Assembly (NCBI GenBank): GCA_017459445.1
Contig: JAFUDJ010000013.1
Coordinates: forward strand, 1-45,971
Reading direction: 5' to 3'
Source of the DNA: Prevotella sp.
GTDB taxonomy: Bacteria > Bacteroidota > Bacteroidia > Bacteroidales > Bacteroidaceae
Length of the DNA stretch: 45,971 nt
Part shown: positions 1 to 45,971 of the stretch, piece after piece
How the letters are laid out: every line of letters begins with the position of its first letter
Position numbering within the stretch: the first letter of the stretch is position 1
Made by a program: the position numbers and the translations under genes
Notes under the pieces: generated by a model
Seen by the model: only the letters and a program-made list of their open reading frames with translations
Database searches by the model: none
What the model was told of the DNA's origin: nothing

Positions 1-71
1 CATGTCATGGATGATTTTTGCTTGTCTTGATTTGCAGCACTAAGGTAAGTGAAAAATCTGACATGGCAAAA

Positions 72-98
72 TCCTGGGCAACTTTTTGTTGCTCAGGA
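72..98. repeat. Hairpin upstream of GH105 gene
   Basis: Two 11-base arms (72-82 and 88-98) pair fully, with one G-U pair, around a loop of five T. The run after it is AT-rich without a clean T-tract, so a classic terminator is not supported. It may be the end of a gene outside the window or a 5' leader structure of the GH105 gene. I see no other gene in bases 1-240 and no clear promoter box. Confidence 0.4.
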
Positions 99-240
99 AC
101 TTATAAAAATAGTTAAACTAAAGTGCTGCGGAATTAAGGAAAAAGAAATTAAAACTGCAAACAATTTTCCACCATTTTGGACAAAACCACCAGTTTTCGT
201 CAAAATAGAAAACGTTTCTTTGCATGAAAAAGATTACATT

Positions 241-1383
241 ATGCGTTTACATCTATTTGCCATGGCCATGACATGCTGTCTGTCAGTGAGCGCTCAGACA
301 TCTTTGGCCGAAGAAGTTTTGAACAGTGCTCGAAAAGTAAACACCTATTTCATGCAGAAATATGCAGACCCGACGGAAGATACCCATGTCGGTGGAAAGA
401 CTCGTCCCAGCAGTCTCTGGACGCGTGCCGTCTACTACGAAGGTCTGACAGCTCTCTACGATATTGACCCACAGCCAATTTATATGAACTATATTGACCG
501 TTGGGCCGAATACCACCAATGGACACCACGCAACGGAGTAAAGACGACCGATGCCGACGACCAATGCTGTGCACAGACTTATATCTGGCGCTACCGCAAG
601 ACACCAGACCCTAAAATGCTGGCACCTATCACAGACAACCTGAAACGGCAGATGTCTACATGTAAAGAAGATTACTGGTGGTGGATTGATGCCATACAGA
701 TGGCCATGCCGGTCTATGCCATGATGTCCAAGACGACTGGCGATAGCCACTACATGGACTATGCGATGCGCATTTACAACTACAGCCGCAACGAGATTAG
801 CGGTGGACTGTTCTACAGGAAAGATGGCTTCTGGTGGCGCGATAAGCGCTTTGTGTCCCCGTACACCGAGCCTGACGGTAAGAACTGCTACTGGAGCCGG
901 GGTAACGGATGGGTGTATGCTGCCATTGTACGCTGCATGAATGAACTACCTCCAGACAGTCGTTACTATCGGCAACTGAAGAAGGACTTCCTCATCATGA
1001 GTCGTGCCTTGCTAAAATGGCAGAGGGCTGACGGTTTCTGGAATGCGAGTTTGGCATCTACAGCATACGCGGGCAAGGAACTGTCAGGAACAGCGCTTTT
1101 CCTCTACGGCATGAGTTGGGGCTTAAAGCAGGGGGTGCTGAAAGGGAAAAAATACCGCAGAGCGTGCGACCATGCATGGCAGGCTATTTCTGACTGTATC
1201 CATCAAACGGGATTCCTCGGTTACGTGCAAGGGACAGGTTGCCAGCCTGCTGACAGTCAACCTGTAACGTATGATAAGGTGCCGGACTTCGAGGATTATG
1301 GCACTGGCTGTTTCCTTCTGGGAGCGACAGCTTACTGTCAGCTATTAGGCGGAACCGCGCAGCTGAAGCGCTCGGCACAGTAG
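241..1383 (+). CDS. GH105 unsaturated rhamnogalacturonyl hydrolase, exported
   Basis: This 380-residue protein has the (alpha/alpha)6-barrel signature of GH88/GH105 enzymes, which remove the unsaturated uronic acid that pectin lyases leave on oligosaccharides. Supporting motifs are RPSSLWTRAVYYEGL near the N-terminus, ADDQCCAQTYIWRY, WWWIDAIQMAMP (the Asp is in the position of the family's catalytic Asp), YWSRGNGWVYAA and GTALFLYGMSWGL. I chose the ATG at 241 because it gives a signal peptide (MRLHLFAMAMTCCLSVSAQ). The frame is open back to position 49, but the extra residues are not signal-like. It acts on pectin-type side chains, so it is functionally separate from the starch genes further on. 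It stands alone, with no partner lyase in view. The family is secure; the exact substrate is inferred. Confidence 0.85.
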   Translation: MRLHLFAMAMTCCLSVSAQTSLAEEVLNSARKVNTYFMQKYADPTEDTHVGGKTRPSSLWTRAVYYEGLTALYDIDPQPIYMNYIDRWAEYHQWTPRNGVKTTDADDQCCAQTYIWRYRKTPDPKMLAPITDNLKRQMSTCKEDYWWWIDAIQMAMPVYAMMSKTTGDSHYMDYAMRIYNYSRNEISGGLFYRKDGFWWRDKRFVSPYTEPDGKNCYWSRGNGWVYAAIVRCMNELPPDSRYYRQLKKDFLIMSRALLKWQRADGFWNASLASTAYAGKELSGTALFLYGMSWGLKQGVLKGKKYRRACDHAWQAISDCIHQTGFLGYVQGTGCQPADSQPVTYDKVPDFEDYGTGCFLLGATAYCQLLGGTAQLKRSAQ

Positions 1384-1431
1384 GGAAAGGCTCGACGGAA
1401 AGCGGTCGGGAACATTGAGCATTGAACGTTG

Positions 1432-1452
1432 AACATTCATTAAAACAGCAAG
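1432..1452. repeat. 21-bp direct repeat, copy 1
   Basis: This 21-base sequence starting AACATTCATTAAAACAGCAA is identical to bases 1836-1856, 404 bp downstream and in the same orientation. The two copies bracket the decayed minus-strand remnant at 1500-1737. The left copy adjoins a short degenerate repeat of GAACATTGA-like units (1410-1436). It could be a footprint of insertion or deletion, or two members of a dispersed intergenic repeat. Confidence 0.6.
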
Positions 1453-1499
1453 CTGAAGTCCCTGGGAGGCGATTTCACGTCTCGTCGCCGGTTGCGTCC

Positions 1500-1737
1500 T
1501 CAGGGGTAATCGATGCCCCCGTCAGAATCTTCGACTTCACTGAAGGGCACTTTCCTGTCGCGCAGGACTGTGCCTTCGAGCAGGTACACAAAGCTTTCCC
1601 ATGAAATGCGGTACACTCCCTTTCTCCTCGTCAAACACCGGCTCAACGAAATGGGAGGCGTTTAAGATTTTTTTACTCAGTATCTCGCCCTGGTAACTAC
1701 TCAGTTCCCCATGGCATGAGTAGATTCTTGTGGGAGG
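1500..1737 (-). pseudogene. Frameshifted remnant of an unidentified coding sequence
   Basis: Read on the minus strand, two adjacent frames give protein-like sequence that joins if one base is removed in the GGG run at 1618-1620. The upstream part includes SCHGELSSYQGEILSKKILN and HFVEPVFDEEKG. The downstream part includes YRISWESFVYLLEGTVLRDR and ends EVEDSDGGIDYP before a stop at 1500-1502. No start codon in frame gives a whole gene, and the joined piece is only about 78 residues, so this looks like the 3' end of a decayed gene. I do not recognise the family. It lies between two identical 21-bp direct repeats. A plus-strand reading of 60 codons from 1422 looks artefactual. Confidence 0.4.
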
Positions 1738-1797
1738 TTTTTTATTAAAAAAACAAAAAGAAAAGCGGGCAACAGGGATGTTTCCATATAATTTAAG

Positions 1798-1805
1798 TAC
1801 CTTTG
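1798..1805 (+). promoter_or_regulatory. Probable -7 box for the lpxA run
   Basis: TACCTTTG matches the Bacteroidetes -7 consensus TAnnTTTG and lies 57 bases before the lpxA start. No convincing TTTG is found at the expected -33 distance, so the box is supported only by its sequence and position. Confidence 0.5.
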
Positions 1806-1835
1806 CGGCGTATTATGTACATGAAGACTAAGAAA

Positions 1836-1856
1836 AACATTCATTAAAACAGCAAG
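1836..1856. repeat. 21-bp direct repeat, copy 2
   Basis: Identical to bases 1432-1452. This copy ends 5 bases before the lpxA start codon, so it supplies most of that gene's immediate leader. Confidence 0.6.
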
Positions 1857-1861
1857 AAGTT

Positions 1862-2632
1862 ATGAATCAGATACACCCATTGGCAGTGGTAGACCCTGAG
1901 GCCAAGCTCGGCGACGGCAACGTGATAGGTCCCTTCTGTGTCATCGACAAAAACGTCGTCATCGGCGACAACAACAAGCTGCTGAACAATGTCACCATCC
2001 ACTTCGGTGCACGCATCGGCAACGGCAACGAGTTCTTCCCCGGAGCCAGCATCTCCACGAAGCCGCAGGACCTGAAGTTCCGGGGCGAGGAGACGACCTG
2101 CGAGATAGGCGACAACAACTCCATCCGCGAGAATGTCACCATCAGCCGTGGCACGGCCTCGAAGGGCAAGACCATCGTAGGCAACGGCAATCTGCTGATG
2201 GAGAACATGCACGTGGCCCACGACTGCGTCATCGGCAACGGCTGCATCATCGGCAACTCGACGAAGTTTGCCGGCGAGGTGGTGGTCGAAGACTATGCCA
2301 TCATCTCGGCCACCTGCCTGTTCCACCAGTTTATCCGCATTGGCAGCTATGTCATGTTCCAGGGCGGAAGCCGGACCAGTCAGGACATACCGCCTTACGT
2401 CATTGCCGGCAAAGAGCCCGTGCGCTATGCAGGCGTCAACCTGATTGGCCTGCGCCGCCGGGGCTTCAGCACTGAGACTATCGAGGCCATCCACGACGCC
2501 TATCGCATCATCTATGCCCAGGGCGTGCTGAAGGACGGCATTGCCGAGGCCCGCGCCAAATACCCCGACTCGAAGGAGGTGGAATACATCTGCTCGTTCA
2601 TCGAGTCGTCGAAGCGCGGCATCATCAGATAA
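1862..2632 (+). CDS. lpxA: Acyl-ACP--UDP-N-acetylglucosamine O-acyltransferase LpxA
   Basis: LpxA adds the first 3-hydroxyacyl chain to UDP-GlcNAc, the committed step of lipid A synthesis in the cytoplasm. The 256 residues begin with left-handed beta-helix hexapeptide repeats (VIGPFCVIDKNVVIGDNNK and onward). They carry MENMHVAHDC with the catalytic His at about residue 120, the family segment HQFIRIGSYVMFQGGSR, and a helical C-terminus ending SSKRGIIR, all as in known LpxA proteins. Length is normal. It is 19 bp upstream of miaA and probably heads a run through the glycosyltransferase at 9053. In many Bacteroidales lpxA follows lpxD and an lpxC-fabZ fusion; here what precedes it is a decayed remnant and a pectin enzyme, so that neighbourhood has been rearranged or the genes lie elsewhere. 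Confidence 0.97.
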   Translation: MNQIHPLAVVDPEAKLGDGNVIGPFCVIDKNVVIGDNNKLLNNVTIHFGARIGNGNEFFPGASISTKPQDLKFRGEETTCEIGDNNSIRENVTISRGTASKGKTIVGNGNLLMENMHVAHDCVIGNGCIIGNSTKFAGEVVVEDYAIISATCLFHQFIRIGSYVMFQGGSRTSQDIPPYVIAGKEPVRYAGVNLIGLRRRGFSTETIEAIHDAYRIIYAQGVLKDGIAEARAKYPDSKEVEYICSFIESSKRGIIR

Positions 2633-2651
2633 TGCTTAATGAATTAAGGGG

Positions 2652-3623
2652 GTGAATACGCTGATAGTCATCACTGGCCCTACGGCCGTAGGCAAGACGG
2701 CACTCACCATTGAGATAGCCCGCCAATACGGTATACCCATTATCAATGCCGACTCACGGCAGATATACCGCGAGATGCAGATAGGCACGGCGGCGCCTAC
2801 CAAGGAGCAGCTACGTCAGGCCAAGCACTACTTCGTTGGCACGAAGAGCATCAGCGACTACTACAATGCATCCATGTACGAGCAGGAAGTGCTCGGCCTA
2901 ATAGAGAACGGTGAGTTGCGAATGGAGGATGACGGCTTACCGACAGGCCGGCATGCCCCATTCGCCATTCTCTCCGGCGGCAGCATGATGTATATTGACG
3001 CCGTATGCAACGGCATTGACGACATTCCGACTGTCCGCGACGACATCCGTCAGGACTTGAAGCGCCGCTATGCCGAGGAGGGGCTGGAAGCATTGTGCGA
3101 AGACCTGTGGCGACTGGACCCTGAGCACTACGCCATCGTGGACCGGAAGAACCACCGCCGCGTCATCCATGCCCTTGAAATCTGCTACCAGACGGGCCAG
3201 ACCTATACCTCCTTCCGTACACAGCAGAAGAAGGAGCGCCCCTTCCGCATCGTCAAGATAGGTCTTAACCGTGAGCGCGAGGAGCTTTATGAGCGCATCA
3301 ACAAACGGGTGGACCAGATGATGGACGACGGACTGCTCGGCGAAGCAGAACACCTCAGCCCCTACCGGCAGGCCAACGCGCTGAACACGGTAGGCTACAA
3401 GGAGCTGTTCGACTACATGGACGGGCGCTGGACACTGGAGGAGGCCGTGGAGCGTGCCAAAGGCAACACACGGCGCTACGCCCGCAAACAGCTGACATGG
3501 TTCAAGCGCGACGCAAGCGTCAGGTGGTTCCATCCCGACCAGCAGGCCGCCATCATGGACTACATCGCGGCAGTCTGCAACCCGCAAGACGACAACATAC
3601 CGGATAACATTACTACACTATGA
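2652..3623 (+). CDS. miaA: tRNA dimethylallyltransferase MiaA
   Basis: MiaA transfers a dimethylallyl group to N6 of A37 in tRNAs that read codons starting with U. The 323-residue protein has the P-loop GPTAVGKT (residues 9-16), [11 protein letters not shown] and the C-terminal [13 protein letters not shown] region. The start is a GTG at 2652, directly after a run of G. Its stop overlaps the start of the next gene (ATGA at 3620-3623), so the two are translationally coupled. Odd feature: residues about 85-102 (around [15 protein letters not shown]) look like an insertion before the conserved [12 protein letters not shown], and the protein is somewhat longer than usual. The DNA there resembles the purine-rich repeats found between genes in this window. 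Confidence 0.95.
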
Positions 3624-6094
3624 AACAATACGCTGGAAAAATCCGCCAGGCTCTGCGCAGCTCCTGGCGATGGTATAAAGGACTGTACAAGGGACGCGCC
3701 TGGTACATCAAGTGTCTGGCCGTGGCCGGCACGCTCGTCGTGTCGTTCGTGCTCTACCTGCTGATGGTCGACATCAACCTGCTGTGGCTCTTCGGCAAGT
3801 CGCCGTCGATGAGCGACGTGAAGAACACCCACCCTGCCGAGGCCTCGCAGATATTCAGCGCCGACGGCAAGGTCATCGGCAAGTTCTTCAGCGAGAACCG
3901 CATGCCCGTCACCTACGACGAGGTGAGCACCGCCTTCTGGGAAGCCCTCATCGACACCGAGGACGAGCGGTTCTACCACCACCACGGCATCGACTACCAG
4001 GCCTTCGGCGCAGCGCTGAAGGACTACGTCATGCACCGCGACGCCCGTGGCGCCTCCACCATCACGCAGCAGCTGGCCAAGAACCTGTTCCGCGTCCGTA
4101 CCCAGTACTCCACGGGGCTTCTGGGCAACATCCCCGGGCTGAAGATGCTCATCATGAAGAGCAAGGAGTGGATAACGGCCTACAAGCTGGAGTGGTACTT
4201 CTCGAAAGAAGAGATACTGACCATGTACGCCAACACCGTGGACTTCGGCTCCAACGCCTTCGGCATCAAGACGGCCGCCAAGACCTACTTCGGCATCAAG
4301 CCTGCCGAGCTCACCGCCGATCAGGCCGCCGTGCTCGTAGGACTGCTGAAGGCCACCACCTACTACAACCCGCGCATCAATCCCAAGAACGCGCTGGGCC
4401 GCCGCAACGTCGTGCTCGACAATATGCTGCACCACCGGCATCTGACGCCGGAGCAGTGCGAGGCGCTGAAACGGCAGGACATCAAACTCGACTACAGCGT
4501 AGAGAGCGCCTACGACGGCGAGGCCAACTACTTCCGCGAGGCCGTGGCCGACTACCTGAAGGACTGGTGCGAGGCGAACGACTACAACCGCAACGCCCTC
4601 TACACCGAAGGCTTCAAAATCTACACCACCCTCGACACCCGCATGCAGCGCTATGCCGAGGAGGCCGCCGTCAAGCAGATGAGGGTGATACAGACCAGCT
4701 TCAACAACCACTGGGGCAACACACCGCCCTGGCAGGACGAGCGCCACGTGGAGATACCCCGCTTCATCGAGAACCTGGCCATGAAGCTGCCCGTCTACAA
4801 ATACTTGAAGCAGAAGTTCGGCGACCAACAGGACTCCATCGACTACTACCTCAACAAGCCCCATACCGTGAGGCTCTTCGACTATGAGAACGGATACATC
4901 GAGAAAGAGCTGTCGACGCTCGACTCCATCCGCTACATGGAGCACTTCATGCACTGCGGCCTCGTGGCCATGGAACCACACACCGGCCACGTGAAGGCAT
5001 GGGTGGGCGACATCGACTTCAAGACGTGGAAGTACGACAAGGTGAGGGCCATGCGCCAACCCGGCTCCACGTTCAAGCTCTTCGTCTACACGGAGGCCAT
5101 GAACCAAGGCATCACGCCCTGCGACACACGCCAGGACTCATATTTCTCGATGAAGGTCTACGACGCACAGCAGAAGAAAGATGTCGTCTGGGCACCCACC
5201 AACGCCGACGGCCACTTCAGCAACGCCAACGTCACCCTCAAGCAAGCCTTCGCCATGAGCATCAACTCCGTGGCCGTCAAGTTAGGACAGGAGGTCGGCA
5301 TCGACCGCATCGTCAAGACGGCCCACGACATGGGCATCAAGAGCAAGCTCGACCCCACGCCGTCGCTGGCCCTGGGCAGCAGCGACGTGAACCTGCTGGA
5401 GCTGGTGAATGCCTACTGCACACCCGTCAACGAGGGACGCACACACGAGCCGGTGCTGGTGACACGCATCCTCGACCGCGACGGCAACGAGATATACCGT
5501 GCCCCACAGACGGAGCAGCAGGTGCTTACCACCAAGAGCGCCTTCCTCGTACAGCAGCTCCTCATGGGCGGCATGCACGGCACCAGCTCGTCGCTCTACC
5601 GATGGGTCAGCCGCTTCCTTGGCGACACCGACTTCGGCGGCAAGACCGGCACGTCGAACAACCACTCCGACGCCTGGTTTGTAGGCACCACGCCCAAGCT
5701 GGTGGTTGGTGCCTGGGTGGGCGGCGAATACCGTTGCATCCACTTCCGCACAGGCCAGTTAGGACAGGGCAACCGCACGGCGCTGCCCGTCTGCGGCAAT
5801 TTCCTGGAACTGGTGCTGGCCGACCCGGCTTTCAAGCAATACCGCTGTAAGTTCAAGACACCGGCCGACCTTGGGCTGGACATGAACGCCTACGGCTGCG
5901 GCGGCTACTTCCGCGCAGCCTCCGACAGCGACTCACTGGCTATCGACAGCCTGCAAACAGCCACTGGACAGGAGCTTGTCGGCGACGAGGGCACCACTGC
6001 CGGCAGTAAAGCAAAAGAACACGAGGAGCACACGGCAGCACCGCAAGGCCTCAACCTGCCACCACAGGCTGCTGAAGAACCGAAGGAGAACTAA
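3620..6094 (+). CDS. mrcA: Class A penicillin-binding protein (PBP1A-type)
   Basis: This 824-residue bifunctional peptidoglycan synthase polymerises glycan strands and cross-links stem peptides outside the inner membrane. One N-terminal membrane segment (about residues 30-58) is followed by a GT51 domain with the catalytic Glu in [12 protein letters not shown] (about residue 114) and the [12 protein letters not shown] motif. The transpeptidase domain has S483-T-F-K486 (nucleophile serine), S547-I-N549 and K675-T-G. The C-terminal tail (about 750-824) is low in complexity, rich in Glu, Ala and Gln, and probably disordered. It overlaps miaA by 4 bp and is followed in the same reading frame, after TAA and one further codon, by the helicase. 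The symbol is assigned by domain order only. Confidence 0.95.
6083..6089 (+). promoter_or_regulatory. Shine-Dalgarno site for a TTG start
   Basis: AAGGAGA lies 8 bases before the TTG at 6098, inside the last codons of the penicillin-binding protein gene. Clear Shine-Dalgarno sites are uncommon in Bacteroidetes. This one settles the helicase start, because the preceding in-frame codons are a stop (6092-6094) and no ATG or GTG occurs before the P-loop. Confidence 0.6.
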
Positions 6095-6097
6095 GCA

Positions 6098-7870
6098 TTG
6101 AGACACGAAGAGAAACTCGACCTGAAGAATGAGGAGTGGCAGAAAGCGCTGCAAATCATACAGTTCACCCGTCGCTCGCTGTTCCTGACCGGCAAGGCGG
6201 GCACGGGCAAGTCGACGTTTCTGCGCTACGTGTCGGCCAATACCAAGAAGAAACATGTCATCCTGGCCCCCACGGGCATTGCGGCCATCAACGCCGGCGG
6301 ACAGACGCTGCACTCCTTCTTCAAGCTGCCCTTCCACCCCCTGCTGCCCAACGACTCGCGCTATAATGCGCGCAACATCCGCAAGACGCTGAAATACAAC
6401 AGCGACCTTATCAAGCTCCTGCGCGAGGTAGAGCTGATAATCGTCGACGAAATCAGCATGGTGCGGGCCGACATCATCGACTTCATCGACAAGGTGCTAC
6501 GCATCTACTGCCGCAACATGCGCGAGCCCTTCGGCGGCAAGCAGCTGCTGCTCGTGGGCGACATCTTCCAGCTGGAGCCCGTCGTCAAGGAAGACGAGTG
6601 GCGGCTGATGCAGCCCTTCTATGCCTCGGCCTACTTCTTCTCGGCCAAGGTGTGGCAGCAGATGCAGATAGTGAGCATTGAGCTGCGCAAGGTATACCGG
6701 CAGAGCGACCGGGACTTCATCGCCCTGCTCGACCGCATCCGCCAGAATCAGGCTACCGACGACGACCTGCGGGCCATCAATGCCCGCGCCTCCACCAACG
6801 GTTCCGCCGATACCTACGCCGATAGTCCTGCAAGCCGCGACAGCGTCCCGGCCTCCCTTCCCATCACCCTGGCCACGCGCCGCGACACCGTTGACTACAT
6901 CAACGACCTCAAGCTGCGCGAGCTGAACGGCGCGCCAAGCGTCTTCAAGGGCACCGTCCAAGGCGACTTCCCACTCACCTCCCTACCCGCCCCCATGGAA
7001 CTGGAGGTGAAGCCGGGCGCACAGGTCATCTTCACCAGGAACGACAAGGAGAAACGGTGGGTCAACGGTACCGTCGGCATCGTCATAGCCATTGACGAGG
7101 AAGAGGGCATCATCGTCGTGGCCGACGAGGACGCCCATGAGTACGACGTGGTGCGGGAGGTATGGGAGAACATGCGCTACACCTTCAACGAGAAAGAACA
7201 GAAGATAGAAGAAGAGTTGCTGGGAACCTTCCGGCAGTTCCCCCTGCGCCTGGCATGGGCCATCACCGTCCATAAAAGCCAGGGACTGACGTTCCGGCAG
7301 GTAAGAATCGACTTCTCCGGCGGCGGTGCCTTTGCCGGCGGACAGACCTACGTGGCGCTGTCGCGCTGTTCCTCGCTACAGGGCATCACGCTCACGGCGC
7401 CCATCCGCCGCAGCGACATCTTCGTACGCCCCGAGGTGGTGGCCTTTGCCCGCCACTACAACGACGGCCAGCTGATGCGCCAAGTGCTCTACGAGAGCAA
7501 GGCCGACAAGGAATACCGCGACGCCGTAGAGGCCTTCGACCGCCAGGACTTCGACGCCTTCCTGCACAGCTTCTTCCTGGCCATCCACTCCCGCTACGAC
7601 ATTGAGCGCCCTGAAGTGCAGCGCTACATACGGCGCAAGCTGGGTGTCATCAACCGTCTGCAGAGCGAGAAGGAGCAGTTGGAGGCTGAGATGCAGCGGC
7701 GCGAACAGCTGCTGAAGCGGCTGGCCGTGGAATACACGCTGCTGGGCAAGGAGTGCGAACAGGAGCAGATGACCGACGCGGCCATCCGCAACTACGAGAA
7801 GGCACTGGAGCTGTACCCCGACGCACCGGAGCCGCAGCGCCGGCTGAAGAAGCTGAGAAAGAAATCGTAA
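6098..7870 (+). CDS. PIF1-like helicase with C-terminal TPR-like tail
   Basis: This 590-residue superfamily 1 helicase of the PIF1/RecD type is expected to unwind DNA 5' to 3' using ATP. Visible motifs are Walker A GKAGTGKST (residues 32-40), APTGIAAINAGGQTLHSFF (motif Ia region), Walker B IIVDE (114-118), LVGDIFQLEP, the LAWAITVHKSQGLTF block and YVALSRCSSLQGI (motif VI). The last 60 residues resemble a TPR unit (AAIRNYEKALELYPDAPEPQ) after a coiled-coil stretch; such a tail is common in Bacteroidetes versions. The start is a TTG supported by a Shine-Dalgarno sequence. The gene follows the penicillin-binding protein in the same frame after TAA-GCA. Its cellular role, repair or replication, is not shown by the context. 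Confidence 0.88.
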   Translation: MRHEEKLDLKNEEWQKALQIIQFTRRSLFLTGKAGTGKSTFLRYVSANTKKKHVILAPTGIAAINAGGQTLHSFFKLPFHPLLPNDSRYNARNIRKTLKYNSDLIKLLREVELIIVDEISMVRADIIDFIDKVLRIYCRNMREPFGGKQLLLVGDIFQLEPVVKEDEWRLMQPFYASAYFFSAKVWQQMQIVSIELRKVYRQSDRDFIALLDRIRQNQATDDDLRAINARASTNGSADTYADSPASRDSVPASLPITLATRRDTVDYINDLKLRELNGAPSVFKGTVQGDFPLTSLPAPMELEVKPGAQVIFTRNDKEKRWVNGTVGIVIAIDEEEGIIVVADEDAHEYDVVREVWENMRYTFNEKEQKIEEELLGTFRQFPLRLAWAITVHKSQGLTFRQVRIDFSGGGAFAGGQTYVALSRCSSLQGITLTAPIRRSDIFVRPEVVAFARHYNDGQLMRQVLYESKADKEYRDAVEAFDRQDFDAFLHSFFLAIHSRYDIERPEVQRYIRRKLGVINRLQSEKEQLEAEMQRREQLLKRLAVEYTLLGKECEQEQMTDAAIRNYEKALELYPDAPEPQRRLKKLRKKS

Positions 7871-7901
7871 ACACTGACTATCATTATAGAAAGGAGAAAA
7901 G

Positions 7902-9053
7902 ATGGCAAGGAAGAAAATCGTCTATTGCACCCCGTCGCTGTACACCGCCGGCGGCGTGGAGCGCGTACTCACCTCAAAAGTCAACTATCTTGCCGAGAAG
8001 GGCGACGAGTACGACGTCACCATGATACTGACCGACGGAGCCGGAAAGGCACCGTTCTACCCGCTGTCGGAGAAGGTGCGGGTCATCAATCTGGACATTG
8101 GCTTTGAAGCCCTGTGGGAGCTGTCCTTCCTCAGGAAGATTCCGGCCTACCTGAAGAAGCAGCGGCAGTACAAGCGCAGGCTGCGGGAAGAGCTGATGCG
8201 CCTGCGCCCTGACATCACCATCAGCACCCTCCGCCGCGAGGTCAACTTCATCACCTCCCTGCCGGACGGGAGCAAGAAGGTGGGCGAGCTGCACGTAAAC
8301 CGACAGAACTACCGCAACTTCGAGGCCAACGACACAAACGTTGTCAAGCGTCTGTTCGCCAAATGGTGGTCGTGGCGACTTGTGGGGAAGCTGCGACGGC
8401 TGGACCGTTTTGTGGTGCTGACAAACGAAGACCGTCTGTCGTGGCACGAGCTGAGCGACGTCACGGTCATCCCCAACCCGCTGCCTAAACTGCCCGACAG
8501 GCGCAGCCCCTTGACGGAGAAGAGAATCATCGCCGTGGGCAGGTATGCCTACCAGAAAGGCTTCGACCTGTTGCTTGAGGCATGGAGCCGAGTGGAGAAG
8601 CAATATCCTGACTGGCACCTGACGGTATTCGGGGCAGGCGAACGGGTCCCTTACGAACAGCTGGCCCGTGAACTGATGCCCGATACATCGCGCTACGAAC
8701 TGCGCGGTGCCGTGGAAGACATCGGAAAGGAATACCTGGCCAGTTCTGTATTCGTCTTCAGCTCACGTTTTGAAGGCTTCGGCATGGCGCTGCTGGAAGC
8801 CATGTCGTACGGTCTGCCCGCCATATCCTTCGACTGCCCGTGCGGCCCGAAGGACATCGTCAGCAACGGACGCGACGGCATGCTGGTGGAGAGCGGCAAC
8901 GTAGCGGAGCTGGCTGAGGCCATGAGCCGCATGATTAGTGATGCCGACCTGCGGCAACGGCTGGCCGACGAAGCCGTGAAGACCGCCCGGGAATACGACA
9001 TCAAGGCTATCGGCAAACGATGGGACGAGCTGTTCGGCAGCCTTGTCCCCTGA
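7902..9053 (+). CDS. GT4-family glycosyltransferase
   Basis: The 383 residues have the GT-B fold layout of family 4 retaining glycosyltransferases: an N-terminal half with TAGGVERVL (residues 15-23), then IIAVGRYAYQKGFDLLLEAW and the EX7E motif EGFGMALLE (E291, E299) in the donor nucleotide-sugar site. No signal peptide or membrane segment is seen, so it acts on the cytoplasmic side, probably in capsule, lipopolysaccharide or exopolysaccharide assembly. A good Shine-Dalgarno sequence (AAAGGAG) precedes the ATG. It is the last gene of the plus-strand run that begins with lpxA, 31 bp after the helicase, and meets the GH5 gene tail to tail with only 13 bp between. Acceptor and donor sugars cannot be told from sequence. 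Confidence 0.88.
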   Translation: MARKKIVYCTPSLYTAGGVERVLTSKVNYLAEKGDEYDVTMILTDGAGKAPFYPLSEKVRVINLDIGFEALWELSFLRKIPAYLKKQRQYKRRLREELMRLRPDITISTLRREVNFITSLPDGSKKVGELHVNRQNYRNFEANDTNVVKRLFAKWWSWRLVGKLRRLDRFVVLTNEDRLSWHELSDVTVIPNPLPKLPDRRSPLTEKRIIAVGRYAYQKGFDLLLEAWSRVEKQYPDWHLTVFGAGERVPYEQLARELMPDTSRYELRGAVEDIGKEYLASSVFVFSSRFEGFGMALLEAMSYGLPAISFDCPCGPKDIVSNGRDGMLVESGNVAELAEAMSRMISDADLRQRLADEAVKTAREYDIKAIGKRWDELFGSLVP

Positions 9054-9066
9054 AGAGAAAGCAACG

Positions 9067-10473
9067 TTAATTGAAGATGCGCTTGGCCACGGTGCCGTCG
9101 CTCATCCTTATAATATTGATGCCCTGACAGGGTGACGCAAGGCGGTGCCCCTGCAGGTCATAGCAGCTGCCGACGACCGGCGCGCCGCTTGTCGACGGCA
9201 GGGCTATGTCTGAATAGCCCTCGTCACCATAATAGCCCTTGATGATGGCATCTTTCAGGTCGGCCTGATTGAACTCAGGCACCGTGCGGCTTTCACCGTT
9301 CGACAGGCCCATCCAGTAGAAAGTACCGATGTTGCCGGCCTTGGCTGCCTCCACAAAATAACGGGCGAAGGCAAGCAGGTTGCTGCGGTAGTTGTCGTAG
9401 GCATTGTCGGTCGTGGTGCCCCACTCGCCGAAGATGACCGGCGCACCTTTCGACGCAAGGTTCGTCTTGATGTCGCGCACCATCTGGTCGACTTCGCGCT
9501 TGGCATTGCTGAGGTTCTTGACGTCGATATACGAATGCACCTCGAAAATGAGATGTCCGCTCACGGCGTCGGCAGGCAGTTTCATTTTCTTCAGCGGGTC
9601 CTGCAAGTGCGTATTCCACGTACCGCTGCCGCTGCATGCGCCGTAGGTGGACACGATGAGGTTGCGCTGCGCATTGTTGCCGCCCGTGGAGCGCACTGCG
9701 TCGACAAAGCTCTGCGCATAGCTGTTGATGGCATTATAGGCCGACGTGGCCACCGTGGCATTGTACTTGCTGGGCGTGGCATACGAGGCAAAGCACCACG
9801 AGTCGTAGGTGTCGAGCATCTCGTTATATCCTTCGAAAAGCAGCCGCTCGCCATAGTCCTTGAACTCCTCGGCAATCTGGCGCCATACGGCTTCGAAGCG
9901 TTCCTTCTCGCGGGCATAGACCGCCTCGTCGGCAATGAGCCAGGCGGTCGACGAGGCTCCTGTGTCGTGGTGTATGTTCAGAATGCAGTACATGTCCTGG
10001 CTGATGACGTAGTCGACCACCTCATGTACACGCTTCATCCACTCCTGCTGTATTTGGGTGCCAATATCGTCGTGCGCCATGTCCCACGGCGTCAGCGCCT
10101 GCGTATCGTTGTCCCACGTCACGGAACTGAAGGTTGCCTCCATGTGCGGATACCATGTCACCGGCACGCGGACGGCATTGAAACCGGCTTGCTTGAACAT
10201 CTGCAGCAGTTCGGGCTTGGTGACGGGCTGCCCCCACGCCGTCTCGTAGTCGGCGGGCTGGCGGTTGCTCCAATGCTCTATCCACATGTTGTTGACGTCG
10301 CCGGAGTTGCTGTCAAGCGTATTACCCAGGTTCCACCCCACCCGCATGTTGGCGACGGCGGCGGTGGCCGACTCAAAATCGGCGTCAGCGGCAGTGGTTG
10401 ACGACTGGATGGCAAACAGCATCGCAACGGCGATGAGAGGACGCACTAAACGGTTTCTATATTTTCCAGACAT
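9067..10473 (-). CDS. GH5 endoglucanase (cellulase), exported
   Basis: The product is a 468-residue endo-beta-1,4-glucanase-type enzyme. I chose the start at 10473 (MSGKYRNRLVRPLIAVAMLF, a signal peptide) rather than an upstream in-frame start at 10566, because a strong promoter lies between the two. GH5 motifs are VGWNLGNTLDS (46-55), ILNIHHD, the acid/base Glu in EGYNEML (E218) and the nucleophile Glu in VIFGEWGT (E350). The opening motif resembles GH5 subfamily 4. The C-terminus (CYDLQGHRL through AKRIFN) resembles the secretion-tail domain on three other proteins here but is more diverged. It would cut cellulose, xyloglucan or mixed-linkage glucan outside the cell; the exact substrate is open. 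It is transcribed alone. Confidence 0.9.
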   Translation of the reverse strand: MSGKYRNRLVRPLIAVAMLFAIQSSTTAADADFESATAAVANMRVGWNLGNTLDSNSGDVNNMWIEHWSNRQPADYETAWGQPVTKPELLQMFKQAGFNAVRVPVTWYPHMEATFSSVTWDNDTQALTPWDMAHDDIGTQIQQEWMKRVHEVVDYVISQDMYCILNIHHDTGASSTAWLIADEAVYAREKERFEAVWRQIAEEFKDYGERLLFEGYNEMLDTYDSWCFASYATPSKYNATVATSAYNAINSYAQSFVDAVRSTGGNNAQRNLIVSTYGACSGSGTWNTHLQDPLKKMKLPADAVSGHLIFEVHSYIDVKNLSNAKREVDQMVRDIKTNLASKGAPVIFGEWGTTTDNAYDNYRSNLLAFARYFVEAAKAGNIGTFYWMGLSNGESRTVPEFNQADLKDAIIKGYYGDEGYSDIALPSTSGAPVVGSCYDLQGHRLASPCQGINIIRMSDGTVAKRIFN

Positions 10474-10506
10474 GGCTATAGTCTGTTTTGCTACTTTATG
10501 CGGGCA

Positions 10507-10538
10507 CAAAAGTACTAACATTTTTCCAATCGCCCAAA
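10507..10538 (-). promoter_or_regulatory. Promoter of the GH5 gene
   Basis: On the minus strand TTTG (10535-10538) and TACTTTTG (10507-10514) are 20 bp apart, an excellent match to the Bacteroidetes -33/-7 consensus. The start codon is 33 bases downstream of the -7 box. This promoter is the main reason for rejecting the longer N-terminus. Confidence 0.75.
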
Positions 10539-10646
10539 TTATTATCCCGAAAAGTACGGCAGCCAAGTGGCTAACAAAGGTTAAACAGAGGCCGCTTTAC
10601 ATCTTAAAAAAATAAAAAAGTGGCATTTCATAACGATTGGAAAATG
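10519..10646. repeat. Inverted pair of CGATTGGAAAA sites between divergent genes
   Basis: CGATTGGAAAATG at 10634-10646 (plus) is repeated as CGATTGGAAAAATG on the minus strand at 10519-10532. Each copy lies within the core promoter of one of the two divergent genes. It could be a shared regulator site or chance in AT-rich sequence. Confidence 0.4.
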
Positions 10647-10666
10647 AACTTTTTTTCGTAATTTTG
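10637..10666 (+). promoter_or_regulatory. Promoter of the small coiled-coil gene
   Basis: TTG (10637-10639) and TAATTTTG (10659-10666) are 19 bp apart, matching the Bacteroidetes promoter consensus. The start codon at 10705 is 38 bases after the -7 box. Confidence 0.7.
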
Positions 10667-10704
10667 CCATAGAAAAACCGTATATAACCAATTAGAAAAG
10701 CATT

Positions 10705-11013
10705 ATGTCAAAGACTGTAGAACTGCAAATCGAGAAAAGCCGCAACCTCGTGGAGGGCCTGCGCAAGCACCTGAAAGGCAATGGCGGCGGAGTGACCAAT
10801 GAAGAGATTGACGACATGGAGAAGGCCGTCGGCGAACTGGAGGCTGCCAACGCCGAGGTGGACCGGCTGCGCGAAGAGCTGACACCGAAGGTGAAACAGA
10901 TGAACGCCGTGCTCACTCGCGTCAAGGAAGCCTATGCCGACAAGAAGAAAACCCTGAAGGGTTACTACCCGCAAGAGCAATGGGCCGACTACGGCGTGCC
11001 CGACAAACGGTAA
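10705..11013 (+). CDS. Small coiled-coil protein of unknown function
   Basis: This is a 102-residue, highly charged, mostly helical protein with no signal peptide and no membrane segment. Residues about 30-85 are rich in Glu, Lys and Leu with heptad-like spacing (DDMEKAVGELEAANAEVDRL and onward), so a coiled coil is likely. The C-terminus is more distinctive (KGYYPQEQWADYGVPDKR). It has its own good promoter and a strong terminator after three palindromes, so it is a single-gene unit. The size and charge recall the exonuclease VII small subunit, but that family's motifs are absent. I do not recognise a function; similar short proteins occur in Bacteroidetes as hypothetical proteins, from memory. 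Confidence 0.75.
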   Translation: MSKTVELQIEKSRNLVEGLRKHLKGNGGGVTNEEIDDMEKAVGELEAANAEVDRLREELTPKVKQMNAVLTRVKEAYADKKKTLKGYYPQEQWADYGVPDKR

Positions 11014-11075
11014 GTTTGCACCATGCAAACTATCAGTTTGCGCCGTGCGAACTACCAGTTTGTGCCGTACAAACC
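11013..11075. repeat. Three 19-bp palindromes at exact 22-bp spacing
   Basis: AGTTTGCACCATGCAAACT (11013-11031), AGTTTGCGCCGTGCGAACT (11035-11053) and AGTTTGTGCCGTACAAACC (11057-11075) start exactly 22 bp apart. Each is an inverted repeat, and the arm changes in copies 2 and 3 are largely compensated, so pairing is kept while sequence varies. The first begins on the last base of the stop codon of the upstream gene. The terminator that follows contains the same GCCGTGCAAA core. Confidence 0.75.
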
Positions 11076-11103
11076 ACACATCCGGACCGTGGAGAATATA
11101 ATT

Positions 11104-11145
11104 CTGCGCCGTGCAAAGCAGGTCTTTGCACGGCGCAGGCTTTTT
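11104..11145 (+). terminator. Rho-independent terminator
   Basis: A perfect 15-bp stem (11104-11118 with 11124-11138) around a 5-base loop is followed by GC and five T (11141-11145). It ends the unit of the small coiled-coil gene. It also sits 20 bp past the convergent SusA-like gene, but the minus-strand tail has no T-run, so it is mainly a plus-strand terminator. Confidence 0.85.
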
Positions 11146-11164
11146 ACATCGACGGGGATTTTAT

Positions 11165-13084
11165 TCAATAGTCGAGGATGAGCGTCTGGCGCGGAGCCAG
11201 CTGCAAGTCACTTGTCAAGTCGTAGGTGACACCGGTGGGAACGTCCACGGCCTGCTTCACGCCGGCCAGCACCTCGGCATAGCGCTTCAGTTCCATGGTA
11301 GCATTGCGGCGCGTACCGTTGATAATGGTCAGTGCGGTGCGACCCTGATAGCGGCGTGCGATGACATAGATGCCCTTGTAGGGAATGAACTGCGTCATCT
11401 TGCCCTGAGTGATGACCTTATTGCCCTGACGCCAATGGAGCACACGGCTCATCCACTGGAACATGTCCTGCTCGGCCTTGCTGCGCCCCTCGGCAGTGAA
11501 GCAGTTGTGCGTGTCGCCGGGAAAGCCTCCGGGGAAGTCCTTGCGGACATAGCCATCACTGACTTTCTTCGTACCGTTCATCATAATCTCCGTACCGTAG
11601 TAGAGCTGCGGAATACGCTTCACGGTGAGCAGCAAGGCCAGTCCCTGCTTCAGGGCCAGCGCATCCTGTCCGTCGCCAAGGAAACGGTCGGTGTCGTGGT
11701 TGTCGAGGAAGGCCATGACGCTTGACGGATTAGGGTACAGGTAGTCGTAGCAGAACGAGTTGTACAGGCGGTTGTAGCCACGCCACCAGTCGTCGGTAAT
11801 CTCATGCTTGGCAGAGTCGAGCTTTTCCTGGAACGAGAAGTCCATGACAGTCTTCAGGTACGAGTTCTCGTCGCTGAGCTTGGAGTCCTTCTGCCAGGCG
11901 GCGGTATAGGCGGGATTAGCCACCCACGTCTCACCTACGGTGTTGAAGTTGGGGTACTCATAGTCCAGTTCCTTCATCCACTGTGCCATCGGCTTGCGGA
12001 AGGCGTATGGATAGGTGTCCATGCGGATGCCGTCGATGCCGGCCGTCTCTATCCACCAGATGCTGTTCTGAATGAGGTAGCGCATCAGGTGCGGGTTGTT
12101 CTGGTTCAGGTCGGGCATGGTGCTGACGAACCAGGCCTCCGTCGTCTCGCGAAGGTCAACCTCTGAGGTATAGGGGTCGAGCACCGGCGTCAGCTTGTAC
12201 GAGGTCTGCAGGAAGTCGGTGCCGCGTGTGTCGCTGGTACCTCCCGACTGCTTCAGCCATTCGGGCAGGTTGAACCAGTCCTTGGTAGGCATGTCGGCCA
12301 CCCAGGGATGCTCGAAGCCGCAATGGTTGAAAATCATGTCCATCACCACCTTCAGACCCTTGGCATGACAAGCATCAATGAGCTGACGATACTGCTGGTT
12401 GGTGCCGAAGCGGGGGTCCACACGGTAGTAGTCGGTACAGGCATAGCCGTGATAAGTGGACCAGCCACCGGGGTCATCGGGTGAGTCATTCTCCAGAATC
12501 GGCGTGAACCACAGCGCCGTAACGCCAAGGTCGTTGAAGTAGTCAAGGTGCTGTTGCAGGCCCTCCAGGTCGCCGCCATGACGCAGCGACGGCGCCGAGC
12601 GGTCTTCCTTATAGCTGCGCATGCCCTTCACCTGTGCCTGGTGGCTGGGGCCCTGTGCAAAGCGGTCGGGCATCAGCAGGTAGAGCACATCGTCGATGGA
12701 GAATCCCATGCGCTTATCGCCAGACATCTCGCGGGCTTTCAGCTGGTAGTCCACCACCTCCTTTTTCACTTTTCCCTTTTCATTCTTCACTTGAAGCGTC
12801 AGCTTCATCGTACCGGGCTGGGCATCGCGCAGGTTCATGTACACCAGCAGGTAGTTGGGCGAGTCGAGGCGCACCAGACTGTCGATGACTACGCCGGGAT
12901 AGTCGGTCGTGACGCTCTCTGCGTCGCGGACTCCCTTGCCATAGACCATGAGTTGCACCGTAGGGTTCTTCATGCCGACATACCAGTCGGTAGGGTCGAT
13001 ACGGTCAACGATGCTTTTCTTGGGAGCTGCACTCATGGTAGTTACTGCACTGAGCATAAGGAAGAGAAACAATAGTTTTTTCAT
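11165..13084 (-). CDS. susA: SusA-like periplasmic neopullulanase/cyclomaltodextrinase (GH13)
   Basis: This 639-residue GH13 enzyme has a standard signal peptide (MKKLLFLFLMLSAVTTMSAA) without a lipobox cysteine, so it is likely periplasmic. It has an N-terminal cyclomaltodextrinase-type beta domain (about 24-120), the GH13 barrel and a C-terminal beta domain, the layout of Bacteroides SusA. Catalytic residues are D356 (GIRMD), E385 (VGETW) and D464 (DNHDTDRF); it would cut alpha-1,4 bonds in imported malto-oligosaccharides. It is the last gene of the run starting with the LacI gene and follows the pullulanase by 13 bp. Odd feature: residues 101-110 (NEKGKVKKEV) are encoded by DNA like the purine-rich repeats between genes. 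Confidence 0.9.
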   Translation of the reverse strand: MKKLLFLFLMLSAVTTMSAAPKKSIVDRIDPTDWYVGMKNPTVQLMVYGKGVRDAESVTTDYPGVVIDSLVRLDSPNYLLVYMNLRDAQPGTMKLTLQVKNEKGKVKKEVVDYQLKAREMSGDKRMGFSIDDVLYLLMPDRFAQGPSHQAQVKGMRSYKEDRSAPSLRHGGDLEGLQQHLDYFNDLGVTALWFTPILENDSPDDPGGWSTYHGYACTDYYRVDPRFGTNQQYRQLIDACHAKGLKVVMDMIFNHCGFEHPWVADMPTKDWFNLPEWLKQSGGTSDTRGTDFLQTSYKLTPVLDPYTSEVDLRETTEAWFVSTMPDLNQNNPHLMRYLIQNSIWWIETAGIDGIRMDTYPYAFRKPMAQWMKELDYEYPNFNTVGETWVANPAYTAAWQKDSKLSDENSYLKTVMDFSFQEKLDSAKHEITDDWWRGYNRLYNSFCYDYLYPNPSSVMAFLDNHDTDRFLGDGQDALALKQGLALLLTVKRIPQLYYGTEIMMNGTKKVSDGYVRKDFPGGFPGDTHNCFTAEGRSKAEQDMFQWMSRVLHWRQGNKVITQGKMTQFIPYKGIYVIARRYQGRTALTIINGTRRNATMELKRYAEVLAGVKQAVDVPTGVTYDLTSDLQLAPRQTLILDY

Positions 13085-13097
13085 AGTTATCTTTTCG

Positions 13098-14999
13098 TTA
13101 GTCTTGTAATATCAATGCGGTTTGCGGAGCCACGACAGCCTGGTTGGTCTTGATGATGTCGAGGCCGTTGAGGTCGATGACACCGGAGGCAGCGAGGACG
13201 GAATACTTGCCCTCAGGAATGGCGATGCGCTGTTCCTGACGGGTGAAGTTAAGTACCACGATGACACGGTCGACGATATGACCACGTGGTGCCTCAATGC
13301 GGTAAGCCACCACCCCCTTGGGGGCATCGAGGAACTGCACGCTCTTGCGCACTTGCTCGGCACTGCCTAAACGGAAGTGCGGATAGCGCTGGCGCAACTG
13401 GATGAGGTTCTTGTAATACTCAAAGACCTGCGGATAGCGCATCTTGTTAGCCCAGTCGAGATGGTTGATGCTGTCAGGCGAGTTGTAGGAGTTATGCACG
13501 CCTTTCTTATCGCGCAGCAGCTCCTCGCCACTCAAGATGAAGGGAACGCCCTGCGACGTGAACACGGCAGTCTGTGCCAGCAGGTCGAGGCGAATCAGCT
13601 CCTCTTGGGTGATACCCGGCACGCTGGCCTTCAGACGGTCGACGAGGCACATGTCGTCGTGGCACGACACGTAGGCCATCATCTGCGTCGGCTCCACGGC
13701 CCACGCCTGCTTGGAGTAGTTCACCTTCGACATGTCCACCTGCGGATGCTGGATGCAGCCGACGATGCCGAACTTCAGGCTTTCCTCCATATTGGGGGCA
13801 CCGCCCAGAATGCCCGGCGTCGCATCGTTGTCGAACGGTCCACGCAGGGCATCACGAATCTCGTCAGAGAAAGCGGCAATGCCCGGCATCTGCGGGATGT
13901 TGGCCTTCATGCCCAGACGGTCGTTGGGAATACCGCAGCCGCCGGCACTCCATCCTTCGCCATAGATGAAGATAGTGGGGTCGATGTCATTGACGGCCTT
14001 GCGAATCTGGTTCATCGTCTCAATGTCATGGATGCCCATCAGGTCGAAGCGCAGGCCGTCGATGTGGTACTCGTTAATCCAGTACTTCACCGACTCTATC
14101 ATGAACTGGCGCATCATGGGCTGGTCGGAAGCCGTCTCGTTGCCGCAGCCACTGCCGTTACTATAGGTACCATCTGCTTTCTTGCGGTAGTAGTAGTCGG
14201 GATAGGTACGCTGGAAGTTGGAGTGGTCGATGTCAAACGTATGGTTATACACCACGTCGAGGATGACGCGGATGCCTGCCTTGTGCAATGCCTGTACCAT
14301 CTGCTTGAACTCACGGATACGTACCTCGGGATTATAGGGGTCGGTCGAGTACGAGCCCTCGGGTACGTTGTAGTTCACTGGGTCGTAGCCCCAGTTGTAT
14401 TTGTTGTCGCCCAGACGGGTCTCGTCCACCGAGCCATAGTCGTAGCTGGGCAGGATATGCACGGCATTGACGCCGAGGGCCTTCAGATGCTTGATGGCCC
14501 ATGGTTCCGTCAAGGCCAGGAACTTGCCCGGATACTGGGCATCCTGACGGGCAATGGAGAAGTCGCGGTGGTGCATCTCGTAGACCACCAAGTCGGCGGG
14601 AGAGTTCAGTGCAGGACGGACGTCACGCTCCCACCCTTCCGGGTTTGTCGCCGACAAGTCGAGGACGGCGCCGCGCTGTCCGTTGACACCAACGGCCTTG
14701 GCAAAGACACCCGGGCACTCGCCACGTCCCATGTCAAACGTATAGAAGCGGCCTTTCAGGTCGCCCTTGACTTCACCCGTCCAGCGGTCGTCACCGCTAC
14801 GAACCAGTTTGACGGTCTTCACCGCCTTTCCACCCTGTCCGTCCTTGTAGATACGGACATTCACCTGTTTGGCCGACGATGGTGCAAACAGTGAGAACGT
14901 AGTCTTGGCAGGAGTGTAGGTCATCTCCTGAAACTGTTGTGCGGCAGCCGTCTGGGCCGTTGCAATGGCCATAAGTCCTAATATAATCGTTGTTTTCAT
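13098..14999 (-). CDS. pulA: Type I pullulanase (GH13_14)
   Basis: This 633-residue debranching enzyme hydrolyses alpha-1,6 bonds of pullulan and limit dextrins. A signal peptide (MKTTIILGLMAIATAQTAAA) places it in the periplasm or outer membrane. An N-terminal CBM48-like domain (about 28-115) precedes the barrel. The type I pullulanase signature YNWGYDP is at 201-207. Catalytic residues are D319 (LRFDL), E348 (YGEGW) and D448 (SCHDD). Length is on the short side for type I pullulanases but complete. It lies between GH97 (20 bp upstream) and the SusA-like gene (13 bp downstream), so it supplies branch removal to the same periplasmic stage. The classical B. thetaiotaomicron sus locus does not contain this gene. 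Confidence 0.92.
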   Translation of the reverse strand: MKTTIILGLMAIATAQTAAAQQFQEMTYTPAKTTFSLFAPSSAKQVNVRIYKDGQGGKAVKTVKLVRSGDDRWTGEVKGDLKGRFYTFDMGRGECPGVFAKAVGVNGQRGAVLDLSATNPEGWERDVRPALNSPADLVVYEMHHRDFSIARQDAQYPGKFLALTEPWAIKHLKALGVNAVHILPSYDYGSVDETRLGDNKYNWGYDPVNYNVPEGSYSTDPYNPEVRIREFKQMVQALHKAGIRVILDVVYNHTFDIDHSNFQRTYPDYYYRKKADGTYSNGSGCGNETASDQPMMRQFMIESVKYWINEYHIDGLRFDLMGIHDIETMNQIRKAVNDIDPTIFIYGEGWSAGGCGIPNDRLGMKANIPQMPGIAAFSDEIRDALRGPFDNDATPGILGGAPNMEESLKFGIVGCIQHPQVDMSKVNYSKQAWAVEPTQMMAYVSCHDDMCLVDRLKASVPGITQEELIRLDLLAQTAVFTSQGVPFILSGEELLRDKKGVHNSYNSPDSINHLDWANKMRYPQVFEYYKNLIQLRQRYPHFRLGSAEQVRKSVQFLDAPKGVVAYRIEAPRGHIVDRVIVVLNFTRQEQRIAIPEGKYSVLAASGVIDLNGLDIIKTNQAVVAPQTALILQD

Positions 15000-15019
15000 T
15001 ATTTATTAATTGTCATTTG

Positions 15020-19887
<4,868 letters not shown>

Positions 19888-19959
19888 AGTTATATTAGTT
19901 TTATACTCTTTTCACTCTTCATTCTTCACTTTTTACTCTTCATGAGGGCGAAGCCCGCC
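19888..19959 (-). repeat. Intercistronic hairpin plus purine-rich repeat
   Basis: On the transcribed strand, directly after the transporter stop codon, comes a small hairpin GGGCTTCGCCC (19946-19956) and then a degenerate run of AGTGAAGAATGAAG-like units up to the GH77 leader. A near-identical arrangement lies at 21298-21380. Confidence 0.7.
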
Positions 19960-21273
19960 TCACTTGGTCTTAATAACGGTAACACAGGCAGCACCTATCA
20001 GCAGACTCACGCCGGCAACGAGCATCATGCTGCTCTGTGCCGAGCCGACCAGTGACAAGATGGTACCGCCAATGGCGGCAGCAATAATCTGCGGCACGCA
20101 GATAGTGCCATTGAACAAGCCCAGGTAGGCACCCATGTGGCCATATCCCTGCAGGGCATTGGTAACCAGTGCGAAAGGCATGGCCAGCATAGCCGCCCAG
20201 GCACAGCCGATAAGCACAAAGGGGACGAAAAGCAGATACTGGTCGTGTACGAACGGCACCATGGCAAAACCGATACCGCCCAGCACCAGGCTGGCTCCAT
20301 AGGCCATCTTGGTATTCTTGAACTGCGGCAGTATGGCAGCCCATACCACTGAGCCGATGGCCTGTACGGCAAACAGCACGCCCACCCAGTTGCCGGCCTG
20401 CTGATAACCCTCAGAGCTGACATCCGTCGTTCCCCATACCGTGTCGGCTATGGTGCCGTTGGTATAGGTCCACATATACATAAAGGCCAGCCAGCAGAAG
20501 AACTGCACCAGACCGACCTTCCAGAACGTGGAAGGCGCATTCTTCAACAGGGTAAACCAGTTGACACTACCCGACTCTTCGGATTCTCCGGAGTCTTTGG
20601 AAGTCCCGTTGTATTCCTCATATTCCTGCGGGTTCCACTCCTTCACCTTCAGCGTGGTATAGATGACACAGAGAATAAGGATGGCGGCACCGATATAGAA
20701 CGACCAGATGACGCTGTCGGGGATGACACCCTTCTCTGCTACATTGCTGATGCCGATAAACGTAAAGATAAAGGGGAAGAGATAGCCCACCACACTGCCG
20801 GCATTGCACAGGAACGACTGGATGCTGTATGCCTTGGCCTTCTGCTCCTCGTTCACCATGTCGCCCACCAGCATCTTGAAAGGCTGCATGGCCATGTTGA
20901 TACTGGTGTCAAGGAACATCAGCGCCACCAGTCCGAACATCATGGCTGCACTGACCGTCAGGCCCAGCGAACCGGCATTCGGCAGAAGGCACATCACCAA
21001 TACGGCTACAGCTGCACCTATAAATAAATAAGGTATGCGCCGACCGAAACGCGTCCACGTCCTGTCGCTCAGCGTACCCACTATCGGTTGCACCAGGATA
21101 CCCATCAGCGGCGGCAGAATCCAGAAGTAGCTCAGGCTGTGGGGGTCAGCGCCCAAGGTGGCAAAAATACGCGAGATGTTAGCACTCTGCAAGGCGTAAG
21201 CAATCTGTACGCCAAAAAATCCGAAGCTGAGGTTCCACAGCTTCCAGAAGTTCAAATTCGGTTTTTTCTTCAT
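19960..21273 (-). CDS. MFS maltose/maltooligosaccharide transporter
   Basis: This 437-residue inner-membrane carrier has about 12 hydrophobic segments and belongs to the major facilitator subgroup related to plant sucrose symporters, commonly annotated as maltose/maltooligosaccharide transporter. The N-terminal NFWKLWNLSFGFFGVQIAYA and GTLSDRTWTRFGRRIPYLFIGA (the loop 2-3 MFS signature) are typical. I chose the ATG at 21273 (MKKKPNLNFWKLWN) over an in-frame one 24 bp upstream, because the family normally begins there. It lies between the LacI gene and the GH77 gene, so it probably moves periplasmic malto-oligosaccharides into the cytoplasm. The substrate is inferred from context. Confidence 0.88.
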   Translation of the reverse strand: MKKKPNLNFWKLWNLSFGFFGVQIAYALQSANISRIFATLGADPHSLSYFWILPPLMGILVQPIVGTLSDRTWTRFGRRIPYLFIGAAVAVLVMCLLPNAGSLGLTVSAAMMFGLVALMFLDTSINMAMQPFKMLVGDMVNEEQKAKAYSIQSFLCNAGSVVGYLFPFIFTFIGISNVAEKGVIPDSVIWSFYIGAAILILCVIYTTLKVKEWNPQEYEEYNGTSKDSGESEESGSVNWFTLLKNAPSTFWKVGLVQFFCWLAFMYMWTYTNGTIADTVWGTTDVSSEGYQQAGNWVGVLFAVQAIGSVVWAAILPQFKNTKMAYGASLVLGGIGFAMVPFVHDQYLLFVPFVLIGCAWAAMLAMPFALVTNALQGYGHMGAYLGLFNGTICVPQIIAAAIGGTILSLVGSAQSSMMLVAGVSLLIGAACVTVIKTK

Positions 21274-21297
21274 AGTTCTATCTTTTTTTATAATCAC

Positions 21298-21380
21298 TTT
21301 TCATTCTTCACTCTTCACTTTTCATTCTTCACTTTTCACTATTCACTTTTCATTTTTCATTAGGGCGAAGCCCGCTTCCC
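21298..21380 (-). repeat. Intercistronic hairpin plus purine-rich repeat
   Basis: The same design as at 19888-19959: the hairpin GGGCTTCGCCC (21363-21373) lies just after the LacI gene stop, then a run of AAAAGTGAAGAATGAAA-like units leads to the transporter start. On the plus strand it reads as TTCATTCTTCACTTTTCACT-type sequence. Confidence 0.7.
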
Positions 21381-22406
21381 TCACCTCGTTGTCCCCCTGA
21401 CAATCAGTCGGGTACGAATAACACGCTTGACAACTTTGTTCGGGTCAATATGCCCTTCCACCTGGTCCATCAGGATAGAAGCCGCCTCCTCCCCTACCCG
21501 TTTGCCGCGCTGTTCCACCGTCGTCAGCATCGGGTCGCAGGCCACGGCCCGTTGTCCGTTAGTAAATCCGCATATAGATATATCCTCCGGCACCTTGAAG
21601 CCCAGCCGTTTCGCCGTGTACAGAATTCCGATGGCCGTATCGTCGTTCACGGCAAAGAATCCCGTAGGCCGTTTTTCCGCCTTCAGCACCTCCGGCGTAA
21701 TAGTCTCCGCGTCAGTACGGTTGTCACAGATAAAGGTCAGCGAAGGGTCGAACTTCAGCCCGTGCTTCAGCAGCGCATCCTTATAGCCGTTGAACCTGTT
21801 CTTTGCTATCTCCAGATTCATCGGCGCCCCATAATAGGCAATACGCCGGCATCCCGTCTCTATCAGGTAGCTCACTGCATTGAACGCCCCCATATAGTCG
21901 TCCACCACCACACGGCTGGCATTGATGCCCGTGCAGATACGGTCGTAGAACACCAATGGCACCCCATTGTCCAGCAATTGCTGGAAATGGTTGTACTTCC
22001 TCGTATCCTTCGCCTGCGACACTATCACGCCGCACACCTTGTTCTCATTGAACGACTGGCAAATCTTCACCTCCCGTTCATAGCGCTCATCGCTCTGCGC
22101 CACCATCACCCGATAGCCACGGGCGGCAGCCTCCTCCTCGATGCCGGCCAATACCGACATAAAGTAAAAATGCGTGAATTCCGGAATAATGACACCAATG
22201 ACTTTCAGCGGCTGCACCCTCGAAAAGCGCAACGACTCAGCTATCATGTTAGGCGTGAAGTTATGCTCCTTGGCATATTGCTGGATGGCAGCCCTCCGCT
22301 CAGCCGAAATACGCGGCGAGTCCTTCAAGGCACGCGACACCGTGGCCACCGAGATACCAAACTCGCGGGCTATATCCTTCATGGTCAATGGTGCACTATC
22401 TTTCAT
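21381..22406 (-). CDS. LacI-family transcriptional regulator of the starch locus
   Basis: This 341-residue regulator has an N-terminal LacI helix-turn-helix (MKDIAREFGISVATVSRALK, about residues 9-28), the hinge helix with NMIAESLRFSRV, and a periplasmic-binding-protein-like effector domain (VIGVIIPEFTHFYFMSVLAG through SICGFTNG). It is divergent from susC and is the first gene of the minus-strand maltodextrin run, the classic position of a local regulator. CG-centred palindromes of LacI type lie in the shared upstream region. The B. thetaiotaomicron sus locus is controlled by the unrelated membrane protein SusR, so regulation here is of a different kind. The effector is probably a malto-oligosaccharide or glucose derivative (inference). 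Confidence 0.93.
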   Translation of the reverse strand: MKDSAPLTMKDIAREFGISVATVSRALKDSPRISAERRAAIQQYAKEHNFTPNMIAESLRFSRVQPLKVIGVIIPEFTHFYFMSVLAGIEEEAAARGYRVMVAQSDERYEREVKICQSFNENKVCGVIVSQAKDTRKYNHFQQLLDNGVPLVFYDRICTGINASRVVVDDYMGAFNAVSYLIETGCRRIAYYGAPMNLEIAKNRFNGYKDALLKHGLKFDPSLTFICDNRTDAETITPEVLKAEKRPTGFFAVNDDTAIGILYTAKRLGFKVPEDISICGFTNGQRAVACDPMLTTVEQRGKRVGEEAASILMDQVEGHIDPNKVVKRVIRTRLIVRGTTR

Positions 22407-22428
22407 TGGTTTTTAGTTTTAGACATTG

Positions 22429-22436
22429 CAAAGGTA
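22429..22436 (-). promoter_or_regulatory. -7 box of the LacI-family gene
   Basis: TACCTTTG on the minus strand lies 22 bases before the LacI gene start at 22406. No TTTG was found at the expected -33 distance, so the promoter may depend on another factor. Confidence 0.55.
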
Positions 22437-22481
22437 GAGAAAAGTTTCTTACGTTGTCACCGTTTTTATTATAATATTTCA

Positions 22482-22522
22482 AAACGTTTATGCAAACGTT
22501 TGCGCAATTATGATAACGTTTT
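22482..22522. promoter_or_regulatory. Cluster of three CG-centred LacI-type operators
   Basis: The central site GCAAACGTTTGC (22493-22504) is a perfect 12-bp palindrome with a CG centre, very like PurR/CcpA-type operators of the LacI family. Weaker AAACGTTT (22483-22490) and TAACGTTTT (around 22515-22523) sites flank it, with CG centres 12 and 20 bp away. The cluster lies between the divergent LacI-family gene and susC and is the obvious binding place for that regulator. Confidence 0.7.
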
Positions 22523-22559
22523 TGAGTGGTAAAAAGTATGAAAGAAACGAAACAAATCT

Positions 22560-22567
22560 TACCTTTG
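22560..22567 (+). promoter_or_regulatory. -7 box of the susCDEF operon
   Basis: TACCTTTG matches the -7 consensus, 66 bases before the susC start. The -33 region is poor (TATG at 22538-22541, 18 bp away), so regulation by a bound factor is plausible. Confidence 0.65.
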
Positions 22568-22568
22568 C

Positions 22569-22584
22569 ATTGATATATATCAAT
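22569..22584. promoter_or_regulatory. 16-bp perfect palindrome at the susC transcription start
   Basis: ATTGATATATATCAAT is a perfect palindrome beginning 2 bases after the -7 box, so it spans the likely transcription start. It differs from the upstream CG-centred operators and could be a second operator or a very short leader hairpin. AT-rich palindromes do arise by chance. Confidence 0.45.
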
Positions 22585-22633
22585 CATGTGGATTTCGAGA
22601 ACTTAAAACCAAATAACTAACTTTAAAAAATTA

Positions 22634-25600
22634 ATGATGAAGCAGGTAAACATTAGAATTCCGTTTAGGATGCTTGCCCTTTTGTTAGGACTCTTCCTTT
22701 CGGTAGGAGCCTTTGCGCAAATCGACGTCAAAGGCCATGTGAAAGATGCTCAGGGTGAACCCATCATCGGTGCTACGGTGCGAGTGGCAGGCACACAGGT
22801 TGCCACCATCACCGACTTCGATGGTAACTTCACGCTGAAGGCTAAGCAAGGTGCCGACATCACCGTGACGTACATTGGTTATCAGACGGCTACTGCCAAG
22901 GCAGCTGCCGACATGACCATCACGCTCGCTGACGATGCCACGACGCTGGAGAATGTGGTGGTCATCGGTTACGGTGTCGCCCGCAAGACCGACTTGACCG
23001 GTTCCGTCACGGCCATCAAGCCCGACGACAAAAACCACGGTCTGCAGGTCAGTGCTCAGGACATGTTGCAGGGTAAGATTGCCGGTGTGAACGTCAACTC
23101 GGGCTCTGGTGCCCCTGGCGATGGTGCACAGATTCGCATCCGTGGTGGTGCCTCTCTAAACGCCAGCAACGACCCGCTGATTGTGATTGACGGTATGGCT
23201 ATGGACAACAATGCCACAAAGGGTATGAACAACCCGCTTTCACTGATTAATCCACAAGATATTGAGTCGTTCACTGTGCTGAAGGACGCTTCCGCTACAG
23301 CCATCTACGGTAGCCGTGGTTCTAACGGTGTCATCATCATCACCACCAAGAGAGGTCGCCGCAATCAGGCTCCGAAAGTTTCATATAACGGAACATTCTC
23401 CATTAGTACTCTTTCCAAGAAACTCGATGTTATGAATGCCGACGAATACACAGACTTCATACGCAGTTATTACGGTGAGAATTCTAACGCCTACCTCGGA
23501 TTGGGGTGGAAGAAGTACAAGGAGGACGGCACCCCCGACTTCCGTTTCGGCACCTACGACACCGATTGGCAGGATGAAATCTATCGCTCTGCCTTCTCCC
23601 ATGACCATAGCGTCACCTTGACAGGTGGAGTAGGCAACCAGAAGTGGGCCATGCCATATCGTGTCAGTGCTGGCTACACCAATCAGCAAGGTATTCTTAA
23701 GGGGTCTAATTTCAGTCGTTTTACCGCCTCCTTTACCCTTAATCCCTCTTTGCTCAACGACCACTTGAACCTTAACATTAACGGCCGATACACCTACTCT
23801 AAGAACAAACCCGGTGGAACTGGTGCCATTGGCGCAGCCACCACGATGGACCCGACCCGTCCCATCACCAGCGGCGACGAGCAGTTCAGCAATTGGCGCA
23901 CTGCCAATTGGTGGCAGACAGGCTTAGGCTATTGGCAGTGGGTAGAATCGACTACCGATTATGATGAATTCTTCCCTTATGTCCGCAAAGGCCATGCTCC
24001 CTCAAACCCAATGGAGTTGATAGACAACTACACCTTCGAGAAAAGCGCTAACGTATTGCAGGGAAGTTTTGAAGCAGACTATAAGATTCACGGTTTTGAG
24101 GATTTGCGTCTCCACATCAACCTCGCTGGTGAATATGCTGACGGTGGCGAGTACACCAACAACAACCGTTACAGCACTTACGGATTCTACTTCACCGATG
24201 GTAAGGGGCTCAAGAACGGTGGTGTCGGCGACAACAAGGAAAAGAAATACAATGTGACTGCTACGGCATGGGCACAGTATTTCAAGGATTTCAACAAGGA
24301 CCACCACTTTGACATTATGGCCGGCTATGAGTACAGCCGCACTAAGTACTGGGGCAACCTCTGGTATCAAGACTATTTCCCCAGCACATACAAAGATGCA
24401 GAAAAGCAGAACACCCTCCATTCTGACTCGGAAAGTAATTGGAAGGGACAGACGATTCTCGTCAGCTGGATTGGCCGTATGAACTACTCATTCAAAGACC
24501 GCTATCTCCTTACCTTCACGGCACGTGCCGACGGTTCGAGCCGCTTTGCCGACGGTCATCGCTGGGGCTTCTTCCCCGCAGCTGCCCTTGCTTGGCGTAT
24601 CGACCAGGAGAAGTTTATCAAGAAGATTGACGCCATCAGTGAAATGAAGCTTCGCCTCGGCTGGGGTAAGACTGGCCAGCAGGATACGGGTAAAGAATAT
24701 TACACACCTATCTACAAAGTCAGTACCAGCAAGAACCACCTCTACCCCATCGGCCCCAATGAAGACGGTATTCTTTACCAGCCACTGGTTTACAACAACG
24801 ACCTGACATGGGAAACCACGACGACCTACAACGTCGGTCTCGACTTAGGATTCTTCGACCAGCGTCTGACCTTGAACGTTGATGCCTACTACCGCAAGAC
24901 CACTGACCTGCTCTGTACACCGACTATCCCCGGTGGTCAGAACTTCGACAACTCCATGATGCTGAATGCCGGTTCATTGGAGAACAAGGGTATAGAAGTT
25001 GCCCTGAGCGGCAAGCCCATCCGTACCAAAGACTGGAATATGGAAATTGGCGTTAATGCCGCCTACAACAAGAACAAGATTACCGAGCTATATGGTGGCC
25101 GCGACATGATTGAAGCTGGCATGCAGGTCGGTACCGACTCACGTGCCACCTACCATAAGGTAGGACAGCCCGCAAACTCTTTCTGGGTATACCAGCAAGT
25201 ATATGACGCTTCAGGTCGTCCTATCCAAGGTGTCTATGTAGACCGAAATGGCGACGGAACGATTGATGACAACGACCGTTATTTCTACAAGAGCATTACA
25301 GCTCCTTGGACGGGCGGATTCTATTTCAAACTGGCTTACAAGAACTGGGACCTCGGTACCAACTTCCGTGGCAGTTTCGGCAACTATGTCTACAATGATA
25401 TTATTCAGGGCAAAATGAACTCGTCAGTTCTTTTTAACCCCGAAGGCTATTACAGCAACAGTACTCGCGATATCGTCAACTTAAACTGGAGCTCCTACAA
25501 CTATCCGTTGTCCGACTACTTTGTCCAAAATGCAAGCTTTATCAAGTGCGACAACATCACGCTGGGTTACAACTTTGATAGTTTCCTGAAGTTTGGCAAC

Positions 25601-25756
25601 TACGAAGGTATCTCAGGTCGCATCTACGCTTCTTGCTCCAATGTATTTACCATCACGAAATACAAGGGTCTTGACCCAGAGCAGACCTCTGGTAAAGAAA
25701 GTGACGTTTATCCTCGTAGCCGTACCTATATGCTTGGTATCAATCTGAACTTCTAA
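22634..25756 (+). CDS. susC: SusC-like TonB-dependent outer-membrane transporter
   Basis: This 1040-residue outer-membrane porin imports malto-oligosaccharides using energy from TonB. A signal peptide (to about A28, GAFAQ) is followed by a carboxypeptidase-regulatory-like beta domain (about 31-115, GHVKDAQGEPIIGATVRVAG), the SusC linker LENVVVIGYGV, a plug domain ending GSRGSNGVIIITTKRG, and a long beta-barrel ending in LGINLNF with the terminal Phe typical of BAM substrates. ATG codons at 22634 and 22637 both fit. It is followed by susD after 21 bp and is divergent from the LacI gene. The operon context makes starch the likely substrate. Confidence 0.96.
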   Translation: MMKQVNIRIPFRMLALLLGLFLSVGAFAQIDVKGHVKDAQGEPIIGATVRVAGTQVATITDFDGNFTLKAKQGADITVTYIGYQTATAKAAADMTITLADDATTLENVVVIGYGVARKTDLTGSVTAIKPDDKNHGLQVSAQDMLQGKIAGVNVNSGSGAPGDGAQIRIRGGASLNASNDPLIVIDGMAMDNNATKGMNNPLSLINPQDIESFTVLKDASATAIYGSRGSNGVIIITTKRGRRNQAPKVSYNGTFSISTLSKKLDVMNADEYTDFIRSYYGENSNAYLGLGWKKYKEDGTPDFRFGTYDTDWQDEIYRSAFSHDHSVTLTGGVGNQKWAMPYRVSAGYTNQQGILKGSNFSRFTASFTLNPSLLNDHLNLNINGRYTYSKNKPGGTGAIGAATTMDPTRPITSGDEQFSNWRTANWWQTGLGYWQWVESTTDYDEFFPYVRKGHAPSNPMELIDNYTFEKSANVLQGSFEADYKIHGFEDLRLHINLAGEYADGGEYTNNNRYSTYGFYFTDGKGLKNGGVGDNKEKKYNVTATAWAQYFKDFNKDHHFDIMAGYEYSRTKYWGNLWYQDYFPSTYKDAEKQNTLHSDSESNWKGQTILVSWIGRMNYSFKDRYLLTFTARADGSSRFADGHRWGFFPAAALAWRIDQEKFIKKIDAISEMKLRLGWGKTGQQDTGKEYYTPIYKVSTSKNHLYPIGPNEDGILYQPLVYNNDLTWETTTTYNVGLDLGFFDQRLTLNVDAYYRKTTDLLCTPTIPGGQNFDNSMMLNAGSLENKGIEVALSGKPIRTKDWNMEIGVNAAYNKNKITELYGGRDMIEAGMQVGTDSRATYHKVGQPANSFWVYQQVYDASGRPIQGVYVDRNGDGTIDDNDRYFYKSITAPWTGGFYFKLAYKNWDLGTNFRGSFGNYVYNDIIQGKMNSSVLFNPEGYYSNSTRDIVNLNWSSYNYPLSDYFVQNASFIKCDNITLGYNFDSFLKFGNYEGISGRIYASCSNVFTITKYKGLDPEQTSGKESDVYPRSRTYMLGINLNF

Positions 25757-25777
25757 TAAATAAATAAGGTATATATT

Positions 25778-27502
25778 ATGAAACTCAATATAGCAAAAAT
25801 AATGGTTCCGGCAGCAGCCTTCCTGCTCGCTGCCAGTGTTACCTCCTGTATGAAAGATTTGGAAAAAGGTAACATAGACCCAAATGTACAGGCTGAAGCT
25901 GACATCAATGCACTTTATGCCAAGTGCTACGCCGGACTCATCATGGAGGGTAACGACGGAAATGCCGACTTCACCATACGCGACGCAGGTCGTTCAACTC
26001 TCGTCCGTAATGTGTATAATTTCAACGTTCTTCCCACCGATGAGGGTATCTGTTGGTGGAGTGACGGTGGTATTGTAGACATCAGCTACAACCAATGCGT
26101 ACCAAGCACTGAAACGCTAAACTTCCTATATTACCGTCTGATTTCCAACATTGCTTTCTGCAACCACTTCTTAGAGTTGGGCGCAGATGCCACATTGACG
26201 GCAGAGGTGCGTTTCCTCCGTGCCTACAACTATTACCTGATGCTTGATTTCTTTGGCGACCCTCCTTTTACGACAACTATTTCTACAGAAATTCCAAAGC
26301 AAGCTCATGCCTATAACGGAAAGTTCTCTGAGGGAATGAGTCGTGCTCAAAAGTTGGCTTTGGGACGTGAGTTCCTCTTCAACTGGATACAAGACGAATT
26401 ACTGGCTGCCGAGGCAAACATGATGGAGCCAAGTCCTAAGACGGATGCCAAAGCAGACAATACAGAAAACTTTGATTACGGACGTGCCGACAAGGCTGCT
26501 GTCTGGTTCCTGCTGAGCCGTCTGTACTTGAACGCTGGTACCTATTTGAACAACGACGGTCAGAACAACCCGTATTGGGACAAGGCTTTGGAGTATGCCG
26601 AGAAGGTGATTAACTCTGGCTATAAGCTGTTCACCGAAGACATGATGACCACAACAGCCAAGAACAACGACTATCAGCCCTACGACCTGTTGTTCATGGG
26701 CGATAACGGTTTCAACGGTGCCAGCATTGAGTCTGTTCTTACTCTAAAGCAGGATGGTGTCAAGACTCATGGATGGGGTGGCACGCTGTTCTTCCTTGCT
26801 TCAACATGGGACAATACCATGGAAACTGTTACAGGTCTGGGACGCGGAACGACTGAGGACGGATGGGCTGGCATGCGCTGCCGCCGCCAACTCATCGAAA
26901 AGTTTACCAGCAATCCGGAATCCTTCGAGGGCAAGACTACGGCCCAGATTCGTGATATGCATATTGACGACCGTGCCCTCTTCTGGGGTGTCGGCCACAC
27001 GGTAGACTTAGGCAATAACACTGGTTTTGCACAAGGTTTGGTTACTACAAAATGGAATAACAACTATTCCACCAATGCCACCCCACACGACCCGCATGAT
27101 GTTGACATAGACTATTTCTTGTTCCGTGTTGCAGAAATGTATCTCACAGCCGCCGAAGCAGAAATGCACATCAATGGAGTTACTTCAGCCAAGGCAAAGG
27201 GATATATTGACAACATTCGCAACCGTGCACACGCTGCCACCAAGCCTTCCTACTCCTTACAGGATGTGCTTGACGAACGCGCCCGTGAGTTCTACTTTGA
27301 AGGACTACGCCGCACCGACCTCATCCGTTACAATCAGTTCGGCGGTCAGGACAACTACAACTGGGACTACAAAAACGGTATTGCCGACGGTTCTGGAAAG
27401 ATTAGGTTCGACAAAGCCTACAATGTATTCCCACTTCCCTCTTCAGAAGTCAGAGCTAACACGAATATCACGCAGATTGACGGTTACCCTGAGACTGAAT
27501 AA
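25778..27502 (+). CDS. susD: SusD-like starch-binding lipoprotein
   Basis: This 574-residue surface lipoprotein forms the lid over the SusC pore and presents starch chains to it. A lipobox VTSC puts the lipidated Cys at residue 24. The RagB/SusD helical fold is shown by the N-terminal AEVRFLRAYNYYLMLDFFGD motif (TPR-like) and the C-terminal ERAREFYFEGLRRTDLIRYN motif, both classic for the family. Length matches SusD-type proteins. It follows susC by 21 bp and precedes susE by 38 bp. Confidence 0.96.
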   Translation: MKLNIAKIMVPAAAFLLAASVTSCMKDLEKGNIDPNVQAEADINALYAKCYAGLIMEGNDGNADFTIRDAGRSTLVRNVYNFNVLPTDEGICWWSDGGIVDISYNQCVPSTETLNFLYYRLISNIAFCNHFLELGADATLTAEVRFLRAYNYYLMLDFFGDPPFTTTISTEIPKQAHAYNGKFSEGMSRAQKLALGREFLFNWIQDELLAAEANMMEPSPKTDAKADNTENFDYGRADKAAVWFLLSRLYLNAGTYLNNDGQNNPYWDKALEYAEKVINSGYKLFTEDMMTTTAKNNDYQPYDLLFMGDNGFNGASIESVLTLKQDGVKTHGWGGTLFFLASTWDNTMETVTGLGRGTTEDGWAGMRCRRQLIEKFTSNPESFEGKTTAQIRDMHIDDRALFWGVGHTVDLGNNTGFAQGLVTTKWNNNYSTNATPHDPHDVDIDYFLFRVAEMYLTAAEAEMHINGVTSAKAKGYIDNIRNRAHAATKPSYSLQDVLDERAREFYFEGLRRTDLIRYNQFGGQDNYNWDYKNGIADGSGKIRFDKAYNVFPLPSSEVRANTNITQIDGYPETE

Positions 27503-27540
27503 ACTGATATATCATAAATTTGAAACATAAGAAACGCAAT

Positions 27541-28479
27541 ATGAAAAACAAACTATTGCTTGGTGCTCTGCTTATCGGCATCGCCAACTTATTTACATCC
27601 TGCAAGGACGACCGAGACGACAACCCGACGGTAAAATCACCAACGGCATTCACCGTGAACACGCCAGCCACGGCCGACCAATATATCCAACTTGCAGCAG
27701 ACAACAATATTAATCTCACTTGGTCACAGCCTGACTATGGCTATACAGCCAATGTCACCTATCGTGTGCAGGTTGGTGTCAAGCAAGACGACGGGTCCGT
27801 CACTTGGAGCGTGAAGAGCGTAAAGGATGACGATGGCAACGTTATTGGTAGTGAACCGCAGTACTTAGCATCCACGTACTATACGTGCAATGCCACTGTC
27901 AGCGGCGAGGAGATTGCTATGGCACTTAACGAAATTGACGGTTTCAAAACCATCGACGACTATGTAGACAAAGGTTTCCGTGAGATAGCTTTCCGTGTCA
28001 ACGCTTCACTCTATGAGGTAGACAAGGTCGTTTCTGGAACGGCTATCGTATCCGAGCCCGTATTCTTTAAGCACATGGCTGCCTACTGCGCTATCAAGAG
28101 TCCCGCATACATCTACATCGTAGGTGATGTTAACGCTATTGGATGGGCAGAGCCTAACGAAGCTAACGCTGCCAGCTATGCAGACTATCGTCTATACGAA
28201 ACCGAGATAGACAACAACGTTTTCGAAGGAACATTTGACGTTACCGCAGGTGACCACTACTTCCGCTTCTACACCAAGCTGACTGGCTGGGACGATGACT
28301 CATGGGGTCCACTGCCTGATGACAACACAAACATACCTTTCGACTTTGCTGAGGCAAATCCGTTCGCTGGCACCATTCAGCAAGGTAAGGGTAGCTGGTT
28401 GCTGCAGAACTTTGAGGGTGGAACGATAACCTTCACCGTCAACATGAACGACAACACTGTCAGTTTCGTCAAGCACTAA
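27541..28479 (+). CDS. susE: SusE-like outer-membrane starch-binding lipoprotein
   Basis: This 312-residue lipoprotein has lipobox FTSC (Cys21). The N-terminal SusE-type immunoglobulin-like domain (about 27-170, with NINLTWSQPDYG) is followed by one starch-binding module (about 190-312, beginning YIYIVGDVNAIGW). I chose the ATG at 27541; a TTG 21 bp upstream in frame is weaker and would spoil the signal peptide. It would bind starch at the surface next to SusD. The next gene is 85 bp away and separated by a strong hairpin, so susE and susF levels may differ. Confidence 0.9.
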   Translation: MKNKLLLGALLIGIANLFTSCKDDRDDNPTVKSPTAFTVNTPATADQYIQLAADNNINLTWSQPDYGYTANVTYRVQVGVKQDDGSVTWSVKSVKDDDGNVIGSEPQYLASTYYTCNATVSGEEIAMALNEIDGFKTIDDYVDKGFREIAFRVNASLYEVDKVVSGTAIVSEPVFFKHMAAYCAIKSPAYIYIVGDVNAIGWAEPNEANAASYADYRLYETEIDNNVFEGTFDVTAGDHYFRFYTKLTGWDDDSWGPLPDDNTNIPFDFAEANPFAGTIQQGKGSWLLQNFEGGTITFTVNMNDNTVSFVKH

Positions 28480-28521
28480 TTCATCTCAGTATATATTATA
28501 TAATAAATAATGTATAACAAC

Positions 28522-28546
28522 GGTGGGGAGTCCACTGCTCCCCACC
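28522..28546 (+). terminator. Hairpin between susE and susF, possible attenuator
   Basis: GGTGGGGAG (28522-28530) pairs perfectly with CTCCCCACC (28538-28546) around a 7-base loop. There is no T-run after it, so complete termination is unlikely; partial termination, pausing or protection of the upstream transcript from decay is more plausible. susF starts 19 bases downstream. Confidence 0.5.
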
Positions 28547-28564
28547 CCTATAAAACAAAAGAAC

Positions 28565-30055
28565 ATGAAGAAAATCAGTTTATATATCATGGCGCTTCTG
28601 ACCATGGGGCTGGTAGCTTGTGACGAGGACTTTGCGCCCACTGGCGTTCCTCAGACCAACCCGCAGGAAAGCCTGATTCAGGTGAGCGACATTACTGTCA
28701 GTCCTATAGCCACCAGCATCAACATCCCGGAAATCATTGGCTCCGAGACACCTATTGACATTGCAACGGTTGCTGTCAAAGAAGGTGCCATGCCCGCCAA
28801 TACCATTCTGAAGGCTAAGGTTGAGGTATCTAATACAGAGGACTTTGCCAAATCTGTCACCCTGGACGCTCAGAGCATGGCCAACAGCAATGTTGTCAGC
28901 ATTCTGCCCAGCGAGTTACAGCGTGCCTATTTCGATGGCATCACGCACAATCCCAACACGAAGAATGTCTATGTGCGTACCATTCTCTACACCGTCACCA
29001 ACGCCACCAGCGACGCTACCAACAATGCTGAAGCTATCATCGGTCAGCCTGGCGACAACTATTTCGACACACACACTGTTTCGCTCACTCCGGTCGACGA
29101 AAAGGGTATAGTCATTGCCGACAAATACTACATCGTTGGCACATCGAACAACTGGGGCGAGACAGACATCGTATTCGACCATAGCGATGCCGATGTCTAT
29201 GACGACCCCGTATTCCGCGTGTCCTTCCCCGCCACTAAGGTGAACGACGTGCGTGTTGACACCGAATTCAGCATTGTAGCAATAGACGACCTCACCGCTT
29301 ACAAGAACGGCGACAAGAGCGTTGCCTACGGTCTTGGCGACAACGACCTGCTGACCAAGGGCGCAGAGACCTTCCTCGGCATGAAAGAAGACAAAGCCGA
29401 CCTCTACAGCGTCACCATCAATATGGAGACCATGGAGTGCACCGTTACACCGTTGCAAGAATTCGCACCGTATGTCTACTTCATCGGAGCTACCGACGGA
29501 TGGAAGAATGCCGAGCAGCGTCTGTATTGCGCCAACGTCTACGAAGGTGTCTACACTGGTTACATCTATTGTGCAGACCCGAACGGATGGGGCAATGAGT
29601 TCAAGTTCCAGAAAGTTGCCGGCGACTGGGGTACTGAACTTAACAGCGGTACCTTCGCAGGAGCCATATCTGGCGACTTGGCTGACGGAGGTAGCAACAT
29701 CAAGGCTACTGCCGGTGAAGGTGTCTACTACTTTGAGATGAATCTGGCTCTTAATACGCTGAAGGCAACCAGAATCACCAACATGAATCTGGTGGGTGAC
29801 TTCAACGGATGGAATGCCGCTGACGACGCACAGCAGATGACATGGAACACTGCCGACTACTGCTTCGAAATCACCGGTGCCGGTGTAACGGCTAACGGTT
29901 GGAAGTTCACAGCCAACAACGGTTGGGACATCAACCTCGGTGGTGACATTAACAACCTCGTTGGCAATGGCAGCAACCTCTCCGTGGTAGGCACTACCAT
30001 CAAGCTCTACCCGACACGCCGCAATAACGACAACATCGTCTGCACGGTAGAATAA
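28565..30055 (+). CDS. susF: SusF-like lipoprotein with three starch-binding modules
   Basis: This 496-residue lipoprotein has lipobox LVAC (Cys19). After an N-terminal immunoglobulin-like domain (about 35-180) come three modules of the SusE/SusF type: about 185-300 (YYIVGTSNNWGE), 302-404 (VYFIGATDGWKN) and 405-496 (MNLVGDFNGWN). The Trp in each opening motif is typical of the starch platform. Three modules after the first domain match SusF rather than SusE. I chose the ATG at 28565; an upstream in-frame GTG falls inside the intercistronic hairpin. It is the last gene of susCDEF and is followed by a strong terminator. No susG-like lipoprotein amylase follows; a secreted amylase lies beyond the repeat element. 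Confidence 0.92.
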   Translation: MKKISLYIMALLTMGLVACDEDFAPTGVPQTNPQESLIQVSDITVSPIATSINIPEIIGSETPIDIATVAVKEGAMPANTILKAKVEVSNTEDFAKSVTLDAQSMANSNVVSILPSELQRAYFDGITHNPNTKNVYVRTILYTVTNATSDATNNAEAIIGQPGDNYFDTHTVSLTPVDEKGIVIADKYYIVGTSNNWGETDIVFDHSDADVYDDPVFRVSFPATKVNDVRVDTEFSIVAIDDLTAYKNGDKSVAYGLGDNDLLTKGAETFLGMKEDKADLYSVTINMETMECTVTPLQEFAPYVYFIGATDGWKNAEQRLYCANVYEGVYTGYIYCADPNGWGNEFKFQKVAGDWGTELNSGTFAGAISGDLADGGSNIKATAGEGVYYFEMNLALNTLKATRITNMNLVGDFNGWNAADDAQQMTWNTADYCFEITGAGVTANGWKFTANNGWDINLGGDINNLVGNGSNLSVVGTTIKLYPTRRNNDNIVCTVE

Positions 30056-30090
30056 AATCCCATTGAGGTTTTACCCTACCCTATTCCCTT

Positions 30091-30127
30091 CGGGCGGACA
30101 CCCTCACCGGTGCCCGCCCGTTTTTTT
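30091..30127 (+). terminator. Rho-independent terminator of susCDEF
   Basis: A 12-bp stem with one mismatch (30091-30102 with 30109-30120, GGTGCCCGCCCG) and a 6-base loop is followed by seven T (30121-30127). It closes the operon 36 bases after the susF stop and shows that the downstream amylase is a separate unit. Confidence 0.9.
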
Positions 30128-30131
30128 CATC

Positions 30132-30674
30132 TACACAGGGGCGGTTTTAAAAAGTTTCCTTCACCTTCACATAAGAACGGGAAACGCCTGTATATAGGCG
30201 GTTTGCGCGGGTGCCTGCGTCGCGCGGAGGCTCACGGACGTTCACGGAACCTTCACGGCAACGTGTAACGCTGTAAGCGTATCCGCTTTTCATTTCAGCA
30301 CTTATTACAGCCTAAAGGATGCCTGTTTGTCGGCTTACGGATGCCTGTTTGCAGAAAACGCTCACCGTTTTTGGGAAAACGCTCACCGTTTGCGGAAAAG
30401 CGGTCACCGTTTTCCCACGAATGAGCCTCCGTAAACTGCCGTTAGAGCCTTCGCCAACAGCCGTTAGAGCCTTCACCAACCCCGTTAGAGCCTTCGCCAA
30501 CCACCATCGCACCTCCGTCGCCGACGTCGGCGCACACCCGCCCACCCGTGTGAAGGTTTGTGACGGTTCCAAGCCCCCTTCTTCACGCGCAGGTCCCCCG
30601 CGAACCCCTTTATTTATAGGGGTTTCAGAAAAAGCGTGAAGGTGAAGGTAACTTTTTAAATTCCGCCCTGTGTA
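30132..30674. mobile_element. 543-bp inverted-repeat element, MITE-like
   Basis: The stretch begins TACACAGGG and ends CCCTGTGTA. Its outer 39 bases form imperfect terminal inverted repeats (30132-30170 and 30636-30674, 34 of 39 matching without gaps). Similarity continues inward into a hairpin on each side, CGCCT/AGGCG at 30185-30200 on the left and AACCCCT/AGGGGTT at 30603-30624 on the right, followed by GC-rich sequence. The interior (30317-30501) is built of degenerate units of 20-22 bp. It encodes no transposase; open frames of 86 and 106 codons on opposite strands look like repeat translation. No target-site duplication is visible. It fills most of the gap between susF and the amylase gene. 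It could be a non-autonomous transposable element or a dispersed chromosomal repeat of this lineage. Confidence 0.6.
30317..30501. repeat. Array of 20-22 bp degenerate units inside the element
   Basis: GGATGCCTGTTTG occurs at 30317 and 30339. GAAAACGCTCACCGTTT occurs at 30354 and 30375, with a variant at 30395. CCGTTAGAGCCTTCGCCAAC occurs at 30439 and 30482, with a one-base variant at 30461. Spacings are 22, 21, 20, 22 and 21 bp. Three different unit types share one period. Confidence 0.7.
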
Positions 30675-30800
30675 TGGCTTTCAGAAACAGGATATAAAAC
30701 TATTAATGCTATGGGAGGCGTCAGAGCATCATGCAACCGATTGCATAGAGTTTAGAAATCTATTTTACAGCATTGTTGCGAGGGATACAGGATTAATTTG

Positions 30801-30808
30801 TATATTTG
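30801..30808 (+). promoter_or_regulatory. Probable -7 box of the secreted amylase gene
   Basis: TATATTTG matches TAnnTTTG and lies 29 bases before the chosen start. A TTG at 30776-30778 is 22 bp upstream, slightly wide for the usual spacing. The box lies outside the inverted-repeat element. Confidence 0.55.
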
Positions 30809-30837
30809 CAACAGAAATACTAACCAAACTAACGGAT

Positions 30838-32907
30838 ATGAAACGACTAATTATTTCTTTGACGGCACTGCTGAGCATGCTGCCCATGGCAGCACAGGCG
30901 GTGCAGGGATGGCCTGCGAACTACGGCGGCGTTATGCTGCAGGCCTTTTCGTGGGATGACTATGACTCCTCACAATGGACGGTATTGGAGAGCCAGGCCG
31001 ACGAGTTTGCACCCTATTTCTCCTTGGTATGGATTCCGCAGAGCGGCAACTGCTTCGCTCCAGACGCCGACCCCAGCTGGAGGTCCATGGGCTACGACGA
31101 CTACTTTTGGTTCCCAGGCGGAGACAACTACAAGAGTTCTTTTGGTACAGAGGCACAGCTGCGTTCCCTCATCAAGACCTTCAAGGCGAAGGGCATCGGC
31201 ACCATTGCCGACGTGGTCATCAATCACCGTAGAAGTCAAAACGGCTGGTTCGGATTTCCCACGGAGACGTACAACGGCGTGACCTACACAATGTCGTCGA
31301 AGGATGTATGCAGCAACGACGACAACGGCAAGGCCAAGAGCAATAACCCCAGCGCTACGTTAGGAGAGCCTGACACCGGTGAAGACTGGGATGGCATGCG
31401 CGACCTGGACCATACCAGCACCAATGTGCAGAACACCGTCAAGGCCTACCTCGACATGCTGCTCAACGACCTGGGCTACACAGGTTTCCGCTACGACATG
31501 GTAAAAGGCTACGCTCCGACGTACACTCAGATGTACAACGAGGCAAGTAAGCCGCAGTTCTCCGTCGGCGAATGCTGGGATAGCGGTCCCGTCATCGAGA
31601 ACTGGATTGATGGCACGGGCAAGGCCAGTGCTGCCTTTGACTTCCAATTCAAATATGTTGTGCGCAACGCTGCAGACAAATTCAATTACGGCAATCTCGA
31701 CAAAGACAATGGCGAATATTACGGTACTTTGAACTACCCGCTTATCAGTAACAAGGAACATGATGGTCAATACAAGCAGTGGGCCATCACCTTCATTGAG
31801 AACCACGACACCCAACTGCGCCCCGACGGCAGTTCGAACGGTCCGCTGAACCGCGACACGGTGGCCTTCAACGCCTATCTGTTGGCCATGCCGGGTACGC
31901 CTTGCATATTCCTCCCCCACTGGACCGACTACAAACAGGACATCAAGTCGCAGATTATGGTGCGCCAACTGGCCGGAATCGTCAATACCAGCAACTATGA
32001 GGTACTGAAATCGAATACCTACAACCAAGTTGTCAGCACTACAGGTAACAATAGCAAGCTGCTGACTGTCATCGGCAGACAGGAGCGATATACACCTGAC
32101 GCAAGCTGGGTAAAGATTCTGGAAGGCAAGAACTACTCCTACTGGCTGGACCGCTCGGTCAACACGGCATGGATTAGCCACGCCTCAGGAACCTACGAGA
32201 CGGACGGCGACTTGACGGTGCTGCTGAGTGCTGTCACCAATCAGGATGCCAAGCTGGTGTACACCACTGACGGTTCGGAGCCTAAGGCTGACAGCCCAGT
32301 GAAGCTGAACAGCGGCGCAACCATCAGCATACCAAACGGCTTCACCACGACGCTGAAGGTGGGCATGGTGGTGAACGGCGCGGTGACCAACGTACAGACC
32401 CGTACCTACACCGTGAAGGCACCTTACAAGTTCAGCATTCCCGAATTCTGCAAGGTCAACGACGGCGAAATCTGCGCCTTCTTCGAGGCTCCGCAGAGCT
32501 GGAACAACACCATTTGCTGCTGGGCATGGGACGACAAGAACTATACGGGCGGCAGCTGGCCGGGCGTGGCCTGCACCATGCTGGGCGTAGCCGAAAGCGG
32601 CAACAACGTATGGAAGTGGACATTCGACCCCGATAAGTACACAGGTCTCTATGCCGGCACCATGCCGCAGTACATCATCTTCAACAACAGCGGCGCGAAT
32701 AAGACGCAGGACCTGGACTTCGTGAACGGCGGCTATTATAATAAGGATGGCCTCGTGGCGAAGGTGACATCGGGCATCAGCACCGTCATGGCCGACCGCA
32801 CCGCTGCGGGCAAGGTCTACACGCTGGACGGCCGTCAGGTCAACACTACCGTTGACAACCTGCCGCGCGGCATCTATGTCATCAACGGACGTAAGGTGAT
32901 TAAGTAA
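30838..32907 (+). CDS. Secreted GH13 alpha-amylase with CBM26-like module
   Basis: This 689-residue endo-acting starch hydrolase starts at ATG 30838, giving a signal peptide (MKRLIISLTALLSMLPMAAQA); the frame is open further upstream but enters the repeat element. The GH13 barrel carries D220 (GFRYD), E245 (SVGECW) and D324 (ENHDTQ). Then come a chitobiase/Fn3-like domain (about 460-530, VYTTDGSEPKAD), a CBM26-like starch-binding module (about 535-640, around WAWDDKNYTGGSWPG) and a C-terminal tail (KVYTLDGRQVN, GIYVINGRKVIK) of the type linked to type IX secretion. There is no lipobox, so it differs from SusG, the surface lipoprotein amylase of the classical locus, whose role it probably takes. 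Confidence 0.92.
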   Translation: MKRLIISLTALLSMLPMAAQAVQGWPANYGGVMLQAFSWDDYDSSQWTVLESQADEFAPYFSLVWIPQSGNCFAPDADPSWRSMGYDDYFWFPGGDNYKSSFGTEAQLRSLIKTFKAKGIGTIADVVINHRRSQNGWFGFPTETYNGVTYTMSSKDVCSNDDNGKAKSNNPSATLGEPDTGEDWDGMRDLDHTSTNVQNTVKAYLDMLLNDLGYTGFRYDMVKGYAPTYTQMYNEASKPQFSVGECWDSGPVIENWIDGTGKASAAFDFQFKYVVRNAADKFNYGNLDKDNGEYYGTLNYPLISNKEHDGQYKQWAITFIENHDTQLRPDGSSNGPLNRDTVAFNAYLLAMPGTPCIFLPHWTDYKQDIKSQIMVRQLAGIVNTSNYEVLKSNTYNQVVSTTGNNSKLLTVIGRQERYTPDASWVKILEGKNYSYWLDRSVNTAWISHASGTYETDGDLTVLLSAVTNQDAKLVYTTDGSEPKADSPVKLNSGATISIPNGFTTTLKVGMVVNGAVTNVQTRTYTVKAPYKFSIPEFCKVNDGEICAFFEAPQSWNNTICCWAWDDKNYTGGSWPGVACTMLGVAESGNNVWKWTFDPDKYTGLYAGTMPQYIIFNNSGANKTQDLDFVNGGYYNKDGLVAKVTSGISTVMADRTAAGKVYTLDGRQVNTTVDNLPRGIYVINGRKVIK

Positions 32908-32925
32908 AAAGAAATCAAGAAAATT

Positions 32926-32964
32926 AAATGATGGGCCAACGCTCGCTGCGCCGGCCCATCATTT
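32926..32964. terminator. Bidirectional terminator between convergent genes
   Basis: AAATGATGGGCC (32926-32937) pairs perfectly with GGCCCATCATTT (32953-32964) over 12 bp. It lies between the amylase stop at 32907 and the protease stop at 33005. The stem's own A/T ends supply short T-runs on both strands (ATTTGTGTTT on plus, ATTTAATTTTC on minus). Confidence 0.7.
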
Positions 32965-33004
32965 GTGTTTCATAGTATTTTATGTTGGTTATATCGTTCT
33001 TAGC

Positions 33005-35239
33005 TTACTTGACTGCAATCTTCTTACCGTCTACGATGTACAGGCCGGGGCGCAGCAGGCTGAATTCCGTGCCTACATAGCGACCGTCGAGGGTATAGAT
33101 GCGACCCGACGTGGCGACAGGAGCGCCAAGCTCGCGGATAGCGGTAGTGGAAGAAGGAAGGGCAACCAGCACCTCGTCAAGGAAGAAGCGGTACTTCTCG
33201 GCGGCAAAGGTAATGGTAATGCGACCTGTACCCGTCAACGTGGCGGTATAACTCGTCCAATCACCCTTCGTCATCGTGACTGAAGCCGGCGTAACAGTAC
33301 CGCCTTCAACCGACAAGTTCAGCGTCGTGCCGTCCTTGGTTGTGTTCCATGCGCCAGCCTTGAAAGTCATCGTGGTAGTTCCGTCGAGGGCAATGCCAGG
33401 AGTCGTAGCCGTTCCGTGATTGGAACCAGTACCGAAACGGGCACATTGGTTGGAGCTGTAGCCATTGGTATAGGTCCATCCCTCATTGTCGGTCTTTAAG
33501 GCACCAGAGCCGATGTTGCCTGACCACAGGCCGTCGTTGCCACCCTTACCGGCAGCTTCACTGAACGACTCATAGAACAGATAGTTGTCCGTGGGCTGGA
33601 TGACGGGCTCATCGGGGTCGGTTGGGTCAGTTGGGTCGGTTGGGTCGGTTGGGTCAGTCGGGTCGGTTGGGTCAGTAGCACCACCATTGAACTTGAACGA
33701 CATGGTCTTGTCGGCATTCTGCTTGATTTCGGTGATGGGCTTGTTCATGTACTTCGAGCCATCGGTATTCTTGTTATACAAGGAGGCGGCAGGTGTCGAC
33801 GTATTGGTCAGCGAATTGTTGCTGCTGTACGGATAAAGGTCGGTTGATGTCGTCGTAGAGTAATAGTACGAGTTGCTGTCGTCGTTGTTGTCGGCATGGA
33901 AGATGGTGAAGCGCTGGTGGTCGTTGGTTTTCCTGTAGCCATAGGCCAGTTGGCTGGAGGTCACTTTGGTGTTAGGGGTATTATCCTCCCAGATGGTCTT
34001 GTCGAAGTCCACATGGACAATCATGAGTCCCCGGCCTGGCAGACCGGCATCCCACCCTGTCTTCTGGCGGTTCTCCACCATGTAGTACTCATTGCGGTTG
34101 CCATCGTTGTAGATGATATAGGCATCGCCGCCATCGGCTGTCGGCTGCAGGTTCTCTACGGTGACACCCTCCTTGTCCAGCTCGATGGGGTCCATCCATC
34201 CGGCCATCCACTTCTCGTAAGCACAGTAGTTAGGCGGCAGGAAGCCGTTGCCGTTGTAGCTGCCCATATCCATGAGGTCGAACTCACCCATGCCGAACCA
34301 TCCGCCATAGGCCGTGTCGTAGAAGTCGGGATAGCCCAAGCAGTGGGAGAACTCATGACAGAAGGTGCCTATGCCGTCGAGCGAGCCACTGCCGTTCAGC
34401 TCGCTGGAACAGGCGTAGGTATTGATGCGCACACCGTCGAGTGTCTGGGCCATGTCGGACTCCTCCAGATACCACATGTGCGGCCAGATGGTGTTGGAAC
34501 CACCACCGTCGGCCTGTCCCTTGCCGGCATACACGACGAACACCTGGTCCACCTCGCCGTCGCCATCCCAGTCGTAGTCCTGGAAGTTCACGTCAGCATC
34601 GGCAGCCTTGACAGCCTCGACGATGAACTCGTCGGCATGCTGGTCGTTACCCTCGCCGCCAACGTCTTTACCATAATAGCTATAGGTATTCTTGGCGGTA
34701 TAGGGTCCTACGACGTCGAAGTTCAACTCAAACTGCGACACACCGTCCTTGTTCTTGCTCTGCGCCTTGAAGTAGTCGGCCACGGAACCCTTGAAGTTGC
34801 CCGTCGTATAGTTCTCCTTGTTCAGGACATCATTGTATTTGGCCTGGTTGTTGGCCGTCTGGAACTTGGTGGTCGTAAAATTCATCAGAATGACCAAGCC
34901 CTTCTTCTGACCCGTGTAGTGGGTCTGTTCGCCCATCGACACACGGCGGGGAGCCAACCGCTTGGTACGCTTGGCATCTGCCATGCGGCGGCGTGCCTGT
35001 GCCTTGGCAACGACCTGCTGGGCATCAATTACCTGAAAATAATCTGCATCGGCAGCCTGACTGTACGCCGTGCCGTTTGCTGCAAGCCAGTAGTGACCGT
35101 GCTCGTCGCCCACCAGCTGTGCTCTCACCTCTGTACCGTCAGCCAATTTCAGCGTCTGCCAGACGCCGCGCTTGGCCGGTACAGCCATCATCGCTGTGGT
35201 CATGGCCACCAGCGAGAGCGTTAAAAACAATTTCTTCAT
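33005..35239 (-). CDS. M6-family metalloprotease, exported
   Basis: This 744-residue zinc protease is of the M6 (immune inhibitor A-like) family. After a signal peptide and a pro-region (about 21-105) the catalytic domain has HEFSHCLGYPDFYD (His295, Glu296, His299), matching the HExxHxxGxPDxYD pattern. A seven-fold TDP linker separates it from a C-terminal jelly-roll-like domain (NYLFYESFSEAAG onward), and the protein ends in a secretion tail (RIYTLDGRYVG, GLYIVDGKKIAVK). Linker length may vary between strains because it is encoded by a 9-bp tandem repeat. The gene follows the endonuclease gene after 36 bp, so the two are probably cotranscribed to digest extracellular protein and DNA. Confidence 0.93.
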   Translation of the reverse strand: MKKLFLTLSLVAMTTAMMAVPAKRGVWQTLKLADGTEVRAQLVGDEHGHYWLAANGTAYSQAADADYFQVIDAQQVVAKAQARRRMADAKRTKRLAPRRVSMGEQTHYTGQKKGLVILMNFTTTKFQTANNQAKYNDVLNKENYTTGNFKGSVADYFKAQSKNKDGVSQFELNFDVVGPYTAKNTYSYYGKDVGGEGNDQHADEFIVEAVKAADADVNFQDYDWDGDGEVDQVFVVYAGKGQADGGGSNTIWPHMWYLEESDMAQTLDGVRINTYACSSELNGSGSLDGIGTFCHEFSHCLGYPDFYDTAYGGWFGMGEFDLMDMGSYNGNGFLPPNYCAYEKWMAGWMDPIELDKEGVTVENLQPTADGGDAYIIYNDGNRNEYYMVENRQKTGWDAGLPGRGLMIVHVDFDKTIWEDNTPNTKVTSSQLAYGYRKTNDHQRFTIFHADNNDDSNSYYYSTTTSTDLYPYSSNNSLTNTSTPAASLYNKNTDGSKYMNKPITEIKQNADKTMSFKFNGGATDPTDPTDPTDPTDPTDPTDPDEPVIQPTDNYLFYESFSEAAGKGGNDGLWSGNIGSGALKTDNEGWTYTNGYSSNQCARFGTGSNHGTATTPGIALDGTTTMTFKAGAWNTTKDGTTLNLSVEGGTVTPASVTMTKGDWTSYTATLTGTGRITITFAAEKYRFFLDEVLVALPSSTTAIRELGAPVATSGRIYTLDGRYVGTEFSLLRPGLYIVDGKKIAVK
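33614..33676 (-). repeat. 9-bp tandem repeat coding the TDP linker
   Basis: Seven 9-bp units (plus strand TGGGTCGGT/TGGGTCAGT) encode Thr-Asp-Pro seven times between the catalytic and jelly-roll domains of the M6 protease. Unit length is a multiple of three, so copy-number change would alter linker length without breaking the frame. Confidence 0.85.
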
Positions 35240-35275
35240 TACTTCTTTAATACTTTAATAATATAATAATGTGTG

Positions 35276-36913
35276 TTATCTGATAAATACTTTCTTGCCA
35301 TCCACGATGTACAGGCCATGTGTAGGATTGGCCACACGCTGGCCGCGCAGGTTGTAGACCACACGCTGGCCGGAGAGGCCGGTGTGCGTCTGAGCCATGT
35401 CGATGTCGGTGGTGCCAGTGCGCTTCACCCTCATGCTCTTCAGCTGCATGTTGCCTGAGCCCTCATCCACCGAGAAGACTACTGACTGCGCATTGCCCGT
35501 CCATGTCAGGTCGCTGACCGTTCCGACGTTGGCGGAGAGCGTCTTGCTCGTTGTCCTGTCCAGCGTAAACTCAATCTCCTCCAAATGGCCGGTGGCTACG
35601 CTGACGGTGAGCGTATTCTTCTGATAGAGGCGTATCTGGCTGTCGTTCACATAGCGATTATCACCGCTGCCCAAAGAGTAGACCACGGTCACGCCGTCCT
35701 GTGTGCCCACCAAGTCCTGATTGTCGCTCTTCAAGATAGAGCCCTCATAATTGGTGCCAAACAGGGCGTTACACAACAGGATAGTACCCTCGGCAGGCTC
35801 TTCCTCGCCAGTACCGCTGTTCACGATAGTGTAGACGGCAGAGTTCTGATAGCTCTTCACGCCGTCCTTCACGGCAATAGCCTTGACAGTGGCCGATGCG
35901 GTCAGCTCAAAGGGACCTTCATATACCCGGCTGTTCTCCGAAGGCTCTACGCCGTTGGTGGTGTAGTAGATGGTAGCGTCCTCGGTAGCCGTGGTGATAG
36001 TCACCTCTACCCGGTCGTAGTAAGTACCCTCTTCCGGTTCAAACGCCGGCATGGCAACCTCGGGACTGACTTCACCGCCGCCGCCCTGATAGTTGTCGTA
36101 GGAAAAGACCTCGTCCTTTTTGTCGCCCCAGATGTATTCCTCCAGACCGGGATAGTCGACAAAGGGATTGCGGTTGCCCTGCACGTCGTTAGCGGCAATG
36201 GCTGCATTGCGGGCCCGCTCCACGTCGTCGATGGGGTCCAGCTTCGACCAGCGCATCATCATGTCGAAAGTCCAGGTGGCGTAAGGCTGATACTTGGTGC
36301 CGGTAATGACACCGCCACCGCTCCAACTCGTAATGGTACCTTCATAGCACGTGGCGATATAGAAGTAGATACGGGCCAGGTCGCCCTTCACCTCGTCGTT
36401 CGGCTCAAACACCGTATCGCTGTAGCCAGCCACCTTGCAGGGACCAACCTTGGAATAACCGTTGTTCGACTGCCACTTGATAGTGCTTACCTCGCCAAAG
36501 GGGGCGTTGCTACGACGATTGTTCACATAGCCGTCCGTCGGAATGACATGCACAATGTCTGCCTTCGGCGCTCCCCAGCTCTGCGGCACAGAGTGCTCGC
36601 GGTTGTAGACGTCGCCCTCCTGCTGGTAATTACCGGCTTTATCCTTGATATGTACAAAATTGGTTGTATTTGAATACCAGTCCCTGACGTAGCCGTCGGC
36701 ACGGGTGTCCGTCTTCTTATACAGCTCCAGCAGTTCATCATACGATGGCGAGTGCTGCTTCTTGGATATAATGTTGAACAGTGCGGTCTTCAATGCCTCA
36801 CCGCTCTTGCCCGTAGCAGCCTGATAGTATCTGCCCGAGTTGTTTGGTCCTTGTGCCCGACTGCTGCCCAGAACCATCGTCAGGGCTGCCAGCAACAGAA
36901 GTTTCTTAGTCAT
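35276..36913 (-). CDS. Secreted endonuclease I-family nuclease
   Basis: This 545-residue exported nuclease has a His-Me finger domain of the endonuclease I family. Key motifs are REHSVPQSW (105-113, His107 as general base) and DGYVNNRRSNAPFG (127-140). A chitobiase-type/Fn3-like domain follows (about 300-375, ATIYYTTNGVEPSE), then a beta-rich domain (about 385-500) and a secretion tail (VVYNLRGQRVAN, GLYIVDGKKVFIR). The signal peptide is MTKKLLLLAALTMVLGSSRA. It is the first gene of a two-gene unit with the M6 protease and has a good promoter. Likely roles are nutrient scavenging or breaking down extracellular DNA (inference). Confidence 0.92.
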   Translation of the reverse strand: MTKKLLLLAALTMVLGSSRAQGPNNSGRYYQAATGKSGEALKTALFNIISKKQHSPSYDELLELYKKTDTRADGYVRDWYSNTTNFVHIKDKAGNYQQEGDVYNREHSVPQSWGAPKADIVHVIPTDGYVNNRRSNAPFGEVSTIKWQSNNGYSKVGPCKVAGYSDTVFEPNDEVKGDLARIYFYIATCYEGTITSWSGGGVITGTKYQPYATWTFDMMMRWSKLDPIDDVERARNAAIAANDVQGNRNPFVDYPGLEEYIWGDKKDEVFSYDNYQGGGGEVSPEVAMPAFEPEEGTYYDRVEVTITTATEDATIYYTTNGVEPSENSRVYEGPFELTASATVKAIAVKDGVKSYQNSAVYTIVNSGTGEEEPAEGTILLCNALFGTNYEGSILKSDNQDLVGTQDGVTVVYSLGSGDNRYVNDSQIRLYQKNTLTVSVATGHLEEIEFTLDRTTSKTLSANVGTVSDLTWTGNAQSVVFSVDEGSGNMQLKSMRVKRTGTTDIDMAQTHTGLSGQRVVYNLRGQRVANPTHGLYIVDGKKVFIR

Positions 36914-36983
36914 TAGTTCAATAAGCTTTTAATTAGATATTTTTGTTAGTTACTAATAGCCCTTTTAAAAAGGGAAAGGACTG

Positions 36984-37015
36984 CAAAGTTACGCATTTTC
37001 CTGCAACAAAACAAA
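36984..37015 (-). promoter_or_regulatory. Promoter of the endonuclease-protease unit
   Basis: On the minus strand TTTG (37012-37015) and TAACTTTG (36984-36991) are 20 bp apart, a full Bacteroidetes consensus. The leader of about 65 bases contains CCCTTTTAAAAAGGG (36960-36974), a near-palindrome. The -33 box lies in the T-rich tail of the terminator of the operon upstream. Confidence 0.75.
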
Positions 37016-37019
37016 AGAA

Positions 37020-37059
37020 TTTGGCTTTTTCCCCCAAAAAGCAGGAAGAAAAAGCCAAA
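37020..37059 (-). terminator. Terminator of the seven-gene exported cluster
   Basis: On the minus strand a perfect 12-bp stem (TTTGGCTTTTTC at 37048-37059 with its complement at 37020-37031) is followed by a T-rich tail (TTCTTTTGTTTTGTTG). It lies 23 bases after the last stop of the cluster. Confidence 0.75.
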
Positions 37060-37081
37060 AACGGTGGATATTTAACAAATA

Positions 37082-37552
37082 TTACTTAATGATACCGTCT
37101 TCTTGCAAACGGCGCTTCAGTTCGGCACGGTACACACGGACGGTGATGCGATAGCTCTTGAAGAGCTTGTTCTTGGTCTTCACGTTCGAGCGGACCTTAC
37201 GGTCGACCTCCTTGTCGACATACTGCTTATACATGCCGTTGTCGCGGAAGAAGAGGTTGAAGTAGTCCTCATACTTGCGGCGGGCATTCATCTCGCTGAT
37301 AATCGGGCGCGAGTCGCAACCGTTCATGCCGCTGCGGATACCGTCGAAGATAACGGCGGCCACGGCATCCTTCTTGGCTTGCTCAAAGGCGTCTTCCTTA
37401 TTCTTGCCAATGCCGGTGACGCGAAGTGTCTGGCTACCGTCGTTTTCCGAACCCAGGCACTCTATCGCTTCCTTCTGGAACGAGGCGGTCTGTGCCTGCA
37501 TGGCTGTGCAGCACAAAAGGCTGAAAGCCATCACGGTGAATATCTTTTTCAT
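37082..37552 (-). CDS. Small exported protein, LPP20-like, paralogue A
   Basis: This 156-residue protein has a signal peptide (MKKIFTVMAFSLLCCTAMQA) and no lipobox. The centre (LRVTGIGKNKEDAFEQAKKDAVAAVIFDGI) has the alternating strand-helix pattern of LPP20/CsgG-type N-terminal domains, in which a Gly-rich strand leads into an Ala-rich helix. It is related to the 169-residue protein at 40044-40553: both have a YFxxFF...YKQ segment and end with an LxRRLQEDGI / LRKRMEKDGI motif. It is the last gene of the seven-gene cluster and precedes the terminator. Function unknown; an outer-membrane or periplasmic role is inferred from export. Confidence 0.8.
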   Translation of the reverse strand: MKKIFTVMAFSLLCCTAMQAQTASFQKEAIECLGSENDGSQTLRVTGIGKNKEDAFEQAKKDAVAAVIFDGIRSGMNGCDSRPIISEMNARRKYEDYFNLFFRDNGMYKQYVDKEVDRKVRSNVKTKNKLFKSYRITVRVYRAELKRRLQEDGIIK

Positions 37553-37580
37553 CTATTAATCCTTACTTTTATTTTCTTAT

Positions 37581-38036
37581 TTAAAACATCACTGCTTCCT
37601 CGTCAATCAGCAGATACTGCTGACAGATGCCCGTCGGATCCTCGGCCTCGTTGGCAAAGAAGACATAGGCCAGCTTGAGGTTGGAGTTTTCCTCGATGTC
37701 GGTGATAAGCATCTTGGCCGTATAACCGCCTTCAAAGAAATTCTCCAACTGGTAGACACGTACCTTGTCTTCTTGCTCGTAGCTGAGTACACGCCCCGTC
37801 TTCACCCTGTCCTGCGCTATATAATATATATAGGTGGGCGTCGACGTGCTGTCGGGCTGTACGAAGTGGAAGTGGGAACCGTAGCGGCTACACAGGTCTG
37901 ACTCCGACTCGTAGGGCGAAGCAAAATAGATGCTATACCTATGAGCCAGTTTGTCTTTCACCGCATGAACATCCTCGGCATGCGAGAGGCTCACACAGGT
38001 GAAAGACAAAATGGTCAGCACGATGCGTAGCAGCAT
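37581..38036 (-). CDS. Exported protein of unknown function (151 aa)
   Basis: This 151-residue protein has a signal peptide (MLLRIVLTILSFTCVSLSHA, cleavage near AEDV). The rest is a mix of beta-strand-like stretches (YSIYFASPYES, PTYIYYIAQDRV, YTAKMLITDIEENSNLKLAYVFF) with two Cys that could form a disulphide. It reads as a small beta-rich periplasmic protein. I do not recognise a family. It lies 13 bp after the 309-residue protein gene and 28 bp before paralogue A, firmly inside the seven-gene run. Confidence 0.7.
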   Translation of the reverse strand: MLLRIVLTILSFTCVSLSHAEDVHAVKDKLAHRYSIYFASPYESESDLCSRYGSHFHFVQPDSTSTPTYIYYIAQDRVKTGRVLSYEQEDKVRVYQLENFFEGGYTAKMLITDIEENSNLKLAYVFFANEAEDPTGICQQYLLIDEEAVMF

Positions 38037-38049
38037 AGGCTTCTACGGT

Positions 38050-38979
38050 TTACCACCACGAATGGTAGTGATTCTGGACAACAACCCGACGCTTGGCGTA
38101 GGCCACGGCCACGTCGCGGCAGGCACTGAGGCGTGCCTTCTCAATGGCGGTGGCAGCCTTCAGCTTGGCATTCTCGTAGGCCACGGCGTCGCGATACTGC
38201 TGGTCAGTGACATTCTTCACGCGAGCCTCAATCTTGCGCATCAGAGCCTGAGCCTGACCATAGCACTTGGCATCGGAATTAATCTGGCCAAGCAGGCGCA
38301 TGGCCTCGTCGGCAGCAGCACCGGGATTGGGGTCAGCCGACCAAATGGCCTGGGCCTCGGTAAGCAGCTGCTGGGCGTCGTGGTTCATGTGCGATGCATA
38401 TACCTTCTGCATCATGGCCATAGCCTCGCGGTAGCTGGAGCACTCCTCAGGGATAGCCGTCAGCTCAAACAGCGCCTCTTCCCACTGCTGCGAGTTCATC
38501 AATGCCTGGGCCTTGCGGATGATGGCCGGGCCTTGCTGCTCGTAGTAGTTGATGATGCGGTCGCGAGCCTCAGCCACGATGGCTTTCAGCTTCGGCGTCG
38601 TCTTGATGTTCTTCAGAGCCGACGTCATGGCCTGACCTTCGGTATTACCTATGCCGATAACCTCCATCGAGGTAGAGCCGAAGCAGTTGTTGGAGATGTT
38701 GTCGCCAATGGCAAAGGTTATCTCCAGATGCTGAATCAGCTTGGTACCCGACACCTCGCGCTGCAAGGCGGCGACGCGGCAGGCCAGCACGAAGCGCCCG
38801 CCATAGCCGCTCACCATGCCGTTCGACGAGATGACGTTGCGCAGGCGGTTCTCGGCGATGGTCACATTGTTCTCCGTCAGCCCGTCAATCGATGAGTCGA
38901 TATAGGGCGACAGCATGATTTGAGCCTGTGACGGCACGAAAGCCAGCGCGGCAATGATGGTTGCAAAAAACTTTTTCAT
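38050..38979 (-). CDS. Exported two-domain protein of unknown function (309 aa)
   Basis: I chose the ATG at 38979 (MKKFFATIIAALAFVPSQAQ, signal peptide); an in-frame GTG 33 bp upstream falls in the repeat tract. Residues about 30-140 form a beta-rich domain (RFVLACRVAALQREVSGTKL, EITFAIGDN, MEVIGIGNTEGQAMTSALKNI) that recalls CsgG/LPP20-like folds. Residues about 150-290 are helical with TPR-like features (RKAQALMNSQQWEEALFEL, GQAQALMRKIEARV). The protein ends QNHYHSWW. Function unknown. A role as a periplasmic scaffold would fit a helical repeat domain but is not shown. Confidence 0.75.
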   Translation of the reverse strand: MKKFFATIIAALAFVPSQAQIMLSPYIDSSIDGLTENNVTIAENRLRNVISSNGMVSGYGGRFVLACRVAALQREVSGTKLIQHLEITFAIGDNISNNCFGSTSMEVIGIGNTEGQAMTSALKNIKTTPKLKAIVAEARDRIINYYEQQGPAIIRKAQALMNSQQWEEALFELTAIPEECSSYREAMAMMQKVYASHMNHDAQQLLTEAQAIWSADPNPGAAADEAMRLLGQINSDAKCYGQAQALMRKIEARVKNVTDQQYRDAVAYENAKLKAATAIEKARLSACRDVAVAYAKRRVVVQNHYHSWW

Positions 38980-39074
38980 AGCTTCTTTACCTTTTGTTTT
39001 TTCACTATTCACTTTTCACTATTCACTATTCATTAGCGAAGCGCAGTATCACTATTCATTAGCGAAGCGCAATA
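38980..39074 (-). repeat. Intercistronic tract with a duplicated 26-bp hairpin unit
   Basis: Two 26-bp units, read on plus as TTAGCGAAGCGCARTATCACT plus ATTCA, start at 39033 and 39059, each with the small hairpin GCGAAGCGC. The second unit's TATCACT overlaps the stop codon of the DUF6175-like gene (39075-39077). The rest is AATAGTGAAAAGTGAATAG-like purine-rich repeat on the transcribed strand. Confidence 0.7.
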
Positions 39075-40028
39075 TCACTCCACGCCAACGAGGAAGTTGA
39101 CACGTCCCAGCGTGTTGCCCTGTCCCTTGGCAACCTTACGGCCGGTCTCAGCCTTGAAAGCCTTGCGGACACCCTTGGCCCACGTCTCGGGGTCAGTGGG
39201 TTCGCCCTCTTCGTCGAAGAAGGGGATGCGCACGTTCTTGAACTCACACATCTTCTTGGTCTGACGGCCCTTCTTGCCCGACTTGTTCACCGAGTGCTTG
39301 CGAATCCACTGGTGCAGGAAGTCGTTGTAGGTATCCTCGTCGTCGCCAATCTCGTCGCGCAGGAAGTCGATGCCCGAACCGTCGGCAGCACGGAAGATGA
39401 CCACAATCTGACGACCGTTGTTCTTCAGGTCGAGGAAGTAGTCAATCATCTGCTGGCAGAACTCGTCGGCCTTACCGGCAATGACCTTGCGCAGCGCCAG
39501 GTCCAACGGGTCCATCGTACCCTCGATGGTACCTTCGCAGGAAGCCACCTGGTCGTTGGTGTAGGCGTCGACGGCCTTCAGGCGGAACGAGATGTTCTTG
39601 CGGGGACCGAAGGCATGGATGCCATAGTCCAAGTCAACACGGATGTCAGGACGGGCCTGTTGCATCAGTTCGTCCATGGCACCCTTCTCGGTAGCGTCGC
39701 CGTCAGCGGCATTGGCCAGCTCCTCAGCACGCTCGCGCTTCATATCCTTCAGCAGGCTCTGTAAATCCTCCTTCAGGAAGCCGCGCTCGGTGAGCACTTT
39801 CTGAACGGCCTGAATGGCAGTTCCCATCTCACGGCTCTGTACAAAGGCGTCGTTGTACTTGGGAATGTACTCCGTCTCGCCGTCGTTGTTGAAAGTATCC
39901 ATGAAGCCGTGGTCGTTCATCCAGGCGTCATCAGGAAATACGATGATGGTAGGCATGTCGGCCTGCTGTGCCAGAGCTGACAGGCTCATGGCACACAGCA
40001 TCAGTGCGGTAGCAAAAATCTTCTTCAT
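39075..40028 (-). CDS. DUF6175-like exported protein
   Basis: The 317 residues include a signal peptide (MKKIFATALMLCAMSLSALA). The sequence PTIIVFPDDAWMNDHGFM, the ERGFLKEDLQSLLKDM segment, RPDIRVDLDYGIHAFGPRKNISFRL and LKAVDAYTNDQVASCEGTIEG match my memory of the Bacteroidetes DUF6175 family, whose function is not known. The alternation of strands and helices suggests a periplasmic domain resembling the N-terminal half of TolB or CsgG-type proteins (inference). It is central in the cluster, 15 bp after paralogue B. The C-terminal part is Lys-rich (KSGKKGRQTKKM). Confidence 0.75.
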   Translation of the reverse strand: MKKIFATALMLCAMSLSALAQQADMPTIIVFPDDAWMNDHGFMDTFNNDGETEYIPKYNDAFVQSREMGTAIQAVQKVLTERGFLKEDLQSLLKDMKRERAEELANAADGDATEKGAMDELMQQARPDIRVDLDYGIHAFGPRKNISFRLKAVDAYTNDQVASCEGTIEGTMDPLDLALRKVIAGKADEFCQQMIDYFLDLKNNGRQIVVIFRAADGSGIDFLRDEIGDDEDTYNDFLHQWIRKHSVNKSGKKGRQTKKMCEFKNVRIPFFDEEGEPTDPETWAKGVRKAFKAETGRKVAKGQGNTLGRVNFLVGVE

Positions 40029-40043
40029 CTTGTCTTCAATGTT

Positions 40044-40553
40044 TTAACGTGAGAAAATACCTCTTACACCCTGGGCAATGCCGTCTTTCTCCATGCGCTT
40101 ACGCAGGGCGTTGACATTGACCTGTACCAGCAAGCCTACCATGTAGCGCTTGCTGCTGAGCTTCACCACGTCGCCAGCCTGCTGGGCGCCCTTGCTGGTG
40201 AGCTGGATAAACTGCTTATACTCGCCGCTGGCGAAGAAAGCATCGAAATACTCCTTGTGGCTCTCGTAGCCTTCGGGAACGATGGGGGGCACATTGCCCT
40301 GCGTGCCAGAGTCACTGGCAGCCAGTCCCTTGAACAGCAGGCCGTGAATGGCATTGCGCATGCCAATCTCGTTGGTGATGGACTCCTTCTTCTTGCCGTA
40401 GCTCCACACCTTGAACACCTTGAAGCCGGCAGTAGCGGCCACATTCTCCTTGGCCAGCGACAACTCGTAGTCATAGCCCGGGTCGTCGTTCTTGGCCATT
40501 GCCGACGTACACAGCATCGTCAGGGCAAACAGTACCAAATAAATCTTTTTCAT
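40044..40553 (-). CDS. Small exported protein, LPP20-like, paralogue B
   Basis: This 169-residue protein has a signal peptide (MKKIYLVLFALTMLCTSAMA). FKVFKVWSYGKKKESITNEI followed by an Ala/Gly helix (NAIHGLLFKGLAA) repeats the layout of paralogue A at 37082-37552. PPIVPEGYESHKEYFDAFF, EYKQFI and LRKRMEKDGI align with the corresponding segments there. The two genes flank the DUF6175-like, 309-residue and 151-residue genes, so a duplication is likely. Function unknown. Confidence 0.78.
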   Translation of the reverse strand: MKKIYLVLFALTMLCTSAMAKNDDPGYDYELSLAKENVAATAGFKVFKVWSYGKKKESITNEIGMRNAIHGLLFKGLAASDSGTQGNVPPIVPEGYESHKEYFDAFFASGEYKQFIQLTSKGAQQAGDVVKLSSKRYMVGLLVQVNVNALRKRMEKDGIAQGVRGIFSR

Positions 40554-40601
40554 ATCGTTTATTCTACCTTTTTACTCTTTTACTTTTTACCTTTTTACTT
40601 T

Positions 40602-41966
40602 TTATTTAGACAGGCGAATCATGCAGCCTTCACCCATCTTGCCGGGCTTGCCCTGGAACTCGGTGTAACCCTTGTTGTTGGCACCCTCGGCATCCTTGTC
40701 GGACTTATCCTCTGATGCACCCTCGATGACTTCACCGGCGCCGGCGCGGTTGTCCCATACGCCGCCCTTGGCAACCTTGATGGTACCAATCTTGTTCCAC
40801 TCAGTGATGTTGGGGTCCTTCTTGGAACGGACAGCCTCGAAGACGTCAAACTTGTCGCCAGCCTTCACACCTTCCTTCAGGCCGATGTAGGCAGCGAGCT
40901 TGCCGTCGATGACGTGGAGCGACGACATGGGACGGAACTCCTCATGGTCACGCTGCAGGGCAGCAAAGGCAGCATCGGTACCACGGACGGTTCCTCGTGC
41001 AATCAGCTTCTCCAAGGAGGTAGAGGCCTTCAGCGAGATAGCGGCAGGAGCATACTTCGATGACTTGCCGACGTATGCCAGCTTGAAGGAAGCATCGTCC
41101 ATGAATCCCTGCGGATTCTCCCAGTAGTTAGTATAGAACTTGTTGTACAGGTCCTCGTTCCAGTCGAGTTTGAACAGATAGGCATTGGCACGTACGAAGT
41201 AACCCTTGATTTTCGATGCAATGAGGTCGAGACCCTTAGAGGCAGCCAACTGGGCGATACCGGGCAAATGACTGATAGCTATCTTGGCAACGGCAGTAGC
41301 CACGGCGGCATACTCCTGTGCGCTGGCATAGCCATAGCGGTTGACGCAGACATAGGTATTGGCGAGCAGCTTATTCTCGGCACCGTATGCCATGCTGGTT
41401 TTGTTTTCGGTAGCCACGGCATTGTCGTAAGCCTCCTGACTCAGCCCCTTCAAGCCCAACTCGTAGATGGTCTTCAGGTCCTTATCCCACTCGGTGCTAC
41501 CCTCGGGAGAACCGGGCACGTTGTGCCACTTGGCGACCAGCTTCTGCGCTACCTTGTTCTGCTCAAACCACTTGGACAGGCGGGCTGCATACTCATATTC
41601 GCTGAGGGTGTTGGCATTCTTCAGACCCTGCGACACCATGGCGTCGGCAATGGCCTTATCAACAGCCGTCTGCGAACCGAACTGCTTGATTTCCTCGGCC
41701 GTGGCAGTAGGCAGCTCCTCGAACTTGATGTGGCGCTCGCTGAGCGAGAAGTCGTTATAGCGCTCGTAGTTGCGGGCAAAGTTGATGGAGTCGAAGGTCT
41801 CGTTCATCACCTTGAAAGCCTCGGCATACTCTTCGTTACTGGCTACCTCGTCAAGCTTCATCACATAGATGGAGTTGCGGATGTAGTACTTGTCGGGGTC
41901 TTCCTGGGCGAAGACATTGGATACACACACAGCTGCGAGAGCTGACACCAAAAGATACTTTTTCAT
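40602..41966 (-). CDS. Exported protein of unknown function (454 aa)
   Basis: This 454-residue protein has a signal peptide (MKKYLLVSALAAVCVSNVFA). The first 200 residues are helical and charged. A mildly hydrophobic Ala-rich stretch (AAVATAVAKIAISHLPGIAQLAASKGLDLIASKI, about 222-255) could be membrane-associated or an amphipathic helix. The C-terminal part (about 345-454) looks like a beta domain (GKLAAYIGLKEGVKAGDKFD, GTIKVAKGGVWDNRAG) similar to those in outer-membrane-associated assembly proteins. I do not recognise a family. It is the second and largest gene of the cluster, 30 bp after the coiled-coil lipoprotein gene. Confidence 0.75.
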   Translation of the reverse strand: MKKYLLVSALAAVCVSNVFAQEDPDKYYIRNSIYVMKLDEVASNEEYAEAFKVMNETFDSINFARNYERYNDFSLSERHIKFEELPTATAEEIKQFGSQTAVDKAIADAMVSQGLKNANTLSEYEYAARLSKWFEQNKVAQKLVAKWHNVPGSPEGSTEWDKDLKTIYELGLKGLSQEAYDNAVATENKTSMAYGAENKLLANTYVCVNRYGYASAQEYAAVATAVAKIAISHLPGIAQLAASKGLDLIASKIKGYFVRANAYLFKLDWNEDLYNKFYTNYWENPQGFMDDASFKLAYVGKSSKYAPAAISLKASTSLEKLIARGTVRGTDAAFAALQRDHEEFRPMSSLHVIDGKLAAYIGLKEGVKAGDKFDVFEAVRSKKDPNITEWNKIGTIKVAKGGVWDNRAGAGEVIEGASEDKSDKDAEGANNKGYTEFQGKPGKMGEGCMIRLSK

Positions 41967-41996
41967 AATTGTGATTGTTAGGTTTTAATATGTTTT

Positions 41997-42836
41997 TTAT
42001 TTTTGGATAATCAGATACGGCGAAGCGGCCCAGAAAGCCTGCTGGTCGGTGATGGTCAGCGTCGAGGTGCCATCCTCGTTCTTCTCCAGCGTATAGGAGC
42101 TCTCGGGTTTGGGAGTCAGCAGCTTGGGCTTCTTGGAGTCGATTTTCAAGGTTGTCACATAGCGCTTATCCTTCTTGATGAACTTGCTCTGGTCGATGTT
42201 GCTCATATTGGCAGTCTTCTTACCCAGGAAACCGGCTCTTTCCACCAAGCCCAGTTCCTTCAGCTCCTTCTTGTCGGCAATGATGTAGAACACCTGGTTC
42301 AGCTGCTTGTCCTGCTCGTAGTTCTGGTCAGCCAGATACTCACGCTCCTGGGTCACGACGTTCAGGTCGTAGCGCAGCTCGCTGATACGGGCATCCTTCT
42401 TCTCGACAGCCTCTTCCAGCTTGGCAATCTGCTTGGTCTTGGTTTCCAGTTCCTGCTTCAGGAAGTCTACCATCTTGTTCAGGTTGGCAATGGTGGCCTT
42501 GTTCGACTTGTTGTTGGCAGTCAGATTGTTGATTTCTGCCTGCTTGCGGCCTAACAGGTCTTTGAAGGCGCGCAGACGCTCCAGCACCTGCTGCTTCGAA
42601 GCATTCTCGTCGGCTTTGAACAGGAGATTCTCCTGCACCTGGATAGAGTCAAGGCAGGCAGAGAGCGCGTTGATGACACCCTCCATCTCCTGCACCTCTT
42701 CCTGAGCCAGGGCCTCGTTTACCAATGTTGAGTCACTCGTGATGTCGGCCAGTGCGTCCGACGAACCGCTTTTGCCATTGCAGGCACAAAGCATGAGAGC
42801 TACTGCGAAAGTAGCCAGAAACGATAGTTTTTTCAT
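41997..42836 (-). CDS. Coiled-coil lipoprotein heading the exported cluster
   Basis: This 279-residue lipoprotein has lipobox LCAC (Cys19). Residues about 45-185 form a long coiled coil (EINNLTANNKSNKATIANLN, QELETKTKQIAKLEEAVEKK). A compact C-terminal region (about 190-279, FYIIADKKELKELGLVERAG through ASPYLIIQK) is beta-rich. Similar coiled-coil lipoproteins are common in Bacteroidales, with unassigned function. It is the first gene of the seven-gene run, with a -7 box about 90 bp upstream, and anchors at least one component in a membrane. Confidence 0.8.
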   Translation of the reverse strand: MKKLSFLATFAVALMLCACNGKSGSSDALADITSDSTLVNEALAQEEVQEMEGVINALSACLDSIQVQENLLFKADENASKQQVLERLRAFKDLLGRKQAEINNLTANNKSNKATIANLNKMVDFLKQELETKTKQIAKLEEAVEKKDARISELRYDLNVVTQEREYLADQNYEQDKQLNQVFYIIADKKELKELGLVERAGFLGKKTANMSNIDQSKFIKKDKRYVTTLKIDSKKPKLLTPKPESSYTLEKNEDGTSTLTITDQQAFWAASPYLIIQK

Positions 42837-42925
42837 ATTTTTTAATTATATATAGGATAGTTCACTTCGCTTTATCACACAAGGATTATACAGGTTAGTT
42901 ACTTTTTTGTACATTTATGACGGTG

Positions 42926-42933
42926 CAAATATA
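42926..42933 (-). promoter_or_regulatory. Probable -7 box of the seven-gene cluster
   Basis: TATATTTG on the minus strand lies 89 bases before the lipoprotein start at 42836. A TTG at 42952-42954 is 18 bp upstream, close to the -33 spacing. The leader is AT-rich without a visible structure. Confidence 0.55.
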
Positions 42934-43074
42934 CTGCATTTTTTTTAATTACAAGCCACAAATTACAAAAAAATGCACCAAAACTGTCCCAAAATACCTA
43001 ATACCTATTTCTGATTAATCTGTTTTCGAGTCACTTTTGGGCACGCCATGGGCAAAATGCCCTACTTTTGAGTA

Positions 43075-43105
43075 TTGCAGTATTTGCAAAATCCCCGTAC
43101 CTTTG
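43075..43105 (+). promoter_or_regulatory. Plus-strand promoter of an orphan unit
   Basis: TTG (43075-43077) and TACCTTTG (43098-43105) are 20 bp apart, a full Bacteroidetes promoter. It points right, away from the seven-gene cluster and toward the 3' end of the MBL-rubredoxin gene, with no sizeable gene between. Confidence 0.7.
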
Positions 43106-43111
43106 CCGTCG

Positions 43112-43209
43112 AAAAACATTTGGCCATTAGCTGATAGAAAAATGAAATATCATAAAGTATTTGTTTAGTTTAGTAAAGGGTGCCTGCCGTGACGGCAAGC
43201 ACCCTTTTT
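43112..43209 (+). ncRNA. Candidate small RNA of about 100 nt
   Basis: A promoter (43075-43105) and a terminator (43175-43209) enclose about 100 bases, an independent short transcript. The only frame with an ATG is nine codons long (43142-43168, MKYHKVFV and stop), too short to call a gene. The 5' part is AT-rich and looks unstructured; the 3' end is the terminator hairpin. The layout fits an intergenic regulatory RNA, but an old promoter left after gene loss is also possible. The start is set 7 bases after the -7 box by convention. Confidence 0.5.
43175..43209 (+). terminator. Rho-independent terminator of the orphan unit
   Basis: AAAGGGTGC (43175-43183) pairs with GCACCCTTT (43199-43207); a 2x2 internal loop is followed by a GCC/GGC inner stem (GCCGT and ACGGC facing). 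Five T follow at 43205-43209. On the minus strand it lies 22 bases after the MBL-rubredoxin stop and could weakly terminate that operon too. Confidence 0.8.
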
Positions 43210-43228
43210 CCTGTGTGACTCCAGCGAT

Positions 43229-44170
43229 TTATGCTTTGTTGAACTTTGCCTTGGGTTGCTTGCAACGCGGGCAGCGCCAGTCGTCGGGCAGGTCTTCGAA
43301 TGCCACGCCGTCGTGCTCTGCCGGGTCGTAGACATAGCCGCAGACGGAGCAGACATATTTTCCTGATGCCTCCTGTTTGGTGAAATCGACCTCTGCCAGT
43401 ACGGTCGGAACGGGGTTGTCCAAATCCATCACGCGCTTGGCCTCTAAGTTCTCATAGCCCTGCGGGGTGTGGGTGCCCATATAGACGGTGGGATTGTTGC
43501 GCACGAATTCACGCACACGGTCCAGCGTCTCGCGGGCTGCGGGCAGGTCGTCGTAGACCACCGACAGTTTGTTTTCATACAGCGCCTCATCGACATAGGT
43601 AATGTCGGCCTGGAACATATAGTAGAGCCCGTCGCTCTCAGCAATCACGAGGCTGTTGCCGTTGGTGTGTCCCTTGGCCTTGACGAACCATACGCCGTCG
43701 CAGATTTTCTGCGTCTCAGGGAAGTTGTGATAGGGACCATCGGTGTAGGTCACGGGTACCACGTTCGTCAGACCCTTCAGCTCTTCTGCCTGCGTCTCGT
43801 CGGCTCCTACATAAATCTTCGCATTGGGGAACGAACGGAGTTCACCGCTGTGGTCGCCGTGGCGGTGGGTCAGAAGAATCTTCGTCACCTGTTCGGGCTT
43901 GTAACCCAGGGCGGCCAGCGCATCCATATAGTCACAGATGTTCTTGCCGGTATAGGCCATGGCCTTCTCGTCGACAACCTCCTCGGGGAAGCCTGCGGGC
44001 AGGCCGGTATCTACGAGGATGACCTCCGTACCGGTGTCAATGAGATAGTTCTGCAGACTGCCGCGATAGCGGATGTTGTGGTCAAACTTGTCGGGGCCTT
44101 CCTCGCCACCGAAAGCGAAGGGCTGGGTGTAGTACCCGTCGCGTCTGAATTTTACTGCTTTGATTTCCAT
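43229..44170 (-). CDS. Metallo-beta-lactamase-fold hydrolase fused to rubredoxin
   Basis: This 313-residue cytoplasmic protein has an N-terminal metallo-beta-lactamase domain (about 1-245) with THRHGDHSG (H102, H104, D106, H107), then H168, D189 and H234, the two-metal set of AiiA-type lactonases. A C-terminal rubredoxin (about 270-310) has CSVC (274/277) and CPRC (300/303), giving a one-iron redox site. The motif is HxHxDH rather than the HxExDH of flavodiiron oxygen reductases, so an NO or O2 reductase is unlikely. It ends a run with a flavodoxin and a radical SAM gene, 44 bp after the latter. The substrate, and why a hydrolase carries a redox domain, are unknown. Confidence 0.88.
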
Positions 44171-44214
44171 TGTTTATGAGTTTTTAAGTTTATGAGTTAT
44201 CAGTTTGTGAGTTT
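44171..44214 (-). repeat. Intercistronic AT-rich repeat
   Basis: On the transcribed strand the spacer is built of AACTCAYAAACTTAAAAACT-like units repeated with small changes. It links the radical SAM and MBL-rubredoxin genes and is different in sequence from the spacers of the starch run. Confidence 0.6.
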
Positions 44215-45327
44215 TTAAGTTTGTGAGTTATTTTCTATCATTTGCGCTACCTCGTTGCGATGCTCGTAGAGGGCACAGCCGCCAGAGTGCTCGCCGCCTA
44301 CGAGATGAACATCACGCAGTTTGCGGAATAAAGGTGAGGTGAGGGCGCCCTTTACACCCAAACTGATGACATTGCTGTCGCTGAACGGGGAGAAGGGGCA
44401 GGGCTCTGCCGAGCCGTCGGGAGCGATATGGAAGAATCCGCGGCCAGCAGCCAGACAGCCACCCATGTGTTGCTCGTCACCAGGGAAGGAGATGATGATG
44501 ACATCCTCGTAGCGCTCCCGCTGATGGACTTGCACCGCCTCCATCCTGGCCAGGTCAGCTTCGCCAAATGCCAGATATTCGGTGCCAGCCTCGGTCGGGA
44601 CGTACTCCACATAGATGATAAGCTTACAGCCGAGGTCGCGCAAGTTGTCGACGAACTCGTCAGAGGTCACAAGGTCGAAGTTCTCTGTCGTCACCGTGAT
44701 GCTCGTGCCAAAGAACAGGTCCTCTTCATGCAGCATTTCAACCGACTGCATGGCGCGTCGGTACATACCCTTACCGCGACGTTCGTCCGTCGAGTGTTCC
44801 ATGCCTTCGATGCTGATAACGGGTATCATGTTCAGGTGCTTCTTCAGAAAGTGGACATACGACGGTCCGATGAGCGTCCCGTTGGTAAAGATGGGGAATA
44901 TCATATCCTTCACCTCGGCCACTGCCTCCAGGATGTCCTTGCGCATCATGGGTTCGCCACCCGCCAGCAAGGCAAAGTTGATGCCCAGCGATGCCGACTC
45001 TTCAAAGATGGCCTTCCACTGGTCAGGCGAAAGGGTTGTCTTTTGTTCTTCTGCACTATCTGCCGCTATGCCGTTGGCACGCGCATAGCAACCCTTGCAA
45101 TGCAGATTGCAGATGGTGGCAATAGAACAGATGAGGAAGGGTGGCACGTCTACCCCCTCCTGTTCCTTTACCTTCTTGCGCCGCTTCTCTGACTTGGCGA
45201 ACAGCTGTTGCATGCGGAATGCAAACTTTGCCTCGCGGGGATTTGACAGCACATTACGGTAAGCCTTGGCCATGATACGGCTGATACTGCCGTTCATGTA
45301 GGCTGCTAAGTCGATAGTAGCCGTCAT
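44215..45327 (-). CDS. Radical SAM protein with SPASM-like C-terminal cysteines
   Basis: This 370-residue enzyme has the radical SAM cluster motif CNLHCKGC (C73, C77, C80), the AGGEPMMRKD motif (SAM binding) and FTNGTLIG. Three further Cys (C291, C310, C351) in the C-terminal third could bind an auxiliary Fe-S cluster as in SPASM proteins. The segment DGSAEPCPFSPFSD is typical of that region. It overlaps the flavodoxin gene by 4 bp, so an electron donor is encoded alongside it. No short substrate-peptide gene was found nearby, so peptide maturation is not supported. The reaction is unknown. Confidence 0.88.
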   Translation of the reverse strand: MTATIDLAAYMNGSISRIMAKAYRNVLSNPREAKFAFRMQQLFAKSEKRRKKVKEQEGVDVPPFLICSIATICNLHCKGCYARANGIAADSAEEQKTTLSPDQWKAIFEESASLGINFALLAGGEPMMRKDILEAVAEVKDMIFPIFTNGTLIGPSYVHFLKKHLNMIPVISIEGMEHSTDERRGKGMYRRAMQSVEMLHEEDLFFGTSITVTTENFDLVTSDEFVDNLRDLGCKLIIYVEYVPTEAGTEYLAFGEADLARMEAVQVHQRERYEDVIIISFPGDEQHMGGCLAAGRGFFHIAPDGSAEPCPFSPFSDSNVISLGVKGALTSPLFRKLRDVHLVGGEHSGGCALYEHRNEVAQMIENNSQT

Positions 45328-45731
45328 AGGGTGGACTCGATAAATGATGCCAATGCCTCGTAATCGGCCTGATTGGGGTGGCCGGCCTGAATGGGACCCA
45401 TAGAACCACGGCAGGTGAACTGACGCTCGTCGACCGTGATGCCCTGTTTCTCGAAGAGTGCCTTGATTTTGGGATAGTTGCTCTCAATGATGGCTGCCGA
45501 CGAGAAGCAGATGACACGCCCAACCTTGTCGGGGGAGAGCGTCTTGATGAACTTCTTCACGCGCCAGTCAACAACGGCGGCGTAGACAGCAGAGCCAAAG
45601 TAGAGCACGTCGACGTACTCATTGATGGGCTGTTCAATAGTCTCGGCGGGCACTCCCACCTTCTCGGATACGATTGCGGCCATCTTGCGGGTGTGGCCAA
45701 ACTTGCTGTAATAGCGAATTGCTTTTGTCAT
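45324..45731 (-). CDS. Flavodoxin-like protein
   Basis: This 135-residue FMN-binding-type protein begins with MTKAIRYYSKFGHTRKMAAI, in which YYSKFGHTRK matches the flavodoxin phosphate-binding loop pattern (S/T-x-x-G-x-T-x). Strands DVLYFGSAVYA and GRVICFSSAA fit the fold. It overlaps the radical SAM gene by 4 bp and likely feeds electrons to it (inference from the operon). The protein is at the short end for flavodoxins. Confidence 0.85.
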   Translation of the reverse strand: MTKAIRYYSKFGHTRKMAAIVSEKVGVPAETIEQPINEYVDVLYFGSAVYAAVVDWRVKKFIKTLSPDKVGRVICFSSAAIIESNYPKIKALFEKQGITVDERQFTCRGSMGPIQAGHPNQADYEALASFIESTL

Positions 45732-45790
45732 GTCTAATTCAGTTTTTGATTATTGCTTTTCAACCTTCAACCTTCAATCTTCAACGCTCC
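45732..45790 (-). repeat. Intercistronic purine-rich repeat
   Basis: On the transcribed strand units of GGTTGAAGATTGAAGG type repeat before the flavodoxin leader. The spacer follows the ZIP transporter stop by only a few bases and shows no promoter box, so cotranscription with the transporter is possible. Confidence 0.5.
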
Positions 45791-45971
45791 TCATCCCATC
45801 ACCACGTCGAGCACCATCATCAGCACGAAGCCGATGGCAAAGCCAATGGTGCTGAAGTTGGAGTGCTCACCCTCTGAAGCCTCAGGGATGAGTTCTTCTA
45901 CGACGACATAGAACATAGCACCGGCGGCAAAGGCCAGCATATAGGGCAGCACCGGCGTCATCAGCGAAGCC
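45791..45971 (-). CDS. ZIP-family metal transporter, 3' end only
   Basis: The last 60 codons of a gene that begins beyond the window run on the minus strand to a stop at 45791-45793. The residues include PYMLAFAAGAMFYVVVEELIPEASE, of which MFYVVVEELIPEA is a typical metal-binding ZIP membrane helix, then GFAIGFVLMMVLDVVMG as the last helix. ZIP proteins carry zinc or iron into the cytoplasm. No further N-terminal evidence is available. It may be the first gene of the run containing flavodoxin. Confidence 0.85.
   Translation of the reverse strand, partial: ASLMTPVLPYMLAFAAGAMFYVVVEELIPEASEGEHSNFSTIGFAIGFVLMMVLDVVMG

What the first reader, a model, noticed from the sequence alone, without database searches (positions are those of the whole stretch)
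37082..42836. Seven-gene run of exported proteins with unknown function
Lipoprotein coiled coil, 454-aa protein, LPP20-like paralogue B, DUF6175-like protein, 309-aa two-domain protein, 151-aa beta-rich protein and LPP20-like paralogue A all carry signal peptides. They are packed with gaps of 13-95 bp, a promoter box at one end and a terminator at the other. None has an enzyme motif. The mix of LPP20/CsgG-like domains, a coiled coil and helical repeats suggests a multi-part periplasmic or outer-membrane assembly, perhaps for surface fibres or a transport complex, not previously described to my knowledge.
Basis: partly seen in the sequence, partly recalled or inferred. Interest (0 to 1): 0.75.

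Follow-up and report, generated by a model that had tools for sequence, protein, structure and literature searches.

The report
Undescribed outer-membrane gene cassette in Bacteroidota
Five of these seven exported proteins belong to an undescribed gene cassette found across the Bacteroidota, apparently built from the same kinds of parts as the curli exporter and the outer rings of flagella, so it probably forms a complex under the outer membrane whose job is still unknown.

Summary
The seven-gene run is real: seven minus-strand genes with gaps of 13-95 bp, signal peptides (by eye), a Bacteroidota-type promoter box in front and a hairpin behind. It is not one seven-part system. The core is four families: p2, the small paralogues p3/p7, DUF6175 (p4) and p5. 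p5 lies within 300 nt downstream of p4 in 59 of 63 loci. p4 and p5 occur in 45 genomes each of the same 201, 42 shared. The cassette recurs outside the order. p1 is a divergent Cbp1-family lipoprotein, a family in 178 of 201 related genomes. Within the 63 loci, p1 and p6 join the cassette only in the window and its closest relatives. A CsgG/LpoB-type protein with a FlgT_C-like tail is present in 18 of 63 loci and p2 in 33; none has both. p2, p4 and p5's N-domain show profile similarity to it. p3/p7-type and p4 are fused in 12 genes, p5's N-domain to LPP20 in four. Best reading: an outer-membrane-tethered periplasmic complex of CsgG/FlgT-type parts.

The parts
42926..42954 (-). Bacteroidota-type promoter box TTG-N18-TATATTTG, about 90 nt before the p1 start codon
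   Evidence: on this strand TAnnTTTG occurs at 42933 and next at 36991; consensus recalled
41997..42836 (-). p1: coiled-coil lipoprotein of the Cbp1 family (279 aa), lipobox-like pattern at Cys19, divergent paralogue
   Evidence: NF052320 220 bits (cut-off 90); own genome has 4 matches, the best one elsewhere (C9, 339 bits); lipobox pattern
40602..41966 (-). p2: 454-aa exported protein, core family; C-terminal part of the family resembles the C-terminal half of CsgG/LpoB + FlgT_C proteins; lacks the barrel-like tail of some longer relatives
   Evidence: 92% over 78 columns; relatives L118 4.0e-5 and L063 5.1e-4; the window's own copy not found at 0.01
40044..40553 (-). p3: 169-aa exported protein, small paralogue clade B
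   Evidence: no Pfam family
39075..40028 (-). p4: DUF6175 protein (317 aa), core family; possible CsgG/LpoB-type fold
   Evidence: PF19672 264 bits (cut-off 23); (64%, 56% and 89% against the CsgG-type family)
38050..38979 (-). p5: 309-aa exported protein, core family; N-terminal domain possibly of CsgG/LptE-like type, then TPR-like helices
   Evidence: weak TPR; LptE 5tse, E 0.0096 and 0.033; domain fused to LPP20 in four relatives
37581..38036 (-). p6: 151-aa exported protein, lineage-specific
   Evidence: no family; relatives only in L063 and L064/L086 among the loci searched
37082..37552 (-). p7: 156-aa exported protein, small paralogue clade A (lipobox-like in some relatives, not here)
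37020..37059 (-). terminator-like hairpin of 16 pairs with T-rich tail, after p7

Best explanation
The run is one operon that carries an undescribed, phylum-wide Bacteroidota cassette (p2 or a CsgG/LpoB-FlgT_C protein; one or two small paralogues p3/p7; DUF6175 p4; p5) plus two lineage additions (p1, p6). Its products are exported by Sec and, I think, form an outer-membrane-tethered complex in the periplasm, built largely from CsgG/LpoB/FlgT-type domains. SHOWN: core co-occurrence and gene order; p2 and a CsgG/LpoB-FlgT_C protein as alternatives; natural fusions of the p3/p7 type with p4, and of the p5 N-domain with LPP20; lipobox-like patterns in p1 and in some p3/p7-type relatives. INFERRED: one transcript (from spacing, promoter box and hairpin); that p4, p3/p7 and p5 touch one another (from fusions and adjacency). 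Tethering to the outer membrane is through p2's barrel where there is one, through lipidated p3/p7-type proteins in others, and through the Cbp1-type lipoprotein p1 here. The CsgG/FlgT-type domains oligomerise, perhaps as a ring, and the TPR-like part of p5 docks a partner. Most likely role: a structural or regulatory scaffold for an envelope process, in the way that FlgO/FlgP/FlgT buttress flagella or LpoB activates a peptidoglycan synthase, rather than an export pore.
For: Core order conserved: p5 within 300 nt downstream of p4 in 59 of 63 loci; a p3/p7-type gene within 300 nt upstream of p4 in 44 of 63, and fused to p4 in 4 more. p4 and p5 share 42 of 45 genomes each among the same 201, and the three p5-only matches are fragments with E 4e-4 to 8e-4. 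Same cassette outside the order: L226 and L227 (p2 type), L228 and L229 (CsgG type). CsgG-type protein in 18 of 63 loci, always on the strand of p4 (15 upstream, 3 downstream); p2 in 33, both in 0, neither in 12 (chance of no overlap 3e-8 if loci were independent, which they are not). Of the 17 CsgG-type members aligned (18 found; one of 567 aa left out), 14 match Pfam LpoB, 13 FlgT_C and 11 CsgG at E up to 0.1; their profile finds Vibrio FlgT in the PDB at E 0.006, after a designed protein at 0.003. That profile finds two p2 proteins directly (L118, 4.0e-5, also seen as L026; L063, 5.1e-4). With signal peptides cut off, profile-profile scores are 92% with p2 and 64% with p4; p4 widened gives 88.7% and the widened p5 N-domain 71.3%. 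The 36 controls against the CsgG-type profile reach at most 3.3%. 12 distinct p3/p7-p4 fused genes and 4 LPP20-p5N fused genes. Barrel-like tails with terminal F/Y/L in 9 of 37 p2 (by eye) and in L226.
Against: No structure could be predicted, so every fold claim rests on profiles. Before widening, p5 against the CsgG-type family is only 31%, and p3/p7 against LPP20 references 1.2%. Of 37 p2 proteins in the loci, the CsgG-type profile finds only two at E 0.01, and not the window's. In one search, with a CsgG profile that had drifted, the scores were 56% for p4 and 10.5% for the p5 N-domain. Controls of the other families reach 11% (p3/p7 with neighbour family null5) and 9.1% (p4 reversed). FlgO and FlgT_C Pfam matches are 1 of 53 p4 members (E 0.0027) and 1 of 29 p2 members (E 0.066). 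14 of 63 loci have no p3/p7-type gene, 12 have neither p2 nor the CsgG type. Apart from the core and the CsgG type, no neighbour family occurs in more than 11 of 63 loci, so no partner machine is in sight. The cassette is patchy: 45 of 201 genomes of the family.
Confidence: 0.52

Rival explanations
1. Peptidoglycan-synthase regulator: the CsgG/LpoB-type member (or p2) reaches from the outer membrane to activate a penicillin-binding protein, as LpoB does in E. coli; the other proteins are its accessory subunits.
For: Pfam LpoB is the commonest match of the CsgG-type protein (14 of 17). The window also holds a transglycosylase-transpeptidase (3620-6094), but it is about 31 kb away and such genes are universal (recalled).
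Against: LpoB, CsgG, FlgO and FlgT share related folds (recalled), so the label is not specific; 13 of 17 also carry a FlgT_C-like tail, which LpoB lacks (recalled). The cassette is present in only 45 of 201 genomes, whereas cell-wall synthesis is universal.
Confidence: 0.15
2. Curli-like export of surface fibres: the CsgG-type protein is the pore and some p-gene is the fibre subunit.
For: CsgG-type domain in the alternative protein (11 of 17 at E up to 0.1); barrel-like tails in some p2.
Against: No gene among the seven looks like a CsgA-type repeat subunit (translations, by eye). The 17 aligned CsgG-type members start with plain signal peptides rather than a lipobox (by eye), and Pfam CsgG matches only part of the model.
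Confidence: 0.07
3. Adhesion operon: p1 is a collagen-binding adhesin and the rest helps to display it.
For: p1 belongs to the Cbp1 family, and Cbp1 of Bacteroides fragilis was shown to bind collagen (PMC3949742, abstract and section 17 read).
Against: Cbp1-family genes are over cut-off in 178 of 201 genomes, DUF6175 in 45, and the own genome's better Cbp1 match is on another contig. No p1-like gene was found in the fetched stretch of 59 of 63 cassette loci, with a profile made from five sequences.
Confidence: 0.06
4. Accessory factor of the type IX secretion system.
For: 38 of 45 cassette genomes have GldM.
Against: GldM is nearly as common overall (155 of 201). Seven cassette genomes have no GldM match: the incomplete own genome and G258, G301, G332, G349, G417 and G445.
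Confidence: 0.04

Closest known systems
FlgO/FlgP/FlgT, the outer-membrane ring or disk parts of polar flagella (Vibrio, Campylobacter)
   Same: FlgT_C-like and CsgG-type domains in the alternative to p2; LPP20-type partners in or beside the cassette in some relatives. In flagella, FlgP, Lpp20 and FlgT share the SHS2-like fold, and FlgP and FlgT form rings at the outer membrane (PMC12222027, passages read).
   Different: No flagellar gene among the neighbours that I annotated (the neighbourhoods were not annotated in full); Bacteroidales are not flagellated (recalled). The window's p2, p4 and p5 have no Pfam match to flagellar proteins; relatives have only weak ones.
CsgG / LpoB superfamily
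   Same: The alternative to p2 matches both models over cut-off in L079.
   Different: Here it is always beside DUF6175, in most loci with p5 and the p3/p7 type; plain signal peptide (by eye); no curli subunit seen beside it.
Cbp1 family collagen-binding lipoprotein of Bacteroides fragilis
   Same: p1 is a member by the curated model and has a lipobox-like pattern.
   Different: A divergent paralogue placed at the head of this operon in one lineage; collagen binding untested.
DUF6175 (PF19672)
   Same: p4 is a member.
   Different: The family is named in no paper of the library; here it gets a cassette, fusion partners and a possible fold.

Membership tests
DUF6175 (PF19672) | Score over the Pfam gathering cut-off | tested here: met
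   p4: 264 bits against 23; 53 of 53 aligned relatives match the model
Cbp1 family (NF052320) | Score over the curated cut-off | tested here: met
   p1: 220 bits against 90
Cbp1 family (NF052320) | Lipobox lipoprotein | tested here: met
   Pattern match ending at Cys19 (a loose pattern)
Cbp1 family (NF052320) | Binds type I collagen | not testable with these tools
   Needs purified protein; reported for B. fragilis Cbp1 in PMC3949742
LPP20 (PF02169), for p3 and p7 | Pfam match over cut-off | tested here: not met
   0 of 52 members match at E 0.1
LPP20 (PF02169), for p3 and p7 | Profile-profile similarity to LPP20 references | tested here: inconclusive
   1.2% with LPP20 references; 8.9% and 10.4% with an LPP20-like neighbour family (null7); 11% and 28% with null5, whose own link to LPP20 is weak
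CsgG/LpoB superfamily, for p2 | Homology to CsgG/LpoB-type proteins | tested here: inconclusive
   Profile of 17 CsgG-type proteins finds two p2 relatives (L118 4.0e-5, L063 5.1e-4) but not the window's p2 at 0.01; profile-profile 92% over 78 columns; no Pfam CsgG or LpoB match
CsgG/LpoB superfamily, for p4 and p5 | Homology to CsgG/LpoB-type proteins | tested here: inconclusive
   p4 64%, 56% and 88.7%; p5 or its N-domain 31%, 10.5% and 71.3%; no Pfam match
FlgO/FlgP/FlgT ring proteins | Pfam FlgO, FlgT_N/M/C or LPP20 match over cut-off in the window's core proteins | tested here: not met
   None in the window's proteins; in relatives FlgO 1 of 53 p4 (E 0.0027), FlgT_C 1 of 29 p2 (E 0.066), bit scores not printed
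FlgO/FlgP/FlgT ring proteins | Ring around a flagellar LP ring | not testable with these tools
   Needs electron cryo-tomography; absence of flagella in this order is recalled
Curli secretion system | CsgA/CsgB subunits with CsgE/CsgF | not tested
   None seen among the seven proteins by eye; genome not searched for them
Type IX secretion accessory | Occurs only with the type IX core | tested here: not met
   7 of 45 cassette genomes lack a GldM match, six of them besides the incomplete own genome

The most novel reading that the evidence does not exclude
Non-flagellated Bacteroidota own an outer-membrane-associated ring or basal-disk machine made of CsgG/FlgT/SHS2-type parts, ancestral or parallel to the FlgO/FlgP/FlgT rings of flagella, which supports an envelope-spanning apparatus not yet seen. 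DUF6175, p5 and the p3/p7 proteins are its ring subunits, and p2 is its membrane anchor.
Probability: 0.25. Interest if true: 0.82.

Novelty: new variant of a known kind. Interest (0 to 1): 0.6.

Why it matters
It turns several families without function (DUF6175, p2, p5, p3/p7) into one testable unit with a conserved order, fusion partners and a likely place in the cell, in rumen-type and more distant Bacteroidota. If the CsgG/FlgT reading is right, outer-membrane ring parts known from flagella and curli have a third, non-motile use, and the question 'what does the ring serve?' can be asked with deletions and tomography in cultivable Bacteroidota.

Tried and rejected
Sigma-70 promoter and terminator scans are at chance level and were not used alone. 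Naming p3/p7 as LPP20 was dropped after 0 of 52 Pfam matches and weak profile scores; a PDB search with a widened p3/p7 profile found no flagellar or LPP20 chain. High first profile scores that included signal peptides (p4 96%, p5 94%) were replaced by runs with the signal peptides cut off by a simple pattern (64% and 31%). The score of 100% between the CsgG-type profile and p2 was discarded because the widened profile grew from 27 to 88 sequences and appears to have taken in p2 proteins; the reversed controls in that call failed (import error, stale numbers) and were redone. The first p3/p7 model had drifted (71 to 132 sequences), so p3/p7 counts were redone with a clean model (45 of 63 loci instead of 46, 14 of 65 lipobox-like instead of 18 of 69). 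The PDB searches with p2, p4 and p3/p7 profiles gave nothing usable. Plasmid search: no match. Type IX link weakened. DNA named by organism was limited: the single genome-contig scan gave three loci.

Rows dropped or chosen: the 63 loci are the window, L062, L063 and 60 regions that I picked from the places printed (40 regions, 41 of 56 places; 20 of 78 places); some genomes give two loci. L064 has the length and scores of L086 and is taken as the same record; it was left out of counts. Alignments A1-A4 leave out short, very long or odd members (29 of 36, 53 of 63, 46 of 57 and 52 of 66 listed); A5 has 17 of 18 CsgG-type members. The profile controls were 30 neighbour families plus reversed alignments; null2 and null7 proved to be LPP20-like cassette neighbours (91.8% and 96.9% with LPP20 references), and null5 may be, so they are not true negatives. 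InterPro number IPR046173 used as a term was recalled and may be wrong.
Full report
WHAT IS THERE. Seven open frames lie on the minus strand from 42836 to 37082. In order of transcription they are p1 279 aa, p2 454 aa, p3 169 aa, p4 317 aa, p5 309 aa (320 from an upstream GTG), p6 151 aa and p7 156 aa, with gaps of 30, 48, 15, 95, 13 and 28 bp. All start with a Sec-type signal sequence (read by eye). A Bacteroidota-type promoter box (consensus recalled) lies at 42954-42926, and the next such -7 box on that strand is at 36991, in front of the following gene. A 16-pair hairpin with a T-rich tail is at 37059-37020. The window's genome is a 2.0-Mb draft, 55% complete. The nearest named relative found, by p4, is a Prevotella MAG (L062, 81% identity).

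FAMILIES. p1 is a member of the Cbp1 lipoprotein family (220 bits, cut-off 90). Cbp1 of Bacteroides fragilis was identified as a collagen-binding outer-membrane lipoprotein (PMC3949742; abstract and section 17 read). The family is over cut-off in 178 of 201 genomes of the window's family. The own genome has four matches, and its best is on another contig. p4 is DUF6175 (264 bits, cut-off 23). p5 has weak TPR matches. p2, p3, p6 and p7 match no Pfam or NCBIfam family usefully. DUF6175 is not named in any paper of the library (PF19672), and CsgG + LPP20 + Bacteroidetes gave none.

DO THE GENES TRAVEL TOGETHER? DUF6175 is found in 67 of 295 genomes drawn from the order, 45 of 201 from the family, and 9 of 198 in the phylum sample, own genome included. 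I fetched 60 neighbourhoods out of the places printed and added L062, L063 and the window: 63 loci. p5 is present in 60 of 63 and lies within 300 nt downstream of p4 on the same strand in 59 (exceptions L070, L094, L103, L104; median gap 16 nt). A separate p3/p7-type gene is in 45 of 63, within 300 nt upstream of p4 in 44; in four more loci it is fused to p4; 14 have none. p2 is in 33 of 63, before or after the p4-p5 pair. p1 is in four loci (window, L062, L063, L086) and p6 in three (window, L063, L086). In the same 201 genomes, p4 and p5 each occur in 45, of which 42 are shared; the three p5-only matches are short and marginal. Outside the order the same order of genes recurs: p2-p3/p7-p4-p5 in L226 and L227, CsgG-type-p3/p7-p4-p5 in L228 and L229. 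The core is therefore p2, p3/p7, p4 and p5; p1 and p6 are additions of a lineage whose named members (L062-L064) appear to come from ruminants (record titles; RUG read as rumen from memory).

p2 AND THE CsgG-TYPE ALTERNATIVE. In 18 of 63 loci another exported protein, mostly of about 280-310 aa, is encoded on the same strand, 15 times upstream of p4 and three times downstream; none of these loci has p2, and 12 loci have neither. The hypergeometric chance of no overlap is 3e-8 if loci were independent, which they are not. Of 17 members aligned, 14 match Pfam LpoB, 13 FlgT_C, 11 CsgG and 3 FlgT_M at E up to 0.1; L079 is over cut-off for LpoB and CsgG but not FlgT_C. Their profile finds Vibrio FlgT in the PDB at E 0.006 (the first hit, a designed helical protein at 0.003, is taken as chance). 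This profile also finds two p2 proteins, L118 at 4.0e-5 and L063 at 5.1e-4, L118 in the region of the CsgG C-terminal half plus FlgT_C and L063 in the FlgT_C part; the window's own p2 and the rest of the 37 are not found at 0.01. Profile-profile comparison gives 92% over 78 columns. So p2 and the CsgG-type protein look like alternative, distantly related occupants of one role; this is probable, not proven.

p4, p5 AND p3/p7. With signal peptides cut off, the CsgG-type profile scores 64% with p4 along 135 colinear columns and 31% with p5. A FlgO-type reference, a positive control, scores 67.5%; 36 controls score at most 3.3% against it. After distant homologues are added, p4 gives 88.7% and the p5 N-domain 71.3%; a variant with a drifted CsgG profile gave 56% and 10.5%. 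The p5 profile finds LptE, E 0.0096 and 0.033, which is suggestive only. p3 and p7 fall in two supported clades (p3 in one of 21 rows, 98/99; p7 in one of 18 rows, 98/93; 52 rows in all), each with members in many genomes, and 20 loci carry two or more copies, so they are old paralogues. They are not shown to be LPP20: no Pfam match in 52, 1.2% with LPP20 references, 9-10% with one LPP20-like neighbour family, 11-28% with another whose own link is weak.

FUSIONS. p3/p7-type and p4 are one protein in 12 distinct genes (L113, L015, L016, L017, L020, L100, L103, L104, L222-L225). In L222-L225 the gene after that fusion is an LPP20 protein (Pfam over cut-off in all four genomes) whose C-terminus is the p5 N-domain (E 1.4e-7 to 2.6e-3). 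Other LPP20-like genes lie near the cassette in further loci (families null2 and null7, in 7 and 5 loci). Such fusions often join proteins that act together; that is inference.

ANCHORS. Nine of 37 p2 proteins carry a C-terminal extension of beta-barrel look ending in F, Y or L (L095, L097, L098, L111-L113, L116, L117, one of two in L119, judged by eye), as does L226. A lipobox-like pattern is found in 14 of 65 p3/p7-type proteins. In the window p2 has no such tail and p7 no lipobox, but p1 is a lipoprotein by pattern. The near relative L062 has both p1 and a lipobox in its p7-type protein, so p1 is not simply a substitute. I infer that the complex is held at the outer membrane by different means in different lineages.

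HOW IT MOST LIKELY WORKS. Shown: co-occurrence, gene order, alternatives and fusions. Inferred: a periplasmic complex tethered to the outer membrane, built from CsgG/LpoB/FlgT-type domains, with p3/p7-p4-p5 as its centre and the TPR-like helices of p5 as a docking arm. In flagella, proteins of the FlgP/Lpp20/FlgT fold form rings under the outer membrane (PMC12222027, passages read), and a Helicobacter lipoprotein ring there preserves the barrier (PMC11756786, passages read). By analogy a scaffold or ring is the leading guess, at about one in four for a true ring machine. Rivals are a peptidoglycan-synthase activator, curli-like export, adhesin display and a type IX accessory; the last is weakened by seven cassette genomes without GldM.

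VERDICT. The single-system idea holds for a core of four families (five genes here), not for all seven.

Noticed in passing
window 38980-39074 and 40554-40601: The gaps before p5 and before p3 hold short direct repeats (units like ACTGCGCTTCGCTAATGAATAGTG, and like AAAAGTAAAAAGG), seen by eye.
   Followed up: no
window 33005-36913: The two genes downstream are an M6-type peptidase and an endonuclease I with chitobiase-type C-terminal domain; both end in a GLYIVDGKK-like tail that resembles type IX sorting tails (recalled).
   Followed up: no
window 43229-45731: Upstream, a metallo-beta-lactamase-fold protein fused to rubredoxin, a radical SAM protein and a flavodoxin-like protein (below Pfam cut-off) form a second tight run on the same strand.
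   Followed up: no
window 17200-32907: Starch-use region: 4-alpha-glucanotransferase with CBM20, sugar transporter, LacI-type regulator, TonB-dependent receptor, and an amylase with CBM26.
   Followed up: no
L065:11409-13259, L074:11459-13033: A WG-repeat protein (L065) lies between p5 and a p2 gene, and a gene of similar size lies in that place in L074; the family is in 9 of the 63 loci, always on the strand of p4. Its role is unknown.
   Followed up: partly
L076:13233-13754, L090:8093-8674: A family of about 190-aa exported helical proteins lies near the cassette in 11 loci, always on its strand; the L076 member has no Pfam family over cut-off.
   Followed up: no
L229:4658-8833: Three adjacent CsgG-type proteins precede p3/p7-p4-p5; those of 520 and 572 aa match the tail region of the profile twice, the second match weak.
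   Followed up: partly
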